From the IMG/VR virus record IMGVR_UViG_3300024259_000016, positions 50,060-114,059 of that record: a stretch of 64,000 nucleotides of DNA. One strand, written 5' to 3'. Every line of letters begins with the position of its first letter. Position 1 is the stretch's first letter. The position numbers and the translations under genes were made by a program. Source of the stretch: a virus. Shown piece by piece: positions 1 to 64,000 of the stretch. A model generated the notes under the pieces. The model was not told where the DNA came from and did not search any database. It saw only the letters and a list, made by a program, of their open reading frames with translations.

Positions 1-175
1 GGACCGCCTCGGCCAGGTTGTTAAACCGCATGGACCTGGCGTAGGCATCCAGGGCGCCCTTCTCGCTCAGGGCTGTGTGGGTCCCCAGCAGGAGGCCAGA
101 GCGGTGCCCCCTGATCTCGTAGGTCTTGAGCTTGACTTCGGTGGGGCCGAAGAATATCCGTGTTGTCTTAGGCAT
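1..175 (-). CDS. Hypothetical protein, C-terminus beyond window
   Basis: Partial gene; only the first 58 residues are in the window, beginning MPKTTRIFFGPTEVK. The start ATG (173-175) overlaps the stop of the upstream gene in a TGATG arrangement, which implies translational coupling and one operon. The visible part is basic and soluble-looking (KLKTYEIRGHRSGLLLGTH). I do not recognise the family. Confidence 0.6.
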   Translation of the reverse strand, partial: MPKTTRIFFGPTEVKLKTYEIRGHRSGLLLGTHTALSEKGALDAYARSMRFNNLAEAV

Positions 176-438
176 CAGCAGTCCTCCCCCCAGCAGCCCC
201 AACAGTCAGAGCTGGGCTCGCAGCCCGAGGGGCAACGCAGGCCCTGGGCCTGCTCACGCCCCCACTGCCCGACCACGGCCTGCTTGTCCTGCTCCAGGTT
301 GCTCTTGAACTTCTGGCAGATCCCGAAGCAATCGAGCGGGGTGTACTGCTTGTAGGCAGAAACATCCGGGAAGGTTCGGCCGATGAGGCTGGCCAGTTCT
401 TCGCGGGTCAGGTTCTGATCCAATTCGTTGAAGGTCAT
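175..438 (-). CDS. Hypothetical cysteine-rich-tail protein
   Basis: An 87-residue protein starting MTFNELDQNLTREELASL, a plausible helical N-terminus. It ends in a cysteine-rich tail (CPSGCEPSSDCWGCWGEDC) that could bind metal or form disulfides. A GGAGAAAAGTTC stretch precedes the ATG. It is coupled by TGATG overlap to the partial gene downstream. Function unknown. Confidence 0.6.
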   Translation of the reverse strand: MTFNELDQNLTREELASLIGRTFPDVSAYKQYTPLDCFGICQKFKSNLEQDKQAVVGQWGREQAQGLRCPSGCEPSSDCWGCWGEDC

Positions 439-453
439 GAACTTTTCTCCATG

Positions 454-888
454 TCAGGCGACGAGCCAGTCGCATCCGGCGGCTCTGGCGGCATCCACTT
501 GCAGGCTACTACACACCTGTATCGCGACACACCGCATGGTAATCTCGGACTGGAATTGGCCAGCTACCCTATCTCTGATCAGGTGGGGCAAGGGCAGGTC
601 AGTCCAGGCCTCCGACTCGAAGACCAGATAGGCCGGCGTGGACATCCTGGGCAACTCGAACAGCTCAGGGAACAATACCTCATCAGCTGGACTGACAAGG
701 AGCTGATCTTCGTGCACCCACCTGGCCGGGGCCATCTGATCAACCCAGATTTCAGGGGGCTGGGACCGGACAACCAGGTCAGGCAGTGAAGTAACCCTGT
801 CCAGGCCACGACACCAAGGATCCGCCGGCAGCTCCTCCAGGAGCAGTGCCCCGAGGATCAGGAAGACGAGCAGAGCGAAGATGAACAT
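454..888 (-). CDS. Hypothetical membrane-anchored protein
   Basis: A 144-residue protein. The first 18 residues (MFIFALLVFLILGALLLE) form one strongly hydrophobic segment with no positive residue ahead of it, fitting a signal anchor or uncleaved signal peptide. The rest is soluble and ends in a Cys-containing region. A good GGAGGT site lies 5 bases before the ATG. It is the first gene downstream, on the minus strand, of the palindrome cluster at 1016-1206, so those sites may control it. No family recognised. Confidence 0.6.
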   Translation of the reverse strand: MFIFALLVFLILGALLLEELPADPWCRGLDRVTSLPDLVVRSQPPEIWVDQMAPARWVHEDQLLVSPADEVLFPELFELPRMSTPAYLVFESEAWTDLPLPHLIRDRVAGQFQSEITMRCVAIQVCSSLQVDAARAAGCDWLVA

Positions 889-1324
889 GCTACCTCCAGT
901 TGAAGGTTAGGGGAGATCATTGAATTTGCAGGTGATTCAAGTTGCTGGCTACCCCTCGCACACGCGGGAGTTCACTAGTAGGTGAGCCTACTTAGGCGGA
1001 GCTAACTCCCCAGGTGTAATCGATTGTTCACAGTGTAATCGGTTGTTCACGTGAACCGCTGTTCACAGGGGGTGTGAACGATTGTTCACAGTCCAGGGGG
1101 TTGAGGGTGTGAACGTTGGGTTACAGGTGTGAACGTCTGTTCACGGTCAACGGGATATGCTACCCTGTGAACGATTGTTCACATAGAGGTGTGAACTTCT
1201 GTTCACGTTCCCCTAAACTCCGTGCGATATCAAGGGATTAGGGGGAACCATGAGTTTTCATGGTCCGGACGTAGGTATGGTGTGGGCTACTGGGGGGTGT
1301 TGCTCCGCTTTCCCTGTGATACTG
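889..1324. other. Non-coding gap holding the palindrome cluster
   Basis: There is no convincing gene in these 436 bases. The middle carries eight copies of a 16-bp palindrome (entered separately). A plus-strand ATG at 1250 after GGGGGAACC opens a 40-odd codon frame that runs into the neighbouring gene and has no recognisable content. Confidence 0.6.
1016..1206. repeat. Eight-copy palindromic operator or iteron array
   Basis: Consensus GTGAAC-N4-GTTCAC. Starts are 1016, 1035, 1051, 1074, 1109, 1129, 1167 and 1191. Copies 3, 4, 6, 7 and 8 are perfect in both arms. Copies 1 and 2 have GTAATC as left arm, and copy 5 has GGTTAC as right arm. Start-to-start spacing varies (19, 16, 23, 35, 20, 38, 24), so this is a set of dyad binding sites rather than a duplicated tandem unit. 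Such clusters are typical of repressor/activator operators or replication-initiator iterons; which applies cannot be decided from sequence. Confidence 0.85.
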
Positions 1325-2425
1325 CTAGGTATTCGCGGGGTAGAGTCTCATTCCAAGCTCATTGGGGGTGACACAGTATGTTGCTCCTGACCTTGAAGGC
1401 CAGTGGACCCAATGGGGAATGCTATGTAGATAGTTGCTGTATGTCTCTTGTGTTGACTCCTGAGCTTGCCTAGTGGGTGCTACCTGGTTACGGTACGCCG
1501 CGACCCTGGATGGTGTCAGGCGACGGGTGGTGCGTTGCTGTGCAGTCGCTTGACGCTTGATCTGTCGGTTGAGCTTGCGACGTTGTTTCTTCGATAGTTT
1601 GGATGCAGGGGATCCGCATACCTTGCGACGGGTGGCGCGGGATTCTGAACCATTTTGTGCGTGTTCTTCTATGTCCCGTGCACTGTAACCATGGTTCTGG
1701 GGGTCGTTTATGGGGTCGATAGCGTCGACGATAGGAGCAATCCCCCCCTTCCCTAACACCTTGCGTATGTTCCCCCGTAGCCGCGCGCGCTCGCTTGTAT
1801 ATTCAGCTTTTTGGGATGGGTCAAGGGGAGTACGGCACTCGGTACAAACGACCTTTAAACCGCTTGTATCAATGTCTACTGGCGCCATACATACGGGACA
1901 TACTGCCCCATGGTATTGATACTGCTCCGCCCCTTCTACACTCCAACGTATGGATCCTTGTATACTGCCCGGTCCTTGTGTAGGGCCGTACCCGAATCCC
2001 TGCATATTGCGAGACTGTACACAAGCTAGCTTGCTATCTACTTGCCGCGATTGGCTGTCATTGCGACGTATAGAGGCTACTACAGATTGTATAGACTTGA
2101 GTAATATACGTTTATAGTGAACAGGGAGATTATCTACAGTGGTTTGTACATTATTGAATGATGATGCTACTTTGTATATTTCCCTAGTAGATAGGGATTC
2201 GAGATATTGTATACAACGTGTGTAGTATTGTGGGCCATACTCGCCAGCGACGGGAGTAGGTAGCCCGATGACATGATCGGGTGCGCGATAGCCTGTCACG
2301 TCCCTATGTACTAGGGACCATGACGGCCAGTGTACCTTGACCAATGGATCAGGTAGCAAGCAAGGGAGAATCCCTTTGTAGGTTTGCTGGAGGGTATCGG
2401 GGGATGGTATTAGGGGGGGAAGCAC
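1325..2425 (-). CDS. Large zinc-ribbon protein of unknown function
   Basis: A 366-residue protein from a GTG start; no clear Shine-Dalgarno site, so the start is uncertain. Around residues 176-200 it has CPVCMAP...VVCTECRTPL, a four-cysteine zinc ribbon, followed by a helical 'DPSQKAEYTSERARLRGNIRKVLG' type stretch (residues about 202-225). The next 100 residues are very basic (KLSKKQRRKLNRQIKRQ), suggesting nucleic-acid binding. The N-terminal 170 residues match nothing I recognise. Codon use (frequent ATA, GTA, CTA) looks less biased than in the virion genes. It could be a replication or transcription factor; that is inference. Confidence 0.55.
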   Translation of the reverse strand: MLPPLIPSPDTLQQTYKGILPCLLPDPLVKVHWPSWSLVHRDVTGYRAPDHVIGLPTPVAGEYGPQYYTRCIQYLESLSTREIYKVASSFNNVQTTVDNLPVHYKRILLKSIQSVVASIRRNDSQSRQVDSKLACVQSRNMQGFGYGPTQGPGSIQGSIRWSVEGAEQYQYHGAVCPVCMAPVDIDTSGLKVVCTECRTPLDPSQKAEYTSERARLRGNIRKVLGKGGIAPIVDAIDPINDPQNHGYSARDIEEHAQNGSESRATRRKVCGSPASKLSKKQRRKLNRQIKRQATAQQRTTRRLTPSRVAAYRNQVAPTRQAQESTQETYSNYLHSIPHWVHWPSRSGATYCVTPNELGMRLYPANT

Positions 2426-2437
2426 AGTACGGTGGGA

Positions 2438-2455
2438 GTAGGGCAGGAGCCCTAC
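2438..2455 (-). terminator. Hairpin at the end of the 92-aa gene
   Basis: GTAGGGC-AGGA-GCCCTAC is a perfect 7-bp stem with a tetraloop, overlapping the stop codon of the minus-strand gene 2452-2730. No T-run follows on the minus strand, so this may be a pause, processing or weak termination site. Confidence 0.4.
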
Positions 2456-2730
2456 GCCAGGGACATGCTCGCGATCTTGTTGGTGAGATCCGAGCGCCGG
2501 TCCTTGGCAGTCTCGCCGGGCAAAGTGTCGCGAAGCGACCCCTTAAAGTCCGAGTAGGCCAGGGAACCATACGCCGCAATGATGCTCGCCTTAGACTTGG
2601 CCAGCGCGTCGACGGTAGCCGCGTGAACATCCGGACCGGTAGCACCGGCAGCCACTTGGACCGGGATGGTGGCGGATCCGGACTTGTTCAGGGGAACGGT
2701 GAGGGTAACTTTCTTTGGTGAATCGGACAT
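2452..2730 (-). CDS. Hypothetical protein, 92 aa
   Basis: Starts MSDSPKKVTLTVPLNKSG, with an AAGGAG site 6 bases before the ATG. The N-terminal third looks like beta strands, the remainder helical (HAATVDALAKSKASIIAAYG). It belongs to a run of small minus-strand genes with 2763-2864 and 2884-3081. No family recognised. Confidence 0.65.
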   Translation of the reverse strand: MSDSPKKVTLTVPLNKSGSATIPVQVAAGATGPDVHAATVDALAKSKASIIAAYGSLAYSDFKGSLRDTLPGETAKDRRSDLTNKIASMSLA

Positions 2731-2762
2731 GATATTCTCCTTTGTTGGTTAACTACAAGGGG

Positions 2763-2864
2763 TTAACGTGCCAAGTACTTGTCAAGGATCGCGGTAGTGC
2801 TCGCGGGGGTTTTGATGGACTTGCAAGGGATGGCCTTGCCGTTCTTCAAGATGATAGTGAACAT
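2763..2864 (-). CDS. Small hypothetical protein, 33 aa
   Basis: Begins MFTIILKNGKAIPCKSI and ends KYLAR. I favour this ATG over longer readings of the same frame because AAAGGA lies 6-7 bases ahead of it and because the frame above it overlaps the neighbouring gene. The 'ILKNGKAIPCK' pattern resembles a small beta-hairpin protein. Function unknown. Confidence 0.5.
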   Translation of the reverse strand: MFTIILKNGKAIPCKSIKTPASTTAILDKYLAR

Positions 2865-2883
2865 GGTTGCTATCCTTTGGTAA

Positions 2884-3081
2884 TTACCATCTGAGATTGA
2901 AGTCAGAGTAACCAAACAATTTGGCCACCCTTTTTGCTTGTTTCTTGATCTCCCCTCGGACAGCTGCTTTGTCAGTGGGGGAGAAGTTGTGATCATGGTT
3001 TTCATCTAAAGCCATCAAAGCATTCTCAAAGGAGTACAGAAGCCTGTCTTGTGCTTCCCGTTTTGCTTGTGTCTTTGTCAT
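2884..3081 (-). CDS. Hypothetical protein, 65 aa
   Basis: Starts MTKTQAKREAQDRLLYSFENALMALDE. Highly charged and predicted almost wholly helical, ending FGYSDFNLRW. It is the first gene of the small minus-strand group that continues to 2452. No convincing Shine-Dalgarno site is visible. No family recognised. Confidence 0.55.
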   Translation of the reverse strand: MTKTQAKREAQDRLLYSFENALMALDENHDHNFSPTDKAAVRGEIKKQAKRVAKLFGYSDFNLRW

Positions 3082-3192
3082 ACCAGAAGAGTGGGTTATA
3101 TGAGAGTATAGGTCAAGGGAAAAGAACCTATGATATTACGCTAGGTTACTGTGATTCAGTGGTATCTGCTATCCCGGACCATGCAAATAAGG

Positions 3193-3216
3193 GAGATCCC
3201 CAAGGGAAGGGATCTC
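3193..3216. terminator. Inverted repeat, possible terminator
   Basis: GAGATCCC and GGGATCTC form a perfect 8-bp stem around an 8-base loop. On the minus strand the stem is followed within a few bases by TTATTT, loosely fitting an intrinsic terminator reading leftward. Confidence 0.35.
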
Positions 3217-3676
3217 ATAAGATAGAATGAACCGTGATCCTGCTACCATCGCGCGCGTACCCGTACCGCCAGTGCTGGCCGCCGGACCACCACTGAATCG
3301 GTCGAGACAGAGTCAAGCGATGGATCCGGACAGAGGACAGAATGTTAGCTAAGTGTAGGTAATGACAGATGGAATGCATACCTACATGATATGAGAGGTA
3401 TCCTACAGTTACATACCAATACAAGGAATACAAGGTATTTCTATCCTACACTGTAGGGAAGTGTATACAATCCACCTATAGGTTTTCTGTAGTGATAACA
3501 GATAGTTACGCTGGAATCAATTCTAAGCTCATAACCTATACTCCTATACCAGGGGATACCTCGAACCGGTAGGGAGCCTCACAGGACCTAGAATAATAGG
3601 GTCCATCCAGACATGGTTAGGGTTTCTGGAACCTAGTGCCAAGTCTATAGACAAGGTAGACAATGACCCCTTTTCC

Positions 3677-3747
3677 TGTGTAGGGTAGGGTAGTGTGGAG
3701 TAGGTAGCAGCCTACAGTGGGGGGTAGGGTAGGAGTAGGGACCGGGG
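3677..3747 (+). other. G-rich stretch with GTAGGGTAGGG repeats
   Basis: GTAGGGTAGGG-type units occur at about 3680 and 3722. From 3719 four G-tracts (GGGGGG, GGG, GGG, GGGG) are separated by 2, 8 and 3 bases, close to a G-quadruplex pattern on the plus strand. One loop is longer than the classical 7-base limit. Confidence 0.35.
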
Positions 3748-3850
3748 TACGGTATACAGGGGAACCGGTCCGGACCTTGACCACCCTCGCCCGCCGGACA
3801 AGGGTATTCCCCTTGAATTGGGGTACCGAAATGCCGGATTTCCCACGCGG

Positions 3851-4030
3851 GGGGTCCCATCACGCTATCAACTACTCGGTCCTTAGATACATAAGTATAT
3901 ACTCCCGTGACAACCCCCATCACGATATCGTATCGAAAACTCCCCTATGATGATTCATATACTCCCATAACAACTCCCGTCACGCTATCAAATACCCCGA
4001 CCCCCCATAAACTGGCATATACTCCCATAG
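3851..4030. repeat. Imperfect 60-bp tandem repeat, about three copies
   Basis: CCCATCACGCTATCA at 3856 recurs with changes at 3916 and 3976, exactly 60 bp apart. The unit boundary [AT]TATACTCCC recurs near 3898, 3958 and 4018, also 60 bp apart. The copies are diverged. No surrounding gene explains the periodicity. Confidence 0.6.
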
Positions 4031-4271
4031 CAGTTACCGGTGGACCTCGTGACCCCTCCTGTACTACATTCCCGACAGAGATTGGCGGCCAGCAACCGTT
4101 GCCCTCCAGGCGTCCTACCGCTTGGGGGGCTTTCTCTTTCCCTCCTGATGCAGCTATGAACCTGCAGCCGGCCCCCGCGGCGCCGGCCGTATTCCCTCTG
4201 CAGCACCTTCTCTTATCCCGAAGATCCTGACGGCCCTCTATTCTAAAAGAAAAGCTGGCCCCACATCTATT

Positions 4272-4316
4272 GTGCCACACGTGGCACCTGACAGGTATGT
4301 GTCAGTGTGCCACACC
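4272..4316 (+). promoter_or_regulatory. Triple operator-like cluster before the rightward early genes
   Basis: Three adjacent elements: GTGCCAC-AC-GTGGCAC (4272-4287), the inverted repeat CTGACA-GGTATG-TGTCAG (4288-4305), then TGTGCCACACC (4306-4316), just before the start at 4323. The half-sites match elements at 6014, 10810, 17747, 29249, 36902 and 39552. The start context TGTGATGAAATAC here also occurs at 10847. Confidence 0.6.
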
Positions 4317-4322
4317 TTTGTG

Positions 4323-4788
4323 ATGAAATACAGCGACAAGAAGAACCGCAAGGCGGTTGGATCCTTCGATTGGCAAGCGCAGGGGCGGCCGGAAGTCAAC
4401 CCGTTCTCGGCGGGTCAGGAAACCTTCAGCGCCGGCATATTCATGTGGAAGCTACGGCCCGCCAAGAAGGACGGCCAGCCGAGGTACAAGAAGGGTCCGA
4501 TCGTCCTACGTGTGAAGGGCTACGCCGCGGACCCGAGCAAAGACCTGTTCGTCAGCTACACCGTCGGGAAGGTGCTTCGGGTAGACATGGAGAAAGGGGA
4601 GGTGGTCCTGCAAAAGATACTACGATGTGTTGTGGCGGATCGCCAAGGCCTACAAGACACCTGACCAGCTCCGTAAGGATCCGAACGTGGAGGTCCTGGG
4701 CCTCGAGGAAGTCATGGAGATGGCCTACCAGAACATCCAGACCGAGGCCAAGAACGCTATCCGTCGACGGCGCCGGCCTGCAGAATAA
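4323..4788 (+). pseudogene. Hypothetical protein split by a +1 frame change
   Basis: The frame opens at ATG 4323 (MKYSDKKNRKAVGSF) and reads well to about 4610 (VDMEKGEVVLQ). After an AAAA run at about 4611, plausible coding switches to the +1 frame (RYYDVLWRIAKAY) and ends AKNAIRRRRRPAE at TAA 4786-4788. Without the shift the first frame stops at 4664 after 19 unconvincing residues. Dropping one A restores a protein of about 154 residues. It could be a sequencing indel, a decayed gene or programmed frameshifting. The family is not recognised. Confidence 0.55.
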
Positions 4789-4798
4789 GGGGAGAACC

Positions 4799-5218
4799 AT
4801 GGACAAGTTCAGGAAAGGGGACCTGGCCCACTGCACCAGCGGGGACCCGACGATGAAGATGACACATACGATGTGTTCCCAGCTGGGGCAGTGGTGGGCC
4901 GAGATGGCCCCAAAAGAGCTGCCGGGTCTCCTGCATGTTAATGGCCTCCGTACATGGATGGAAGTCAGGGGGACGGAGGCTGAATATGATATCCGCCCGC
5001 GCGCGCTAGAGTTTGCAGCCCGTCTCGTGGTGGACCCAGACAAGGAGAGCCCCGACCTTCCTCCCTCTGTCCCGAAGGAGTTTAACGTATCCTTCCTCGT
5101 CCCGAAGATCCTCTTGGCCGGCAAGAGCCGTCAGGAGGCCGAGGGGGCCGCCCGCCATCATATCTGCATACTGATGCCGTTCAGGGTTCGTGAAGCCCAT
5201 GAGCCGGGGTTGAAATGA
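4799..5218 (+). CDS. Hypothetical protein, 139 aa
   Basis: Starts MDKFRKGDLAHC after AGGGGAGAACC. I chose this ATG because it carries the ribosome site and follows the previous gene's stop by 10 bases; the longer reading of the frame shadows the previous gene. Acidic middle, C-terminus rich in R and H (ARHHICILMPFRVREAH). It overlaps the next gene by ATGA. No family recognised. Confidence 0.6.
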   Translation: MDKFRKGDLAHCTSGDPTMKMTHTMCSQLGQWWAEMAPKELPGLLHVNGLRTWMEVRGTEAEYDIRPRALEFAARLVVDPDKESPDLPPSVPKEFNVSFLVPKILLAGKSRQEAEGAARHHICILMPFRVREAHEPGLK

Positions 5219-5445
5219 CCAGGTGGAGGGTGAAGAAGATCCCACCTAAAGGGGCCAGGACCTGGAGGTACACCTGCTCCAACGGAGAGCTGACCTGCGG
5301 GACAGAGCACAGGAACCCAGAGGCCGCCCGCCAGCACTGCATCGCCTTAAATGAGCAGGCCGCGGAGGGGAGAAATGAAGGAGCACAAGGTGGTGATCAC
5401 GGGGAAAGCGGAAGTCCGCTTCCGGAAGGTCGTGATGGTCCCTGA
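5215..5445 (+). CDS. Small basic hypothetical protein
   Basis: 76 residues starting MTRWRVKKIPPKGARTWRYTC, coupled to the previous gene by ATGA. The N-terminal 50 residues (YTCSNGELTCGTEHRNPEAARQHC) contain three cysteines and a histidine in a small zinc-finger-like arrangement. The last 25 residues overlap the next gene and are low-complexity. Function unknown. Confidence 0.5.
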   Translation: MTRWRVKKIPPKGARTWRYTCSNGELTCGTEHRNPEAARQHCIALNEQAAEGRNEGAQGGDHGESGSPLPEGRDGP

Positions 5446-5575
5446 GGATGAGCTGGAGGAGTACTGCCAGCCGGAGGTCCTTGACATGCAAATCGATGAT
5501 GAAGACCTGGAGGACCGGATAGACCAGATTGTCTCACTCGAGCACACGGTGGATGGGGGAAGCCCTGATGGCTGA
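5375..5575 (+). CDS. Hypothetical acidic protein, 66 aa
   Basis: Starts MKEHKVVITGKAEVRFRKVV after GGAGGGGAGAA, which decides this ATG over an upstream in-frame one at 5351. The N-terminal half looks like beta strands, the C-terminal half is acidic (DMQIDDEDLEDRIDQI). It overlaps both neighbours. No family recognised. Confidence 0.6.
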   Translation: MKEHKVVITGKAEVRFRKVVMVPEDELEEYCQPEVLDMQIDDEDLEDRIDQIVSLEHTVDGGSPDG

Positions 5576-5897
5576 CAGGAGCATTGCTGAGATCGTGCTG
5601 GCTGTCCAGGAGCAGGAGGAAGTGTCTGATGAGGAGCTCCGGCTCTGCCTGCTCGCCCTGGACTACAAGGCCCAGCTCGCTCAACGTAGGATCGAGAGCG
5701 CATTAGAACACGGCTCCCTTTTCAGGCTGATGCACAGGACCAAGTTGCAAGCCTTCACGGACTGGCACACGTTCAACAATACAACACCGAAGAAGTACCT
5801 TGGCCCTCGGTATACCCCAGGGACTGAGGAGAACACCAAGGGCCGGCGGATGAGCAAGAGGATCATGGATGCAGCGATGAGCAAGAAGGGTGGGTGA
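5568..5897 (+). CDS. Hypothetical protein, 109 aa
   Basis: Starts MADRSIAEIVLAVQEQEE, preceded by GGGGGAAGCCCTG and overlapping the previous stop by 8 bases. Mostly helical, with a basic C-terminus (KGRRMSKRIMDAAMSKKGG) that could contact nucleic acid. It ends this run of early genes before a 142-bp gap. No family recognised. Confidence 0.6.
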   Translation: MADRSIAEIVLAVQEQEEVSDEELRLCLLALDYKAQLAQRRIESALEHGSLFRLMHRTKLQAFTDWHTFNNTTPKKYLGPRYTPGTEENTKGRRMSKRIMDAAMSKKGG

Positions 5898-6004
5898 GAG
5901 GACCGGGACGAGGCTGTCGGGTTCCAGTGAGATAGGACATCAGCTCCTGGGGCGGCACAACTGGGATCAGAATAGCAGCCTGAGGGGATGAGGGCAACCA
6001 AGGG

Positions 6005-6029
6005 TTGACAAAGGTGCCACGTGTGGCAC
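6005..6029 (+). promoter_or_regulatory. TTGACA plus GTGCCAC-GT-GTGGCAC element
   Basis: TTGACA at 6005-6010 is followed by inverted half-sites GTGCCAC (6014) and GTGGCAC (6023), 9 bp apart. The next start codon is at 6040, so a transcript from here would have almost no leader. No good -10 hexamer is evident. The gap 5898-6004 upstream shows nothing else. Confidence 0.6.
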
Positions 6030-6039
6030 ACTCCTTCGC

Positions 6040-6411
6040 ATGGACGAACCTATCAGGTACAGAAGGCGGGGGATGAAGACCCGGACGGGCCTACGGGATA
6101 CCCTTCTACGGTGCGCTGAGCTAGAGAGGCAAGTAGAGCTGAAGGCCGGCGCTCTCCATAGGGTTGCCAAAGAAGCCGAGGTCCCGCGGTTGCTCCAAGA
6201 CCTGATGAGCTACTGCCACGAATTTGAGATCCGGGTGAAGGACGATCTGCGGGAGACCCTCCCCTTTTGCCCAAGCCTCTTTCGGATTGCAGACAAGCAT
6301 CGTCTCGAGCGAGTTATTGCAGTGGGAACGTGTGCTACGAGGTGCCCCAGCTTCACCTTCGTCGGAGCATCGGATACGACTGGCTACTTCTCGGGAACAC
6401 GCCAGGGCTGA
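6040..6411 (+). CDS. Hypothetical protein; C-terminal part may be out of frame
   Basis: Starts MDEPIRYRRRGMKTRTG. Residues 20-80 look like a genuine helical protein (LRDTLLRCAELERQVELK). The last 40 residues overlap a second frame that reads more convincingly (next entry). As with 4323-4788, a +1 shift near 6287 would join the two into one protein of about 178 residues. Whether this is two overlapping genes or one broken gene is unresolved. Confidence 0.45.
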   Translation: MDEPIRYRRRGMKTRTGLRDTLLRCAELERQVELKAGALHRVAKEAEVPRLLQDLMSYCHEFEIRVKDDLRETLPFCPSLFRIADKHRLERVIAVGTCATRCPSFTFVGASDTTGYFSGTRQG

Positions 6412-6577
6412 CAAGATTCTAGGACAGCGTCTGCAGTGCCTGATGTTGATCCTGAATCATCGAAGAGTGGTTATTGTGTGCTCTGACGAAGAAGCGGCCA
6501 AACAAGAAGCCCAGGCGATCAAGGAGTTGGCTGCCCTACTCGGATTGGGGGAGCTGATCGAGGGAGAAGAAGAATGA
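6287..6577 (+). CDS. Hypothetical protein, possibly the 3' part of a frameshifted gene
   Basis: The frame can open at TTG 6287 but has no ribosome site there. Residues 45-96 (REHARADKILGQRLQC, VVIVCSDEEAAKQEAQAIKEL) look clearly coding and helical. It overlaps 6040-6411 by 125 bases in the +1 frame and ends with an ATGA overlap to the next gene. The N-terminus is uncertain. Confidence 0.4.
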   Translation: MQTSIVSSELLQWERVLRGAPASPSSEHRIRLATSREHARADKILGQRLQCLMLILNHRRVVIVCSDEEAAKQEAQAIKELAALLGLGELIEGEEE

Positions 6578-7161
6578 GGCTGAAAGATTCACTTCGGGAT
6601 GAGGGGGACTGGACTGCTCTTCTGGACTGGGTGGATGGGCGGTTAGGGACTACGCCGGATGAGCCTGCTCCTGCGGTTAACTTCCTGGAGCGTTTCGTTG
6701 CGGGGGAGATCTGGGTCAAGGCCGAGACGTGGGGCCAGCGTGCTCAGTTCTTCTCGGCACTATGTGCTGCGGAGCCTTTGTTACGGCAGACGGCCCCTTT
6801 ACCAAATCCCTCGGATGCCCCCTACCTTCGTGCCCGCGAATACCTGGTCGCCCTACAAGCTCGCACCCCCTTCGAGGGGAATAGGTTGAGGGGGAGTATT
6901 GTGGTCTCGGTTAATACAGCCTCGGGGGTGGGCGTCACAATTGCAAAGAGTGATGAAGCGGTAGAGATCCTTCAGAGGGAACAGAAGTTACAAATTGTCT
7001 ACCATCCAAGTCCGGCTACTCCAAAGCGAGACTTCCGACCTGCCTGTGCCAACTGCAAGGATAAGAGGTTTGTGAAGTACGCCGGGGGGGATTGGTACCC
7101 GTGCGAGCCATCAGATCCAAATGAATGGACCAGGCCCTGCCCTGTCTGCACCAAGGAGTGA
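6574..7161 (+). CDS. Hypothetical protein with C-terminal zinc-finger-like cysteines
   Basis: 195 residues starting MRLKDSLRDEGDWTALLDW, coupled by ATGA to the preceding frame. The body is mixed alpha/beta. From about residue 155, CANCKDKRF...WYPCEP...RPCPVCTKE gives five cysteines in CxxC pairs, suggesting a zinc ribbon. No family recognised; nucleic-acid binding is only a guess from the ribbon. Confidence 0.6.
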   Translation: MRLKDSLRDEGDWTALLDWVDGRLGTTPDEPAPAVNFLERFVAGEIWVKAETWGQRAQFFSALCAAEPLLRQTAPLPNPSDAPYLRAREYLVALQARTPFEGNRLRGSIVVSVNTASGVGVTIAKSDEAVEILQREQKLQIVYHPSPATPKRDFRPACANCKDKRFVKYAGGDWYPCEPSDPNEWTRPCPVCTKE

Positions 7162-7165
7162 GAAC

Positions 7166-7705
7166 ATGCTGAGTGATTTCCCCCTAACGAGGGTTTGGGT
7201 GCACAAGCTGGCCAGGTACGATGGGGAGCGGACCAGGATAAACGAGAAGGTCGCAGCCTCCATGATGGGAATGGCGATCGTCCCGACGGCGAAGATGCGT
7301 CGGTCGGTGAGTGGGGGCCGTCGGTCTTGGCTCCCGATGCCGTTGAACTTGGAGATGCCTCGTGCCGCTTACGTGGTGGGAGTGAAGTACCTCCAGACAG
7401 GTTCTCCTACTTATGGCCACAATGATGCAGGTCCCCTTCTATTCGATGAGGCCGAAGCGCGAGTGCCGGTGCTTGAGTGCCGGTTCTGGCCGAGCGGGAA
7501 GTCCTTCTTCGTTCCCTTGGGAGGTTGGGTCTTATGCGAGGGGAAGTACGCTGGCCTTCGCCCGGTCTCTCCCCAGCAGCGATCCTGGGATGAGACTCCC
7601 AAGAAGACGGGTGACGATGCCCGGAAGGTGCTGCGGGAGGATGCATCCAAGCAGAAGCGGGGGCCCAACGGGGGATTCATCAAGGGGGGGAAAACTGATG
7701 GGTAG
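7166..7705 (+). CDS. Hypothetical protein, 179 aa
   Basis: Starts MLSDFPLTRVWVHKLARYDG; I chose this ATG because AAGGAGTGAGAAC lies directly ahead and it clears the previous stop. It contains a beta-rich block (ECRFWPSGKSFFVPLGGW) and a basic, glycine-rich tail. It overlaps the next gene by 8 bases. No family recognised. Confidence 0.6.
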   Translation: MLSDFPLTRVWVHKLARYDGERTRINEKVAASMMGMAIVPTAKMRRSVSGGRRSWLPMPLNLEMPRAAYVVGVKYLQTGSPTYGHNDAGPLLFDEAEARVPVLECRFWPSGKSFFVPLGGWVLCEGKYAGLRPVSPQQRSWDETPKKTGDDARKVLREDASKQKRGPNGGFIKGGKTDG

Positions 7706-8456
7706 ATTTGTCCTCTGGTGCGATGTTGACGGTGTGGTTTCTAACACTGTGGCGGGGATACAGATCGAGGTGGCTCGGAATACCGGTGTAGTCTTTCGTC
7801 CTCAGGATGTAGGCCAGCAGGCTGTCACCCAGGCCCTCGCCGACTCTGGCCTCTTTGAGAGTGGTTCGGACATGGAGGTATATGTCAAAGAGGCTATCTA
7901 TAAGGCCTTTGCCAGCCCTTTGTTCTACTCAGCGTTGGGGCACTATCCTGAGGCCTGGGCCGCGGTGGTATCCCTGTTGATGGCTAAGTCTCAGAAGGAG
8001 CTCTGGGCAGATCTGGTTGACGTCAGGTTCCTGACAGCCCGCCCCTTTGAGACGACCCGTATGCGGGTAGCTTCCCAGAAGTGGATCTCGGACAGGTTCG
8101 GCTGGGATGCCCTACTCTACTTTGAGCGTGCCCACGGTGCCAAGGACAAGGGAGAATTCCTGAGTCAGTGGGGTAGGGAGGCTGCAGAGTCTGAGACTTG
8201 GCTCATCCTCGAGGACAGCCTCGAGCAGGTCTACGGAATTCAACGAGAGATCATGGCAGGCTGCTTGCCATGCAAAAACATCTTTGTCTTCTTGGTTGAT
8301 CGGCCTTGGAACCAGATGGGTTGTAAGGGGAACGATGAGATTCTTCACAGTCTGGCTAATGGGCAATGGATAAGGATTTCAGAATCGGGGTTGGAGATGG
8401 CCCTCAGCAAGCAGGTTCTGCAACACGCGCAGGATAACACTGAGGAAGAGGGCTGA
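7698..8456 (+). CDS. HAD-family 5'(3')-nucleotidase-like phosphatase
   Basis: A 252-residue protein opening MGRFVLWCDVDGVVSNT. DVDGV gives the aspartate nucleophile D9 and acid/base D11 of the haloacid dehalogenase fold. LTARPF further on fits motif II and LILEDSLEQV the C-terminal acidic motif. The arrangement resembles 5' nucleotidases and related phage phosphatases that act on nucleoside monophosphates. AAGGGGGGG precedes the ATG. The stop and next start overlap (TGATG). The exact substrate is not determinable. Confidence 0.65.
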   Translation: MGRFVLWCDVDGVVSNTVAGIQIEVARNTGVVFRPQDVGQQAVTQALADSGLFESGSDMEVYVKEAIYKAFASPLFYSALGHYPEAWAAVVSLLMAKSQKELWADLVDVRFLTARPFETTRMRVASQKWISDRFGWDALLYFERAHGAKDKGEFLSQWGREAAESETWLILEDSLEQVYGIQREIMAGCLPCKNIFVFLVDRPWNQMGCKGNDEILHSLANGQWIRISESGLEMALSKQVLQHAQDNTEEEG

Positions 8457-9010
8457 TGGGTAAGTATTGGGATCTGACTCTTCCCCAGAAGAGGGCTTTG
8501 GTTGTACTGGGGCACTATCTACTGAAAGTCCATGCAGGCCCCAATCCCGAGGATGCGGCAGATGGGATCCCTGCCAGGGACCTACTACCTGAAGAACCAT
8601 CAAGGTCCCGAGTGACCCAACAGGTTGCCCTAGTCCTTTCCCGACTGTCTCGACGTCGCCCCCCTCTGATCCGAATGACGATGGCTAGTAAGGGCCATAG
8701 CTCTCCGACAACTTACAATCTCACTTCGACTGGATGGGACTTCTATAATAGATTCTGCGGGGAGCTGCACCTGGACCAGGCCGCCGAGCGGATGTCGTGC
8801 GGGGCCTGCGTCCATCGCTGCTCCACGTGCGGGCTGCCTCACGATGGAGACCCGAACCACTGGCGCGGCGACCGGCACATGGTGGCGGATCCAGGTGCGG
8901 GGTTTGCCGGGTGCGCGGTGGCGGATTTGGTTGAGTGTGGGGCGGTGGGGGCGGGTGCGAAAATGACCGCTTGCAACAAGGGAGGGACGAGAAATGAATC
9001 CAAAACCTAA
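8456..9010 (+). CDS. Winged-helix protein with cysteine-rich tail
   Basis: 184 residues. Residues 1-100 look like a winged helix (LTLPQKRALVVLGHYLL, then QQVALVLSRLSRRRPPLIR and a TTYNLTSTGWDFYNR wing), as in phage transcription regulators. From about residue 112, MSCGACVHRCSTCGLPHDGDPNHW adds four cysteines and two histidines in a zinc-finger-like pattern. DNA composition shifts around 8760, inside the gene, so the tail may be a later fusion. Confidence 0.55.
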   Translation: MGKYWDLTLPQKRALVVLGHYLLKVHAGPNPEDAADGIPARDLLPEEPSRSRVTQQVALVLSRLSRRRPPLIRMTMASKGHSSPTTYNLTSTGWDFYNRFCGELHLDQAAERMSCGACVHRCSTCGLPHDGDPNHWRGDRHMVADPGAGFAGCAVADLVECGAVGAGAKMTACNKGGTRNESKT

Positions 9011-9308
9011 CAGCCGAGATCAGATCCTGGCATTCGTCGGGGATATGAAAAAGAGGGCGCGCGCAACAGGTTCTGGCGGTGAGGAATATGCATACGACGT
9101 GGTTGAGGGATTCATTCAGTGGATGACACCTGATCCCGACGCGGCCCCGGCGAAGAGTGCGGGGGAGCGGGTGCTGGCGCTGGACTGCGACATCTTGCAC
9201 TTGAGGCACCCCGGCGAGTGGTGCGTCGTCAACGGTCACATGCGCGGCACAGGCCCGGACCCCCGAGTCGGCAGCGGCTGCGGTGCTCCGGGGCTTGAAG
9301 GAGTGTGA
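8994..9308 (+). CDS. Hypothetical protein, 104 aa
   Basis: Starts MNPKPNSRDQILAFVGDMKKRARAT, with GGGAGGGACGAGAA just upstream, and overlaps the previous gene by 17 bases. The helical N-terminus resembles many small phage proteins. The glycine-rich C-terminus includes DILHLRHPGEWCVVNG. Codons are GC-rich compared with the upstream genes. Function unknown. Confidence 0.55.
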   Translation: MNPKPNSRDQILAFVGDMKKRARATGSGGEEYAYDVVEGFIQWMTPDPDAAPAKSAGERVLALDCDILHLRHPGEWCVVNGHMRGTGPDPRVGSGCGAPGLEGV

Positions 9309-9311
9309 GTG

Positions 9312-9671
9312 ATGGGACACATGAGACACCATTCAATAATCGTGACCGGGTGCATGGACGGCGCACTGGACAAGGCCCACGACGAGGCGGTTCGTCTGTT
9401 CGCATGGGTAAGCCCAAGATGCCCAGACCAGACCAACGGCTACCGCTCCTTCTTCATCCCGCCCGATGGAAGCAAGGAGGGTTGGGATGAATCTGAAAGC
9501 GGAGACAGTCACAGGAACGCGTTCGTGGCCTTCCTCCAGTCACTCCGGTATGAGGACGGCTCATCTCCCGTTGACTGGGTCGAGGTGGTTTTCGGTGACG
9601 ATGGCGACTGGACCGAAGTTACGCGGGAGGTCAATAAGGACACCACCAAGGAGCCAGAAACCGATGCATAA
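9312..9671 (+). CDS. Conserved hypothetical phage protein, 119 aa
   Basis: Starts MGHMRHHSIIVTGCMDGALDKAH. The blocks NGYRSFFIPPDGSKEGWDES and DWVEVVFGDDG match, as I recall it, a widely distributed family of uncharacterised phage proteins of this length. I prefer ATG 9312 to the GTG directly before it. The gene sits in the compositionally distinct block 8760-10790. Function unknown. Confidence 0.65.
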   Translation: MGHMRHHSIIVTGCMDGALDKAHDEAVRLFAWVSPRCPDQTNGYRSFFIPPDGSKEGWDESESGDSHRNAFVAFLQSLRYEDGSSPVDWVEVVFGDDGDWTEVTREVNKDTTKEPETDA

Positions 9672-9954
9672 CCAGGACCAGGAACGCGAGGGGCTGCGGG
9701 CGCTGGACACCGTGCGGCACTATATCAACGCGACAGGCCGACTCGGCATACACCCCAAGGCAGAAACCCTGGAAGCCCTCGCGACCCTGACCCGGCTCGT
9801 GTCCGGGCGTCAAGATGTGGCGGACGGCGATGCACCGCTGGCACTACAGCGCCTGGAGCGCAACCATATTCGCAACTGCAACGGGTGGGCGCCAGATCAG
9901 GCCGTAGCTGACCTTGCTACCGTGTGGCGGATTGTTTCGGGGAGTCGAGTTTAG
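9664..9954 (+). CDS. Hypothetical protein, 96 aa
   Basis: Starts MHNQDQEREGLRALDTVRHY at an ATG overlapping the previous stop by 8 bases. Predicted all-helical and charged. No family recognised. Confidence 0.5.
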   Translation: MHNQDQEREGLRALDTVRHYINATGRLGIHPKAETLEALATLTRLVSGRQDVADGDAPLALQRLERNHIRNCNGWAPDQAVADLATVWRIVSGSRV

Positions 9955-10272
9955 GTGGGGGTTGATGCGATTGAGGCGCTGGAGCGGGAACGTGACGCGC
10001 TCCGATCCGAGGTTAAGGGTGTGCGCACATGGGCCGGCATAGAGGCTGATAACGTGGATGCGCTGAACGTGGAGCTGGCCCGTGTTCGGAAGCGTGTAGC
10101 CGCCATGACCGTTAGGATAACTATCCAGGCCAACCGTGTTCGGAAGCAGATATCCGCCATGACCGCCGCCCGCGCACTGTTGACCAGGTGCATACCACTA
10201 GCCAAGAGCCACGACGAGACCCTGTATCAGGACATCGTGCGGGCGCTCAAGGATGGGGAGAAAAATGGATAG
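9955..10272 (+). CDS. Coiled-coil protein with an internal duplication
   Basis: 105 residues from a GTG directly after the previous stop. Heptad-like composition (IEALERERDALRSEVKG) suggests a coiled coil. RVRKRVAAMT and RVRKQISAMT repeat at an 18-residue spacing, matching a 54-bp DNA repeat (10081 and 10135). Function unknown. Confidence 0.5.
   Translation: MGVDAIEALERERDALRSEVKGVRTWAGIEADNVDALNVELARVRKRVAAMTVRITIQANRVRKQISAMTAARALLTRCIPLAKSHDETLYQDIVRALKDGEKNG
10081..10168 (+). repeat. 54-bp direct duplication inside a coiled-coil gene
   Basis: CGTGTTCGGAAGC at 10081 recurs at 10135, and CGCCATGACCG follows at matching positions in both copies. The copies are imperfect but in the same reading frame. 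Confidence 0.65.
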
Positions 10273-10444
10273 TCAACAAAAAATGCAGCGTGAGATTGCC
10301 GCACTTAAGGACAGGATTGTCGCCGTGGCAGAGGAGAAGGACGCCGAGATTGAGCGGCTGAGGCGGGAGCGAGACGAAGCCCGCGCCGGCGTCACCAGGC
10401 TACAAGGTGTGGTCGAGATGCTCAAGTCGGGCGGGGCGGGGTGA
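10265..10444 (+). CDS. Small coiled-coil protein, 59 aa
   Basis: Starts MDSQQKMQREIAALKDRIVAV; GGGGAGAAAA just before supports this ATG. Nearly the whole length is charged heptad sequence (EEKDAEIERLRRERDEA). It overlaps the next gene by one base. Function unknown. Confidence 0.5.
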   Translation: MDSQQKMQREIAALKDRIVAVAEEKDAEIERLRRERDEARAGVTRLQGVVEMLKSGGAG

Positions 10445-10782
10445 TGAGCACATGCAACTGCGGGCCGCGCGGACATGGCCCAGAATGTACAGCGCAGGCA
10501 GGGGAGATATCCCGGCTCAGCGAACAGGTCCGGGAACTGAAAAACGGGGTGGGAGCCACGACCGAGCGGTGGGAGATGGGGAAGTACGCGCAGATGGTCT
10601 ATGAGCGCCACGACTACAAACAGGGATACTGGGAGCAAAAATTCGGATTCCGGGTTGGCGACCGGATCTGGTGGGTGGGCGTGGAAGGGTACGGCCACGA
10701 CGAAGAACAGAGCAAGAAGGACAAAGGGACTTGCCGCGAGATAGTGCGGCGCTTGAATGCCGACCCCGAGCCCGGCGAGTAA
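10444..10782 (+). CDS. Hypothetical protein, 112 aa
   Basis: Starts MSTCNCGPRGHGPECTAQAGE, with a short cysteine/histidine cluster at the N-terminus, then a helix (SRLSEQVRELK). A C-terminal aromatic block (GDRIWWVGVEGYGHDEE) looks like a small beta domain. Stop and start overlap with the previous gene. Last gene of the GC-rich block. Function unknown. Confidence 0.5.
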   Translation: MSTCNCGPRGHGPECTAQAGEISRLSEQVRELKNGVGATTERWEMGKYAQMVYERHDYKQGYWEQKFGFRVGDRIWWVGVEGYGHDEEQSKKDKGTCREIVRRLNADPEPGE

Positions 10783-10800
10783 CCGGCAGGGGGCGGGGGG

Positions 10801-10859
10801 TTGACTTCTGTGGCGCACGTGGCACACTCTGCTGGACTATCTAATCTGTGATGAAATAC
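10801..10859 (+). promoter_or_regulatory. TTGAC plus GTGGCGC/GTGGCAC element and shared leader
   Basis: TTGACT at 10801 is followed by GTGGCGC at 10810 and GTGGCAC at 10819, the same +9/+18 register as at 6005. TATCTAAT at about 10839 is a possible -10 element. TGTGATGAAATAC (10847-10859) repeats the sequence around the start at 4323. A GAGGAGGAAGAG ribosome site then precedes the gene at 10873. Confidence 0.6.
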
Positions 10860-10872
10860 TGAGGAGGAAGAG

Positions 10873-11127
10873 ATGCCGAAACAGCCCAAGACCATTAAGT
10901 ACTCACCGGCGGATGAGCGCCTGCTGCTGGAGTACTGGAACAACCACCACAGGGCCTGGCAGTATCCGTCGGCTTCTGACCTGACCCTGTGCCGGAAGAT
11001 CGTTGCGGCGCCACAGAAGTATGGAGACATGATGGAGATGTCGGTGTGCCCTCACGGGGACCTGCAGGGACGCGAGAGGTTCCGCCTGACCCCGGTGGGC
11101 CGTGCCCGGGTTGGTAAGGACCTGTAG
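10873..11127 (+). CDS. Hypothetical basic protein, 84 aa
   Basis: Starts MPKQPKTIKYSPADERLLLEYW after a strong GAGGAGG site. It ends QGRERFRLTPVGRARVGKDL, a pattern seen at the wing of small winged-helix proteins, so DNA binding is possible. First gene after the regulatory element at 10801. Confidence 0.55.
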   Translation: MPKQPKTIKYSPADERLLLEYWNNHHRAWQYPSASDLTLCRKIVAAPQKYGDMMEMSVCPHGDLQGRERFRLTPVGRARVGKDL

Positions 11128-11448
11128 GTGGGGCGGCCAGATCCCATACTGGAGATGATGAAGCCTCTCGATGGGGCTGACCGGATCTTGGCTGTGCAAA
11201 CCTACCTCCGGCAGATGCTGACACTGTCATGCTCCAAGGCCGGTGTGACCGTTGAGGCGTATCGTAAACTCGAGCCGGCCTGGTGCAAATTCATCGATAA
11301 GTTCCCCGATGTGGGGGTAGCAGGTCTGCAACACCTGGAGCCAGCTTGGCAGCAGATGGCCAGTCAGGCATTTGTGTGGGCGGACCTGCCGGAGCCAGGG
11401 GAGACGACTGAAGGAAAACCCCTGAAGGTGCTGGAGGTGAAGATATGA
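11128..11448 (+). CDS. Hypothetical protein, 106 aa
   Basis: Starts at a GTG immediately after the previous TAG. MGRPDPILEMMKPLDGADRILAV is followed by helical sequence. It overlaps the next gene by ATGA. No family recognised. Confidence 0.5.
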   Translation: MGRPDPILEMMKPLDGADRILAVQTYLRQMLTLSCSKAGVTVEAYRKLEPAWCKFIDKFPDVGVAGLQHLEPAWQQMASQAFVWADLPEPGETTEGKPLKVLEVKI

Positions 11449-11837
11449 GCCGCGAAGGTCTGACGTCCCATCCGATCGTTAACAAGATGGCGTCCCTGCT
11501 GCTTGATGAGGTCCAGGAACATGGCCTGGAGGCATTGGTCCTCCCTACCGGAGGCGGCCTGGACCTGTCATTGTGTGTCCAGAGAAAGAACTCTGTGCGC
11601 AGTCTCCTGCGAATCGAGGTAGTCTTCGGCAGGGAAGAGAGCGGTTCCGACTTGCTCCTGGTGGTCATGGACTGCGACTGTATCGCTGAGACCCACAAGG
11701 CGATCATGACCAATAAGGGGAGAGGAGGTCCTGACTCTACCTTGGTGTTCAATACAGGGGACCTGGAGACCGATCCGAAGTTGCCCGATGCTGTAGAGCA
11801 GGTCAAGGCGTTGGTCAAAGCCTGCGCCGGACTGTAG
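11445..11837 (+). CDS. Hypothetical protein, 130 aa
   Basis: Starts MSREGLTSHPIVNKMASLLLDE and is coupled by ATGA to the preceding gene. Alternating beta/alpha composition (SLLRIEVVFGREES, SDLLLVVMDCDCI). No family recognised. Confidence 0.55.
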   Translation: MSREGLTSHPIVNKMASLLLDEVQEHGLEALVLPTGGGLDLSLCVQRKNSVRSLLRIEVVFGREESGSDLLLVVMDCDCIAETHKAIMTNKGRGGPDSTLVFNTGDLETDPKLPDAVEQVKALVKACAGL

Positions 11838-11874
11838 AATAAGTTCTTCTGAAGACCGGGGAAAGTGAAAGTAC

Positions 11875-12123
11875 GTGGCCGCAAAGAAGAGACAGAAAAA
11901 AGTCGTAAAGGTCCGACATCGTCCCCCCCTCCATACCACCATCTCGAAGTACGCCCGGGGATTGCTTGACGGCCTGATTGCTGATGTCAAGACCGCGGGG
12001 AAACCCGAACTCAAGCAGTCAGCCATCCTTGATCGCTGCATCATCGCTCAGGTACCGAAGCTTCGGGAACAGAATGGTCTCCCCCCGGATCCCGAGCAGG
12101 TCGCCAGAGAGGGGGGCAAGTAA
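11875..12123 (+). CDS. Small basic protein, possible ribbon-helix-helix type
   Basis: 82 residues from a GTG. The start is lysine-rich (MAAKKRQKKVVKVRHRPPLHTTIS), then SKYARGLLDGLIADVKTAG and a second helix. A basic arm, short strand and two helices loosely resemble ribbon-helix-helix regulators. Immediately upstream of the methyltransferase gene. Low certainty on function. Confidence 0.5.
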   Translation: MAAKKRQKKVVKVRHRPPLHTTISKYARGLLDGLIADVKTAGKPELKQSAILDRCIIAQVPKLREQNGLPPDPEQVAREGGK

Positions 12124-12145
12124 CCCCTTCCCCCCCTCCCCCCTT

Positions 12146-12880
12146 ATGCCCCGACAACCGGCCTCGATTTATCTATACCAAGGGGACATGTTTGATGTCC
12201 TTCCTTACCTGGTGCGTGCCGGGTTGGACCTGCAGTCCATCTTCACTGATCCCCCCTATTCCGATGTAACCTGTGATGGCCACAACAAAGGAGCCTCTGG
12301 CGTAGAGGGGCGGGGAGTTATTGAGTACTCGAGCTGGGGGGCGGAGGAGGCCCGTCGGTTCTGTCGAGAGATTGCTGTATTGGCACATGGATGGGTTGGG
12401 GTGCTGACTGACGACATTCTGGCTGCTGTGTTCCGTGAGTATCTGAAGAAGCCTGTTGCAGACGGGGGGGCTGGTCGGTACAGCTTCGCACCGGTACCCT
12501 GTGTTGTCCCTGCCAGCCGGGTCCGGTTCCAAGGAGATGGGCCCCCTTGTGAATCCCACTACCTGGTGGTGGGCCGCCCGAAGCAGGACAGGTTCGTCGG
12601 AGGCTGGTCCCCGCGGGGATACTATATCGGGCATCGGGAGGAACCCTTGAAAGTCCTGGGGGGCAAACCCTTGTCCTTGATGGTCCCGATCGTGAGGGAC
12701 TACTACTCCAGGGGGGCTGGTGGGTTCGTTTGTGATCCGTGCCTCGGTAACGGCCAGACCTGCATTGCTTGCTCAATATCGGGAATCCCGTCAGTGGGGA
12801 TCGAGATGAGTGAGGAGAACCTGGACCTGGCGTATCGCCGATGTTTGGAACATGGTCTCCCTGTTACACTGGTCACCTAA
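12146..12880 (+). CDS. DNA methyltransferase (DPPY type)
   Basis: 244 residues. TDPPYSD at about 34-40 is catalytic motif IV of adenine-N6/cytosine-N4 methyltransferases. VCDPCLGNGQTCIA at about 195-208 is the AdoMet-binding motif I, usually DPFxGxGTT, here with C and Q replacing F and T. Order IV then I fits the beta class. EEPLKVLGGKPLSLM resembles the KP-containing motif just before motif I. No restriction partner is next to it, so it probably protects phage DNA. The start ATG follows a C-rich stretch without a clear ribosome site. Confidence 0.8.
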   Translation: MPRQPASIYLYQGDMFDVLPYLVRAGLDLQSIFTDPPYSDVTCDGHNKGASGVEGRGVIEYSSWGAEEARRFCREIAVLAHGWVGVLTDDILAAVFREYLKKPVADGGAGRYSFAPVPCVVPASRVRFQGDGPPCESHYLVVGRPKQDRFVGGWSPRGYYIGHREEPLKVLGGKPLSLMVPIVRDYYSRGAGGFVCDPCLGNGQTCIACSISGIPSVGIEMSEENLDLAYRRCLEHGLPVTLVT

Positions 12881-12891
12881 CGGAGGACTTG

Positions 12892-13749
12892 ATGTCTGAT
12901 TACCCTACTCTGAGACTTACCAAGCCGGCGACCCACAGCCCTGCTGTTACCCGTCTGCAGGAGCTCCTGGACCTTGCCGGGTTTGCTCTCCAATGCGATG
13001 GATGGTTTGGACGGGAAACCCATAAAGCGGTTGTTGCCTTTCAGAAGCTCACTTCTATCGAACCTGACGGGGTGGCCGGTCTGCGGACCTGGGCTGCCCT
13101 CGAGCCCCCGACGAATGCGGCCCCTCGTCCGGAAGATTCGGATCCGATCGTCAGCCGCATTGGCTACCATCCCAAGCCGCGGCTGTTCCAGCGGGTCAGG
13201 GAATGGGCCGATATCTGCGGCGTGACCCTGCATCAGATGGGGATCCTCGTTTCCGACACACCGCAACGTCAGGATACTCTCGGGGCACATATTTCTATCC
13301 TCCGCTCGGGTGCCATCGTCCGGGTGAACCCGATGACAGACATGATTTGGCATGCCCAGAAGCTGAGCCACAAGACCGTTGGGATTGAGTTCAATGGGAA
13401 TATGGAGGGTATCGAGGGGGACCGTTCTACTCTTTGGGGAGATGCCGGCCCTCATCCTGTAACTGATGCACAAGTGGATGCGGCCAACGACGTCCTGTTC
13501 CCTTGGTTGGTTCGATGTTTTGAGGCCAATGGGGTGCACTTCAGCAACGTCCATGCACATCGCCAATCCAGTGGTACCCGACGGGCCGACCCGGGGTCAG
13601 AGATCTGGCAGCGGGTAGGGATTCCGTGGATCGAGAGGCTGAAGGCACTAGGGATGGGCAAGCGGGGGGACGGTGGAGCAGGGTTCTCGGTGGGGGACGG
13701 TCGGTCAATTCCGAAGGAGTGGAACCCGGAGTACCCTGGGAAGTACTGA
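12892..13749 (+). CDS. Endolysin: N-acetylmuramoyl-L-alanine amidase with peptidoglycan-binding domain
   Basis: 285 residues. Residues 14-70 form a peptidoglycan-binding domain (AVTRLQELLDLAG, CDGWFGRETHKAVVAFQK). About 85-240 is an Amidase_2/PGRP fold: TLHQMG gives H114, HAHRQ gives H221/H223 and RADPG gives D233, matching the zinc ligand pattern. It should cleave the lactyl-alanine bond of peptidoglycan. There is no signal peptide, so export by a holin is expected. CGGAGG precedes the ATG. Its lysis partners lie on the opposite strand, tail to tail. Confidence 0.9.
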   Translation: MSDYPTLRLTKPATHSPAVTRLQELLDLAGFALQCDGWFGRETHKAVVAFQKLTSIEPDGVAGLRTWAALEPPTNAAPRPEDSDPIVSRIGYHPKPRLFQRVREWADICGVTLHQMGILVSDTPQRQDTLGAHISILRSGAIVRVNPMTDMIWHAQKLSHKTVGIEFNGNMEGIEGDRSTLWGDAGPHPVTDAQVDAANDVLFPWLVRCFEANGVHFSNVHAHRQSSGTRRADPGSEIWQRVGIPWIERLKALGMGKRGDGGAGFSVGDGRSIPKEWNPEYPGKY

Positions 13750-13877
13750 CCGGCGAGGCCCTGAGATGCTCTGTGCCGGGCCGAACCCACAATCCGGTAC
13801 ACCTGCATTGCCGGGTCCGGGCTCTGTCGGGGGCGTGTGCGGTGCGAATTGTGGCGGGGGTGTGCGGGTGGGGGTGT

Positions 13878-14435
13878 CTACGGGACGGAGGCGGGAGTCG
13901 CGGCGCTCTCTGCCGGCGCTGGGTCGGGTGTTGGGCACACCGGGCAGACCTTATCCGGGCACTCCAGCAGGCCGGCGAAGAACAGGCACCACGACTGCTC
14001 CATGCTCATGGGGTCGGGCCACTTCTTGAGGCACGCAGCCCCGGCCTTGTCGGCCCCCTTGGCAAGCAGGTCGGCCTTCACTCCCTGGGCGATGTTGGTG
14101 AGCATCGGGCTGGGCCTGAAGCCGTCGCACCCGTTGAGGGTCACCAGGGCGATGAGGACGCCGGCCGCAATGACGAACATACGCACCGACTCACCGAGCT
14201 GGACGTATCCGCCCTCCTTGGACGCGGCGGCGCCGATGGCCGTGGCCGCCCTGATTCGCCCGAAGATTGCGAGGCCTCCGGTGATAGTCATGAGCAGGGT
14301 TTTGAGCCATGCGGGCAGGTAGGGGTCGAGCACGCCGGTCATCTCGTGGGTGGCCCCCTGCGCGATAGTCGCCAGGGCTGCCAGGATGGTGAGACTCAGA
14401 TACCAGGGCTTGGCCCCGTTTGTTTCCTTGGTCAT
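13878..14435 (-). CDS. Holin-like protein with lipoprotein-like C-terminal part
   Basis: 185 residues from MTKETNG; GGAGGAGAA before this ATG decides the start. Hydrophobic segments at about 12-30 and 40-60 and the motif GGLAIFGRIRAATAI resemble small phage holins. A third segment, MFVIAAGVLIALVTLNGC, looks like a lipoprotein signal with an LNGC lipobox, followed by a cysteine-rich, proline-ended tail. This suggests a holin fused to an outer-membrane spanin-like lipoprotein, or an internal start at 14180 yielding the lipoprotein separately. Last gene of the leftward unit. Confidence 0.6.
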   Translation of the reverse strand: MTKETNGAKPWYLSLTILAALATIAQGATHEMTGVLDPYLPAWLKTLLMTITGGLAIFGRIRAATAIGAAASKEGGYVQLGESVRMFVIAAGVLIALVTLNGCDGFRPSPMLTNIAQGVKADLLAKGADKAGAACLKKWPDPMSMEQSWCLFFAGLLECPDKVCPVCPTPDPAPAESAATPASVP

Positions 14436-15247
14436 GATTCTCCTCCTAGTACCTTGCGGCACCATGTTGTCGAACGTGGATTATACAACCCCCAGGGGCA
14501 CCTCTTGCAAGCGGGGATATTGGGCTTGGCTTCGCACTGACGGCGGGACCGGACCAGCAGACGTGCCGCCTCGGCCGCGTTCACGTAGAAGTCCTGCAGC
14601 GCCTCCCTGAAGCGGTCGCCCCCGCGGGTGTGTACATCCAGGGCGCGAACCTGCCAGGGGCCGACGTCTGCCTGCTTGCCGTCTCGGCGCACCACCATGC
14701 GGCACCGACTCTCGGCCTTACATACCTTCCAAAGCAGTCCACGGGGCAGGTCACGGGCTCGCTCTAGGGCACGGATGTAGGCCCGGCGTTCGGACCTCGC
14801 CGCCTCGGCTTCAGCAGGTCTGCACCCCGTCCTGAAGGCGAAGAAGGCCACCGCCGCAACGATCATGAACAACAGGCCCACAGCCCATACTGGCAACAGG
14901 CCCTTGCGTGGTCCGGGGATGACGTCCAGTTCCGCCAGTGCCAGGTCGACTAGGTTGTCCATCATTTCTTCAGTAATACCTGGGGCCTCAACCACCTTCT
15001 CACTGCAACCGTTCGGGCAGATGGCACGGGCGGGCTGACGGCGCGGGTCCCCGCCCTCGTTGCCGCGCACCCGGTCCGGGTCCCAGTAGCGCACCTTGAT
15101 TTGCACAGGGGGCCGCGGTGGCTTGCCGCACCCGCAGGAGAGCTCCACGTCGGCCCATACGGCATAGGTCCCCTTGGTTGGGTCATGCGGGTTCATCTGT
15201 GGCGGGTGGATTTTGTAGACGTGGAGGACTTGAAAGAGAGTGGGCAT
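14432..15247 (-). CDS. Membrane-anchored lytic transglycosylase-like protein
   Basis: 271 residues. A cysteine-containing N-terminal domain (about 1-110: LSCGCGKPP, ICPNGCSEK) precedes one transmembrane segment (VWAVGLLFMIVAAVAFFAF, about 118-136). The C-terminal part has LPRGLLWKVCKAESRCR, which fits the catalytic Glu helix of soluble lytic transglycosylases, then DVGPWQVRALDV and YNPRSTTWC, typical of that fold. It is probably a second wall-degrading enzyme acting outside the inner membrane. It overlaps the holin gene by 4 bases. Confidence 0.65.
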   Translation of the reverse strand: MPTLFQVLHVYKIHPPQMNPHDPTKGTYAVWADVELSCGCGKPPRPPVQIKVRYWDPDRVRGNEGGDPRRQPARAICPNGCSEKVVEAPGITEEMMDNLVDLALAELDVIPGPRKGLLPVWAVGLLFMIVAAVAFFAFRTGCRPAEAEAARSERRAYIRALERARDLPRGLLWKVCKAESRCRMVVRRDGKQADVGPWQVRALDVHTRGGDRFREALQDFYVNAAEAARLLVRSRRQCEAKPNIPACKRCPWGLYNPRSTTWCRKVLGGES

Positions 15248-15678
15248 TATCTGCGCCTGCGCGGCCTGTACTGCCCGCGGCTGTTCTTCTCCACGAGCGC
15301 GTCCATTTTGATGTTCATCTTACTGCGCCACAGATCGGCCTTGTGGCTCTCGTCTTTGATCAACCCTTTTACCTCAGCCACATCGTCCTTGTGATTCTCC
15401 CGGGTGACGTAGGATTCAAGGGCGTTGGTGATGGTCGGGTGGGATTCCTCAATTGGTGGGGCCCTGTGGGCGGTCATCGCTGCGGCGTCTTTCTTCTCCA
15501 CCGCATCATCAAACCACTTCTGCCCAGCGATAAACCAACCCAGGACAAGGACGCCGCTGAACAGGAGCGACCCCAGGAGTTTGATTGTTACCTGTTGTCC
15601 ATAGAACCCAGGTCCGGGTGTGGGGGGAAGTGGCTGGGCGTTTACCTGACTAACTTCTTCCATTTCGTCCTTCTCCAT
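15247..15678 (-). CDS. Single-span membrane protein, spanin-like
   Basis: 143 residues with a proline-rich start, one transmembrane helix (LLGSLLFSGVLVLGWFIAG, about 34-52), then a charged, probably coiled-coil domain and a very basic end (YRPRRRR). The layout fits an inner-membrane spanin, and it abuts the transglycosylase and holin genes. No direct motif proves it. Confidence 0.5.
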   Translation of the reverse strand: MEKDEMEEVSQVNAQPLPPTPGPGFYGQQVTIKLLGSLLFSGVLVLGWFIAGQKWFDDAVEKKDAAAMTAHRAPPIEESHPTITNALESYVTRENHKDDVAEVKGLIKDESHKADLWRSKMNIKMDALVEKNSRGQYRPRRRR

Positions 15679-15744
15679 GCGCCCTCCTGGCGCCGCCCGC
15701 AGTGACTGCGCCGTCCCGGGCGCGGTGCCGCACTCTCGCCCTTG

Positions 15745-15972
15745 CTACTGGATCTCCCACGCCTCGTCAAACCCGGGGTAGTCCTTGGTCCTGGTGGGTG
15801 GCCTGAACGTTGAATGGGTCTCGTTTCCATCCACCACCACGGCATAGATCCACCCATCCTCTGGTGCTGCAACAGGAGGGGTTCCGCGCACGTCGCCCTT
15901 TTTGCAGACCTCGTACTTGGTGGACCGCTTGAATTTCTTCCCGGTCGTTCGCCTCTTCAGTTTCTTTGCCAT
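15745..15972 (-). CDS. Hypothetical basic protein, 75 aa
   Basis: Starts MAKKLKRRTTGKKFKRSTKYEV after AGGGGAACCC. A lysine/arginine-rich arm leads into a small beta-rich domain (GWIYAVVVDGNETHSTF). It lies between fibre and lysis genes. Function unknown. Confidence 0.55.
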   Translation of the reverse strand: MAKKLKRRTTGKKFKRSTKYEVCKKGDVRGTPPVAAPEDGWIYAVVVDGNETHSTFRPPTRTKDYPGFDEAWEIQ

Positions 15973-15981
15973 TGGGTTCCC

Positions 15982-17244
15982 CTACAGATTGGCCAGATAC
16001 AGACCGCGAGTCTCGCAGGTCACGGTTCCTGACCCGGTCGCGTTCAGGCACTTGAAGATTACCGACGGATTGATGTTCATGTCTGCCACGGCGACGGTCT
16101 TGGCCGTGGTGTGGACAGCCCACCCGGTAGCCCCTGGAAGCCCAGGATTAGAGCCGGCTGCGTTTCCTGAGTAGAATGCCTTAACCACTCCAGAGATTGG
16201 GTCGTAAATCATTCCAATCCAGAATGAATCATCGATGGTCGCGTTGGATAGCGTTGTGGTGTCCCCGTTCTCGGTGATAGTAAGCTTCCACGCGCCACCA
16301 GTCCGCTCCTGGAGAACGCCGACGTATTTGGCGAGACCGACAGGGGCAACGTACATCGCGAAGTATGTATCGTTTGCTGATCCGAGTTGCGTGACGTGGC
16401 ACCAGCACGCAACGGGCCGCGTTGGGATGGATAGTTGCAATTCAGGTGCCGCCGCTGCTCCGTGAGTATGCGCCCATGTGTACTTGGAACCGTCGGCGGT
16501 GATGGTGTAGCCGCTGCCAACCTGCTGAGTCCATGCCGTGACGATCGGGTTGGCGGTGCAGTCGTCGGAGATGCCCTGTTTGGCTACGCCGCCGTCCAGG
16601 ATGATTGTGCCCTGGTCGGTGTTGAACGGGGCGGCGGGGGCCTGAACCGCCGTGTCCGCCGTGGCCCCCTGCGCAGCCGTAGCGAAAAACCCCTCGCTCC
16701 TCAACGCAGCGTTGCCGAGTGCCACGGCTGCCACCCCCCCGGCGGAAGTTTTCAGGTATCCGGACAGCCCCGTGGTATCGATCTTGTCGTGCAGCACACC
16801 CTCGGCGAGTTGGCCGGTTCCGTCCAGGGAGGCGTACCCGCCGGCAGCACCCTTGTTGGCCGTGTCTTCGATGACCCCAGTTGTGCCATGGGTAGTAGTG
16901 AGTGCAGCATGGACCGAGACGGCGTTGGCCAACTCAGCCGCTGTTGTCACCGTGACCCCGATGATCGCTTCGAGCTTGCCCTCTGAATTGAGATCAGCGG
17001 TAGTCAGGAAAGCGGCAATCGCTGCGCCCAGTTCCGCTGTGGAGGTGAGGGTGACACCAGTGATCGCCTCAAGCTTGCCCTCTGTGTCTAGATCTGTACT
17101 TTGGAGGTACGGGATCAAGGCAGCCACCAGCTCGGCGTTGGAGGCCATGGCCTCACCAACAGCTGTCTCGAGTTGTGCCTGAGAAGTGATGGTTGTCCCC
17201 CCACCCCCTCTGCCCCTGCTGAATCCGCCATCGTAATCGGCCAT
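15982..17244 (-). CDS. Tail fibre or receptor-binding protein with lectin-like C-terminus
   Basis: 420 residues. After a glycine-rich start, two repeats of about 35 residues occur (TEGKLEAITGVTLTSTAELG, then SEGKLEAIIGVTVTTAAELA), as in fibre shafts. The middle (AAGGYASLDGTGQLAEGVL) is a common fibre linker. Residues about 210-420 are beta-rich and resemble a concanavalin/LamG-like domain, comparable to the C-terminus of 55104-56906. GGGAGATTCTG precedes the ATG. It would bind the host surface. Confidence 0.75.
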   Translation of the reverse strand: MADYDGGFSRGRGGGGTTITSQAQLETAVGEAMASNAELVAALIPYLQSTDLDTEGKLEAITGVTLTSTAELGAAIAAFLTTADLNSEGKLEAIIGVTVTTAAELANAVSVHAALTTTHGTTGVIEDTANKGAAGGYASLDGTGQLAEGVLHDKIDTTGLSGYLKTSAGGVAAVALGNAALRSEGFFATAAQGATADTAVQAPAAPFNTDQGTIILDGGVAKQGISDDCTANPIVTAWTQQVGSGYTITADGSKYTWAHTHGAAAAPELQLSIPTRPVACWCHVTQLGSANDTYFAMYVAPVGLAKYVGVLQERTGGAWKLTITENGDTTTLSNATIDDSFWIGMIYDPISGVVKAFYSGNAAGSNPGLPGATGWAVHTTAKTVAVADMNINPSVIFKCLNATGSGTVTCETRGLYLANL

Positions 17245-17262
17245 CAGAATCTCCCTATACTG

Positions 17263-17631
17263 CTATCCGTGGTTCAAGTAGAACTCAATGTTGGCCACAT
17301 TGGCAGGACCAACCAAACCCAAGTGGGTGCACCGGGGTGACAGCAGGAAGCCTCGTTCGTATCTCTGTGCCGGCGCTGGGGAATCCCACCCAACTCGCAG
17401 GGCCCACTTCCCGTTGAGGTAGGCGTACAGCTCCAAGGCTTTGGCACCGGCCACAGCCACATCGTAGCCGACTGAGCCTCCGTCGTAGATGGCCTTCTGC
17501 TTCGGGAGCTCCACGACGTGCGTCAGGCTGGCGGGGAACGCCTCGGTCAGCAGGGCTGCGTAGTTGACATGCATCTGGGCCTGCGCCAAGACGATGATGG
17601 AACCATGAGGGTACAAGACATTTCCGGGCAT
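17263..17631 (-). CDS. Probable virion-associated protein, 122 aa
   Basis: Starts MPGNVLYPHGSIIVLAQAQMHVNY; mostly beta, ending ANVANIEFYLNHG. It is directly upstream of the fibre gene in the same unit and downstream of the regulatory element at 17744-17763. It may be a fibre accessory or decoration protein. No family recognised. Confidence 0.55.
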   Translation of the reverse strand: MPGNVLYPHGSIIVLAQAQMHVNYAALLTEAFPASLTHVVELPKQKAIYDGGSVGYDVAVAGAKALELYAYLNGKWALRVGWDSPAPAQRYERGFLLSPRCTHLGLVGPANVANIEFYLNHG

Positions 17632-17743
17632 GGCGGTGACAGCCTCCGGTGAGGGGTTCAGTAGATATTGCTACCTACAGTAGCGCGGGGGGTGGGGCTG
17701 GGGCAAGGACTACGGGATGGGGGGTGTGACAGAGTGTGTCGCC

Positions 17744-17763
17744 GGTGTGCCAGAATGTGTCAG
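17744..17763 (-). promoter_or_regulatory. CTGACA plus CTGGCAC element before the fibre and lysis genes
   Basis: On the minus strand CTGACA starts at 17763 and CTGGCACACC at 17753, 10 bp later, matching the spacing seen at 6005, 10801 and 29238. It lies in the 128-bp gap 17632-17759 between the methyltransferase and fibre genes, so the fibre-lysis genes may have their own promoter. Confidence 0.5.
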
Positions 17764-18335
17764 GCAGCAGGTTTGTGGGCCATCAGGTTCAAGGAGATGT
17801 TTTCCTGGCAGGCATAATCTTGACCCTGCCAGATCGCAGGAATGGATACTGCGTCCCAGGTTTGTATGTCGATGAAGTCTGCTTGGAGGAGGACCTTGGC
17901 TAGTTTCTCCCTTGTGAAGCACCACTTGTGACGGTCCCAGTCAGGGGTTGTGGATAGGCAAGGCCCAAACAAGGGATAGTCAGGCTCCGGGCCAAAGTAT
18001 TCCGGGTCTTCAGGGGAGGTGAGAACACAGCCCAGGAGGACCTTCCTGAGATCAGGGACAGCAAGCCTGAGGATCCCCCCGGGGATCAAGGCCTGTCGTA
18101 GTTTGACCAGCAGAGCCGGAGCCAGATCCGGATATACATGCTCGAGGACATGACTCATGTAGATCTCAGAGAAGTGCCCGAGGGGTAGGTCATCAGCCAT
18201 GATGTCCACTGCGAATCCTGCAGGGGACTGGCTGAGTCGTCCATCCGTATTGGTATATCCGACCAGGTCTTTACCCCCGCACCCGAGCTGGAGCTTGCTG
18301 CCCCGGAGAACCTGATTGAGTCTCGACGGAGGCAT
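17760..18335 (-). CDS. Class I SAM-dependent methyltransferase
   Basis: 191 residues. KLQLGCGGKDLVGYTNTD at about 15-32 is the AdoMet-binding motif I with its acidic strand end. YMSHVLEHVYP and LRQALIPGGILRLAVPDL fit the motif II/III region of the Methyltransf_11 group. Its position in a glycosyltransferase cassette suggests a sugar or small-molecule substrate. It overlaps the upstream methyltransferase by one base. Confidence 0.8.
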   Translation of the reverse strand: MPPSRLNQVLRGSKLQLGCGGKDLVGYTNTDGRLSQSPAGFAVDIMADDLPLGHFSEIYMSHVLEHVYPDLAPALLVKLRQALIPGGILRLAVPDLRKVLLGCVLTSPEDPEYFGPEPDYPLFGPCLSTTPDWDRHKWCFTREKLAKVLLQADFIDIQTWDAVSIPAIWQGQDYACQENISLNLMAHKPAA

Positions 18336-19291
18336 TACCGTTGGGGGATGCGCTGGTGCATGACGTCGAGAATGTCTGTTCGGGCGAAGCCGGCAGCTCC
18401 TGATGCGACGAGGGAGGGGACTTTGTCCTCAGCGGAACCGATGAACCAGCCGCGGCCGTCAAGTAGGTCCATCTGCTGGCAGTTTTTGAATCCGACCTCC
18501 TGCATGATCTGAAGCCAGGTGTTGCCGGTCGGGATCCACCAGTTCCAACCTACCTGGGAGGGCCCCCGGTACTGAGCGTGGGGGTAGAACTTGTCAGGCA
18601 GGGTCATCGTCTCGAACAACAGCACCCCGCCTGGGCGGAGCATGAGACGGAGGATGGCCAGGGCGCACGCTGGGTCTGAGCAGTGGTAAAGCACTCCCGG
18701 ACAGTAGATGACGTCGTAGGTGGCCGACGGGTCCAGCAGGGATGCCTTGGGCATGTCGTACAGGCTGCAGCCGTAGACATTGTCACCCCGGATAGAAAAG
18801 ACCTCCTTGTGGCGTTTGGACCAGCTTGCAAAAACCGGGACCTCTTCGACCACATCGACTTCAGCCGCCCCGAAGCCATCGAGGAGCATGACCTCGTAGC
18901 CGCACCAGGCCCCCACTACGCAGCATCTATGGCCCTGGGACAGGGCACGTAGGTCAATCCCGGTCTCTCTGAGCCTGGCCGCATTCAAGAGTCCCCGGGT
19001 GTGACGGGCACCGGCCGCACCTTGGGGGCCCATGGCGCCGATTACCTGAAGGCCTTCTCCGTAGTCATGGTCCTGGTCCCAGGCGTAGCAGTCCAGGGCC
19101 GTTCCCTGGTTAGCCGCCCAGGTCTTGACCCATACATCGGTTGGGTTCTGGTCCACGAAGTCAGAGACTTCCTGTTTGAAAGCTTGGGCTTGTGCATCAC
19201 CGTGTAAGTCCCGGATCCGCTGCAGGGAATACCCCCCCATGATCTCCTGCTCGATGGCCACTCCTACTTCGTTCAGACTTCCTTGTCTCAT
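18335..19291 (-). CDS. SAM-dependent methyltransferase
   Basis: 318 residues. The N-terminal 110 residues are helical and unknown. GHRCCVVGAWCGYEVMLLDG occupies the motif I position, though it differs from the usual GxGxG. YDVIYCPGVLYHCSDPACAL and LRPGGVLLFETMTL are typical of class I methyltransferases of the CmoB/Methyltransf_31 kind. GYEVMLLDG and AAEVDVVEEV resemble the sugar-methylating relatives. Substrate unknown; cassette context suggests a glycan. Confidence 0.75.
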   Translation of the reverse strand: MRQGSLNEVGVAIEQEIMGGYSLQRIRDLHGDAQAQAFKQEVSDFVDQNPTDVWVKTWAANQGTALDCYAWDQDHDYGEGLQVIGAMGPQGAAGARHTRGLLNAARLRETGIDLRALSQGHRCCVVGAWCGYEVMLLDGFGAAEVDVVEEVPVFASWSKRHKEVFSIRGDNVYGCSLYDMPKASLLDPSATYDVIYCPGVLYHCSDPACALAILRLMLRPGGVLLFETMTLPDKFYPHAQYRGPSQVGWNWWIPTGNTWLQIMQEVGFKNCQQMDLLDGRGWFIGSAEDKVPSLVASGAAGFARTDILDVMHQRIPQR

Positions 19292-19317
19292 TGCCTTGCT
19301 CCTCGATTATGGAGTTG

Positions 19318-20061
19318 TCAGTTCTTGATCCAAAAAACAGGTCCCCCACCTTCGGGGATCGGGATGATCTCTGGGTCCTCTTGCCGTATCTCGAGGTATT
19401 CCTCGATGGCCTTACGACAGCCCCGCAATGCGTAGTCGTCGATGATGACAATCCCACCAGACTGGACCAAGTCGATGAGGGGCCAACACGCCTTGGTTGA
19501 CTCATACAGATCTCCATCAAGCCTGAGCAGGGCGATCTGACGAATTGGGGGGTGGCCGATTTTATCCCCCGAGTGGATGGCCTCACGTATGGTTTGCTGA
19601 AACCACCCCTCGTACAGTGTGAATATCTGGGCAGGCATCCCCCTGGCCTCGAGGTTTTGATGCACCGCCGCCGCAGAGCATGCGCTGATACCAGAAGTCA
19701 CAAGGGCGCCATCCTTGCCATGGGAGAACAAGGTGTTGTCAATGTTGTCTGTGTCTTCCGGTCCCGCATGAGGGATCCCTTCGAAGCTGTCAAGCAGGTG
19801 AAAGTGGTGCTGAGGACTCGGTCCGGCTCCGGCGCCGCGCCACATGGCGATGACCTGTCCACCTGCGAACACACCGCACTCCACGATGTCACCAGCAATA
19901 CGGTGAGCAGCAACATGCCGGGCCAGTGCCCAGGAGGATAAGAGGGTGGGTCTGGTAGACAGACACAGGGGGCCGACGTTGGAGATGAGCCAGTTCTGTT
20001 CCTCCTCAGGAGGCCAGTTGTCAGAGAGGATCGAGGGCAGCTCTTTTGAATTAGAATTCAT
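19318..20061 (-). CDS. TylF/MycF-like macrocin O-methyltransferase
   Basis: About 247 residues from MNSNSKEL (AAGG 7 bases ahead; an alternative ATG at 20082 has no close ribosome site). The blocks GDIVECGVFAGGQ, HLLDSFEGIP, LLRLDGDLYESTK and GGIVIIDDYALRGCRKAI are signatures of the TylF family, which O-methylates sugars in antibiotics and surface glycans; the aspartates bind metal. It overlaps the sulfotransferase gene by 11 bases. Confidence 0.85.
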   Translation of the reverse strand: MNSNSKELPSILSDNWPPEEEQNWLISNVGPLCLSTRPTLLSSWALARHVAAHRIAGDIVECGVFAGGQVIAMWRGAGAGPSPQHHFHLLDSFEGIPHAGPEDTDNIDNTLFSHGKDGALVTSGISACSAAAVHQNLEARGMPAQIFTLYEGWFQQTIREAIHSGDKIGHPPIRQIALLRLDGDLYESTKACWPLIDLVQSGGIVIIDDYALRGCRKAIEEYLEIRQEDPEIIPIPEGGGPVFWIKN

Positions 20062-20638
20062 AGTTTGCCTTGAGAAGTTCATCCCCAAAGAGTTCCTCCA
20101 CACGAAGGATCATCTTCGGTTCAGTGTAATAAGACCGATACCCTGGTCGACGGGTGGACCTATTAATATGGGGGAGGGCAGGCATGTCGGTACCAGCCAG
20201 CTCACAAAATGCCTTCAGGTCATTGGCGAGGATTTCAAATCGGAGAATTTTGTCAACGATGCAGGTCCCTTGCACATCCATGAGGAATTCGTGCATGTGC
20301 AATGGGCGACTGGTTGTACTCCCTGTTGATTCTGGTTCAGACAGCCAATGGGTTGGGCATCCATGGGTGACCCAGGCTTCAAAAGAGAGATGCTGATAGA
20401 TGTGGGGCGCAATGTTGGCACCCCGGCAAAAGTGGTAGAAAGAGACCAGTCGGTCGAAGGGGTTACGGATGATCGAGAAGGACAAGCCTTCTCTCCAGGT
20501 TTTCTCCCCAACCCTGTCGCGTATGGTCCGTGCTGGGAGATGATTGTGAGTTTCATCTACCAGACCTTGAAATGCTTGATAGATGCTTCGTGTCCCGGTC
20601 CTGGGGATGGAGACGAAGAACAGTTTTGGAGGACTCAT
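20051..20638 (-). CDS. Sulfotransferase
   Basis: About 195 residues from MSPPKLFFV. FFVSIPRTGTRSIYQAF is the 5'-phosphosulfate loop (PxTGT) that binds PAPS, and SIIRNPFDRLVSFYHF is the 3'-phosphate motif (RxP...S). Together they identify a sulfotransferase of the kind that sulfates carbohydrates. The host must supply PAPS. It lies between glycosyltransferase and methyltransferase genes on the same strand. Confidence 0.85.
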   Translation of the reverse strand: MSPPKLFFVSIPRTGTRSIYQAFQGLVDETHNHLPARTIRDRVGEKTWREGLSFSIIRNPFDRLVSFYHFCRGANIAPHIYQHLSFEAWVTHGCPTHWLSEPESTGSTTSRPLHMHEFLMDVQGTCIVDKILRFEILANDLKAFCELAGTDMPALPHINRSTRRPGYRSYYTEPKMILRVEELFGDELLKANYEF

Positions 20639-20642
20639 ATTA

Positions 20643-21356
20643 TCAGATTCCTCTGATGTGCCACTGTCGAATGTCGTCCTGTGGGGTCGGGTAGGTTGAG
20701 CCATAGAGGAACGTGTTGGGAGGCAGGGGTTTGAGGCCCAGACGCTTGGCGAGTACTGTCATCGCAGGCATGTCATGGCGGTGACCTTGTACTCTCTCGT
20801 CGTCGCTGACAAAGCCCTGGGCCTTTCGCCAGGGCCCACACACTACTTCCGGATTCTGCATCATTTCACACATGCCCTTCAGGAAGGCATTCCCTGATGG
20901 ATGGCTGGGGTTAACCCCCCAGATTCCGCCAGCGACGATAGGCTCAGCCATAGCCTGTTCTCGAGTCCAACCAAAAACCTTGAGTGCCCGGTCACTCGTC
21001 CAGTGCCCCATACAGCCACTCTCCTGGACAAGATAGACTCCGGTGCGTTCCAGCTCCCTAAAGACGGGCTCCAACGACCTACCTGGCCAGACGGAGGAAT
21101 CCAGCCAGATGACCCCTGCTGGGGCCACATCTTTGTTTGCTTGGATAATGGTGGCAGCCTGATCTACGGCATAGGTTTTGAAGGCGTAAGGGAGTTGCTG
21201 GTGTGGGGGACAACCTGCGGGGAGAGTGTGTCTCCAGAGCATTTTCATGCCTCGGTAGTCCACACGGTCAAGTTCGAGACTCAACCGAGACACACCTGAA
21301 GCGTAGTTGCCGTTAACACCAATAGAGATGATGGCTCGATGACTGGGGGGAATCAT
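20643..21356 (-). CDS. Glycosyltransferase-like protein
   Basis: 237 residues. It opens MIPPSHRAIISIGVNGNYASG with a strand-loop as in GT-A enzymes. GVIWLDSSVWPGRSLEPVF occupies the position of the DxD-type metal site but as D-S-S, and WGVNPSHPSGNAFLKGM resembles the acceptor side of such folds. It probably adds a sugar using a nucleotide-sugar donor. It sits 6 bases downstream of the large glycosyltransferase. The fold assignment is by pattern only. Confidence 0.55.
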   Translation of the reverse strand: MIPPSHRAIISIGVNGNYASGVSRLSLELDRVDYRGMKMLWRHTLPAGCPPHQQLPYAFKTYAVDQAATIIQANKDVAPAGVIWLDSSVWPGRSLEPVFRELERTGVYLVQESGCMGHWTSDRALKVFGWTREQAMAEPIVAGGIWGVNPSHPSGNAFLKGMCEMMQNPEVVCGPWRKAQGFVSDDERVQGHRHDMPAMTVLAKRLGLKPLPPNTFLYGSTYPTPQDDIRQWHIRGI

Positions 21357-21362
21357 TAGTGT

Positions 21363-24300
21363 CTACTCCCTACCAAGGATGGTAGTTCCACGGTGATGGC
21401 GAACGATGGCGAGGAACATCTCTACGACAGCCTCCCAGGACCACCAACGATAGGCCAGAGCTTTTACGTCTCTGCGCATCTGCTCCTTGAGTTTGTCCAT
21501 CTCTGGATCCTGTCCGGGGGGCTTGGCCCATGTTTTGGCCAGGGCCAGAAGTTCGGAAGGCGTCCCCCAACACAAGGCATGCTTTCCGTCGACAATTCCC
21601 CAATGCTCTTGTCCCTTGAACCGTTGCAAGGCGATGCATGCACTGGCCGCCCCAAGTCTATTGAGGCGGTCCGAACTGTAAGCCGTTAGGTCCGGGGTAA
21701 TCGAGGCGTTCACACTCAGGGCCGCAAGGTTGTAGACTGCGGGACAAGCTGCTCGGGGAATTGAGCCGAGTGTTTGGTCTGGTGTCCAACCGCTGCCGAA
21801 GATGAAGATGCCCTGCGGGTCGTGATTGAAAAGGGCTTCGATGCTGGACGTTCGAAGGTCGTAGTCGTAGGTTCTGGACCCGATGAAAACCGACGACCCT
21901 TGGAGTACTTCTTGGCTGACCTTCATCGGGATTCGATCTGGATCTGTCTGGTCATCGATCCCGATGTCGTAACCCACCTGGAGGTACCCGGGATGAGGGA
22001 CTTCGTGCTGGGCAAGCATACGGCAGTAATCGATGTTGCTCTGGAGGCATAGGTCTGCGGCGCGGCCCGTGTCCAACATCCAACGGGTTGGCCGGGGATA
22101 CCATTCCTGTCGAACATCCCCATTCCATGTTGCGATGACAGCTCCTGGGGCGCACAACTTTCTGAGCTGCTGGATGAACTCCGCTGTCCCCAGGAATCCT
22201 TCATCGTCCTGAATCTGGTACCAGACCAATGTAGGCCGCAGCTGTCGTGCAGCCTCGAAGATCGCCTGAGCCCGAACCTTTGGGCCAGCTGCTGCAAGGT
22301 CTCCACGAAGCCGAAGAACCTCTACTGTTTTGCCTATACGGCCGAAGGCCTCACGTAGGCCGATCTGGAGCTCAGCCTCGTGGGCCAGGGGTAGAAGTAG
22401 GAGTCGCTCTTCAGGCCCTGCCGGAATAGGAGAACGCCTGGGCATCTTCCCTGGCTCCGGGACGAGAAGTCGGGGCCACCAATCCCCCGGTGGGGTTGCG
22501 TCCAGGCGGGTAACCAGTCTGTCCAAAGAACCATCCCCATGTTTGGGGCCATACGCTCTGACGTTCTTTCGTCGGAGTCCGTCAGGAACCTGGTGGTCGA
22601 TAGCCCGGATCTCCCCGGGAAAGTATTGTGCCCGACGTCCAGCTTTGACCAGTGCAGCTCCCTGCAAGGTGTCACCGGCGTATGTCCTATCGATACGATA
22701 TTGACTGTCCCCCCAGAAACCTCCGATGAGCGTGGCCACATCCTCCAAGGCATTCCGTCTGGTCAAGGCGATATTGGGGTGGGCCGACTCGTTGAGGATC
22801 GACCTGAGTGCACCGGTGTGGTGGGGGGCAATCCAGTTGTCCCCCCCATCCGTTGAAAACTCGAAGCATACCTGGTCCAAACCTGGATCTTGGTCCAGAC
22901 GATCTACTGCCTTACGTAGGGACCCCGGGACCAACTCCACATCGTCATTGGCTTGGAATACGTACTGCCCACAGCTTGCCTCGTAGGCGAGATTGAAGGC
23001 ATCAATAGCCCCGGTCAATCCGCCGTGGACCACCCTGCAATCAGGTTGTTCTTTGAGCCATTCCAGAGTCCCATCTGTACTGCCTCCGTCACTCAGGATG
23101 AACTCAAATGGGCATGGGTCCATAACCTTGAAGTCTGCCCGGATGCTCCGTACCATACGCTTGAGGCTCTCCAGCCTGTTATATGTCCCGGAGATGACGG
23201 AGATCCGGACAGGTCCTGGCTGGGTCGGTCCTTTGAAGATGAAGGGGAGGTGGGCCTGAGGGACACGTCCATCACCATCGAGAAAACCTGTGTACTCTTG
23301 CCGTCTCCTGAGTTGATCACGCTCCGTCAGAAGCTTACGCATCAATTCTGAATCTTCTGGGCTGCGACTCGGAACCTGATTTACCACAACAGGGATAGTT
23401 GCAGATCCTTCGGGGGCCGAAGGGGGGGGAACATGGTGGTGCGCTGGGCTCCCCCGGTGGGCTGCTATTCGAAGCGCCTCACCAAGACACTCCCGCCAGT
23501 TCGACATGACATGGTGCCAGGTCCATTTATTACGGATGGCTGCCGCGGCCCGGTCCGCCATGTCCTGCAGCTCTTGACGCGGCCTGCGCCTGAGGTCCTC
23601 GATGACCGCACACAGATGGTCGACGGTCCGTTCAGGGAGCAAACGGCCGAAGTCCTCATTGATGGCCAGCTGGGCTGAGCCCACCTTGGTGGAGGTAGGG
23701 ATGCAACCGCAGGACATACCCTCGAAGATCGGGAAGGGGCCCCCTCCCTCTCCCTTGGACATACAGACGATGACCCCGATCTGGTTGTAGAACTCGGGCA
23801 TCTTGTAATGAGGCCAGGCTTGTTGTCCAGGCTGGGCGGTTGAGCTGTCGAGGATTGCGTGGGGGACCTTACAACGTTCGACTGCCTCCCGAAACATCCC
23901 TAGTCCCTTGTAGTCCTCCATGCCACCGACGGCTGGATTCATCCGTTGGCTGTTGCCCGTCCACCCGAAGACCAGGTCCCCTTTTGGTAGGGGGGTCTGG
24001 GCAAACAGGTCCGGATTGACACCGTTTGGAGTCACGATGATTGGGGGGAGGGCCTGCCCCTTGGCGAGCCTGACGATGTCATCCCGGACCATCTCGTTCC
24101 CGACTGCCAGGATGTCTGTGCAGCGCAACGTAGCCAAGAACTTGGGGCTGAGTCTCCCATTCGGGCCAAGGAAACTCATATGGTCGTCCACGCAAGACAC
24201 CACGGCACCGGGTCGCATAACCGATTTGAGCCTGGGGGTATCGAAGTGCCACAACGAGATCAGGACGCTGTCTGGTTCCACCCTCTTGTCCATGTCTCGG

Positions 24301-24410
24301 CCGAGACAGATGTTCACTCCATCCACCATGTCCTGAAAGCCCCTGCACATCTCCCGGGCCTTGGCATGGAATACAGAATCAGGCAGATCGATGGTGAGGT
24401 AGGCTTTCAT
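21363..24410 (-). CDS. Three-domain glycosyltransferase
   Basis: 1015 residues. About 1-310 is a GT-B/GT4-like domain (VTPNGVNPDLF; GGGPFPIFEGMSCGCIPTST in the donor-binding region). About 400-650 is a GT2-like GT-A domain (RISVISGTYNRLESLKRMV, ILSDGGSTDGTLEWL, ANDDVEL as the metal site). About 700-1010 resembles CgeB-like GT-B proteins (WNGDVRQEWYPRPT, SSVFIGSRTYDY, LGAASACIAL). One polypeptide could add several sugars in series, cytoplasmically. No signal or membrane segment is visible. First enzyme of the cassette, 60 bases after the 120-aa gene. Confidence 0.85.
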   Translation of the reverse strand: MKAYLTIDLPDSVFHAKAREMCRGFQDMVDGVNICLGRDMDKRVEPDSVLISLWHFDTPRLKSVMRPGAVVSCVDDHMSFLGPNGRLSPKFLATLRCTDILAVGNEMVRDDIVRLAKGQALPPIIVTPNGVNPDLFAQTPLPKGDLVFGWTGNSQRMNPAVGGMEDYKGLGMFREAVERCKVPHAILDSSTAQPGQQAWPHYKMPEFYNQIGVIVCMSKGEGGGPFPIFEGMSCGCIPTSTKVGSAQLAINEDFGRLLPERTVDHLCAVIEDLRRRPRQELQDMADRAAAAIRNKWTWHHVMSNWRECLGEALRIAAHRGSPAHHHVPPPSAPEGSATIPVVVNQVPSRSPEDSELMRKLLTERDQLRRRQEYTGFLDGDGRVPQAHLPFIFKGPTQPGPVRISVISGTYNRLESLKRMVRSIRADFKVMDPCPFEFILSDGGSTDGTLEWLKEQPDCRVVHGGLTGAIDAFNLAYEASCGQYVFQANDDVELVPGSLRKAVDRLDQDPGLDQVCFEFSTDGGDNWIAPHHTGALRSILNESAHPNIALTRRNALEDVATLIGGFWGDSQYRIDRTYAGDTLQGAALVKAGRRAQYFPGEIRAIDHQVPDGLRRKNVRAYGPKHGDGSLDRLVTRLDATPPGDWWPRLLVPEPGKMPRRSPIPAGPEERLLLLPLAHEAELQIGLREAFGRIGKTVEVLRLRGDLAAAGPKVRAQAIFEAARQLRPTLVWYQIQDDEGFLGTAEFIQQLRKLCAPGAVIATWNGDVRQEWYPRPTRWMLDTGRAADLCLQSNIDYCRMLAQHEVPHPGYLQVGYDIGIDDQTDPDRIPMKVSQEVLQGSSVFIGSRTYDYDLRTSSIEALFNHDPQGIFIFGSGWTPDQTLGSIPRAACPAVYNLAALSVNASITPDLTAYSSDRLNRLGAASACIALQRFKGQEHWGIVDGKHALCWGTPSELLALAKTWAKPPGQDPEMDKLKEQMRRDVKALAYRWWSWEAVVEMFLAIVRHHRGTTILGRE

Positions 24411-24471
24411 TATAGGATGCTCCGGAACTCTGAGGGGGGATTAAACTGAGGGAGTGTTCGGGTGCTGAAGT

Positions 24472-24834
24472 TTACGGAGCGGGAGTGGCTGTGAAGTTGG
24501 CCACACCGTGTGCACCACCGGCCGAGTCGTACTGGATGAGGATCATGTCGCCGTTGTGCTGATCCTGGATCTGGAACTCGTCGACCTGCAGGCCCTCGGT
24601 GGCGGAAAACTTCATGTAGGGACCCTCGCCGTAGTACTCGCCCGGCCCGGCAACCGCGGCGTGAGAGCCGAGGTTCAGGGTGTCGGTGTCGATGATCGCC
24701 AGGATCGCATTGACCGCGGTGCGGATGGTGTTGAAGCGACTGACCAACGAACCAGGGTAACGGCCGGTGAAGATCAGCGCCCCCTTGTTGAAGGCGTTGT
24801 TTGCAAGCAGGGGAAGCGGGGTAATGGCGCCCAT
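24472..24834 (-). CDS. Probable abundant virion protein, 120 aa
   Basis: Starts MGAITPLPLLANNAFNKGAL after AAAGGAGAACCTACATC. Mixed helix then beta (MKFSATEGLQVDEFQIQD, GDMILIQYDSAGGAHGV). By eye its codon use (strong C/G third positions) resembles the major capsid, scaffold and tube genes rather than the adjacent enzymes, suggesting high expression. It sits at the head of the glycan cassette with a structured leader. A decoration or fibre-like role, even as the glycosylated target, is inference. Confidence 0.55.
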   Translation of the reverse strand: MGAITPLPLLANNAFNKGALIFTGRYPGSLVSRFNTIRTAVNAILAIIDTDTLNLGSHAAVAGPGEYYGEGPYMKFSATEGLQVDEFQIQDQHNGDMILIQYDSAGGAHGVANFTATPAP

Positions 24835-24853
24835 GATGTAGGTTCTCCTTTAT

Positions 24854-24880
24854 CAGGACAGTCGGCCGGAGCCGGTCCTG
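24854..24880 (-). other. Leader hairpin of the 120-aa virion-type gene
   Basis: CAGGAC...GTCCTG outer arms and CGGC-CGGA-GCCG inner arms form a two-part stem with a three-base bulge, a few bases ahead of the AAAGGAG ribosome site. It could stabilise the mRNA or modulate translation. Confidence 0.5.
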
Positions 24881-24954
24881 ACTCGATGACCGTCCTACCC
24901 TAAGCCGGAGCCGGGCAGGTACGGCGAGATGGGGTTTGACTTCTCGCATTGAGC

Positions 24955-25239
24955 CTACTTCACCCGGACATCGATGGTCAATAAGGACGGCAGACTTTTG
25001 AGTTCATCGGGGATGGTTGTACCCCCCAATATGAGCAGGCCCGGACTCGAGGCCTCCTGGGTTTGGTAACGGGCCTGGAGGGTACAGAGCCTCTTGTGCT
25101 CAGTGACAACCTGAGTAAAGGCGCGCTTCATACTCATGCCCGTTCTGGAGCCGGTGGACATCTCGATGATCTCGAGGAGTATCTCACGAGCGCCTGGCTC
25201 AACCTCGATGGTACAACCTCGTTTACGCTTGTGTGCCAT
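24955..25239 (-). CDS. Hypothetical protein, 94 aa
   Basis: Starts MAHKRKRGCTIEVEPGAREIL. A basic arm is followed by a strand and a helical body (SMKRAFTQVVTEHKRLCTLQ), ending in beta (LLTIDVRVK). It is divergent from the portal gene and first of the leftward unit, so a regulatory role is possible. No family recognised. Confidence 0.55.
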   Translation of the reverse strand: MAHKRKRGCTIEVEPGAREILLEIIEMSTGSRTGMSMKRAFTQVVTEHKRLCTLQARYQTQEASSPGLLILGGTTIPDELKSLPSLLTIDVRVK

Positions 25240-25356
25240 AACTGGGCTTGAACGGTAGCAAGCAAGTCGGTGAGAGTCAACAGAGTTTGCGGGGGTACTG
25301 ACGATTCTGTGACACGGGGTTGCCGGGGGGGATTTGTGGTGGTAACGTGGCTGGTC

Positions 25357-27267
25357 ATGAGGGATCTCAAAGACCGAATCAGTACGGCACGTGGGGGCAA
25401 GCAGGCGGTGTCCCCAGATGGTGCAACAGGGATGCCCAGCGGGACCCGAGAGGTTAGTGCCGGGGATATGGATGCCGGGGTCGCGGAGGAGTCTGGGCCC
25501 CCCGTCAACATCCAGCGGGTAGGAATGCAGACTTCAGCAATGGAACCTGCTGAGACTGCAGAGCCGGCGGAATGGTATGGCTCCTACGCTGACGGACGCC
25601 GCTACATCTCCCCCATCCAGTCCGACACTGATGCCGATCTGCTCATCCGGAACTCCTGGGTAATTTCCGGTGTGATCTCGGCCTACCTGGACAATGTGTA
25701 TGGGCGGCGCCCCTATGCAGTGCCCAAGGCTGACCCGATGACCCCGGAGGGTAAGCAGACCATTCGGCAGTGGATGCGGATGCAACGAGTCAAGGCCGGG
25801 AGCACCGATAAGTCCTGGCTCGACATCAAGGATTCTGCCCTCGACAAGGTGTGTAGGCAGATCGATGCACGAGTAGAGCTGGAGTCTGCCCTGGTCGACG
25901 GGTTTTTTGCGACTTGTCAGGTGGACCTCCCATACGATCAGATGGCCTCCTTGGCCGGCTACGATCTCGAGGTGAGAGGGCGTACCTTCTTGGAAGTCCT
26001 GCGGGATGCTCCTGGTGGCAAGCCTGTTGGGATGGTGTGGTCCCCTGCCCGTTTCATCAGAGTTGAGCCCCCAAGCCCTGCGGTCGGGTTCTCTGATCTG
26101 ATGGTCCACAACCCATTGGTTTACGAGAAGAACTTCAGGTTTCGTAGGTTCGTAGGGTGCTTCCAGTCTGCAAGCGCCAATGCTGTGAGTCCGGTGGCCT
26201 TCTTTAAGGACTTTGGTGACCCGCGGGTGCGTAGTCGCAGTGATGGACGATACTACGAGACCATGGACCAGCTGCTTGCCCGAGAAATGGGGGAGGAAGT
26301 TGGGGGGTACGGGGGAAACAAGCAGCGCCGCTGGCCTGTCGGGACACCATCCACTGAGATCGTCCGGATGGTGCATACGGCGCCCTGGGCTGCCCTGACG
26401 GGGATGGCCCCTTGGTACTCCACCAAGACAGAGCTCCTCGGGATCCGAGAGTGCGCCCAGGAGAATCGGGGCTTGCTGTCGGGCCAGTTGGTCCCTCTGC
26501 TCCTCTGGATGATCCACGGGGGGCAGCGCATCACCCCGGACCAGACAGAGCTGTGGCAAAAGGATTTGCAGGCTGCTGTCAAGCCTGGCGAACGTTCGGT
26601 CGTCATCATGCAGGTCATGTCCGACGCAATGGCTCGAGCAGGCAGTCGGGGGGCTGGGGAGCCCAAATCATCCATTGTCAACACCCGGCCGGCTCAGCAG
26701 GAAGATGCCCTGGCCATGAAGTACACCGAGCAGAGCTACCGGACTGCTCTTCGGGCCTACCGGATGAACCGGGCAGCCCTCGGGGATTTCGAGGGGATGA
26801 CCCAGCAGGAAATCCAGGAGGCCCTTCGGTATACTGAAACGCAGGTCTATGGTCCTCGTGGTGAGTCCTGGTGTGCCGGATTGCAACCTATTGTGGATGA
26901 CCTGGGTTTGTTGGCTACTCGACTCGAGCGGCCAACCCGGGCTTCTCTGGCCTTGGGGGAGTTGTCTGAGATCCTCGAGCGGTTGGGGAAAGAGAACTTT
27001 ATTACCCCTGAACAGGCCTGGCCTACGGTACGCCGAGCCATGAAGGATCTGGGGAGGATTGTCCAGGACAAGGGGCAGTGGAGTAAGTATCCCCGGCGGG
27101 TTGTTGACGGATTCATGATGGCTCGTGTCCCGCAGGCCGCGGGTAAGTTCATGGGTTTGGATGCCAAGTACATGCCTCCTATTGAGGCCACCGACAAGAT
27201 GGACGGGAACAATAAGGGTCCGGTTGTACCGGCTCCGGCACCTGTGGAGGACCCCGAAGATGAGTAA
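25357..27267 (+). CDS. Portal protein
   Basis: About 636 residues from MRDLKDRIS; several upstream GTGs in frame make the start uncertain. VAFFKDFGDPRVRSRSDG, TEIVRMVHTAPWAALTGMAPW and GIRECAQENRGLLSGQ follow the PBSX/SPP1-type portal pattern (clip and stem region). Portals form the dodecameric DNA channel at one capsid vertex. It heads the rightward head-gene order and overlaps the next gene by 8 bases. The charged proline-rich tail (VVPAPAPVEDPEDE) is unusual. Confidence 0.8.
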   Translation: MRDLKDRISTARGGKQAVSPDGATGMPSGTREVSAGDMDAGVAEESGPPVNIQRVGMQTSAMEPAETAEPAEWYGSYADGRRYISPIQSDTDADLLIRNSWVISGVISAYLDNVYGRRPYAVPKADPMTPEGKQTIRQWMRMQRVKAGSTDKSWLDIKDSALDKVCRQIDARVELESALVDGFFATCQVDLPYDQMASLAGYDLEVRGRTFLEVLRDAPGGKPVGMVWSPARFIRVEPPSPAVGFSDLMVHNPLVYEKNFRFRRFVGCFQSASANAVSPVAFFKDFGDPRVRSRSDGRYYETMDQLLAREMGEEVGGYGGNKQRRWPVGTPSTEIVRMVHTAPWAALTGMAPWYSTKTELLGIRECAQENRGLLSGQLVPLLLWMIHGGQRITPDQTELWQKDLQAAVKPGERSVVIMQVMSDAMARAGSRGAGEPKSSIVNTRPAQQEDALAMKYTEQSYRTALRAYRMNRAALGDFEGMTQQEIQEALRYTETQVYGPRGESWCAGLQPIVDDLGLLATRLERPTRASLALGELSEILERLGKENFITPEQAWPTVRRAMKDLGRIVQDKGQWSKYPRRVVDGFMMARVPQAAGKFMGLDAKYMPPIEATDKMDGNNKGPVVPAPAPVEDPEDE

Positions 27268-27829
27268 ACTTTCCAAGATGGAGCAGGGCAAGCGGCTTCT
27301 TACCTCCATGCACGGACAACGGCAGATGTATGAAGCCCGAGAGCGGGAAATGCTCCGGCGGGCTGTCATTGATATTGGAGTCCCCCCAGTCGTTCGTGAA
27401 CTAGTGGCCTGCAATGCCGACAAGGGTCCTCTGATCATGACGACGATTGCGAAAACTGTCCGTCGGGCCATGGAAGACCCCAGGACACGGCCCCTGTTTC
27501 CAACCGATGCAGCTTTCAAGGATCGTCTGGAGATCGTGTACGACTGTCTAACCCGTATTTGCGGGGACGGACATGCCCCAATCAAGCTCGCTGCGGACCG
27601 TCTATGGGACATGGTTCTGGCACGGATGGCGGGAGGTGGGCACCCAGACGACATCGCTGAGCAGCAGGTCACCACGAAGGGGGGGGCAGACATCACAGGA
27701 GATGAAGTCACCGACGGTACGTTGGCTCGGGCTTGGGGGAAGAGTGAAGGGGAGGGGGTAGGTATCGCCCGACTGGGGGCCAAGGACATGGTTGACTTTC
27801 GTGACCAGCCGTCTGGACAGGAGGAGTAG
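27260..27829 (+). CDS. Hypothetical head-region protein, 189 aa
   Basis: Starts MSKLSKMEQGKRLLTSMHG, overlapping the portal stop by 8 bases. Helical body (VVRELVACNADKGPLIMTTIAK), then a low-complexity acidic/glycine tail. Its place between portal and protease suggests a role in head assembly, but no family is recognised. Confidence 0.6.
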   Translation: MSKLSKMEQGKRLLTSMHGQRQMYEAREREMLRRAVIDIGVPPVVRELVACNADKGPLIMTTIAKTVRRAMEDPRTRPLFPTDAAFKDRLEIVYDCLTRICGDGHAPIKLAADRLWDMVLARMAGGGHPDDIAEQQVTTKGGADITGDEVTDGTLARAWGKSEGEGVGIARLGAKDMVDFRDQPSGQEE

Positions 27830-29218
27830 ATGCCGCTGTTTCCGAAAGCTGAAGCTGTAGATCCCTATGAGGACCGAGAGGACGTAATCTGTCGGGCAGC
27901 CTGGGTTGTAGCCGAGGCCATCAGCGAAGGCCTTCGTGAGGGGCCCGGTCGGGACCCTTCTGGCTGGGCTGCGTCCAACCGGGACAGGATTCTTGGGGCG
28001 TATCGCGAACTTCATGCCATGTTTGGTCGGGCCTCCAATCTCGCCGACCGAGTGATTGCAGCGGAGAAGGCCTTCGTTATGGCTTTGGACCTTCTCAAGG
28101 TCAAGACTCGCTACAACGACAAGTTGTCCGAGGCCGCGGGGATCGGGGTTGCAGAGGGATGGGGGGACGACCTTGCCCCGAATGAGGCTGCACAGGCGTG
28201 CATAGAGGCGCGCGCCCTGGCCCCAGACTGCATCATGATCAGTCCAGGGGACCTGGAACTGGCTGCCCGCATTGGCTCTGAAGGAGGCCAGCCTGAGCCG
28301 GTTCAGGTCCATACGACAACCGCAGCCTCCGGGATCGTAGGGACCTCCATGCTTCAGGCCTTGCTCCCGCCCGGGCTGGTGAGTCCTGTCCCCCTGCTAC
28401 CTGGAGCGGGAGATGTACGGGGCATTGAGGACATCCCCTCGATGGTTGCTGGCCTACCTGTCTACGACCTAGCCCTGGTGCGCGAGGGGCTGCTGCAGCA
28501 GTCCGGAATCGGGTCTTGGGATGTTCAAAGGTATCGGGCGGGCAAGGCTGTTCCACAGGTTTCCTTTCTGAACTACAAGCCCGGGCAGACGGTGGCCGGC
28601 GCCAAAGAGGCGGGGCTGCAGCCGGTGGAGTTCACGGTCCCGTTCGAGGTGGTGGGTTGTGGGGCTGGTGCCCTGGCGACAGATGCTGAAAGTCGTGCCC
28701 GGGTGGAGCAAGTCCTGCAACGGTTCTCTGGGATGAAGAAGGCCGGGGACAAGCACGATCCTCGGGGGACCATCCCCTTCGACATGGACGGGGACTTCCC
28801 CCTCCACCAGATCGTGACCGGTGAGGTCCTCAAGCCGGACACCCCTGATCGGAGCACTTCGTATGATGAGGTGACCGGGGAGAAGCTGTCCGACCATGAC
28901 ATCTACGATGACCCGACGATTCTGTTGTCGATGTTCTGGTGGATGGCCAACGCCAAGAGCCGTGTGACCTTTCTGCACACCGAGGATGGTGGCAAGGATG
29001 TCTCGGTGGATGTTCCTGTTCTGGCATGTTGGCAGCAGAGTCCCGATCGGACTTATGTTCGGGACGACAAGTCGGAGAAGATTGTCAAAGCGGGCACCTG
29101 GATGCTCACTGTCTGGGTCAAGTCCAAGCCTATCTGGAAGCTGATCCTGGACAAGAAGATCAAGGGTTTCTCGATCGGCTACATCGCCATGGGGCGCATC
29201 GAACAAGCAGCTGCCTGA
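27830..29218 (+). CDS. Prohead protease of XkdF type with long N-terminal extension
   Basis: 462 residues, ATG directly after the previous TAG. Residues about 365-460 (FWWMANAKSRVTFLHTEDG, GTWMLTVWVKSKPIWKLI, DKKIKGFSIGYIAMGRI) match the XkdF putative prohead-protease domain, where KxxIKGFSIG is the most recognisable block. About 330 residues precede it and are unknown, beginning with a helical region. It would process capsid, scaffold or portal during maturation. Confidence 0.65.
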   Translation: MPLFPKAEAVDPYEDREDVICRAAWVVAEAISEGLREGPGRDPSGWAASNRDRILGAYRELHAMFGRASNLADRVIAAEKAFVMALDLLKVKTRYNDKLSEAAGIGVAEGWGDDLAPNEAAQACIEARALAPDCIMISPGDLELAARIGSEGGQPEPVQVHTTTAASGIVGTSMLQALLPPGLVSPVPLLPGAGDVRGIEDIPSMVAGLPVYDLALVREGLLQQSGIGSWDVQRYRAGKAVPQVSFLNYKPGQTVAGAKEAGLQPVEFTVPFEVVGCGAGALATDAESRARVEQVLQRFSGMKKAGDKHDPRGTIPFDMDGDFPLHQIVTGEVLKPDTPDRSTSYDEVTGEKLSDHDIYDDPTILLSMFWWMANAKSRVTFLHTEDGGKDVSVDVPVLACWQQSPDRTYVRDDKSEKIVKAGTWMLTVWVKSKPIWKLILDKKIKGFSIGYIAMGRIEQAAA

Positions 29219-29237
29219 TCTGCTGGACTGAGCCAGT

Positions 29238-29265
29238 CTGACGCATCTGTGCCAGATTGTGCCAG
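29238..29265 (+). promoter_or_regulatory. CTGACG plus two GTGCCAG half-sites
   Basis: CTGACG at 29238, GTGCCAG at 29249 and 29259, in the 97-bp gap before the scaffold gene. Same layout as the other GTGCCAC/GTGGCAC elements. It could start the scaffold-capsid transcript. Confidence 0.5.
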
Positions 29266-29315
29266 ATGGGGGTTGCCAAGTGTAGGGTGATGGGGCATTC
29301 TGCGGATCAAAGCCT

Positions 29316-30503
29316 ATGCCCCGTGTATCCTTCATAATGGGTCTCAAAGAAAGACTCCGCCGCCTGTTCTGGATTCGTTCCTACGAAGTGGCGATGGTCC
29401 CGGATGCCGCCAATGCCGAAGAAGAAGGTGAATTCTTCGTTGAGGCAATCAAGCGCGCCGGGACTGGGGGGGACCAGGACATGCCCCATCCCGACCTGAT
29501 GATCCGCTTGGGCCAGGCCCTGCTCGCTGCGGGACGTGGAGTCAAGGGATTCCAAGCCGGACAGGTAGGGGATGGGATCGAGGGCCTGGACGGAATGAGC
29601 AAGGTTGTAGAACAAGCTCTGGTCCAGGCCGGAGAGATCCTCGACGAAATGTTGGGGGCTAAAGAGGACGGCCAGGCGCAGGTCCTGCAGGTCAAAGACC
29701 TGATCGAGGGCCTCAAGACGCAGGCCATGATGGTCCAGGGACAGGCCCCGGCCACAAGTAAAGCCATGATCGAAGGCTGCGATACCTTGTATGATACCCT
29801 GGGGCTCGACGATACTGACGAGACACCTGGAAAGAAAGATAAAGGAGACGAGCCCATGAAGAAGGGAACCATCAAGATCGTGGCCAAGGGTGAAAAGGCC
29901 CTGGCTGGCAAGCTGAGCTTCGACGGCACCGAGCTGGAGGTCCAGATCGCTGAGGGTGCCAAGGAGTTCATCCTGCAGGACATCGAGCCGGGCGACCACA
30001 AGGTGGAGCTGGTGGACGGTGAGACCAAGATGGCCGCCGACGTGAAGGTCGAAGAGGGTGTCGAGGCGATCGTTGAGGTCGGCGAAGAGCCCGGGACCAA
30101 GACCGACAGCGACAAGCTGGACGAGCTGCTGGGTCTGGCCAAGACCCAGGGCGAGCGCCTGGATGTCCTCGAGGCCGACGTCAAGAAGATCAAGGAGCCC
30201 AAGGCTGAGGAAGGGGCTGGCGCCGGGGGTGTGGAGACCATCAAGGTTGACGACGTCAAGAAGATGATTCAGGAGACGGTGGGAGAGATCATGGAGACTG
30301 CCGGCAAGAAGTCCGCCGCGGTTCAGATGGTGTCTGTGCCGGCCACCATCCCGGTCATCGAGGACAAGAAGGGCGCTGAGGGCGGCGAGGGTGATGACGC
30401 CACCAAGGAGATCGAGGGGAAGAAGAACTCCTCGGCCCACGACCACAACCTCAGCAACAGCCCCCGCCTGAAAGCGATCCGCGAACAGGGCGGCGTCCTG
30501 TAA
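29316..30503 (+). CDS. Head scaffold-type protein, long form
   Basis: 395 residues. The N-terminus (ERLRRLFWIRSYEVAMVPDAA) reads like the start of prohead-maturation proteins. The body is acidic and helical with coiled-coil potential (ERLDVLEADVKKIKEPKAEE) and ends HNLSNSPRLKAIREQGGVL, typical of scaffolds placed just before the capsid gene. The start may instead be ATG 29337; neither has a good ribosome site. An in-frame ATG at 29856 with a near-perfect site defines a nested short form. Confidence 0.65.
   Translation: MPRVSFIMGLKERLRRLFWIRSYEVAMVPDAANAEEEGEFFVEAIKRAGTGGDQDMPHPDLMIRLGQALLAAGRGVKGFQAGQVGDGIEGLDGMSKVVEQALVQAGEILDEMLGAKEDGQAQVLQVKDLIEGLKTQAMMVQGQAPATSKAMIEGCDTLYDTLGLDDTDETPGKKDKGDEPMKKGTIKIVAKGEKALAGKLSFDGTELEVQIAEGAKEFILQDIEPGDHKVELVDGETKMAADVKVEEGVEAIVEVGEEPGTKTDSDKLDELLGLAKTQGERLDVLEADVKKIKEPKAEEGAGAGGVETIKVDDVKKMIQETVGEIMETAGKKSAAVQMVSVPATIPVIEDKKGAEGGEGDDATKEIEGKKNSSAHDHNLSNSPRLKAIREQGGVL
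29856..30503 (+). CDS. Nested short scaffold from internal start
   Basis: In-frame ATG at 29856 preceded by AAAGGAGACGAGCCC, the best ribosome site in the area. It would give a 215-residue protein (MKKGTIKIVAKGEKALAGK...). Codon use becomes strongly C/G-ending from this point on, unlike the preceding 540 bases. Nested scaffolds sharing the C-terminus of a longer protein are known in lambda (Nu3 within C). Residues 1-80 look beta-rich, the rest coiled coil. Confidence 0.65.
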   Translation: MKKGTIKIVAKGEKALAGKLSFDGTELEVQIAEGAKEFILQDIEPGDHKVELVDGETKMAADVKVEEGVEAIVEVGEEPGTKTDSDKLDELLGLAKTQGERLDVLEADVKKIKEPKAEEGAGAGGVETIKVDDVKKMIQETVGEIMETAGKKSAAVQMVSVPATIPVIEDKKGAEGGEGDDATKEIEGKKNSSAHDHNLSNSPRLKAIREQGGVL

Positions 30504-30510
30504 CGAAGAG

Positions 30511-30540
30511 CCCCCTCCGGTTTTACTACTGCCCGGGGGG
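30511..30540 (+). terminator. GC-rich hairpin between scaffold and capsid genes
   Basis: CCCC(T)CCGG pairs with CCGGGGGG around an 11-12 base loop. Only TTG follows, so it is more likely an RNA stability or partial termination element than a full terminator. Confidence 0.35.
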
Positions 30541-30592
30541 TTGAACGGAATCATCAGTCGGCCGGTCTGACGGCCAAAAGGAGAGAACCAAT

Positions 30593-31543
30593 ATGGCTGT
30601 CATCGAAGGCACTGACCAGCGGCCGGTCTACGCCAAGAAGGCCGACGTGGAGATTGCTCAGTTCGCCGCGGGTGGCGAGCTGGTGCGTGAGCAGGTGCGC
30701 GACTACTTCCTGGTGGCCATCGCCGGCCAGGCAATGATGGAGAAGGTGCGTAACGTCATCATGCCTCGGGACCAGGTCGAATACCCGATCATGAAGCCGT
30801 TCGGCGAGGATGTGTGGCATCCCGTCGCCGAGTACCAGTCCCTGGCTGAGGGTCAGCGCGTGCGCCCGACCTTCGACCAGACCATCTTCACCGCCAAGGA
30901 GATCATGTGCGAGGTGCGTTACCCCAAGCACGCGCTCCAGGTGCAGGTGGAAGAGGGCCGGTTCAAGGACACCCTGCTGACCTACCTGGGTCTGCACACC
31001 AAGGGCGGCTGGGAGAACCTGATCATCCAGGGCGACACCGCCGCGGGCGCCACTCCGTTCCTCCGTATGTTCAACGGGATGATCGCTGGCGTGACGAGCT
31101 ACTCGTTCGATGCGCTGGGTGCCACGCTGGGCAGTTCCCTGCTCCGTACGGCCCGCTTCACGCGGCCCGTCCAGTACCGCGTGGAGGACAAACAGAATCT
31201 CGGCGTGTTCTGCACCGAGGAGACTCAGGACGGCTACGACGAGGAGCTGCGCAACCGGAACACCGAGCAGTCTGACGCCCGCCTGATCAACGGCGAGTCG
31301 TACCCGGCCTTCAAGAACCGGCCGGTCATCGATGTCCCCCGCTGGCCCAGCGCCGGTGGCCAGTGTGACGCGCTGGACTGCAACCCGGGCCGCTTCGTGT
31401 TCGGGCTCCGTGAGGCCATCGGCGTGGAGACCGAGTGGGACCCCCGCCAGCGTTCCCTGTCGGTCATCATGAATGCCTGGATCAGCGAGGGCTGGATCTT
31501 CGAGGAGATGGAGGTCAAGATCGAGAACCTGGCCAGCACGTAA
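30593..31543 (+). CDS. Major capsid protein (HK97 fold)
   Basis: 316 residues after AAAAGGAGAGAACCAAT. LVREQVRDYFLVAIAGQAM, an E-loop-like YQSLAEGQRVRPTFDQ, the spine-region WENLIIQGDTAAG and the P-domain end ISEGWIFEEMEVKIENLA fit HK97-type capsid subunits. Codon use is highly C/G-biased, fitting the most abundant virion protein. It is flanked by scaffold and a small head protein in standard order. Confidence 0.85.
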   Translation: MAVIEGTDQRPVYAKKADVEIAQFAAGGELVREQVRDYFLVAIAGQAMMEKVRNVIMPRDQVEYPIMKPFGEDVWHPVAEYQSLAEGQRVRPTFDQTIFTAKEIMCEVRYPKHALQVQVEEGRFKDTLLTYLGLHTKGGWENLIIQGDTAAGATPFLRMFNGMIAGVTSYSFDALGATLGSSLLRTARFTRPVQYRVEDKQNLGVFCTEETQDGYDEELRNRNTEQSDARLINGESYPAFKNRPVIDVPRWPSAGGQCDALDCNPGRFVFGLREAIGVETEWDPRQRSLSVIMNAWISEGWIFEEMEVKIENLAST

Positions 31544-31583
31544 GCCGGGAACTCTGCGCCTGACTGAAACTAACGCTTGAACT

Positions 31584-31609
31584 GACCTCCTCCCAGAAGG
31601 GGGGAGGTC
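31584..31609 (+). other. Strong hairpin ahead of the small head protein
   Basis: GACCTCCTCCC and GGGGGGAGGTC form an 11-bp stem (one T-G pair) around a four-base AGAA loop. It ends 12 bases before the next ATG, with GGAGG between. Not followed by a T-run; it may stabilise or regulate the next gene's mRNA. Confidence 0.5.
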
Positions 31610-31621
31610 CTGGAGGACATC

Positions 31622-31963
31622 ATGGCTATCACCCTCACTGCCCTGGTTGGCAACAACCAGAAGTTCGGTAAGGCGCCGAGCGGCGTCTGCACCCGGTTCA
31701 CCCTGAAGCTCGACAACTCCTACGTGGCCGGCGGATATGCCGCCATCGTGGCCACCTTCATCAAGGGCGTGGCGAGCTACGAGGGGATCACCGTCACCCA
31801 CATCGAGGACCTGCTCGTCAATTTCGGCGGCGCCTGGTACATCCTGCACTGGGATCGTGCCAACGACAAGCTGCAGCTCATCGTGGCGGCCACCGGTGTC
31901 GAGGTTGCGGGCGGCGCGGCCATCGGCAGTCCGACTGTGGAGCTCGCGGTCCACCACTACTAA
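31622..31963 (+). CDS. Head decoration or minor capsid protein
   Basis: 113 residues, beta-rich (MAITLTALVGNNQKFGKAPSG, WYILHWDRANDKLQLIVAATG), with strongly biased codons. Directly downstream of the capsid gene and followed by a terminator-like hairpin, the usual position for a decoration protein. No family named. Confidence 0.6.
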   Translation: MAITLTALVGNNQKFGKAPSGVCTRFTLKLDNSYVAGGYAAIVATFIKGVASYEGITVTHIEDLLVNFGGAWYILHWDRANDKLQLIVAATGVEVAGGAAIGSPTVELAVHHY

Positions 31964-31968
31964 GACCT

Positions 31969-31990
31969 CAGGGCCCTGTGCCCTGGATTT
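31969..31990 (+). terminator. Terminator-like hairpin after the capsid genes
   Basis: CAGGGC-CCTGT-GCCCTG followed by GATTTTCC: a 6-bp GC stem with a short T-run, 6 bases after the stop of the small head gene. Confidence 0.5.
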
Positions 31991-32066
31991 TCCAGTAGCC
32001 TCCCTCTTGCCATAGCAAGTTTCAGGGGTTATCCTCTCCAGGCATACAAACTGCTTGAGGATGCCC

Positions 32067-33263
32067 ATGGCCACCAAAAAGAAGAAAGGCGCTCCGCCCC
32101 CTCCCCCGCCACCTCCGAGTCCAGCTCCGTCCCCGGACCTTTTGTCCGCGGTCGAACCTCCCCCCATCGTGCAAGAGGAAGCAGAAGTTGTCCCTCCCCC
32201 GGAGGTCGCTGCCAAATCTGTTGATGATCTGGTGATCACGGATGAGGACGAGGATGCTGGGAAAGCCCCCGAGGGAAAGGGCGAGGTTGCCACCCCGGAG
32301 GTTGCCACCCGGGTCATCTCGGAGCCAAGTCCCCAGCATGAGGCGGAGCTGGCCCCTACCCCGGCACCTGTGGACCCGATGCTCCAGAGGATGATGGAGA
32401 TGATGGAGCAGCAGATGGCCGACAATGCGGACCTGCGCGCAGAATTGCAGGGCCTCAAAAATCAGGTTGCCACGGTCCCGGGGGCCTCGGCGCCGGCCGA
32501 GATCCGCAACATCGACCTGCGGCCGAAGACCTATGATGAGGTTGACCGGGAGCCCGAGCCGCCCGGTGGATACTTCGCCCGGGTCAAGTGCTACGACGAG
32601 TCGATCGGGCACAAGCTGAAGGGGACGAGCATCCTGCTGCCCAATGGGAAGTGGGCGCGACTTCAGGGAGGTACGGGACTGCCCGGGGACATCCCGGACT
32701 GGGCGGGCCCCATGGGCAAGAACGAGGCCTTGGCCTTCGCCAGAGCACGACAGAACGGGAGGAATCCGATGTCCCCGATGGCCTGCGACGTGGTGACCTT
32801 GGAGCAGAAGCGGGAGATCGATGCCAGGGAGAGCACCCAGCGTCAGTCCATGAGCGGGATGGGGGGCATGTACCAGGGTGATACCCAGGGTCTCGGTGTT
32901 GGGGGCAGCGCGGTTCACCCTCAGACCCAGGTGCTGGTGCGTGGCGGTGACAAGGGGACGGTGTCAGCCACAGCCGCGGCTGACCTTGGTATGGCATCAT
33001 TGGCCCGGGGTGGGGCCATGGCACCGGCCAGCGCCCAGAACCGGTTTGGTCTTGACGGTCCCGCCCAGCAGCTGGCTGGGAACGTCGTGGACCAGGTTCC
33101 CGCGGGTGGGGGAAACAAGCCTATTGAGCTGGAGCGGGTCGGTACCCCCTCGGCGTCCAGGCAGCGTCAGTCCGAGACCATGATTGCGGCCATCCACAAT
33201 GATCTCGGTGGAGAGCTCCCCGGTGGCGCGGCCAACATGCAACCAGGCCACCGCCGTCCGTAG
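32067..33263 (+). CDS. Proline-rich structural protein, head region
   Basis: 398 residues from MATKKKKGAPPPPPPPP; GAGG 7 bases ahead decides this ATG. Proline and acid-rich low-complexity sequence to about 110, a helix (MMEMMEQQMADNADLRAELQ), a compact middle (GKWARLQGGTGLPGDIPDW) and a flexible tail. Position suggests a head or neck protein. A second poly-proline protein end lies at 63941-64000. Confidence 0.6.
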   Translation: MATKKKKGAPPPPPPPPSPAPSPDLLSAVEPPPIVQEEAEVVPPPEVAAKSVDDLVITDEDEDAGKAPEGKGEVATPEVATRVISEPSPQHEAELAPTPAPVDPMLQRMMEMMEQQMADNADLRAELQGLKNQVATVPGASAPAEIRNIDLRPKTYDEVDREPEPPGGYFARVKCYDESIGHKLKGTSILLPNGKWARLQGGTGLPGDIPDWAGPMGKNEALAFARARQNGRNPMSPMACDVVTLEQKREIDARESTQRQSMSGMGGMYQGDTQGLGVGGSAVHPQTQVLVRGGDKGTVSATAAADLGMASLARGGAMAPASAQNRFGLDGPAQQLAGNVVDQVPAGGGNKPIELERVGTPSASRQRQSETMIAAIHNDLGGELPGGAANMQPGHRRP

Positions 33264-33268
33264 GTAGT

Positions 33269-33297
33269 TGACCCTCCTGTTCTGTCCTCTTATACTC
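33269..33297 (+). promoter_or_regulatory. Sigma70-type promoter
   Basis: TTGACC at 33269-33274, 17-base spacer, TATACT at 33292-33297: the closest match to the bacterial housekeeping consensus that I see in the window. Start expected near 33304. An intrinsic terminator follows at 33346-33380. Confidence 0.7.
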
Positions 33298-33345
33298 TAA
33301 TTTCGGTAGGACTTGTTTGGCATCAGGTCTTGTCCCCCTTTCGGG

Positions 33346-33380
33346 CCCCCGGCGTCCAGTGGCGCTGGGGGTTTTCTTTT
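33346..33380 (+). terminator. Intrinsic terminator
   Basis: CCCCCGGCG and CGCTGGGGG make a 9-bp stem with one mismatch around an 8-base loop, followed by TTTTCTTTT. It could end the upstream head transcript and also truncate transcripts from the promoter at 33269 to about 75 bases. Confidence 0.75.
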
Positions 33381-33406
33381 GGGTGGGGGCAGGCAATAAT
33401 AGAGTC

Positions 33407-34534
33407 ATGCGCGGACTGACCCAGGGTGAGCAGAGTTCGGCCAGCTGGCCGGTGTTGCAGTTCTTCTGCCGGCAGGGGGGCAAGCTGGCCGATCCGGTGT
33501 TGGCCTCCTTCACGATCGAGGATATCCGATCCGATGGGGTAGCACCTGCCACGTTGGTTGGGCCCACTATCTTGGGAGCTGGAGACAAGCTGGGGACCGG
33601 ACGGTACGCCTTGGCAACAGGGGCAACTGCTGTTTGGTCTCTGGGGACCCATCGGGTCGTGGTGACCTACAAGTTGGCCGCGGCTGGGCCTGACATCAAG
33701 CAGGTCATCGAGTTTGAGATTCTGGATGAAGTGGACTGGGCGCATGGAGGCGGTGAGTACATAGGATACCTGTCGACTCGTCAGGCCTATCGGGATGACC
33801 ACGCCGCGGCCGGCGACACCACGGCAATGCTCCACCGAGAGATTTGTCAGGCATCAAAGCAGATCGAGTTCTGGACGGCCCGGTGTTTCCACCCGGAGTA
33901 CCGCTCCGTGTATGTGGGAGGAAACGGGACTGAATGGCTGCTGCCGAACGAGCCCATTATCTGCATCGAACAGATTGCCTGGACCCACCGGGATTCCGAC
34001 GATGCCGAGGTCGAAGAGGTTGTGCAGGACTCGAGTTACGAGTGCAAAGCCATGACCCATCTGGACGGGGAGCGGGGCCGGGACGGACGCATCTTCGTTG
34101 GGATCGAATTGATGGACTCCTGGCGCAGTAGTAATGTAAGAGCGAGTGCCTCAACCGTCTGGTCCGACCCATCGAGAGCCTACAAGATCACGGGAGTGTT
34201 CGGTTACACCGATGGAATCTGGATGCCCGGGGAGCACCTGACGGGGATGGGGGAGACGCCGAGGGACCTGGCCCGGGTGGTTGGCGCCATGGTGTATCGG
34301 GCGCTCGAGGACGCCAACCTGCAGGCCCCCTTTGGCGGAGGGATCGGTGGCGTCTCGATGATCAAGACCCGGGACCAGACCATCAAGTGGGGCGCCTCGG
34401 CCGACGGTGTGGCTGGCTTCGGGGGGGTATTCACCGGAGACTCCGAGTTGGACCGGATCATTCACAGGTACGTAGCGCCAACCCGGATTACTGTTGCTGG
34501 TCGGGCAAGGGATTGGAGTGGAGGGACCTTCTGA
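33407..34534 (+). CDS. Head-tail connector protein
   Basis: 375 residues from MRGLTQGEQ; the ATG lies after the terminator, while the longer reading of the frame would cross it. EICQASKQIEFWTARCFHPEYRSV, GNGTEWLLPNEPIICIEQIAW and TPRDLARVVGAMVYRALEDA follow the pattern of YqbG/gp6-like adaptor proteins that bind the portal. The N-terminal 130 residues look like an added Ig-like domain. It overlaps the next gene by one base. Confidence 0.65.
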   Translation: MRGLTQGEQSSASWPVLQFFCRQGGKLADPVLASFTIEDIRSDGVAPATLVGPTILGAGDKLGTGRYALATGATAVWSLGTHRVVVTYKLAAAGPDIKQVIEFEILDEVDWAHGGGEYIGYLSTRQAYRDDHAAAGDTTAMLHREICQASKQIEFWTARCFHPEYRSVYVGGNGTEWLLPNEPIICIEQIAWTHRDSDDAEVEEVVQDSSYECKAMTHLDGERGRDGRIFVGIELMDSWRSSNVRASASTVWSDPSRAYKITGVFGYTDGIWMPGEHLTGMGETPRDLARVVGAMVYRALEDANLQAPFGGGIGGVSMIKTRDQTIKWGASADGVAGFGGVFTGDSELDRIIHRYVAPTRITVAGRARDWSGGTF

Positions 34535-35070
34535 TGGGCCTGGAATACAACGTCTCTGCTCCGCTGATCAATCCTATATGGGTGAGAATTGAGCGGCTTG
34601 ACCATGCAGCGACCCACGCCAAGGATCCGCCGGGATCGCAGGGCTCGGCCGGGTACAACTATACTCGGGAAGAGCCCGTTGTGAGCTATGCAGCCGGAGT
34701 GGCCGATGGCGAACCGGAGTATATGACCGCGGTGGATGTCTCCGCCCAGATGGAGTACGAATCCTTCGAGCGAATTCGGGCTGTATTCGGTGGGGATGCC
34801 CCTGTCACGAAGCAGGGCTTCGTATTACACCGCCGGCTGTTGCGGCGCCAAGGGCTCATCGACGTGGCGACCGGCCAGTGCCTGTTGAAGAATCGAGACA
34901 AGATCACGGGCATCTATCGGGGTAGGTCACGGCGGCCGGTCTCCATCGACTTCGCCCTGCCTCTGTACATCTACGAGGTGAGAGGGCCTGGTTCTCCTGG
35001 CCTCGGCCGAGACGGCTACGATCTGCATATCATCTATACGTCTGAAAAAGACGTAGCGATCGGAGCGTAA
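34534..35070 (+). CDS. Head or neck protein, 178 aa
   Basis: Starts MGLEYNVSAPLINPIWVRIER at a TGATG overlap. Beta-rich with a basic block (VLHRRLLRRQG, RGRSRRPVSIDF). Its place between the connector and tail genes suggests a head-closure or neck protein. Family not recognised. Confidence 0.6.
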   Translation: MGLEYNVSAPLINPIWVRIERLDHAATHAKDPPGSQGSAGYNYTREEPVVSYAAGVADGEPEYMTAVDVSAQMEYESFERIRAVFGGDAPVTKQGFVLHRRLLRRQGLIDVATGQCLLKNRDKITGIYRGRSRRPVSIDFALPLYIYEVRGPGSPGLGRDGYDLHIIYTSEKDVAIGA

Positions 35071-35074
35071 TCTC

Positions 35075-35881
35075 ATGGCCGGGCGACGAAGGAATTGGGG
35101 TGGGGCAGGGCAGGTTTCCCTGGGCCAGATGGCTCAGTACCTCAACTCTTTGGTGGACCGAGGGAACATGAACTTGGCGGCCGGGGTTGTTGTCCCCCCT
35201 CTAGTCCAACAGGGTGCCAAACAGGTTGAAGAGCGTTATGACCAGATGGGGAGCGACGTCGACCAAAGCTCGATGAGCTCGATGATAGCCATGGCGGGCA
35301 AGCTCGTCGGGGAAGCACGCCCGGCCAAGCCGCCCCATACGCCCGGCGAGACTTACCGTCGGCTGGCTGAACATGTCACTGTCAGGTTTGGGGGAACAGG
35401 TAAGGGACCAAGCAGGACGGTTTTCTCTGCAGCCATGGGTATTTTCCCAGGAGGGCATGCCCCTGATCCCAGTCCAAAGTGGCCGAGAGGGACCCCTCTT
35501 GAGGTTGTCGATGGGGGGCTGAATCGGCCCGCCTGGACGATGAGCTATCGGGAGACGAAGCGATCTGTGGCCTACTCGATCATGGTCCGAGAGATGCGTG
35601 CGGGGCCCGGCTCAAGCTCTCGCTATCAAGGAAGGCCCCGCGGGGGGCGATTGCCGGATGGGCCTGCCTCTGGTGGGAGGATTATTATCACCCAGATGGG
35701 GGGCAAGATGGTCTGGCGTGATGAAGCTTGGCCTGTAACCGTCGGCGGCATCTTCGCTCTGGAGCAGGAGGGGAAAGGTGTGATCGGGAATTTGTCACGG
35801 ATCGCTGCCGCCCGCAGTGGTATCCGGGGGCGGGCAATCCGTGGAGCGAAGCCCACGGGCGTCCGCCTGATGAGGAGGTAG
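35075..35881 (+). CDS. Neck or tail-completion region protein, 268 aa
   Basis: Starts MAGRRRNWGGAGQVSLGQMA. A helical N-terminus (GQMAQYLNSLVDRGNM), then basic glycine-rich segments, ending RAIRGAKPTGVRLMRR. Genes at this position often encode HK97 gp10-like or tail-completion proteins, but no signature is clear. Confidence 0.55.
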   Translation: MAGRRRNWGGAGQVSLGQMAQYLNSLVDRGNMNLAAGVVVPPLVQQGAKQVEERYDQMGSDVDQSSMSSMIAMAGKLVGEARPAKPPHTPGETYRRLAEHVTVRFGGTGKGPSRTVFSAAMGIFPGGHAPDPSPKWPRGTPLEVVDGGLNRPAWTMSYRETKRSVAYSIMVREMRAGPGSSSRYQGRPRGGRLPDGPASGGRIIITQMGGKMVWRDEAWPVTVGGIFALEQEGKGVIGNLSRIAAARSGIRGRAIRGAKPTGVRLMRR

Positions 35882-35884
35882 CAT

Positions 35885-36898
35885 ATGGCTGTCCCGACCA
35901 TTACAGGTATCTCCCCCTCCACAGGACCTGCTGAGGGGGGCCTAATTGTCACGATCACTGGTACCGACTTCGCCATCCATGCAGTCCCGGATGTCCATCC
36001 GGCCGAGGATGTAGCCCCCGGTGTCACTGTCACCTTCGGGGGATGGGCAGTGGACTGGGTTCAGGTTCGCTCTGCGACCCAAATAGTCTGTAAGCTTGGC
36101 CCATACCATGGCCCTGTTCGAAGCGGGATCCCACCGGTAGTGCTCGATGTTTATCCCGCCGTGGATGTAGTAGTCCAAAATCTGGATGTGACCGGGACGC
36201 CGGTGGTCGGGGAGGTTGCAACAGCTGCATCAGGTTTTACTTACCGACGGCGGGACCTTGGCCCCTCGACTGAGCAAGACCGACCACGGGGGGTACGGGC
36301 GAAATTCACCGATGCAGTACTCGATGAGCTCCGCCGACGAGTCTGTAAGAATATCTCAATGGGGAGGAGCTCTGAATATGCCGAGGGCTCTGAGGCTACT
36401 GTAAAGCTGGCCGGCTTGCCTGGGGTTGGGTGTGTGTTCAAGTGGGTACCTGATCCTGATTATGTCCAACTCACTGCGGGGTACGAAGAAGTTGAGGATC
36501 CGTCCGACTCGACAGTGGTTCATTCTTTTAAGGGGCTGCGGGTCAAAAGGTTGGAGGCTACACTCCTGCTGGGGGCCAACTCCTCTACTGAAATGGATGA
36601 GCTGTGCGAGCTGCTCGAAGATATGATTGAGGATCAGGAGGCTTTGGTTGTCGATGCGAACCCGACCCTCTACCCCGGTCTGCAGGACGACTACAACTGG
36701 CACTTCGGGCCAGGTGGGGAACCCACCCCCAATCAGCGGGGAGCAGACCTGGATGCTTGTAGTGGTCGGGCGGTCATCTGGGTCCGAGGGATCTTGATGA
36801 TGAGCGAGCACTCGGATGCCGATGACAAACGCATTCTGACCATTGAGCAGCAGTGGGCAAATATGGATGGGGAGACATACGATACAGAGCTTGTCTGA
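35885..36898 (+). CDS. Tail-region protein with N-terminal IPT/TIG domain
   Basis: 337 residues. Residues 3-120 form an IPT/TIG immunoglobulin-like domain (PTITGISPSTGPAEGGLIVTI, VTVTFGGWAVDWVQVRSATQ). The C-terminal 200 residues are a separate domain (VKRLEATLLLGANSSTEMDELC, AVIWVRGILMMSEHSDADDKR), perhaps a tail terminator or neck component. Ig-like domains commonly decorate phage surfaces. Confidence 0.65.
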   Translation: MAVPTITGISPSTGPAEGGLIVTITGTDFAIHAVPDVHPAEDVAPGVTVTFGGWAVDWVQVRSATQIVCKLGPYHGPVRSGIPPVVLDVYPAVDVVVQNLDVTGTPVVGEVATAASGFTYRRRDLGPSTEQDRPRGVRAKFTDAVLDELRRRVCKNISMGRSSEYAEGSEATVKLAGLPGVGCVFKWVPDPDYVQLTAGYEEVEDPSDSTVVHSFKGLRVKRLEATLLLGANSSTEMDELCELLEDMIEDQEALVVDANPTLYPGLQDDYNWHFGPGGEPTPNQRGADLDACSGRAVIWVRGILMMSEHSDADDKRILTIEQQWANMDGETYDTELV

Positions 36899-36901
36899 GA
36901 G

Positions 36902-36917
36902 GTGGCACAGGTGGCAC
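36902..36917 (+). promoter_or_regulatory. Tandem GTGGCAC half-sites before the sheath genes
   Basis: GTGGCAC at 36902 and 36911, a 9-bp direct repeat, right after the stop of the IPT-domain gene and about 60 bases before the next start. Same half-site and spacing as at 6014 and 10810. Confidence 0.5.
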
Positions 36918-36975
36918 AGTATGGCCCGTTTTGGCCCTTGCCCTGCCGATTTTGCTGAGGTAGCATGGACCTATT

Positions 36976-37269
36976 ATGATTCGTGTAGCCAACACCCACA
37001 GGTTTGAAACCTTCGGCTTCTCGTTGCCCCATGACCCTGTTTGTATTGAGAACGGGGAGTGTCAGTGCATCAAAGCGGAGGTCGCACTGATTGGGGGTCA
37101 TGTGGGAGAACGTCTGGAGCCCTTGTTCATCAACATCCCCGCAGGTGGAATCAGTAGGTCTGTCCCTGATGCTGTGGCCAGCCTCCCGGTTATCACACGT
37201 CGGGTATCTGAAGGTAATGCCAGGGTGGACCCGGTCGACGGATTCATCTCGGTGCAGCGTGCTGGGTAA
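36976..37269 (+). CDS. Hypothetical protein, 97 aa
   Basis: Starts MIRVANTHRFETFGFSLPHDP, mostly beta, with a CIENGECQC cysteine cluster. It lies between the regulatory element at 36902 and the sheath gene. No family recognised; probably virion-related from position. Confidence 0.55.
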   Translation: MIRVANTHRFETFGFSLPHDPVCIENGECQCIKAEVALIGGHVGERLEPLFINIPAGGISRSVPDAVASLPVITRRVSEGNARVDPVDGFISVQRAG

Positions 37270-37340
37270 GAGAGCCTTTGGTCTGGTAGGCAGACAACTG
37301 CTCGTTGACCAAGGGTCGGCGACTCGAGGAGTATAACACC

Positions 37341-39008
37341 ATGCGTAACGGTCGCAGCCGCGTTGACAACAAGTGGCAGTCCAGCAATCTGCGGTCCATG
37401 CCCAACAGGGAGTTCGGGGTAACCCAGCTCCTTGGGGTGTTCGAATGGGGGCCTGAGGAAGTAACGGCGGTCACCTCCTTCGACGACTTCAAGCTCAAGT
37501 ACGGCGGCTTCTCGGTGGACTACCATGCCGCCCTGCATGCCTACTTGTACTTCGCCATGGGCGGTACCAAGCTGTGGGTCAAGAGGGTGTTCCACTACCT
37601 CAACCACACATCGGACATCGACCCCCTCACAGCTGCCAAGGGGACCGTTACGTTGGTCTCTGGCGCTGCGGGCCCCTACGGCGTCCAGAATACCCTGCGG
37701 GCCGATGGCTTGTACTATGGAGACCTGGCCCTGACTGTGCAGCCTGTCGCTGCGCAGAGCGGCCTGGCGGGCTACTTCGACCTGCTGGTATTCCACCCCC
37801 GTGAGATTCAGCCCATCGAGTGGATTCGCAACGTGACCATGGATTCCACCTCGAACGACTACGTGGAGGACGTGGTCAACACCAGCGCCCGGCGCAGCAA
37901 CTACGTCAAGGTCACCGATCTGTTGGCCAGTGGCACCGTAACGCAACGTATGCCCGCGGCCCTGGGATCTGCTGTGGCGTTGGTGGGTGGAGATGATGGA
38001 TTGGCAGCCCTCGTGGATGCCGACTACGTCGGGGGCACCGCCGGCCGGACCGGTCTGTATGGCTTCCAGCTGGTCAACGAAGGCAACATGATGTTGGTGC
38101 CGGATGGTCTGTCCTCCACGGTCCAGAACGCCGCCATCTCGTACTGTGAGAACTACCAGTACAAGCAGGAAAAGGTCATCTACATCCCAGAGACGCAGGC
38201 TGGTCTAGGGTATCTGGCCGCGGTGGCGCAGTATTCGGCATTGACCGGGAGCCGGGCGAAGACCGGCATGGCTTGGCCGCGGGTGCGAATCACCAATCCC
38301 GACAAGACAGTCTTCGGCCTGAACAACGACAACATCGTGTGCGGCTACGGCGGCCTGCTCGCCGGTCTCATCTGCGGTCAGTCCAAGCGGTACCTGGCGC
38401 AGATGGCGGTCAACCCGTCGAACCAGGATTTCGGATGGCTCAATGACATGGTGGTCGGGCTCGAAGGGGCCGACGACAAGCATGAAGTCCTGGACCCCAA
38501 CGTCCAGAACTATGTCACCGACTACGGGATCAACCCGATCCTGTTTGGCCGGCATGAGAGGACTGGTCGCTACGGTGCCTGGTTCAACGACTGTCAGTCC
38601 GGCGAGGATGTGACTACGGAGCTGGAGCTCGAGAGTATTGGCAACCAGATGCTCTGCTCGCACCTTCGCTACCGGCATACCGCTTTCCTGGAGCGCCACC
38701 GTACCCAGGGCAACTCCAAGCGGCGTCGGGGGATCATCCAAAAGGCTCTCATCGAGGACAACAAGTACTGGACCTCTCTGGGTGTCTTCGCATCTGACAG
38801 TGCCAACGAGGCGTTCTTCGTCAATGTGGACCCCGAGGGCGAGAACATCAACAACGCGGTGGTGCAGCGCCAGCAGAAGCTGGTGGTCAAGGAGGGCTTC
38901 GCTTTTGCCTCCCCCGCCCGCTTCGTGGACTTGTACTTCACCAGAGACAATCGCGCCGTCGAGAGCTACATGTCTCAGGCGGCCAAGGCTGCCGGCATCG
39001 CAGGATAA
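37341..39008 (+). CDS. Tail sheath protein
   Basis: 555 residues from MRNGRSRVDNKW, with GAGGAG 9 bases before the ATG. VTQLLGVFEWGPEEVTAV, TSFDDFKLKYGGFSVDYHA and YLYFAMGGTKLWVKRV are the conserved N-terminal sheath pattern. Late TSLGVFASDSANEAFFVNVD and KEGFAFASPARFVDLYFTRD form the C-terminal core. It forms the contractile outer tail layer, defining the phage as a myovirus. The tube gene follows. Confidence 0.9.
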   Translation: MRNGRSRVDNKWQSSNLRSMPNREFGVTQLLGVFEWGPEEVTAVTSFDDFKLKYGGFSVDYHAALHAYLYFAMGGTKLWVKRVFHYLNHTSDIDPLTAAKGTVTLVSGAAGPYGVQNTLRADGLYYGDLALTVQPVAAQSGLAGYFDLLVFHPREIQPIEWIRNVTMDSTSNDYVEDVVNTSARRSNYVKVTDLLASGTVTQRMPAALGSAVALVGGDDGLAALVDADYVGGTAGRTGLYGFQLVNEGNMMLVPDGLSSTVQNAAISYCENYQYKQEKVIYIPETQAGLGYLAAVAQYSALTGSRAKTGMAWPRVRITNPDKTVFGLNNDNIVCGYGGLLAGLICGQSKRYLAQMAVNPSNQDFGWLNDMVVGLEGADDKHEVLDPNVQNYVTDYGINPILFGRHERTGRYGAWFNDCQSGEDVTTELELESIGNQMLCSHLRYRHTAFLERHRTQGNSKRRRGIIQKALIEDNKYWTSLGVFASDSANEAFFVNVDPEGENINNAVVQRQQKLVVKEGFAFASPARFVDLYFTRDNRAVESYMSQAAKAAGIAG

Positions 39009-39032
39009 CCCGGCTCTCAAGGAGCACCAATT

Positions 39033-39521
39033 ATGGGTCAGCAGGCACGATCAAGAGAGCTGGCAGGACAGTACAACTTCCTTGTGGAGGACCTGTCGGG
39101 CGGCCTGAGCAACTCGAAGTATCGGGACGTGTCCGGCGGCGACGTCAACTTCGAGATCGCGCTGAACCGTGAGGGCGGTGCGGTCTACGCCCAGAAGATG
39201 GCAACCATCGCCAATGTGGACGACATCACATTGTCGGTGGGTCTCATCCCCAGCGGCGGGGAGATGTACGACTGGCTGTTGGAGAACTGCGATGTACTGG
39301 CCAGTATGCCGGAGGGGGCTGGAGTAGACGATCCATACAACCTGCGCACCCTGGCCATCGCTGGGTTGAGCAGGGGCCGGCGCGACCTGATCGCCTGGAA
39401 CTGTCACAACTGCCAGGTCGCAGGTTATCCCATGTTCCAGTTCGACAACAACTCCGGTGACATCCTCATCGAGCAGCTCATCCTCGCTTACGAGTACCCC
39501 ACCGTCGAGTTCCTCGGCTGA
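39033..39521 (+). CDS. Tail tube protein
   Basis: 162 residues after AAGGAGCACCAATT. YNFLVEDLSGGLSNSKYRDVSG, beta-rich middle, and ILIEQLILAYEYPTVEFLG at the end match gp19/XkdM-type tube proteins of contractile tails. Strongly biased codons. Directly after the sheath. Confidence 0.85.
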   Translation: MGQQARSRELAGQYNFLVEDLSGGLSNSKYRDVSGGDVNFEIALNREGGAVYAQKMATIANVDDITLSVGLIPSGGEMYDWLLENCDVLASMPEGAGVDDPYNLRTLAIAGLSRGRRDLIAWNCHNCQVAGYPMFQFDNNSGDILIEQLILAYEYPTVEFLG

Positions 39522-39542
39522 TCCTCTCCTCCAGTTTCTCCG

Positions 39543-39570
39543 TTGACACACGTGGCACACCTGGTAGACT
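39543..39570 (+). promoter_or_regulatory. Promoter with embedded GTGGCAC half-site
   Basis: TTGACA at 39543, 16-base spacer, TAGACT at 39565-39570. GTGGCAC sits inside the spacer at 39552, nine bases after the -35 start. This best shows how the motif sits relative to a promoter. It would drive the tail chaperone and tape measure genes. Confidence 0.6.
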
Positions 39571-39780
39571 TTGTCCCAGGTTCGTCGTTCAGCCTTCCTT
39601 TAAGTTGCATCCCCTGCGGAGGTCGGAGCCGCAGTTCGATACCTGCTAACGTCACCCCCCGGTCACGTGGGTAGGGAGCCCTTTCGTCCTGCCTAACTCT
39701 GCGCCCTGTTGCTGGATCCAACCTCTGGAGCAGGGCTGCCGGCGGGCCTAATTACCTATCCCGAACAGGAGCTGTGGCTG
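39571..39780 (+). other. Untranslated leader with hairpin
   Basis: About 210 bases between the promoter and the next credible start. It includes a perfect 6-bp stem, CTGCGG (39614) and CCGCAG (39629), and further C/G-rich runs. No gene is evident. It may be a structured leader. Confidence 0.45.
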
Positions 39781-40788
39781 ATGGCTATCGAGATCGAGTG
39801 TATCCCCTCTGGACTGAAGTTGGCCTGCCGCGGGATCAAGACCGGGGACATCCACGACGCCCTCCATTCGATGGGGCAGGGGGGGACCATGACCAAGGAC
39901 CCTCAGGGTCGCGATCGAGCCAAGACGGGCCACCTGGCGGCCGAGATGCTGGCCTTGAGCCTGGTCCCCCCTTACGTGGTGCATCCCGGTCCTTATTCCA
40001 GCTTGCAGGTGGGGGAGATGCCCGACCTGCGCGAGGTGATGGTCACCGACGTCCTGTCCGCCATCTACCAGCTTCGCGCTCGGGCCGGAACCCCTATCGA
40101 GACCCGCCCGAATTGCCAGCACTGTGGTCGGATCCCGAAGTCCCCACTGCAGATTTCTGCTGGAGAATGTGAGCACTTTGAGTGCAGTGAGGAAGGGAAG
40201 ACAGCTATCACCGAAGAGGGGGGGCTGTTTGTCACTTATGGCCCCTGGAAGATTGAGATGTGCCCCCCAATCATCCGGCGCTCCTCTGCCTTGGACCGCA
40301 TCCTGGATGGGGGGGAGTACCCCCCGACGTTGGGCTGCGACTCGATGTACATGGCCTCGATCAAGAGCGTGGCGCGAACTGATGGTGTGGGGATCTGGGG
40401 GCAGAAGGAGTTGTCCCCGGAGCAGAAGAAGATGGCCGGAGACCTGGCCGGCGAGAAGGTTGAGGACAAAGGGACTGGGGAGGAGCGTCCTCAGGTCGAC
40501 ATCCAGCGCAAGCTCACCATCCTGACCGACATTGTCAGGTGGTGGTACAGTCAGGAAGACTGGGGCCTGCTCGACGCTGTCCGCGACAAGGGACAGGAAA
40601 CCTGGGGCGACGTGGATACCTTCTACAACTGGACCTGCAGCGTGGACCCAACGGTTTGCCACCAGGAGCAGGAAGGTGGGATCCCTTTGGGCCCGGGGTT
40701 TTTTGGGATTTCGGTCGAGCGCGCGCGCAAGCGCCGGAAGAAAGGTTCCGGGAAGAAGCCCGGGATGCTGGCTGGCCCGCAGAGCTAG
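39781..40788 (+). CDS. Tail assembly chaperone, upstream product
   Basis: 335 residues from MAIEIECIPSGLKLA; AGGAG lies ahead. CQHCGRIP...GECEHFEC in the middle resembles a zinc site. The second half is charged and ends ARKRRKKGSGKKPGM. Placed between tube and tape measure, where contractile-tail phages keep an overlapping chaperone pair. The -1 frame remains open from 40539 through the stop of this frame, so a longer fusion is expected. Assignment is by position and frame structure. Confidence 0.55.
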   Translation: MAIEIECIPSGLKLACRGIKTGDIHDALHSMGQGGTMTKDPQGRDRAKTGHLAAEMLALSLVPPYVVHPGPYSSLQVGEMPDLREVMVTDVLSAIYQLRARAGTPIETRPNCQHCGRIPKSPLQISAGECEHFECSEEGKTAITEEGGLFVTYGPWKIEMCPPIIRRSSALDRILDGGEYPPTLGCDSMYMASIKSVARTDGVGIWGQKELSPEQKKMAGDLAGEKVEDKGTGEERPQVDIQRKLTILTDIVRWWYSQEDWGLLDAVRDKGQETWGDVDTFYNWTCSVDPTVCHQEQEGGIPLGPGFFGISVERARKRRKKGSGKKPGMLAGPQS

Positions 40789-41093
40789 ATTACGTCCTGG
40801 AGCAGCCCATGGCTCCGCTGTGGGTGTGCACATTCTTTGATTTCCCTGTCAGTCGATTCGCCTACCTGTCGCTAGTCCAGACGCTGTTGATGCGTAGTGG
40901 GCAGGGCCTGTCCCTGGGATTTTCCTCCCTGCAAGAGATCAATGAGATGGACCTGACTCTCGCCTGCGAGCTTCGCCAGTTGCTAACCTCCAGCATTGAG
41001 AAGATAATGGAGGAGCAGGACCGTCCCGGATCGGGAGGCCCCGGCTCCAAGATCTCGATGCGTGATACCCTGCGTGGTTCCCAACGGAGGTAG
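40539..41093 (+). CDS. Tail assembly chaperone, -1 frameshift extension
   Basis: This frame is -1 relative to 39781-40788. Its credible coding begins near 40715 (PEERFREEARDAGWPAELDY) and continues VCTFFDFPVSRFAYLSLVQTL to RDTLRGSQRR, ending 3 bases before the tape measure. It has no own start with a ribosome site near that point, so expression through a -1 shift, as in lambda G/GT, is likely. GTTTTTT at 40698-40704 is a possible, non-canonical slip site; the real site could lie anywhere from 40539 to 40788. Confidence 0.55.
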   Translation: MVVQSGRLGPARRCPRQGTGNLGRRGYLLQLDLQRGPNGLPPGAGRWDPFGPGVFWDFGRARAQAPEERFREEARDAGWPAELDYVLEQPMAPLWVCTFFDFPVSRFAYLSLVQTLLMRSGQGLSLGFSSLQEINEMDLTLACELRQLLTSSIEKIMEEQDRPGSGGPGSKISMRDTLRGSQRR

Positions 41094-41096
41094 GCC

Positions 41097-44000
41097 GTGG
41101 CCGGCACTGTAGCGAATCTGTACTCCCGCCTGAATCTTGATGTGGTTGCCCCAACCTCGGGGGAGATCACCCGCGTCAAAAACATGGCCAAGGCCATCAC
41201 CCAGCTCGACACCGCCTACAACAAGTTCGGCAGGACCATGTCAGCCCAGACCGTGGTCGGAGGCATCAAGCAGATGAACGCCTTCACCCGGACCTCGGCG
41301 GCGGGCTTTGCCCTGGCCACGGCCGAGATCGAGAGGATGCGCCTGGAGATGGCTCAGGCCCGACGGGAAGCCGTCCAGACAGGTCATGCCATGGCTGGAG
41401 CCGGCCAGCGGGTCGTCCAGCGGACTGCAGGTGCTTCAGCTCCTCGTGCGGGGGGCGGGGCCGGAATGGGTGGGAGCGGGGGCGGAGGACGGCGTCTGGG
41501 GGCGACCAGGGCACGCGCAGCTGGCGCCAGGGGGATGCAGGGGGGTGGACGGCGTCTGGGGGCGACCAGGGCACGCGCAGCTGGCGCCAGGGGGGTGCAG
41601 GGGGGTGGAGGGGGGTTCCGGAACATCGCCGGAGCCTTTGTGGGGATGCTCGTCGGTGGCGCTCTGTTCCGGGGCATGGGTGTATTCGTCAACAAGAGCA
41701 AGGAAATGGAGCTGGCCCTGACCCAGATCCGTGCTCTGACCCGGGCCACCAGCATGGAGATGTCCGGATACGAAAAGCAGATCCTGAGGGTAGCCAGCCT
41801 GACTCCCTTCGATCCGAAGGAGATCGCTGAGGCAGCTCTGTCCCTGCGGCGCCTGACTGGCTCATCGTCGGCTGCTCTGGCCACCTTGAGGGAGACGGCC
41901 TCGCTGTCTGTGGCATCGTTCGGGAAGTTGTCGTTGCAGCAGTCCGCGGCCTTCATGGGGCGTATGGTTGCAACAGGTGGCAGCGCCAAGGTGGCCAAGG
42001 GGCGGGCCGCCCAGCTCTTTGGCCTTGGTCGTGCCCTCGGTGTCGGGATCGAAGACTTCGCCCCGGTGGCTGGTCAGCTGGGGGCCGCTGCCTTCCGCGG
42101 GCAGCAGGACTTCTTGACCACAAGCTCCGTCTTTGCCGTGGCTAGCCAGCTCCAGGGGTCGAACCGTCGGGCCGCCACCCAGACCTTCCGCCTGATGTCC
42201 GAGCTGGGCCGCGGCCGAGCTGAAGAGGGTCTAAGACGTATTGGGGTGTCCACCCGTGCCGGTGGGAAGATCCGAGGCATCGACCAGATTCTCGGTGACA
42301 TCATGGACCGCATGATGGGAACCGGGAAGTTCGGGGGCAAGGGGAAGCTCGGGACCCAGGCCGTCATGGATGCTCTGTCGTCGAAGACCCCAGCTGGGGT
42401 GCCGATTGGGGAGCGGTCGATCCGGCCGCTGGTCATGGCCATCCAGAGGTTCACCCAGGGCGTGAAAATTCAAGGCAAGGGTGTGCTGTACGGACGGGAG
42501 GCTCTAGCAGCTCTGAGGGATGAAGCAAAGCAAGCCAAGAACATCATCGACATGATCGCCGAGCAGAGGCTCCAGACTCTGAGTGGGCAGATCGAACTGA
42601 TGGCTGAAGAGATGGGTAAGGCGGCCCGTGTCGTCGGCGACATGTTCACGCCGGCCCTCAAGACAGTCGTGACCGGCTTGAAGGGAATCGCCGCGGGCTT
42701 CCAGTCCTTGGCCAACAACTCCGTGTTCGGTGCCCTGTTTGGAATGCTGACGAAGGTAGGTGTTGTTGGGGGTTCTTTGTTTGCCTCGGTAGCTCTGCTC
42801 AAGGGCGCCAAGGGGTTGCTGACGAACGTGTCTCAATACATCGGGGTGAGCAAAGCTGCGGGTTGGGCGGGGGGACTGCTTGCCGCGGCTCCTATGGTCA
42901 ATCCTTACGTCGGGACATACGCGAGGCCTAAGAGTATGCGTTCAGGTCTCGGGGGGCAAATTGGGGGATTTGGGCCAGTAGGTCGTGGTATCGGCAGCGG
43001 TGCTGGCGCTGCCGTCTGGGGTGCAACGATGGGCCTCGGGAAATTCGCTGCTGGACTTGGTATTGCCTACGGCGCGATCCTGGCCTTCGAGGAGGTCTTG
43101 TCCCTGGCCACCAAGGGTTGGAAGGAGTACTGGGCGGACAAACGAGGGGGGGCTGCTGTTGAAGCTGCTCGTCGTGGAGGAGGAATGGCCTTCGAGGCGT
43201 TCGGCGTCAAGGGGGTGAAAGGGTTGGGACGTAAGGATGCAATGGCATTTGCTGATGCCTACCAGGCCAAGTTCGGCCAGAACTTTGGCACGGAGATGAC
43301 GAAGTTTCAGAAGGAGTGGGCCGGCTGGCGTCTCAAGTTCCACAAGGAGATCATGGGGAGTGAAGTTGCCAAGACCACCATGCAGATTCAGAAGCAGATC
43401 AACTTGACTGCACGTCAGGTCACACTGCAAAAGGAACTCAACAACACCTTCCAGTACGGCTTTGAAAAGATGAACAAGGTGTTGCAGGAGACCAAGGCGC
43501 TGGCTGCCTATGAGCCCCCTGTCATCAAGTGGGGAACCTACCGTACAGCCACTCGGATGATGCAGAAGGCTGCTGTCGGAGGTCGGCTCGGGTCGACTGA
43601 GCAACGTATGGCCCAGACGGTTGTTGCTTCGTCTCCTGAGGCTGAGATGCTGATGGAGAAGGCGGCCACCGGGATGGCTACTCCGCGAGAGCATGCTCGG
43701 TTAATGAAGCTGCTGCAGGTCCGGCAGGCCGTCCTCACTCATATGGGGACTATGGGTGTCGGCGGGTTCACCAAAGGCTTCGCCGGCAAGCACGGTAAGG
43801 GGGTGTTGGGTCAGGTTGCTGGCATCGGGACCCCACAGAATTTGCAGTATTCCAATCTCCTCACCCTGGCTGCGGGGGGGAAATATCGAGGCGGCCATGG
43901 AAGTTTTGTTCCGGGGTACAACCAGAATGTGGCCGGTCTCCCCGGTGGTCCTCAGGAAAAGAGTGGGGACTTCGGTCTGTTCGGCTCTGTCCTTGGTATG

Positions 44001-44456
44001 CCCTTCGGCCGCGGAGGGGGGACTCGGATCGGGGGGGACCTTGGACCTGGCCCAAAAGCTGGACTACATTTTGGGGGGGTTGCTGCATTAGTCAAACAAG
44101 CATCGCCCCACCCTGGTCCTGGTCCGAAAGCAGGCATACATTACGGCGGGATTGCGGCAATGACTGCCCAGGCATCATCAGCCATTAATGCTCCCCAGAG
44201 TCGAAAGGCCGAGATTGAAAAAGGGGTTGAAGCAGATTACACAGCGATGGTTGAGGCGGGGGTCGGCTTTGTTGCGGGCCAGCAGGCCAAGAGAATGAAT
44301 CAGGCACTTGAGGCTGCCTTGGCACATGAAAAGTTAGCCTCAGCCATGGCTGAGGGTATCCGCCGGGCGGGGGTGCTCCCTGTCCGTAATGAAGGTTCGG
44401 GGGATCCGTTGACCAACGATGGCCGACGCCCTGACGGGCCCGGAGGAACTCTCTGA
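41097..44456 (+). CDS. Tape measure protein
   Basis: 1119 residues from a GTG. A helical N-terminus, an Ala/Arg/Gly-rich segment with a perfect 20-residue duplication (about 130-170), then a TP901-like core (LTGSSSAALATLRETASLS, ATQTFRLMSELGRGRAEEGL) and hydrophobic segments near residues 540-640. The C-terminal third has GPGPKAGxHxGG repeats. Its length fixes tail length and it guides DNA exit. It is the longest gene here and precedes the baseplate hub genes, as expected. Confidence 0.9.
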   Translation: MAGTVANLYSRLNLDVVAPTSGEITRVKNMAKAITQLDTAYNKFGRTMSAQTVVGGIKQMNAFTRTSAAGFALATAEIERMRLEMAQARREAVQTGHAMAGAGQRVVQRTAGASAPRAGGGAGMGGSGGGGRRLGATRARAAGARGMQGGGRRLGATRARAAGARGVQGGGGGFRNIAGAFVGMLVGGALFRGMGVFVNKSKEMELALTQIRALTRATSMEMSGYEKQILRVASLTPFDPKEIAEAALSLRRLTGSSSAALATLRETASLSVASFGKLSLQQSAAFMGRMVATGGSAKVAKGRAAQLFGLGRALGVGIEDFAPVAGQLGAAAFRGQQDFLTTSSVFAVASQLQGSNRRAATQTFRLMSELGRGRAEEGLRRIGVSTRAGGKIRGIDQILGDIMDRMMGTGKFGGKGKLGTQAVMDALSSKTPAGVPIGERSIRPLVMAIQRFTQGVKIQGKGVLYGREALAALRDEAKQAKNIIDMIAEQRLQTLSGQIELMAEEMGKAARVVGDMFTPALKTVVTGLKGIAAGFQSLANNSVFGALFGMLTKVGVVGGSLFASVALLKGAKGLLTNVSQYIGVSKAAGWAGGLLAAAPMVNPYVGTYARPKSMRSGLGGQIGGFGPVGRGIGSGAGAAVWGATMGLGKFAAGLGIAYGAILAFEEVLSLATKGWKEYWADKRGGAAVEAARRGGGMAFEAFGVKGVKGLGRKDAMAFADAYQAKFGQNFGTEMTKFQKEWAGWRLKFHKEIMGSEVAKTTMQIQKQINLTARQVTLQKELNNTFQYGFEKMNKVLQETKALAAYEPPVIKWGTYRTATRMMQKAAVGGRLGSTEQRMAQTVVASSPEAEMLMEKAATGMATPREHARLMKLLQVRQAVLTHMGTMGVGGFTKGFAGKHGKGVLGQVAGIGTPQNLQYSNLLTLAAGGKYRGGHGSFVPGYNQNVAGLPGGPQEKSGDFGLFGSVLGMPFGRGGGTRIGGDLGPGPKAGLHFGGVAALVKQASPHPGPGPKAGIHYGGIAAMTAQASSAINAPQSRKAEIEKGVEADYTAMVEAGVGFVAGQQAKRMNQALEAALAHEKLASAMAEGIRRAGVLPVRNEGSGDPLTNDGRRPDGPGGTL
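41488..41607 (+). repeat. 60-bp tandem duplication in the tape measure gene
   Basis: Two adjacent 60-bp units (41488 and 41548), identical apart from scattered single-base differences such as GGGGGATGCAG versus GGGGGGTGCAG. The reading frame is kept, adding a 20-residue Ala/Arg/Gly-rich unit. Confidence 0.8.
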
Positions 44457-45118
44457 TGTCGGGTAAAGGGACAGAGCCTACTCGAGCAAGAGCGCGATTG
44501 AGGTTTGCCGACCTAATGGACCCGTCGGACTACATCACTGCCTTATACAATCCAACACAGTTGGATCAGAAGATCCAAGCGCGGACAGGCAGCCCCAAGC
44601 CGATTGGGGGGGCGGCGGTCCCCCAATATGAGGGGACGGATGGATTCGAAACCTTCTCCATTGTGCTCCAGCATTCTGAGCGCAGGATGCTCGACAAGAT
44701 GCGGCACGGAGGGAAAAAGTCGAAGGACCGATGGACAGATCGGGACGAAGCTGAGCTCCCGATGGCCGAACGGTGGCTCATCTCGAAGCTGCATCCACGG
44801 GGGTACGGCCTGGCCCCGTCTCGGCTGATGCTTCTGTGGCCTAATACCTGCACCATGTTGATTTCTGTAGATGCTGTGCAGCGGTCCATCGTTCGATGGG
44901 ACGAAGACCTGGTCCCGCGACAGGGTACGTTAATAGTAACTGTCACTGAGCATGTCGAGGGCCTCCGCACAGCGGGGTATGTGATGGCCCAGGGCATGTC
45001 AGGGATTGGCCTCGGGGGTATCTATAATGCACTCAACAGTCTCGGTGTCGACGGAGGAGTCGGGGCTGTGGGTCTTGGTATAGGGAGTGGGGGACAGGGA
45101 GGGACCAGTGGCCAATAG
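44456..45118 (+). CDS. Baseplate hub-proximal / tube-initiator protein
   Basis: 220 residues, start overlapping the tape measure stop. ARLRFADLMDPSDYITALYNPTQ and GFETFSIVLQHSERRMLDKM match the N-terminal pattern of contractile injection system tube proteins. The tail from about 185 is glycine-rich. It probably joins tube and baseplate. Confidence 0.6.
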   Translation: MSGKGTEPTRARARLRFADLMDPSDYITALYNPTQLDQKIQARTGSPKPIGGAAVPQYEGTDGFETFSIVLQHSERRMLDKMRHGGKKSKDRWTDRDEAELPMAERWLISKLHPRGYGLAPSRLMLLWPNTCTMLISVDAVQRSIVRWDEDLVPRQGTLIVTVTEHVEGLRTAGYVMAQGMSGIGLGGIYNALNSLGVDGGVGAVGLGIGSGGQGGTSGQ

Positions 45119-45494
45119 TGCATCCAGGAGTGATCTGGCGGCCTATGATGTTGGGGGCCTTGGTCGGCACGGCTATATTTATGAAGGAACAGATGGTCGT
45201 ATGGTGTTGTCCGTCCCGGAGAGACTGCCCAACCTGGAGATGGTCGGCGAGGCGTTTCCCGAGGCGTATGAGTGCAAGGGGTGGGAGCTGCCGATGTCTT
45301 TGCCGGGAATGTTCTACCGGGGGATCCTCGGTAGGCCTATCGACGCCTGGGAGATCATTGCTCAGTTCCAGGAGGACCCGATTGAGGACCCGTTTGAACC
45401 GCTGGCCCGGGGGAGGATTATCATGATCCCACCCATCGAGTACTTCTCAATCGCCTATGGGTCATCTTTGTCCGAGCAACCCGAGTTGGGGTAA
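45108..45494 (+). CDS. LysM-like / gp53-like baseplate protein
   Basis: 128 residues from GTG 45108 (VANSASRSDL; GGGAGGGA just ahead). MFYRGILGRPIDAWEIIAQFQEDPIE and ARGRIIMIPPIEYF resemble the LysM-like domain of T4 gp53-type baseplate wedge proteins. It overlaps the previous gene by 11 bases. Between the tube-initiator and hub genes. Confidence 0.6.
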   Translation: MANSASRSDLAAYDVGGLGRHGYIYEGTDGRMVLSVPERLPNLEMVGEAFPEAYECKGWELPMSLPGMFYRGILGRPIDAWEIIAQFQEDPIEDPFEPLARGRIIMIPPIEYFSIAYGSSLSEQPELG

Positions 45495-45497
45495 GAC

Positions 45498-46970
45498 ATG
45501 CCGGCCACTGATTTCCAGACCTGGAATCCTGTCTTCAATGTACAGGTGCTGCAGGGCAAGATTGGCCCCCGGGCCTTTCTGGAGAGAGTGCTGCGTGTCA
45601 AGTATGTGGACCGAATCAAAGAGTATGATCAGCTTGAGATGGATGTCCTGAACCACGACGGGCTCTTCTCTGACCATAGGTCATTGTCCGCCGGGATGAT
45701 CATCGCTATCAAGTTGGGGTACATCGACGGCACATTTCCGTGGAAGGTATTTGTTTTAAACCGACAGCGAGGGGGAGTCGGAGTTCGTGCTCATGGCGAG
45801 GGGCGCCATACGGTTGGGCAGAATGAGAGTGTGGCTACTCTGTTCGGCCGGAACAGGAATGCCAAGGGCGGCAAGATGCCGCAAGGATGGAAGCTGAATC
45901 GTCGGAACCCACCTGGTGTCCAGATTGTTCGAACGGATAGCAAGGGTCAAATTCGAAAGTCCCGACGAGCCTTCGCCGCCACGAGCGACCTAATGGGGAT
46001 GGAGATGCAACTTGGCGAGTCCGGGACAAAGGGCCCCCGGATCATCGTCGCCAAGTCCTCCTCTGCAGCTGTGCAAGAGATCGCCCGCCGGGCCGGCTTC
46101 AACCCTAGTGGTATCTTGGTCCAGACCACCTCGGACCATCTGGAGCGTATCGAAATTCCCGCTGGTCGGGCCGATGCGGACCACCTGCAGATCATGGCGG
46201 ACCAGTTCGGCTTCCAGTTCAAGATCGACGACGAGGGAGTACTCCACTGGCATTCCCCAACCTGGGAAGGAGACCGGGAGAAGGGGGAACCTGTTGAAAG
46301 TTCAGTCTATGGGGCAGGGCAAGATTTACTCAAGCTCTCCATCGATTCGGACTTCCGGCTCCCTATGCCCAAGAAGGTTAAGCGCACCGGTGTGGACCCG
46401 AAGACCCGCAAGGTGATCGTGCGGGACGCTGAGATGGAACAGGTCACCCGGTCCATTAATATGGGGACTGGCTATGTTCAGGACCTTGGGCTTGTGCCTG
46501 GAGGGGGGGCCGGGACGTCACTGCCGGCTGCGCATCGGGATGCCATCATGAGGAACTATGTGTATCCGGCGTTGGCCAACTCCCCTATTCAGGTATCTGA
46601 CCAGGCCAAGAGGGACTTCATCCATAAACTCTCCCAGGGCTTCATGCTCTCTGCAGAAGATGTTGGCAACCCCCGTTTGCAAGCAGGTAAGACTCGTCGA
46701 ATTGGAGGGACTGGCTCCATTTTCTGTGATGGTGTCTGGCTCATCGGGGAGGCCCATCATACGCTCCAGCCGGGTCAACCAGGCGGGGGGGGTGGGATTG
46801 TCTACGGGACCAACACCCGCCTGAAACTTCCCCCCGAGGACAAAAGGAGAAAAGACATAGAGGTTGTCAAGACGGGGGGGCAAAAGTGGTGGCAGGTGAC
46901 GCGTAACATCCAGATTGGAACTGGGTACGTTACGGGCCGCAAACGGATGAGAGCTGGGGGAGGAACCTGA
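45498..46970 (+). CDS. Baseplate hub protein (gpD/gp27-like)
   Basis: 490 residues. The N-terminal RVKYVDRIKEYDQLEMDVLNHDG is the usual barrel start of hub proteins. Around 190-240, VQEIARRAGFNPSGILVQ and ADHLQIMADQFGFQFKIDDEG fit the phage late-control gene D / VgrG gp27 region. The C-terminal half is less conserved. Precedes the spike gene, as in other contractile systems. Confidence 0.75.
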   Translation: MPATDFQTWNPVFNVQVLQGKIGPRAFLERVLRVKYVDRIKEYDQLEMDVLNHDGLFSDHRSLSAGMIIAIKLGYIDGTFPWKVFVLNRQRGGVGVRAHGEGRHTVGQNESVATLFGRNRNAKGGKMPQGWKLNRRNPPGVQIVRTDSKGQIRKSRRAFAATSDLMGMEMQLGESGTKGPRIIVAKSSSAAVQEIARRAGFNPSGILVQTTSDHLERIEIPAGRADADHLQIMADQFGFQFKIDDEGVLHWHSPTWEGDREKGEPVESSVYGAGQDLLKLSIDSDFRLPMPKKVKRTGVDPKTRKVIVRDAEMEQVTRSINMGTGYVQDLGLVPGGGAGTSLPAAHRDAIMRNYVYPALANSPIQVSDQAKRDFIHKLSQGFMLSAEDVGNPRLQAGKTRRIGGTGSIFCDGVWLIGEAHHTLQPGQPGGGGGIVYGTNTRLKLPPEDKRRKDIEVVKTGGQKWWQVTRNIQIGTGYVTGRKRMRAGGGT

Positions 46971-46974
46971 GACG

Positions 46975-47622
46975 ATGGGCGAACGCATCAGTGGCTTTAT
47001 ACCTGGAATTGTAACCGATCGGGCTGATCCTGATGGACTGCACAGGGTACGGGCTCGCCTTCCTGGATACTATGAAGAAGCCACTCCATTCTGGATCTGG
47101 CCGGGCAATGTGCCAGGGTCAAGCATCAGCGAGGACGGCAAAGTTCAGGGGTCGTGTTATCCACCCCCCAGGGTTGGGTCGATGATTGATGTGACCTTTG
47201 CCTGGGGGGAATGGGATCGTCCTGATGCCTACGCCAAGTACTTTCCCTCCCACTTCACTCTTGGCGAGGACGGGTCAGTGCAGGGGCCACCTTCCGTGTT
47301 CAACCCTGACGTAGATGTTGCGAAGCGGCGAGAGCGGGTGTGTATCTGGGAGGATGATAAGTTTGTATTCTCTGTTCAAGAGGAAGGTGTTGAGGGAGTG
47401 GATGGAGAACACACCATGACCATGGCATCAAAGAGTGGCCTGACCAAAGTCCAGATTGTGAGGGGTGGTGGTCAGACAGGGACCGGAGAGATCCTGAGGA
47501 TTGAGGGTCGAGCTGGGATCAAGATCTTCGCCATGGGGTCCATCAACATCGATGCGAAGTTGGGGGTTGAAATTCAGGGACGCAAGGTCACCAAGGGTGG
47601 CCTGAACAATGGAACTATCTGA
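46975..47622 (+). CDS. Baseplate spike protein (gpV/gp5-like OB fold)
   Basis: 215 residues. GFIPGIVTDRADPDGLHRVRARLPG and PPPRVGSMIDVTFAWGEWDRPD form the oligonucleotide-binding fold at the top of gp5/gpV spikes. The C-terminus has short repeated strands (LRIEGRAGIKIFAMGSINID) fitting a trimeric beta helix. It would pierce the outer membrane. It overlaps the next gene by one base. Confidence 0.8.
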   Translation: MGERISGFIPGIVTDRADPDGLHRVRARLPGYYEEATPFWIWPGNVPGSSISEDGKVQGSCYPPPRVGSMIDVTFAWGEWDRPDAYAKYFPSHFTLGEDGSVQGPPSVFNPDVDVAKRRERVCIWEDDKFVFSVQEEGVEGVDGEHTMTMASKSGLTKVQIVRGGGQTGTGEILRIEGRAGIKIFAMGSINIDAKLGVEIQGRKVTKGGLNNGTI

Positions 47623-48638
47623 TGGCTGATGATCCCTCCCTGGAAGCACTCGACGTAATCTGCCGGCCGCTTCCTGTCCCGGAGACCCTACCAGAGTTGG
47701 AGCTTCCGAACTTTGGTGCCCTGCGTAAGGCCTGGGGGTCTTTAGCTCAGGTGCCCGACACAGGGGACCTACTGTGTGAGTTCCAGGACATGATCGCCCC
47801 GGCCATGGCATCGATTCGTCGATGGATGGTTCTGCAGAAGCTCGCCCAGCAGATTTCCAAGTGCTTCCAAGTAATCCCCGATTCGATCATGACTCTGTCG
47901 CCAGATCCTATCTTCGACTGCATCGAGAACCTGACCAAGTATGTGCTTGAGATTGTCAAGTCTCTTCCCCCCCTGGCTTACGTTCAATACGGAATGACGA
48001 TTGCTCGGTACTGCATCCTGTTCATTGACGAGATCTTTCTCCTGTTACAGGCCATGAATCAGATCATTGCAGACTACCAGTCGATCGCCTCGGATGCTCT
48101 ACTCCTTATGGACAAGGAACTTCAGGGTCAGATTCCGTGTGCGGCAACCGACATGCTTGCACCTGTCGCAACAATCTCTGACCAGATGCTTTTTATTGGA
48201 CCCGCCATGTCCGTCCTTCTAGAGCCCTTCCTTCTGCTACCTGGAGGCCAACTCCTCAAGCCCATGATCGATCAGTTCAAGGACATGGAAGACTTCATGA
48301 AGGACATCAAGGATCAGATTCAGCAGGGGGGTGCGCCAACTCCGTTCCCCCCGCCCCCATCCTTCATAAGTATCATCGCTGGTGGTCCAACCGGGGAATC
48401 CCCGCCCTTCCTCCCAATCCCCCCGTTAGGACCTATGGTGTCGGTCATCGGATTTAATCGGTATCTCTTGGTCGAGATCTACAACTTCCTAAAACCCCTG
48501 GCCTCTGGAGTAATTGTCAAGCCCATTTTCATTGATGGAGTCCCGCGGCCCATGCTTATCGATGTCCAGTCTGGTGCTGTGATCGGCCCTCCGTTCATGG
48601 ACATCCTGGATAACCTCCCCACCTTCGAGTATTTCTAG
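47622..48638 (+). CDS. Probable baseplate or spike-associated protein, 338 aa
   Basis: Coupled to the spike gene by one-base overlap. Long helices with hydrophobic faces (YVQYGMTIARYCILFIDEIFLLLQAM) alternate with proline-rich stretches (PTPFPPPPSFIS). No signal peptide. Position between spike and gp25-like wedge suggests a baseplate component. Family not recognised. Confidence 0.55.
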   Translation: MADDPSLEALDVICRPLPVPETLPELELPNFGALRKAWGSLAQVPDTGDLLCEFQDMIAPAMASIRRWMVLQKLAQQISKCFQVIPDSIMTLSPDPIFDCIENLTKYVLEIVKSLPPLAYVQYGMTIARYCILFIDEIFLLLQAMNQIIADYQSIASDALLLMDKELQGQIPCAATDMLAPVATISDQMLFIGPAMSVLLEPFLLLPGGQLLKPMIDQFKDMEDFMKDIKDQIQQGGAPTPFPPPPSFISIIAGGPTGESPPFLPIPPLGPMVSVIGFNRYLLVEIYNFLKPLASGVIVKPIFIDGVPRPMLIDVQSGAVIGPPFMDILDNLPTFEYF

Positions 48639-48666
48639 GGGATAAATGAGGTAGAATAGGGAGATC

Positions 48667-49146
48667 ATGAACGGAGCTGGCCAAAATCCATCACAGAATA
48701 TTGCAAGGATGCCTCCAGGGTTGCGCGCCCAGGCATTGTCGTGGCCACTGACCTTCGTTGGGCCTCAGATGCTCACGACGCAGGGAGTGGGACGTGTACG
48801 GCAAGCCCTCGAGCATCTTGTCAGGACACCAATGGGGGCCTACTGGATTGACCTGGAGTATGGGACCATCTTTGATGCGGTCCGGACGCAGCACATGACC
48901 CAGTCCTCTTCTGATGGGGGAGTCTTGTCTGGGGGGCTGGTAGATAGCGCTGTGGCCCACTTCCAGCGCCAGGTGAGCATCTACTGTCCAGGTATTGTGC
49001 TACACTCAGTCCATATGTTCAGGCAGTCGGGTGCTCGACTGCGAGTGGATATTGTCTGGACGGTCAAGTCCCTCCGAGGTCAGGGAGCTCTCGGGGCACT
49101 GCCTGATGGCGGAGGGCTGGGTAGCTCCTTGTCAGTGGTGCTCTAA
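48667..49146 (+). CDS. Baseplate wedge protein, gp25-like
   Basis: 159 residues. LTTQGVGRVRQALEHLVRTPMG and YWIDLEYGTIFD, then RVDIVWTVKSL, follow the gp25/GpW lysozyme-like wedge fold. The ATG has GGGAGATC before it. Directly precedes the baseplate J gene, the typical order. Confidence 0.75.
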   Translation: MNGAGQNPSQNIARMPPGLRAQALSWPLTFVGPQMLTTQGVGRVRQALEHLVRTPMGAYWIDLEYGTIFDAVRTQHMTQSSSDGGVLSGGLVDSAVAHFQRQVSIYCPGIVLHSVHMFRQSGARLRVDIVWTVKSLRGQGALGALPDGGGLGSSLSVVL

Positions 49147-50739
49147 ATGTACAGACCTCTCGTCCCGGAAGATGACCTGATTCTGGTCCAGCAGGATCGT
49201 GAGTCCATTCGTGCTCGCCAGGCTTGGATGGCAGCTCGGGCACATGACGGTTGGGTTGACCAGTCGTTGGCCAGTGCGGAAAACGTCCTGTTAGAAGGCC
49301 AGGCCCTTGTCGGGGGGGCGGCTTTCTCCCTGATCAATGAGCGTGCACGCCAGCTTACCTTCGCCCAGGTCACCGATCGGTTAATGTGCATCCGGAAGAT
49401 CCGACCGAGTGGGTTGTCTATGTCCGGAGCAAAGGCTGCCATCGTTCCGGGCTACTTCTCGACGGCCGGCGCCGCTGCAGCCCCGAAGCGCATTTTTCTC
49501 CCCGGGGCAGGGGAGGTGCAGCCGATTCGTCTGCAGTCCGGACAGGGGATTTGGCAACTGGCTTCCACAGGGGTTTCCGAGATCACTGGTGGCTCCATCC
49601 AGTCCCCCTCTCTGACACTGGAGCAATCAGACTCACACGAAGCCATCGAACAGGCATCAGGATTTCCGGGGCAGATTATTGTCCTCGGGCACTGGCCTGT
49701 GATTCCAGCCTCCATTGTCGTGTCCGATCCAAACGGGCCCTTTGACCGGGTCCGCCCTGACACTGGTCTCCCTTGGATCAGTCCTTTGGAGATGGGGAAT
49801 AGCGACCGGGGATACATCATCCTCATCGACAACTACGGCAAGGCGTACCTGCAATTCGGGGATGGTATTCATGGTGTAATGGGCGAAGGGGACATCGAGA
49901 TTCTGTACAAGACTGGAGGTGGGAAAGACAACGCCGTGGTCGCCGGTGCCCGATGGACCATCTTGGATGCCGTGTACAACGAGGACGGTGATAAGGTCAC
50001 TGTTCAGTTCACCAATTCGGCACCATCCTCCGGGGGTCTCGACCAGATGTCTGTTGAGGAGGCCCGGGTACGGATGCCTGCCCAGATTCGTGCTTGGGAG
50101 CGGACTGTTAACGAAGTTGACGCCGAGGCTATGGCGGAGACGGTCGGGGGGGTAGGTCAATCGGCCCTGATTACCTCAAACCATGTCGCAGGTGTCCCCG
50201 AGGATGTAGGACGTTTATACATCGTGGCCCTCGGATCACAATACTCTGATTCGCTGTATTACCCCCCTGCTGCTCCTACAGATTCCCAACGAGATGCCAT
50301 CGGGGCCATCTTTGCACCTGGGGGGGCGGCGCCGGGTTTGATGGGGACCCGAATAGATGTCTTTGATGCTGTCTTCAAGACAGTCAACATCGTAGTTCAG
50401 GTCTATAAGGCTGCAGGGGTTTCCCAGACCGCGGCGAGGAGTGCCATCGTTCGTGCATTGCAGATGCACTTCGCCATTGCCGATAGCGAGCGTGCCCCCC
50501 TGTACACCGTAGACTTCGGATTCCGCTTGACAGATTCCGGTGGGACCATCACCTCCCAGATGGCCTGGTCTGGCATCTTCGAGGTGATCGCCGGGACATC
50601 TGCTGTAGCGAGCATTCCCCCCGACGACGAGAACCTGGTCTTGAATGGAACCCGCGGCTCGGTTGTTTTGGGTTATGAGGAGTTCCCAGTGCTCGGAACG
50701 GTCACCATCTGGGACATGGATGAGGGTGTGGAGATCTAA
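49147..50739 (+). CDS. Baseplate J-like wedge protein
   Basis: 530 residues. ENVLLEGQALVGGAAFSLINERARQ, then GYIILIDNYGKAYLQFGDGIHG and MSVEEARVRMPAQIRAWERTVNEVD are hallmarks of gpJ/gp6 proteins, the last being the most conserved block. AARSAIVRALQMHFA near the end also fits. It forms wedge arms of the baseplate. The ATG follows the previous stop by 0-1 bases. Confidence 0.85.
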   Translation: MYRPLVPEDDLILVQQDRESIRARQAWMAARAHDGWVDQSLASAENVLLEGQALVGGAAFSLINERARQLTFAQVTDRLMCIRKIRPSGLSMSGAKAAIVPGYFSTAGAAAAPKRIFLPGAGEVQPIRLQSGQGIWQLASTGVSEITGGSIQSPSLTLEQSDSHEAIEQASGFPGQIIVLGHWPVIPASIVVSDPNGPFDRVRPDTGLPWISPLEMGNSDRGYIILIDNYGKAYLQFGDGIHGVMGEGDIEILYKTGGGKDNAVVAGARWTILDAVYNEDGDKVTVQFTNSAPSSGGLDQMSVEEARVRMPAQIRAWERTVNEVDAEAMAETVGGVGQSALITSNHVAGVPEDVGRLYIVALGSQYSDSLYYPPAAPTDSQRDAIGAIFAPGGAAPGLMGTRIDVFDAVFKTVNIVVQVYKAAGVSQTAARSAIVRALQMHFAIADSERAPLYTVDFGFRLTDSGGTITSQMAWSGIFEVIAGTSAVASIPPDDENLVLNGTRGSVVLGYEEFPVLGTVTIWDMDEGVEI

Positions 50740-50744
50740 TCGGG

Positions 50745-51665
50745 ATGACCGCAGACGTCAAAAATCCCTCTTTCGAGATCGCCGGCCCAGGCTGGGGGCA
50801 AGCCCAAGATTGGATCGAAGAGCAGACCGGTGTGGCCGAGGATGTAGCTACTTTCGTGGATGGGGGGCGGCGAGTTCCGTTTGAGAGATATTGTGCTGGG
50901 TGGGGGTCAAACCAACTAGCTCAGGTAGCTTTTGGGGTTGGGGACCTGGTGGTTGCTATGTTTGAGAACAACAGCGAGCCCCAGGAGACCTACTGCACCT
51001 CCTGGGTCGAGCCACAGACACTGGTTGATCCCCTCAATCCCAGGTATAACCATGATGCCCAGTCCCAGTTTGGTGTATCCGATCTGGTTGAGGCTATGTT
51101 CAATGCCCTAACAGATGACTATGAGGGATACCAGGAAGGGTGGGAGGACAACGAGGACTCCAGCTACATGTTCCCTGGTGGAGTCCTGTGGTCCAAGTTC
51201 ACCGAAGCATTGTCGCTGAGCATCCTGATGGGGGAGACGGTAGTTGTAGAAATCGATGGGGGCGCACCTGCTGTCTTGGTTTTCACCAGGGACTTGAATG
51301 GAGCTGTAGACATTGCTCTGGACCTGACTACCCTTCTCGGCGCCGCCGGGTTTGGGGTGGCGCCAGATGATGACCATCTCGGTCTGCAATCAGCTACAGA
51401 TGAGACCGGAACGGTAAAAGTGACCGGAGGGACCGCCCGGCTCGGATTCCCCTTGGATGCGGATATTGGAGTATCCACGCCGGCCACCTTCACCTTCGGG
51501 ATCCCCAGGGATTGGGAGCACTACAGTACCGATTGGGAAAACAACGAGGACGCCGAAGATGGTTTCCCACCCCTCGGCGCCGGGGTGCTATCGGCGGCAA
51601 TGTTTGATGGGGCTGCAAAGAGCTACGAGAATTACGGGGGGGCGTGGACTGAGACCTTGCCATAA
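50745..51665 (+). CDS. Repeat-containing baseplate-region protein
   Basis: 306 residues from MTADVKNPSF. Repeats of about 40-50 residues built on W..NE and (Y/F)..Y...W (FERYCAGWGSNQ, YEGYQEGWEDNEDSS, WEHYSTDWENNEDAED, YENYGGAWTETLP). Several are followed by VxAMF. The middle is a beta domain (VTGGTARLGFPLDADIGV). It ends at TAA 51663-51665; the same frame stays open beyond that stop. Confidence 0.6.
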   Translation: MTADVKNPSFEIAGPGWGQAQDWIEEQTGVAEDVATFVDGGRRVPFERYCAGWGSNQLAQVAFGVGDLVVAMFENNSEPQETYCTSWVEPQTLVDPLNPRYNHDAQSQFGVSDLVEAMFNALTDDYEGYQEGWEDNEDSSYMFPGGVLWSKFTEALSLSILMGETVVVEIDGGAPAVLVFTRDLNGAVDIALDLTTLLGAAGFGVAPDDDHLGLQSATDETGTVKVTGGTARLGFPLDADIGVSTPATFTFGIPRDWEHYSTDWENNEDAEDGFPPLGAGVLSAAMFDGAAKSYENYGGAWTETLP

Positions 51666-51704
51666 GGTAGGGGCTGGCCTGTAGAAGACGGGCCCTGGAG
51701 GTGT

Positions 51705-52430
51705 ATCATCGCTCAAGCTGACTGGACTGACTGTGACGGAAGTTCCCTCGATACCGCGTCGATCCTGAGAGGTGTATCGAATGCGTTCACCCCGCCGGCC
51801 GGACCGGACACCTTTGTCTACGGCTTTCGGGCGATCAAGTCCGCAACTGGGGCTGGTGGGAAACGGGTGGCGCTGGCCAACTTCCAACCGTTCACTGGGT
51901 CCCGAAAGGCAGGAAGCCTATCGTGGCCGATGAAGCGGTTCTCCTCGGGAATCAAGTTCGCTCCGTTCTTTGCCCTGCTCAATGACACTGACCTGTCGGT
52001 GGCCCAGGGGTACATGGTAGCTCTGACCCAGGAGGCCAGTTACAAGATCGGTCTGTTTAAGGGGAGTCCCCTGAGTGGGTTTTCCTCTTCGGCATCCCAC
52101 TGCCTTGCCAAGTCCTCGGCTGCCTTCGATGATGTCGGGGATGTGGCCGCGGCCTGGAAGCACTTGAAGCTCGATGTGCTAGTCAATCCCCACGGAGAAG
52201 CTGTCCTGAATGTGTGGGAAAACGATCTGGCGTCCAATGATGTGGACAGTCCGTCCTGGGCGGCCATCCCTGGCTTGTCTCAGTTCATCGACGACTCACT
52301 CGGGCATTTCTCCGGAGGGGTCCCGGTCCTTGATGGATTCTATGGGATCAAGGGGATGTACACCAATGGGCAGTCCGGTGACATGGTCTTGTTTGGCCGG
52401 GCCACCGTCCACCGTCAGACTAGCCCCTAA
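51705..52430 (+). CDS. Virion protein with no standard start codon
   Basis: The frame reads well from about 51705 (IIAQADWTDCDGSSLDTASIL) to SP at 52430, about 241 residues, beta-rich. There is no ATG, GTG or TTG before GTG 51867, which would delete about 54 convincing residues. GGAGG at 51697-51701 sits 3-6 bases before two ATC codons (51705, 51708), suggesting an ATC start. Alternatively the protein is a readthrough of the TAA at 51663, since the frame matches the upstream gene. Confidence 0.5.
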   Translation: MIAQADWTDCDGSSLDTASILRGVSNAFTPPAGPDTFVYGFRAIKSATGAGGKRVALANFQPFTGSRKAGSLSWPMKRFSSGIKFAPFFALLNDTDLSVAQGYMVALTQEASYKIGLFKGSPLSGFSSSASHCLAKSSAAFDDVGDVAAAWKHLKLDVLVNPHGEAVLNVWENDLASNDVDSPSWAAIPGLSQFIDDSLGHFSGGVPVLDGFYGIKGMYTNGQSGDMVLFGRATVHRQTSP

Positions 52431-52452
52431 AACAGGCTGAAGGAGAGAGTAC

Positions 52453-53307
52453 GTGGCAGGGCCGCTTTGGGCATACCCGGGAGTCAAGGAAGGGAGGATC
52501 ACTCCGGTCTTTTCCCAGGCCGGAGGCTCGGGTGGTTACGGGTATTCCCCTTACGTGGGCTACTACTCCCCCTACCCAAATTACTACTACGGGTTCTCCA
52601 GCGACAAGGTTTTCTGCCTCGGTAGGGATTCAGTCCCGCACTCGCTTCGGAAGCTCCAAATCGGGGCCACGGCCAGTGTCCGGCAGTCAACTGTTGTCAG
52701 CGGAGCTGACAAGTTCTGGCTCTTCATGTTCCACATGCGGGTACCTGAAGGGCTGCCCGAGTTGGCACCAATCTGTTTGGGTGAGGAGGTCTCTTTTGTT
52801 GCTGGTGCCGGTGGGTCCCCCCCAGGGAGCCGGGGCCTCATCGATCCCGCTGATGGTCTGTCGGGGGTGATCCTGGATCCTGCCAGTGCCTCAGTATTCC
52901 CAGATGGATTAGATGGCCTGCAGCAGTGGTGCCAGATCTCTGGGGCAACCGACGGGGATAACAATGGCATCCACAGGCTGGTATGCGTCCCGGAAGGTCA
53001 AAGAAGTAAGGTTGCTGTCATCGAGAATCAGAAAACGTTGCTCAGTGCCCCCCTCCCAGATACTGGGGCCATGATGCAGACCCTCAACGACAACGGCCTG
53101 CTCGGGGCTGGAGTTGACATCTCCCTACTTGGCGCCCGATGGGTTGGCCGGGCATATGCTGATTGGGGTACCGGCTACCAGGAGCGTGTGGCCCTCATCG
53201 AGTATAAGGGTGGGAATATAGTACGGGGTGCAATGTCCTTGCACCTGTCTCAGTACGTCGGGCCCTTAACTGTCAAGTTTGAGGTGAAGCTGGAGCAGGT
53301 GTCCTGA
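52453..53307 (+). CDS. Tail or baseplate protein with Tyr/Gly-rich N-terminus
   Basis: 284 residues from a GTG, with AGGAGAG ahead. Residues 22-50 are Gly/Tyr/Pro-rich (GYSPYVGYYSPYPNYYYGF); the rest is a beta-rich domain with an ISLLGARWVGRAYADWGTGY block. It overlaps the next gene by one base (TGATG). Virion role inferred from position. Confidence 0.6.
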   Translation: MAGPLWAYPGVKEGRITPVFSQAGGSGGYGYSPYVGYYSPYPNYYYGFSSDKVFCLGRDSVPHSLRKLQIGATASVRQSTVVSGADKFWLFMFHMRVPEGLPELAPICLGEEVSFVAGAGGSPPGSRGLIDPADGLSGVILDPASASVFPDGLDGLQQWCQISGATDGDNNGIHRLVCVPEGQRSKVAVIENQKTLLSAPLPDTGAMMQTLNDNGLLGAGVDISLLGARWVGRAYADWGTGYQERVALIEYKGGNIVRGAMSLHLSQYVGPLTVKFEVKLEQVS

Positions 53308-55082
53308 TGGCGACTCCTATCCTTATCAAGACTCCAGCCCTGTACATCGACGAGATCCGGGGGTACAGCCCTGTAGGATCTCTGCATCTGGTCAATTGCG
53401 TTCCTGGGGGCCAAGAAGTAGATGTCCCGATCTCAGCATTGGTGTCGCTCCAGCTCGTCGGGACGGTAGGGATAGCTCTCGAGCCGGACACTATCATCGA
53501 GATCGTCCGGGGAACATCGGGCACCAGTGAGGTGGTGGTGGACATGGGAGCTGGCGGTGTGCAAGCCGGCTGGGCCGGCTCTGCAACCCTTCGGCAGAGT
53601 ATTGGTTCTGCAGTCCTCGATGAATTGGTAGTAGCTGTGACACCAACGCTACCTTTCAAATCCCTGGAGGAGATCACCATTCGGGTGAGGGGCCAGCTGG
53701 TTGGCGGAGCTGCTGTCCTCGACGAACACTACCAGTTTACCTGTGAGGATCAGACATCTCCCACCATCTCCAAGGTCTTGTGGATGACACCCGTCAAGGC
53801 AATGGTGGTCTTCGACGAAGTTGTCAGCCTTGATACTCTGTTTTCGGTATATGGAAAAGGCAACGTTGAGGTGGTCACCGGGCATGTACGGCTGCGAGGG
53901 GAGAGCGAGCAGGCCCTCTCCATTGATGCTGGGATGGTCCTTGGGGTACGGGGATCCATCGAGAGCCTTAATAATTGGGACGACCTGATCACCTCGACGG
54001 CAGGTTATGGGGTAGATTCCGGGGGGTACCTGGACATCACCCCGAACCGAGCATCCCTCCTTGTTGCCGACGATGGGATCGACAGGGACGAGTTGGGGCA
54101 AAAGACGTTCCAGCGGCAGATTCGTGCGGTGGTGAGTCATGTCGAAATTACGCACAGGATCGATGATGAAGGAGCTGGTGGGGGGGCAGGTTCCCCGGAG
54201 ACCATTCAGGTAGCCTACGTCCCCCTGGTCAAAGACCTCCAGTTCGTTGTGGAGGAGGACCTACCAGAGGGGGTTGCCGCGGGCCAAGCCGTGTGGCTTG
54301 AAGTAGACGAACCTATGTCCCTCGGCCGGTTATACGCCATCAACTGGAATTGCTCCGATGCCAATGGGAACTGGGGAACAACCTCAATCAGTTTCGAGAT
54401 GCCGAGTTTCCAGGTCAACCTGCAGGGGCTCGATTTCACCACCCCGGGTATCCAAAGCCCCAAGGACTTACGACAGGATATCGAGGAGGGAGAAGGGTCC
54501 CTCTACAAGATCTGCAGGATCCTGAACGATCCGATTCTCTTGGTCAGGTACTATGCCGAACGGATGAAGTACCTGGAAGACCCGTTTGGGTGCCCTGACG
54601 AGTTTCTCCCCTTCCTCCTGTACGATCTTGGAAATCCTTTTCGGTTCGCCCTGCGTACCTTGCGATTGGGTCGGTTGGCCGCTCTGTACTTTCCGGATCT
54701 GATGAGGAGGAGGCCCACGCCTGGGTCTATCGAAGACTTCATCTTCGGGGTATTTGGTATCCCCTGCAGGGTAGTCCCCTTCTGGACAGCACAGCACTGG
54801 CAACTGGATGACCCTGTGTACAGCCGCCTTGGGCACACAACCTCTCTGGCGCCCAGTTCTTCCTGGGAAAAAAACTGCTGGGTCCTGGAGCTACAACTGA
54901 ACGTGGATGCGCAAACCGAGCTGGACATCATCGAGACCTGTGAGTGGTCTGATGGTTGGAACATGCACTTCATCGGCGTCATCGAGCCTGAAGATATCGC
55001 GGCCGGTGCCTTGCTCCCGGGTGGGGGATACTGGACACTAAACACATCAGCCCTTGGCTCCGGAACGATCTTGAGTCCGTAG
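53307..55082 (+). CDS. Tail protein, gpI-like C-terminal domain
   Basis: 591 residues. The first 370 are several beta-sandwich-like domains (PTISKVLWMTPVKAMVVFDEVV is Ig-like). From about 425, DPFGCPDEFLPFLLYDLGNPF, RRRPTPGSIEDFIFGVFGIP and SDGWNMHFIGVIEP follow the phage tail protein I pattern, which links baseplate J to the fibres. The fusion with a long N-terminal part is longer than a typical gpI. Confidence 0.7.
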   Translation: MATPILIKTPALYIDEIRGYSPVGSLHLVNCVPGGQEVDVPISALVSLQLVGTVGIALEPDTIIEIVRGTSGTSEVVVDMGAGGVQAGWAGSATLRQSIGSAVLDELVVAVTPTLPFKSLEEITIRVRGQLVGGAAVLDEHYQFTCEDQTSPTISKVLWMTPVKAMVVFDEVVSLDTLFSVYGKGNVEVVTGHVRLRGESEQALSIDAGMVLGVRGSIESLNNWDDLITSTAGYGVDSGGYLDITPNRASLLVADDGIDRDELGQKTFQRQIRAVVSHVEITHRIDDEGAGGGAGSPETIQVAYVPLVKDLQFVVEEDLPEGVAAGQAVWLEVDEPMSLGRLYAINWNCSDANGNWGTTSISFEMPSFQVNLQGLDFTTPGIQSPKDLRQDIEEGEGSLYKICRILNDPILLVRYYAERMKYLEDPFGCPDEFLPFLLYDLGNPFRFALRTLRLGRLAALYFPDLMRRRPTPGSIEDFIFGVFGIPCRVVPFWTAQHWQLDDPVYSRLGHTTSLAPSSSWEKNCWVLELQLNVDAQTELDIIETCEWSDGWNMHFIGVIEPEDIAAGALLPGGGYWTLNTSALGSGTILSP

Positions 55083-55103
55083 GCCCAAAGAGAGGAAGCA
55101 GCC

Positions 55104-56906
55104 ATGCAGCAAAAATACAACGACTACGCAGGTCAGATTGTCACTCAGGGTCACATGGACGACAGGACCGATGCAGTCGAAGATGCCGAACGAGATCTAG
55201 CCTTCGAGGCTGGGCTCTTGCAGGCCAAGGCATCGGCCACACCTGGTGCCGAAATTTTTGGGGGCATCCGCAACGGACTGGTCGTCACCAAAAACTCCAG
55301 TACCAAGGTCGATGTGACTCCCGGCAACTGCCGAGACGATGCCAGGGTTCGTGTCGAGCTTCCCCTCGCGGCCACTGTCTTAATGACCAAAGCAGGCGCC
55401 ACTGATGCGGCAGATTACACCGACGCTATCAGTGCCTCTGGTGTGGACATCCTGACCGCCTGCCCGGTTGGCAGGTACATCGTGGCCTCCCTGTTCCTGG
55501 TCAAGGACGAGGTCCTGTCAGACCTGCAGCAGGATGAGACCCTCGTCTGGGTCTACCATTCAATCCAGGAGAGCTTCCACTTCTCCATCGAGCTGGGGAC
55601 TTCCTTCAATCCGGCAGCCGTCCCTGTGGTCCCGAACAGGGCTTCCCTCTCCGATGGTAAGGTGCTCCTGTCTGACGTCCTGATCTTGAACGTGGCGGGC
55701 AACTTGGTCATCCAGGCATGCTGTGCTTCCTCTGCCGACTGGGACGCCCTCGCCGGCAACTTCATGGACTGGTCCGGCCGGCGAAGCGACTGGTTCGCAG
55801 CCGAGATCGACGACACCAACCTGGACTATCAGATTGAGCAGATTCGTGGAGGTTCAGCCCGTGAGGTCCTCTATGACGTACTGCAGCTGCTGCAGCGGAA
55901 TACAGCTGCCCTGAACTCCGGCGCCAGCACCATCGGCGCGCCGGGCAGAACCGTGTCCTTGTCAGAGCTGCCGGCTGTAGCCACGGTTCTGACCCAAGGC
56001 ACTATTGAAACCCAGTTGGCAGTACTACTCTCCTACGCTGCGAACACCCTGGTCAGGGGGGGGAACAACACCCTCAAACCCTACGGGAGCGTGGATGGGA
56101 TCACTGCAGTCCCAACAATGCTCAATGCTACTAAGGCCATGTATGTAATCCAGGCCCTGCAAGATGCTGGCGCCGCGGATGTCTTCCGGCTCGGGAAGCT
56201 TCGGGGGCACATCAGCCTCCCAGATGTCTTCTATGAGAACTGGCTCAGCACCCCAGCCGCTGCGTCCGGACTACGCTCCGTACCCGACTTCACCCACAAG
56301 ACGTGGCAGACAATTCTCGGGGGGACCGGGGCAGTGTACCTCCGCAACAGCAACGACGGCGCCCCGAACCATCGAGGAATTCTGGAGCTCCAGAATACAG
56401 CTGGAGGGGATTCCGCCCAGGTGTATTCCCATATAGACAAGGGAGGGGTGAGGGTACATGGGGGCTGGACCTTAGGAAGTTCCCCATGGGGGGTCTTCGT
56501 CGTCCGGGTCAGAGTCAGCTCCGTGGCGGCCGGCTTTGAGTTTCAGGTCGGAATGATGACCCAGGGTGGGATTTCCTTTGTCCGCTTTAGGGTGGACCGC
56601 ACCTTATATGGCAATAGCAATTGGCACCTGGATGTGACCGACGGGGCAGCAAACAACATCGCAACGGATACAGGGGAGGCTTGTGCGGCGGACACCTGGT
56701 ACACCCTCCGTTTGGCCATGCTTTCTACTACCCAGATTGCCTACCAAATTAACAACGGATCGGAGGGAGTACATACAGCAGCCAATGCCATGGCCACCAA
56801 TCCTTATGTACTCGAAAGCTACACCACCTCCAACGTCGGTGGCACTTATGGACTCATCCAAGAGATCATGGCCCACAACGGCCTACTTCAGGCCGACAAG
56901 TATTAA
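55104..56906 (+). CDS. Tail fibre protein
   Basis: 600 residues after GAGGAAGCAGCC. The N-terminal part (ERDLAFEAGLLQAKASATPG) attaches to the baseplate side. About 100-380 is a mixed shaft. From about 400, HKTWQTILGGTGAVYL, VQVGMMTQGG-type strands and DTWYTLRLAMLSTTQIAYQ resemble a concanavalin-like domain, also seen in 15982-17244. Probable host receptor binding. Confidence 0.75.
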   Translation: MQQKYNDYAGQIVTQGHMDDRTDAVEDAERDLAFEAGLLQAKASATPGAEIFGGIRNGLVVTKNSSTKVDVTPGNCRDDARVRVELPLAATVLMTKAGATDAADYTDAISASGVDILTACPVGRYIVASLFLVKDEVLSDLQQDETLVWVYHSIQESFHFSIELGTSFNPAAVPVVPNRASLSDGKVLLSDVLILNVAGNLVIQACCASSADWDALAGNFMDWSGRRSDWFAAEIDDTNLDYQIEQIRGGSAREVLYDVLQLLQRNTAALNSGASTIGAPGRTVSLSELPAVATVLTQGTIETQLAVLLSYAANTLVRGGNNTLKPYGSVDGITAVPTMLNATKAMYVIQALQDAGAADVFRLGKLRGHISLPDVFYENWLSTPAAASGLRSVPDFTHKTWQTILGGTGAVYLRNSNDGAPNHRGILELQNTAGGDSAQVYSHIDKGGVRVHGGWTLGSSPWGVFVVRVRVSSVAAGFEFQVGMMTQGGISFVRFRVDRTLYGNSNWHLDVTDGAANNIATDTGEACAADTWYTLRLAMLSTTQIAYQINNGSEGVHTAANAMATNPYVLESYTTSNVGGTYGLIQEIMAHNGLLQADKY

Positions 56907-56924
56907 CCCCCGAGGAGGAACACC

Positions 56925-57209
56925 ATGCCACTTTTGAATGGGCGAGTCGAGGTACGGATTAGGAGGCTGACCCGAATTAAGGGGGGCCCAAAGACTGCGA
57001 AGAATCAGGATCGTTATCAGGTGGAGATCGATAACCAGCCAGCACTGGGTTTCAACATCGGGGCGGACCTGCCCTCGGAGCTGCTTCGCAAGGCCAAGGC
57101 AGAGGCAAAGGAGAGGTTCAAGGGAGCCTTTTCTATCTACGCACTGAACCTGACGGCCAGGGACAAGGCTCTGCTCACCTTAGCCCCCATCGAGCCTCGG
57201 GCAGTATAG
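56925..57209 (+). CDS. Hypothetical protein, 94 aa, after the fibre
   Basis: Starts MPLLNGRVEVRIRRLTRIKGG after GAGGAGGAACACC. Basic, with a helix (ELLRKAKAEAKERFKGAF). It may be a fibre assembly or cell-wall related protein; no family recognised. Confidence 0.6.
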   Translation: MPLLNGRVEVRIRRLTRIKGGPKTAKNQDRYQVEIDNQPALGFNIGADLPSELLRKAKAEAKERFKGAFSIYALNLTARDKALLTLAPIEPRAV

Positions 57210-57222
57210 CCACCCAACCCTT

Positions 57223-57753
57223 ATGGCCTACACCTACCCTACTCTCAAAGGGATCATCCAGCTTGCAGCTGACCTGCTTGCTGATCTTGGCACCAAGGTC
57301 GCACTAGGGAGCACTACTGGTGACCCCGTCCTTATGCCCGCCGCAGCCAAGAAAGGGCGGAGGAGCTGGGCGAGGGGGACCTTATGGTTGTCGGGAACGT
57401 CTCCGCCGGATGTAGTGCTTCAGGAGATCGGTGCCCACCTCGATAAATTCTGGGCCCCCTGGGCAGAGATATCAACCAGCGGAGCTGGTGTCGCCCCGGC
57501 CATCACAACACAAGAAGGGATCGCCTCTGCTACCAAGAGTGAGATTCTAGATATGCTCTACATCAACTTCTCACCAGAGTTCCTGTCGGCCAACTACGTA
57601 GCCCATGCGAGCCTGGGGGTAGTCCCCTCTTGCGCGGCCTACTACAGGTTTTCCAAGTCCCAGCTAGGCGTCCGCTTCTCCGACCCCGGCACCGGCGCCA
57701 TCATCAACATCAATAACCAAACCGTTCTGGTCTCCGCTACGGGAAGAGTCTAG
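57223..57753 (+). CDS. Hypothetical virion-region protein, 176 aa
   Basis: Starts MAYTYPTLKGIIQLAADLLAD. A helical start, then beta (KSQLGVRFSDPGTGAIINI). Last gene of the rightward late unit; its 3' end overlaps the convergent gene 57664-58362 by 90 bases. No ribosome site is obvious. Family not recognised. Confidence 0.55.
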   Translation: MAYTYPTLKGIIQLAADLLADLGTKVALGSTTGDPVLMPAAAKKGRRSWARGTLWLSGTSPPDVVLQEIGAHLDKFWAPWAEISTSGAGVAPAITTQEGIASATKSEILDMLYINFSPEFLSANYVAHASLGVVPSCAAYYRFSKSQLGVRFSDPGTGAIININNQTVLVSATGRV

Positions 57754-58362
57754 CTTCGTCCCGACAACCATAGCGATAGGGGCAGCCTCCTTGGGCTTGT
57801 AGCCCTTAATGTGCCACCCCAGGTCGAACTGTGCTTGCCCTTTGCCAGGGTCTACTCCGAGAACCTGGATGGGAGCCATCAGGACTCGACGGAAATCAAG
57901 GACCACCACAACCTCATGCGGCATACCCCGCACACCAATCCGTGCATTGAACGGGAGGCTGTCGCTCAGCCCTTGGCTCAACAGCTGTGGCAGTAGAGGG
58001 GGACTGGTATACAGGGCAAGGTCTGGAGATAGCTGGGCGTAGAGGGCCAGTCGCCTCCATAGGACGTTCGCCCAGCTGGTGCCGGAACGAAGACCGAGAG
58101 GGACCTCGTGGCGACAGACAGCAGCATCGCACCCGTCGATCAGCAAGTCAAGCTGCGCACGCCTCAGAGACTCATCGAGAGAATCTTCGAGGGGGAGAGT
58201 AACTTGCCTGCGGCAAAGGACATCCGAGGGCTTATGGATCTCCTTGCATTCGAAGGGGAGTAGGTCCTGGGCCTGTGCGACCTCTCGCTTGATCAACTCC
58301 CGCTCTTCGGGGAATTCCTTCAAGGCATTAGGCAACTGACCTGGTTTCTTGGGCTTGGGCAT
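57664..58362 (-). CDS. Hypothetical protein, 232 aa
   Basis: Starts MPKPKKPGQLPNALKEFPEER; GAGGATATCAC precedes the ATG. CKEIHKPSDVLCRRQ and CDAAVCRHEVP give a scattered cysteine/histidine set. The middle is hydrophobic-rich (LWRRLALYAQLSPDLALYTS) and followed by beta strands (PHEVVVVLDFRRVLMAP). The C-terminal 30 residues overlap the opposite-strand gene. Family not recognised. Confidence 0.55.
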   Translation of the reverse strand: MPKPKKPGQLPNALKEFPEERELIKREVAQAQDLLPFECKEIHKPSDVLCRRQVTLPLEDSLDESLRRAQLDLLIDGCDAAVCRHEVPLGLRSGTSWANVLWRRLALYAQLSPDLALYTSPPLLPQLLSQGLSDSLPFNARIGVRGMPHEVVVVLDFRRVLMAPIQVLGVDPGKGQAQFDLGWHIKGYKPKEAAPIAMVVGTKLDSSRSGDQNGLVIDVDDGAGAGVGEADA

Positions 58363-58381
58363 GTGATATCCTCAGCGAATT

Positions 58382-58624
58382 ATGCAGCTAACGAAAGGGA
58401 AAAAGAGGATTCTGCTCGAGGCCTTGGATGCACCTGAGACCGGACTGAGCATCGATACCCCCGGGACCGCGGTGTCCTGCAAGTCGATGCAGGCCGCTGG
58501 ATGGGGAACCTACAAACCAGTGTATCTGAAGGGATCAACGCGGTCAGCGGGGGGTGTCTTCGTTCTGTCTCCCGAGGGCCGGCGTGTAGCTCTGGGCCTA
58601 CGGACCAAGGCTCGGGGCAGGTAG
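58382..58624 (+). CDS. Small basic protein, possible winged-helix
   Basis: 80 residues, divergent from 57664-58362 with starts 20 bases apart. MQLTKGKKRILLEALDAPE and GGVFVLSPEGRRVALGLR resemble the first helix and wing of small winged-helix proteins. No ribosome site is visible. It is the only plus-strand gene in an otherwise leftward block. Confidence 0.45.
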   Translation: MQLTKGKKRILLEALDAPETGLSIDTPGTAVSCKSMQAAGWGTYKPVYLKGSTRSAGGVFVLSPEGRRVALGLRTKARGR

Positions 58625-58630
58625 GGAGCA

Positions 58631-59068
58631 TCAGGGGCCGTCGACAGCCTGTGCCAGCTCTCCGAGGCGCCCCCAGAGCCAGCGGGCGTACCGGCCCACC
58701 AAAGAGGTCAGGGGCTCTTCTAGAGGCTCCTGATGGTCCACCAAGAGCTCCTCCGGGTACCGCAAGGTCTTACAGATTTGGGGGCCGTTCCGATTCCCTA
58801 TCAAGGACATCAGAACTTTCTGAGGATCCACCCCGGCCGAGAGGGCCAAATTAGCCATCGCTAACACAGTTTGACATCCATGCAGAGGGCTGTGGTTCCC
58901 GATGTGGCCGCGGGCGTTGAGCATCTCGCTGCGACACATCAGAGTCTTCGGTCGCCCCCCTCCTGGATCCGGCTCGATGATCACGTAGATGCGCCAGATG
59001 CGTTGGTCCTCATCCGTTATTGTGAAGGAGCCAAAGGGTGACTGAGTCGTCTGGGGTGGCTGAGGCAT
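58631..59068 (-). CDS. Hypothetical protein, 145 aa
   Basis: Starts MPQPPQTTQSPFGSFTITDED. Beta-rich first half (QRIWRIYVIIEPDPGGGRPK, CRSEMLNARGHIGNHSPLHGC), helical second half. Ribosome site weak. Downstream of the polymerase gene group. No family recognised. Confidence 0.55.
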   Translation of the reverse strand: MPQPPQTTQSPFGSFTITDEDQRIWRIYVIIEPDPGGGRPKTLMCRSEMLNARGHIGNHSPLHGCQTVLAMANLALSAGVDPQKVLMSLIGNRNGPQICKTLRYPEELLVDHQEPLEEPLTSLVGRYARWLWGRLGELAQAVDGP

Positions 59069-59108
59069 AGGGGGTAATTGTGGCCTTGGAGGCGTAGGTT
59101 AGTCCAGC

Positions 59109-59372
59109 CTACTTACCTCTTCGAAGGCCTGTTAGTCGTATCACCAGGCGATCATAGTATTTTTGGAAGCGCAAAGGGACTTGTTCGCGAATGGCGCCAG
59201 GGATGTTGTCGACTGTCACCTCCAGGTGTGTGTTTTTGGTCCGGCCGGGATGACCTGTGGTAGACGTCTCCATCTCTAAATGGAATTTGCCGTGAACGAG
59301 GATCTCCAGTCGCTGCATTGGGGTTAGGGAGATATCCAGGTCGGTGAAGATGCAGTCTTTGTATGTGGGCAT
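59109..59372 (-). CDS. Hypothetical protein, 87 aa
   Basis: Starts MPTYKDCIFTDLDISLTPMQ; I chose this ATG because AGGAGGCGGAATAACC is directly ahead. Beta-rich, ending in a basic helix (KYYDRLVIRLTGLRRGK). It follows the winged-helix gene by 2 bases. No family recognised. Confidence 0.6.
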   Translation of the reverse strand: MPTYKDCIFTDLDISLTPMQRLEILVHGKFHLEMETSTTGHPGRTKNTHLEVTVDNIPGAIREQVPLRFQKYYDRLVIRLTGLRRGK

Positions 59373-59374
59373 GG

Positions 59375-59629
59375 TTATTCCGCCTCCTGTGCCTTCAAGA
59401 CTCTTTTTCCTTTGGCAGTGATGTACCAAAGCAGGGCACCTCGGGTCTCCCCCTTTTTTACTGTCTTTCGGGACCTAACTAAACCCTTGCCTCGGAGGCG
59501 GCGGAGGCGGCCAGCGACAGTGTTGTGTTGGGTTGGCCACAAGGCGGAAGAGATACAGTCCGTGGTGAGGCCGGAACGATAAGACCCGAATGCCTTGAGT
59601 GTTCTAATCTGGGGGGCTTTGAGGATCAT
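59375..59629 (-). CDS. Winged-helix transcription regulator, small
   Basis: 84 residues, start coupled to the polymerase stop. Helix-turn-helix block SALWPTQHNTVAGRLRRLRGKGLV followed by a wing (RGALLWYITAKGKRVLKAQ), typical of MarR/PadR-like wHTH proteins. Probably controls early phage genes. The target is unknown; the palindromes at 1016-1206 are one candidate. Confidence 0.65.
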   Translation of the reverse strand: MILKAPQIRTLKAFGSYRSGLTTDCISSALWPTQHNTVAGRLRRLRGKGLVRSRKTVKKGETRGALLWYITAKGKRVLKAQEAE

Positions 59630-61863
59630 TTACAGTCCTTGATATTGGATGCGATCGAGGGTTCCATGGTGAGGTAGATGGGGCCGAAGTCAGACTGCAT
59701 CTCGACCTTGCCGAGGTGTTTCTTGTAGATGGCAGCAGCTTCCTCAGCGTGATTGTTGCGGACCAGAGAGGCCCCCTGGTCGTGCAGGTGCAGGAGCATG
59801 CCGAACTCGTGGGGGAACTTCTTCGTCCCCTCCTCCATGATACGCCAGAGCCGGGAGTTGAACTGGTCGCCGCATTCGGTCTGGGTGTCCCAGTTTGCCA
59901 GTTCGGTGGCAGGGAGGGGACGCAAGGGGCAGTAGCGACGACGGCGGAAGGGTTTAATCTCCATGTAGCCATCCCGCTCTACCTTCTTCAGGTTCTCCTC
60001 GTGGTAAACGTAGACCTCGGACAGGGCGCCGTGGAACAGGCGGGTGTGAACCTCCTTGACCATGTCGAGGGTGAGCATGCGCCGGGTCTCCATGTCCACC
60101 CACTTGGAGTTGCGGGCGGTGGACTGAATCTTGAAGGGCCCCCCGAGGTACATGCCATTGAAGAACACGTTCTTCTCAACCTTACGCAGGCGCCCGCGGT
60201 AGACGTTGTCCCAGCGTTCCCAGTTGTCTGGACCGAACACCTGCACGGCGCAGTAGGTGTGGGGGTCCACCTTGTCAGCAAAGTAGGAGCCCGGCTCGAT
60301 TTTCCCCTGAAGTACCTCGATGAGGCGGCGGCAACCAGACCGGGCGGCCAGGCGTCGGAGCTCCTGTTGGTCCACGTCCCCACCCACCATGCACCAGCCC
60401 TCAGGGGCCTCGAAGATGTCGCGGTCGATGGCCCTCATGTTCTGCAAGTTCGGCGACGAGGTGAACCTGATTCCCTTCTGGTCGTAGGACTTCCACTTGG
60501 TGTGCATGTAGCCGCCGGTGATCGCCGCGGCGTAGCTCCCGCACTTCTTGTTCTTGATGATGTCCAGGAGCCCTTCCTCGAGGTCAGTCTCCGTGAACTC
60601 CACCTCGTCCATCACGTTGCCCTGCTTGTCCAGGATGGAGAAGACATCACAGTCGATCAGACTCCCGCCGGCCTCTTTGATCTTGGCACGTTCCTCGTCG
60701 GGGGTGTCTTGGTAGATGGTGGCATAGGCAGTGGACTCTTCAATGAGGGTGACGAGCAAGGACACGAAGGGGTGCTCGATGTGGTCGATGATGGCCTTAT
60801 AGGAGGTGGAGGGTTCACCCAGTTCCTTGGTTGTCTCCGTCGGGACCAGTCCCAGGTTGTAAGGGGCCTGGGCGTACTTGGCGCCAAAGAGAGCCTCGGC
60901 CTTGTGGGCCGTGGACCTGTGGTTGAAGTCCGGCCAGCTGAGCCAGTCGCGAATTCTCTTACGGATGGCCATCATCTGCTTGAGACGGTCGACTGCTCTG
61001 GCCCGACGCTTCGCCATGTTGACCGGGATGCCCCAGTTCTGCATGTTGGCTGCCAGCTCAGCGTATCGGGATTGCCACTGAATCAACTCCTGGGACATGC
61101 CGAGCTGCTGGATATGGGCACTGATCTCTGGTACCAGCTGGATGGTATAAAGAGCATCCTTGGCGTTGTAGATGAGGAGCTTCCAGGGATTCTTTATCTT
61201 GACGCCGTAGCCCTCGTTGGTCTTGTACTCCATCTTCCAGGCGCCCACCTGCAAGTAGGAGTGCCCGACGTAGCCGAGGTCGTGGTAGATGTCCGGCTGG
61301 ACCAGATGGTGCAGGCCGATGGTGTCTCGGATCTCCCCTCGGACAGGCAGCCCCTTGCGTTCACAGACCGCGATGTCGTAGGGAGCGTTGTGGAAGACCT
61401 TGACGATCTCCGGGTCTGCCAGGATCTGCATGGTCAGCCCAACCAGGCACTGCTCCCAGGCCTCGGGCAGGAGCGACAGGTCCATTAGCGGGAAGGCGAC
61501 CGCCACGTTGTTGGGGGCCGCCTCAGCTATGGAGATCGAGTGGAGCCGGCACTTGGCGTAATCAAGGGAGGTGGACTCCACATCGATGGCCAGGGCCGGC
61601 TTGGCGATGAGCCAGTACTCGAGCCACCGTTTGGCATGCTCGAAGTACTCCACCGCGTTGACAGGCCCCCGCGGCAGCACACAGATTAGGGTCTCCTCGT
61701 GGGTGATTCCCCCCCGAGAAATCTGGTGGGCCTTCTCGAAGTCCTGGGCAACCACCCCGGTGATCGGCTTGATCCCCTTGGTGTCCAGGCCCCGCTTGCC
61801 CCTTCCCTTCTTCGCTTGGTGGAAGATGGAGGCAAGGTGGTTCGTTGGAATCACATGGGCCAC
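59626..61863 (-). CDS. DNA polymerase I (family A) with proofreading domain
   Basis: 745 residues. 3'-5' exonuclease motifs: AIDVESTSLD (D94, E96), FHNAPYDI (N159, D163) and YNAKDALY (Y232, D236). Polymerase motif A GGDVDQQELRRLA (D496, E501), motif B RKVEKNVFFNGMYLGG (about 560-575) and motif C LLHLHDQG (H694-D695-Q696). The last residue is normally Glu (HDE), here Gln. No 5' nuclease domain. It replicates phage DNA. Flanked by small genes, overlapping the wHTH start. Confidence 0.9.
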   Translation of the reverse strand: MAHVIPTNHLASIFHQAKKGRGKRGLDTKGIKPITGVVAQDFEKAHQISRGGITHEETLICVLPRGPVNAVEYFEHAKRWLEYWLIAKPALAIDVESTSLDYAKCRLHSISIAEAAPNNVAVAFPLMDLSLLPEAWEQCLVGLTMQILADPEIVKVFHNAPYDIAVCERKGLPVRGEIRDTIGLHHLVQPDIYHDLGYVGHSYLQVGAWKMEYKTNEGYGVKIKNPWKLLIYNAKDALYTIQLVPEISAHIQQLGMSQELIQWQSRYAELAANMQNWGIPVNMAKRRARAVDRLKQMMAIRKRIRDWLSWPDFNHRSTAHKAEALFGAKYAQAPYNLGLVPTETTKELGEPSTSYKAIIDHIEHPFVSLLVTLIEESTAYATIYQDTPDEERAKIKEAGGSLIDCDVFSILDKQGNVMDEVEFTETDLEEGLLDIIKNKKCGSYAAAITGGYMHTKWKSYDQKGIRFTSSPNLQNMRAIDRDIFEAPEGWCMVGGDVDQQELRRLAARSGCRRLIEVLQGKIEPGSYFADKVDPHTYCAVQVFGPDNWERWDNVYRGRLRKVEKNVFFNGMYLGGPFKIQSTARNSKWVDMETRRMLTLDMVKEVHTRLFHGALSEVYVYHEENLKKVERDGYMEIKPFRRRRYCPLRPLPATELANWDTQTECGDQFNSRLWRIMEEGTKKFPHEFGMLLHLHDQGASLVRNNHAEEAAAIYKKHLGKVEMQSDFGPIYLTMEPSIASNIKDCK

Positions 61864-62102
61864 TATGGTTCTTTCCTCGGGACATTGGCTTTGTTGGGGG
61901 TGGAGGCGAACCGGGTGCCCTTCTGGTTATACGGTTTCCAGGCGGGGCACTCAGGGGCTAACGCTTCGAGTTCATCAGCCCTATAGGCTGCTATGAGCAG
62001 ACCTTTAGCTAACTGACGGGCATCCTCTGCATCGATGACTTCCATCGATCCAGCATTGTAGTGGGAGGGATGGTCGACGGTTTCTTTACTCATGGTCTCC
62101 AT
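61863..62102 (-). CDS. DUF3310-like protein
   Basis: 79 residues; start METMSKETVD, or MSKETVD 9 bases later, both behind GGAGACC. DHPSHYNAGSMEVID is the signature of the DUF3310 family common in phages, here with a short C-terminus (KPYNQKGTRFASTPN). Function unsettled; often near nucleotide-metabolism genes. Coupled to the polymerase start. Confidence 0.7.
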   Translation of the reverse strand: METMSKETVDHPSHYNAGSMEVIDAEDARQLAKGLLIAAYRADELEALAPECPAWKPYNQKGTRFASTPNKANVPRKEP

Positions 62103-62455
62103 GGTCTCCCGTTCTCGTCGGTGAGGGTGGCACCCTCAAAGGTAGACATTTCCCAACCTGAGAAGTCCTTCCCCTCGGTCTGCCCGAGTCGCTCAAGCCC
62201 TTTCCATACGTACAGGTGGTAGGCAAGACATTGCTCCTCGCTGACCACGATCTTGTCGGGCTTGCCCTGGCGCTCCCAGGCCTCCCTGATATCCCACTCA
62301 GGCAGTCGGTCGATGAACGTCAAAGCCTTGGAGTAGGAGGTGAACTTTCGCTGCTCATGACCCTCGGCGAGGATAGCCCCATGGGGTGTCCTCTGGTACA
62401 GACGCCAGCGACGATCCCTATCCTGCTGAGTGAAGATGTATCCCACGTCAGGCAT
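62090..62455 (-). CDS. Hypothetical protein, 121 aa
   Basis: Starts MPDVGYIFTQQDRDRRWRLY, overlapping the upstream stop by 8 bases, preferred over a longer reading that would run back over the neighbour. A compact mixed fold: beta at the start, then helices (YSKALTFIDRLPEWDIREAW). Ends STFEGATLTDENGRPWRP. No family recognised. Confidence 0.6.
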   Translation of the reverse strand: MPDVGYIFTQQDRDRRWRLYQRTPHGAILAEGHEQRKFTSYSKALTFIDRLPEWDIREAWERQGKPDKIVVSEEQCLAYHLYVWKGLERLGQTEGKDFSGWEMSTFEGATLTDENGRPWRP

Positions 62456-62975
62456 TGTTTTGCTCAATCCGAGTTGAGGTTTGGAGGAGCCTGTCGTACC
62501 AACCATCCCGTTGCATATTGACGACAGGGATGTTGTGGGCACTGGCAATCCTTATAGCCTGCCCGGTGCCCCCTGTTCTGCGGGATGTCTGGTGTCCCCG
62601 CTCTGCCCCGTCCGGAGTCCAGCAGACGACCAGGTGGGTTGGACTCTTGAGGTTCAACCCGAGGATCTGATAGCCGTTACGGGCATGGAGCTTCTGAGCT
62701 TGCAGAGGACAGGCCCCCCAAGCTGGGTGATGGTGAGCAGCGAGTCGTAGGGCATATGCACGCTGGTCCTGTGATGCCCCCTCAAAGGAGTTCGTTGTAT
62801 AGATGATCTTGTGGTTATCAGCCCCATCAGCAAAGGCTGTGTCAGCCCCTTTGGCCCCTCCGGATCTAAGCCACCACCCCCGGCCCAGTAGGTATTGTGC
62901 CCACTGCCTCATCTGAGCCAGGAACTCTGGGGGGGTCCTCCTTGAACCTATACCTGTATACATAAGGTTTCCCAT
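62448..62975 (-). CDS. SLOG/DprA-like Rossmann-fold protein
   Basis: 175 residues. YTGIGSRRTPPE at the start, RSGGAKGADTAFADGA at about 37-52 and RRTGGTGQAIRIASAHNIPVV near the end define the SLOG superfamily nucleotide-binding fold of YspA/DprA-like proteins found in many phages. Such domains bind nucleotides or ssDNA; the phage role is not established. Confidence 0.75.
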   Translation of the reverse strand: MGNLMYTGIGSRRTPPEFLAQMRQWAQYLLGRGWWLRSGGAKGADTAFADGADNHKIIYTTNSFEGASQDQRAYALRLAAHHHPAWGACPLQAQKLHARNGYQILGLNLKSPTHLVVCWTPDGAERGHQTSRRTGGTGQAIRIASAHNIPVVNMQRDGWYDRLLQTSTRIEQNNA

Positions 62976-63039
62976 CCGGCTATTCCTCAGATTTTTTAAG
63001 TAGGTGGATCATCATGTCCATGGCTTCCGATGGGGTAGA

Positions 63040-63570
63040 TCATCGGTGGCACTCCTTCCAGAGTTCTTGGAGGTCGATGGGATTGACGCTGCCGCGGTAG
63101 TCCCTGATGGATCCTTTGATGCCGGTCAAGGCTTTCATGGAGTGCTTGCCTACAGCAACGATGACGGTGTCCGGGTGGTCCTCACTGACGGCGAGGAGTT
63201 CTCCGATGAGGCGCTTACGGCAGTGGTCCATTGCGAGCTTGTGCACCAGGTCGGAGGACAGGGTAGGGCCGCCGCCGGGTGGCTTGATGGGGCGCTTTCT
63301 GCACAACGTTGTGTTGGTTACCCAACAGTCCATCCGGGAGAAACCAGGGTCGCCGTTTTCGGTCAGGTACCACTGGGCTCTACCGGTTGGGCCGATGAAG
63401 AACTTCCGTTCTCTCTTGGGATTGTTCCCTTCCTCCTCAAATCCAGGCCCCTCTCCTACAAGGATAAGTCGGGAGGGGACTTTGCCGTCGGGATAGACCA
63501 TGACGGACTTCCCATCATTGAGGGGGCATCCCTGGCAATCCGGCTGGGTTATGAGGCCGTGGTAGTACAT
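63040..63570 (-). CDS. Family 4 uracil-DNA glycosylase-like, C-terminally short
   Basis: 176 residues. CQGCPL (C12, C15), CWVTNTTLCRKRP (C90) and DHCRKRL (C117) supply the four iron-sulfur cysteines. GEGPGFEEEGN (39-49) is motif A and FFIGPTGRAQWYL the following loop. IVAVGKHSMKALTG fits the central strand. The protein ends right after DYRGSVNPIDLQELW, before the usual HPS/HPA active-site motif, which I cannot find in any frame downstream. Confidence 0.75.
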   Translation of the reverse strand: MYYHGLITQPDCQGCPLNDGKSVMVYPDGKVPSRLILVGEGPGFEEEGNNPKRERKFFIGPTGRAQWYLTENGDPGFSRMDCWVTNTTLCRKRPIKPPGGGPTLSSDLVHKLAMDHCRKRLIGELLAVSEDHPDTVIVAVGKHSMKALTGIKGSIRDYRGSVNPIDLQELWKECHR

Positions 63571-63574
63571 TCCA

Positions 63575-63856
63575 TCAGCTCCTGAATTCTATGTTCTTGT
63601 AGCCAACTTCATCAGGGTCAGATACTGCATACCAGAGTCCATCTCTCTGTATCGCCTCGACATGCCATTGCTCAGGGAAAGGTCCATAGTTGAACTCCAG
63701 GACCTGCTGGACAACAACTTTATTTCCGGATGTATCCTTATAGAATTCTGCAGCCCTGACCCGATATATTTCCCCGACGGAGGCGCTCCAACCCCAGCTT
63801 GGCCTGTCAATTCCTTCAGCTGTCTCTAGATTAGGTTGGGTCAGATCGATGGACAT
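63575..63856 (-). CDS. Hypothetical protein, 93 aa
   Basis: Starts MSIDLTQPNLETAEGIDRPSW after AAGGAGCATC. Predominantly beta (VVVQQVLEFNYGPFPEQWHV), like a small barrel. Directly upstream of the glycosylase gene. No family recognised. Confidence 0.65.
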   Translation of the reverse strand: MSIDLTQPNLETAEGIDRPSWGWSASVGEIYRVRAAEFYKDTSGNKVVVQQVLEFNYGPFPEQWHVEAIQRDGLWYAVSDPDEVGYKNIEFRS

Positions 63857-63877
63857 GATGCTCCTTATGTTGAAAGA

Positions 63878-63906
63878 CCCCGGGGGGCATTGTGGACCCC
63901 CCGGGG
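63878..63906 (-). terminator. Strong hairpin, likely terminator
   Basis: CCCCGGGGGG and CCCCCCGGGG form a perfect 10-bp stem around a 9-base loop, followed on the minus strand by TCTTTC. It lies 35 bases after the stop of the partial proline-rich gene and just before the next gene's ribosome site. Confidence 0.55.
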
Positions 63907-63940
63907 AGAGGACCGCTTTACCGGCTAAACCGTCTGGCTG

Positions 63941-64000
63941 CTACGGCTTGGGCGGGGGCGGAGGGGGCGGGGGAGCTGCCGCGGCGGCGCCATCCGCAGG
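63941..64000 (-). CDS. Partial gene, proline-rich C-terminus
   Basis: Only the last 19 residues are in the window: PADGAAAAAPPPPPPPPKP, then TAG. The start lies beyond 64000. Alanine/proline tails of this kind are flexible and are seen in ssDNA-binding or structural proteins; no identity can be given. Confidence 0.6.
   Translation of the reverse strand, partial: PADGAAAAAPPPPPPPPKP

Follow-up and report, generated by a model that had tools for sequence, protein, structure and literature searches.

We asked whether a run of leftward genes inside the virion gene region of an uncultured virus forms a glycan synthesis cassette and, if so, whether its product would be placed on the phage's own particle or on the surface of its host. 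The window, i.e., the whole stretch of 64,000 nucleotides that was analysed, corresponds to positions 50060–114059 of a 114,059-bp uncultured virus record. Family searches identified a contractile-tailed phage, with gp19-type tail tube, Baseplate_J and baseplate-V families and a tape measure in the record. As a reading made from the letters alone (the sequence-only reading) had described, six consecutive minus-strand open reading frames lie back to back at 17760–24410 (Table 1). They are transcribed in the order GT3, 237-aa orphan, sulfotransferase, TylF, MT2 and MT1; better starts were found for the sulfotransferase (20638, 195 aa) and TylF (20061, 247 aa). The intergenic spacing along the cassette is 6, 4, −11, 26 and −1 nt, and starts and stops are coupled; therefore, the six genes are one operon. 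Two further contigs, of which one breaks off inside the fibre-like/orphan end, carry the cassette region at 100% identity, indicating that it is no assembly error. That is, the glycan cassette is real and well formed.

Table 1. Features of the cassette and its surroundings, with positions in the window.
Feature	Position	Strand	Basis
GT3, multidomain glycosyltransferase, 1015 aa	21363–24410	−	Pfam PF13524/PF13692 and PF00535
Orphan protein, 237 aa	20643–21356	−	No library or collection match outside this phage; AlphaFold pLDDT 33
Predicted carbohydrate-type PAPS sulfotransferase, 195 aa	20051–20638	−	PF03567 2.3e-6; phrog_3347 3e-11
Predicted TylF/NovP/MycE-family sugar O-methyltransferase, 247 aa	19318–20061	−	PF05711 2.7e-28; overlaps sulfotransferase stop
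MT2, class I SAM methyltransferase, 318 aa	18335–19291	−	PF13489 6e-10; PF08003 1.6e-6
MT1, probable small class I methyltransferase, 191 aa	17760–18335	−	PF13489 0.0012; phrog_6636 methyltransferase 0.007
Orphan, 120 aa, candidate acceptor	24472–24834	−	Just upstream of cassette; tube/sheath-like codon bias, strong Shine-Dalgarno
Orphan, 122 aa	17263–17631	−	Directly after cassette; ORF only
Fibre-like protein with repeat units, 420 aa, candidate acceptor	15982–17244	−	Sequence repeats
Three membrane/lysis-type genes	13878–15678	−	Hydrophobic segments; downstream, same orientation as cassette
Divergent head module	25270–31543	+	Portal, XkdF-type protease, major capsid protein
Portal	25270–27267	+	Weak similarity to Agrobacterium phage JP1
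XkdF-type protease	27830–29218	+	Peptidase_S78_2 in right-arm screen
Major capsid protein	30593–31543	+	phrog_1623 3.8e-31; 41 INPHARED records, many of them with the annotation major capsid protein

The first gene of the operon had been proposed to encode a three-domain glycosyltransferase. Pfam placed a central GT2 (GT-A) domain at residues 404–566 of GT3 (PF00535, 3e-17) and an N-terminal GT-B domain at about residues 120–305 (PF13524, 2.7e-7), and homology supports GT3 as a predicted GT2 plus GT-B enzyme. The third domain, which would be a second GT-B domain at about residues 870–970, is weak; the C-terminal fragment alone scored E 0.039. The proposal that the next gene encodes a second glycosyltransferase-like protein found no support, though it may still be right. 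The 237-aa product matched no glycosyltransferase family, and, apart from the same phage, it returned nothing from Pfam, PHROGs, PDB, INPHARED or the viral and bacterial contig scans; its single-sequence fold prediction was too poor for a fold search.

The PAPS-type sulfotransferase and the TylF-like sugar O-methyltransferase were both borne out. The sulfotransferase scored 28.4 bits against PF03567 (Sulfotransfer_2; cut-off 22) and carries both PAPS motifs, 5'-PSB (IPRTGTRSIYQAF) and 3'-PB (RNPFDRLVSFY). The motifs are common to this protein and three other viral proteins of 27–30% identity; in the four, the RNP..R..S columns of the 3'-PB are invariant and a 5'-PSB-like motif is present. Motifs and score identify the product as a predicted PAPS-dependent carbohydrate sulfotransferase, and sulfation is the most interesting and least proven part of the cassette reading. 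The TylF protein scored 99 bits against PF05711 (cut-off 23) in Pfam, and its PDB matches reached 62 bits to 4cdz/5i10 and 59 to NovP 2wk1. In alignments with MycE, NovP and other sugar O-methyltransferases of this kind, the acidic motifs of the metal site, LDGDLY and IDDY, are retained and line up with solved structures of the TylF family; by domain score and acidic motifs, the protein is a predicted TylF sugar O-methyltransferase. In the bacterial scans it had a single relative, from an Ignavibacteria MAG, at 33% identity. Of the two further methyltransferases claimed, MT2, with a CmoB-like PDB match, is securely assigned by homology to class I, and MT1, whose PF13489 score falls under the curated cut-off, is a probable class I enzyme. 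The enzyme families of GT3, the sulfotransferase, TylF and MT2 are thus clear, and for four of the six genes homology backs a pathway for a sulfated, methylated glycan. The operon packing and the family matches were both counted in favour of particle decoration.

The cassette belongs to a co-oriented leftward block running from 25239 to 13878, in which two small orphans, the cassette, another orphan, the fibre-like gene and the membrane/lysozyme-type genes follow one another. On the cassette strand, neither of the two gaps flanking the cassette contains a terminator-like site. One of the membrane/lysis-type genes is weakly SLT-lysozyme-like (SLT_3, 0.0068). Fibre genes had been expected downstream; one fibre-like gene was found, called from its repeat-rich sequence and with no family match in Pfam or PHROGs. 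Upstream, an abundant virion protein had been proposed at 24472–24834. The codon usage of this gene (GC3 0.82) resembles that of the tube and sheath, which, with its Shine-Dalgarno sequence, suggests high expression; its product has no homologue that we could find, and the single-sequence fold prediction (pLDDT 36) was too poor for a search, and virion identity was not confirmed. Its tube- and sheath-like codon use was counted in favour of particle decoration. The product is ruled out as the major capsid protein, which is encoded in the divergent head module and shares approximately 24% identity with its counterparts in Vibrio, Pseudomonas, Stenotrophomonas and Rhodobacter phages. Phages with such distantly related capsids have no cassette-type genes annotated in the head region; therefore, the trait is not tied to capsid type.

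We then consider other viral contigs, in which the same gene set had been suggested for a search. The exact six-gene set was seen only in this phage, and scans of the viral_contigs collection with GT3, the portal, a large early-region gene, the 237-aa orphan and the capsid protein returned only the same phage. TylF found 58 other viral loci; family searches covered 39 of these records. The sulfotransferase had at least 311 viral relatives. A GT2 gene was found in 22 of 39 TylF-carrying records and a sulfotransferase in 4, and among sulfotransferase-carrying records GT2 was found in 23 of 50 (within 5 kb of the sulfotransferase in 12) and TylF in 5 of 50; these counts indicate recurrence, not enrichment, because the loci were picked for carrying a sulfotransferase or TylF. 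Glycosyltransferase, methyltransferase and sulfotransferase genes are again found in groups in five viral contigs (L041, L083, L084, L101 and L107), in two of them next to fibre or terminase/portal genes. In L041 (IMGVR_UViG_3300033142_000702), the sulfotransferase immediately precedes TylF, with GT-like and methyltransferase-like genes on either side in one series; however, this set is larger (about 14 genes, with an epimerase-like gene), has no three-domain glycosyltransferase and is not part of a structural block. In L083, a collagen-like tail fibre directly follows a sulfotransferase and a methyltransferase-bearing protein; in L084, two glycosyltransferases (GT-B and GT2) and a sulfotransferase lie a short way ahead of the terminase and portal. 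Both sets, however, have fewer genes and no TylF. In L101 and L107, sulfotransferases are grouped with methyltransferases. Phage JP1 has one annotated glycosyltransferase upstream of terminase.

What would such a cassette act on? None of the six proteins has a clear membrane segment. A Pfam screen of approximately 120 other predicted proteins, in which crude gene calling may miss small genes, returned no flippase, GtrA or initiating lipid-phosphate transferase. No genes for sugar-nucleotide or PAPS synthesis were found; therefore, the precursors must come from the host. With neither membrane segments nor export or synthesis families, what remains is a cytoplasmic pathway using host nucleotide sugars, SAM and PAPS. 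From the gene neighbours, we infer that the cassette is expressed late, and because of these late-type surroundings a virion protein would be the likeliest acceptor. The best explanation, to which we give an even chance of being correct, is a late, cytoplasmic pathway that glycosylates one or several proteins of the phage's own virion. Drawing on host nucleotide sugars, GT3 would attach two or three sugars in succession to a virion protein, the putative acceptor being the fibre-like protein, the 24472–24834 product or the capsid. Together with at least one of the other two methyltransferases, TylF would use SAM to cap hydroxyls by methylation, and sulfate taken from host PAPS would be added by the sulfotransferase, such that the end product would be a charged, methyl-capped glycan on the particle. 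The order of the sugars, the acceptor and the timing are proposed here, and the benefit may lie in shielding, altered adhesion or stability.

The sequence-only reading had also held that adjacency to structural genes favours particle decoration. The cassette lies between the divergent head module and the fibre-like/lysis-type block, in one orientation with the latter, and this position was counted for decoration. Taken with the lack of membrane or export genes and the L083 and L084 parallels, the argument is reasonable, and particle decoration is the likeliest reading, at about even odds. Against decoration, some viral glycan cassettes, such as that of L041, do not adjoin structural genes, the phages with distantly related capsids have no such genes annotated in the head region, the precursors must come from the host, and lipid-linked precursors of the host would be just as open to modification by enzymes of the cytoplasm. 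The main rival of virion-protein glycosylation is an alteration of the host surface, in which, during infection, the enzymes would extend or cap host lipopolysaccharide, capsule or lipid-linked oligosaccharide and block superinfection or the adsorption of progeny to debris. Bacterial surface-glycan loci carry GT2, TylF, class I methyltransferase and sulfotransferase families, which counts for this rival, as does L041, in which a larger set, including epimerase-like and nucleotidyltransferase-like genes, does not lie near structural genes. Chlorovirus infection also alters the host surface via viral polysaccharide enzymes (PMC7019647). However, no flippase, polymerase, GtrA or membrane-bound transferase was found in the cassette or among the screened proteins, and the fibre/lysis-type placement suggests late expression, when superinfection exclusion would be less useful; we consider host-surface alteration somewhat unlikely. 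Gtr-type serotype conversion, which takes a GtrA flippase, GtrB and a membrane Gtr transferase, was set low, as GtrA was missing from the screened genes and a membrane Gtr transferase from the six proteins, which have no clear membrane segments.

The cassette might instead be passenger cargo, that is, a recently captured fragment of a bacterial surface-glycan locus with little function in the phage. We compared its composition with that of 36 reference genes. Cassette GC was 57.3% vs 59.6%, and GC3 was slightly low in the cassette genes except MT2. The sulfotransferase was a clear outlier (GC3 0.54 vs 0.71, z −2.4; codon use z −2.1), followed by the 237-aa orphan (z −1.4 for GC3, −1.5 for codon use), whereas MT2, TylF, MT1 and GT3 were within about one standard deviation. 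The lower GC and the atypical sulfotransferase speak for cargo, as does the finding that GT3 and the 237-aa orphan had no relatives elsewhere in the contig scans. Conversely, all six frames are intact and tightly coupled, the cassette genes other than the sulfotransferase are within 1.6 standard deviations of phage codon use, and the cassette is identical in three contigs; a mere passenger is therefore improbable in our judgement, and the composition is only suggestive of acquisition followed by partial adaptation. Even less probable, and in our view very much so, is that the glycosyltransferases glycosylate modified DNA bases or nucleotides, with further decoration (hypermodification). DNA-hypermodifying phage glycosyltransferases are known (Pyle 2024, as cited in PMC12619734); however, among the approximately 120 screened proteins, from crude gene prediction, there was no thymidylate-synthase-like hydroxymethylase or TET/JBP family, the cassette lies outside the replication region, and solved TylF relatives act on small-molecule sugars.

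Decoration of the phage's own particle would have precedents. According to two accounts, the capsid and tail-tube proteins of mycobacteriophages are glycosylated by phage glycosyltransferases, and phages Che8, Corndog and Myrna, with virion glycosylation by phage-encoded enzymes, resemble the present case (PMC12363180, PMC12619734). A phage-encoded glycosyltransferase, one mark of a phage virion glycosylation system, is predicted here by homology. However, those phages are of another lineage, the available parts of the accounts mention no sulfotransferase or TylF, and the present system is a predicted one. In Rhodococcus phages, a glycosyltransferase and a methyltransferase prompted the same suggestion of virion glycosylation (PMC13313380). 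Chlorovirus PBCV-1 appears to be the nearest functional parallel. Its A111/114R has three glycosyltransferase activities and its A064R is a GT-GT-methyltransferase, both acting on capsid glycans (PMC7826918), and its glycan-pathway glycosyltransferases likewise have no ER signal peptides (PMC7019647). By their described activities, these enzymes of the capsid N-glycan pathway offer multidomain viral glycosyltransferases and a methylated capsid glycan, although PBCV-1 is a eukaryotic virus and its glycan carries no sulfate. Mimivirus-group clusters (for example, those of Moumouvirus australiensis and Tupanvirus), which are thought to make decorated fibril glycans, also combine multidomain glycosyltransferases, methyltransferases and sulfate-metabolism enzymes; however, they include sugar-nucleotide synthesis, their hosts are eukaryotic, and the review names no sulfotransferase (PMC9614988).

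The sequence-only reading knew of no description of this combination, which proved half right. Self-glycosylation by phages and giant viruses, multidomain viral glycosyltransferases, and methylated and predicted sulfated viral glycans are described; no phage cassette in which a sulfotransferase joins glycosyltransferases and methyltransferases came up in the literature searched, mostly papers readable without subscription, which is weak evidence of novelty. That is, a sugar coating made by viral enzymes is already known, and the distinctive features are sulfation and the multidomain fusion. A bolder version is possible but doubtful: via the fused multidomain glycosyltransferase, the phage would equip its own particle with a methylated and sulfated oligosaccharide, a mimic of extracellular polysaccharide, and the cassette would belong to a wider, unnamed class of glycosyltransferase/methyltransferase/sulfotransferase cassettes beside fibre or head genes.

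If particle decoration is true, phage self-glycosylation would extend to charged, sulfated, methyl-capped glycans and to a lineage outside the mycobacteriophages. The at least 311 viral relatives of the sulfotransferase suggest a general question, one that could be put to the test with phages in culture. The surface chemistry of the particle would then be an evolvable phage trait, bearing on adsorption, stability and recognition.

A protein encoded away from the glycan cassette in the same phage carries an SGGKDS motif and is probably the source of the PF01507 (PAPS-reductase domain) match in the left-arm screen. No PAPS synthesis gene was seen in this phage, which carries both the SGGKDS protein and the cassette sulfotransferase. 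In a separate viral contig (L108), several genes with sulfotransferase-like motifs were found in a run, with glycosyltransferase-like genes interspersed; these genes were called by motif, and the family test covers the matched sulfotransferase gene only.

Intein_splicing was matched by two left-arm proteins, one of them elsewhere in the arm and the other the product of a helicase-type gene that also matched HINT; from these domain matches, an intein appears to lie within the helicase-type gene. The right-arm screen contained a TIG match.

Coordinates of the features (L004 and L005, pieces of the phage record G000)
Feature	Position	Context
SGGKDS protein	L005:3779-4819 (G000 ~23779-24819)	
B12-binding radical SAM protein	L005:12461-13705	early region
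Helicase-type gene	L004:15784-17838	left arm
ORF with IPT/TIG-domain-like start	window 35885-36898	structural region; phrog_16236 match
Sulfotransferase-like run	L108:4402-10594	other viral contig

The gene matching the capsid family is labelled 'methyltransferase type 11' in the INPHARED records of Pseudomonas phages BHU-1, BHU-15 and BHU-17 (H27, H31 and H33, respectively), which looks like a misannotation.
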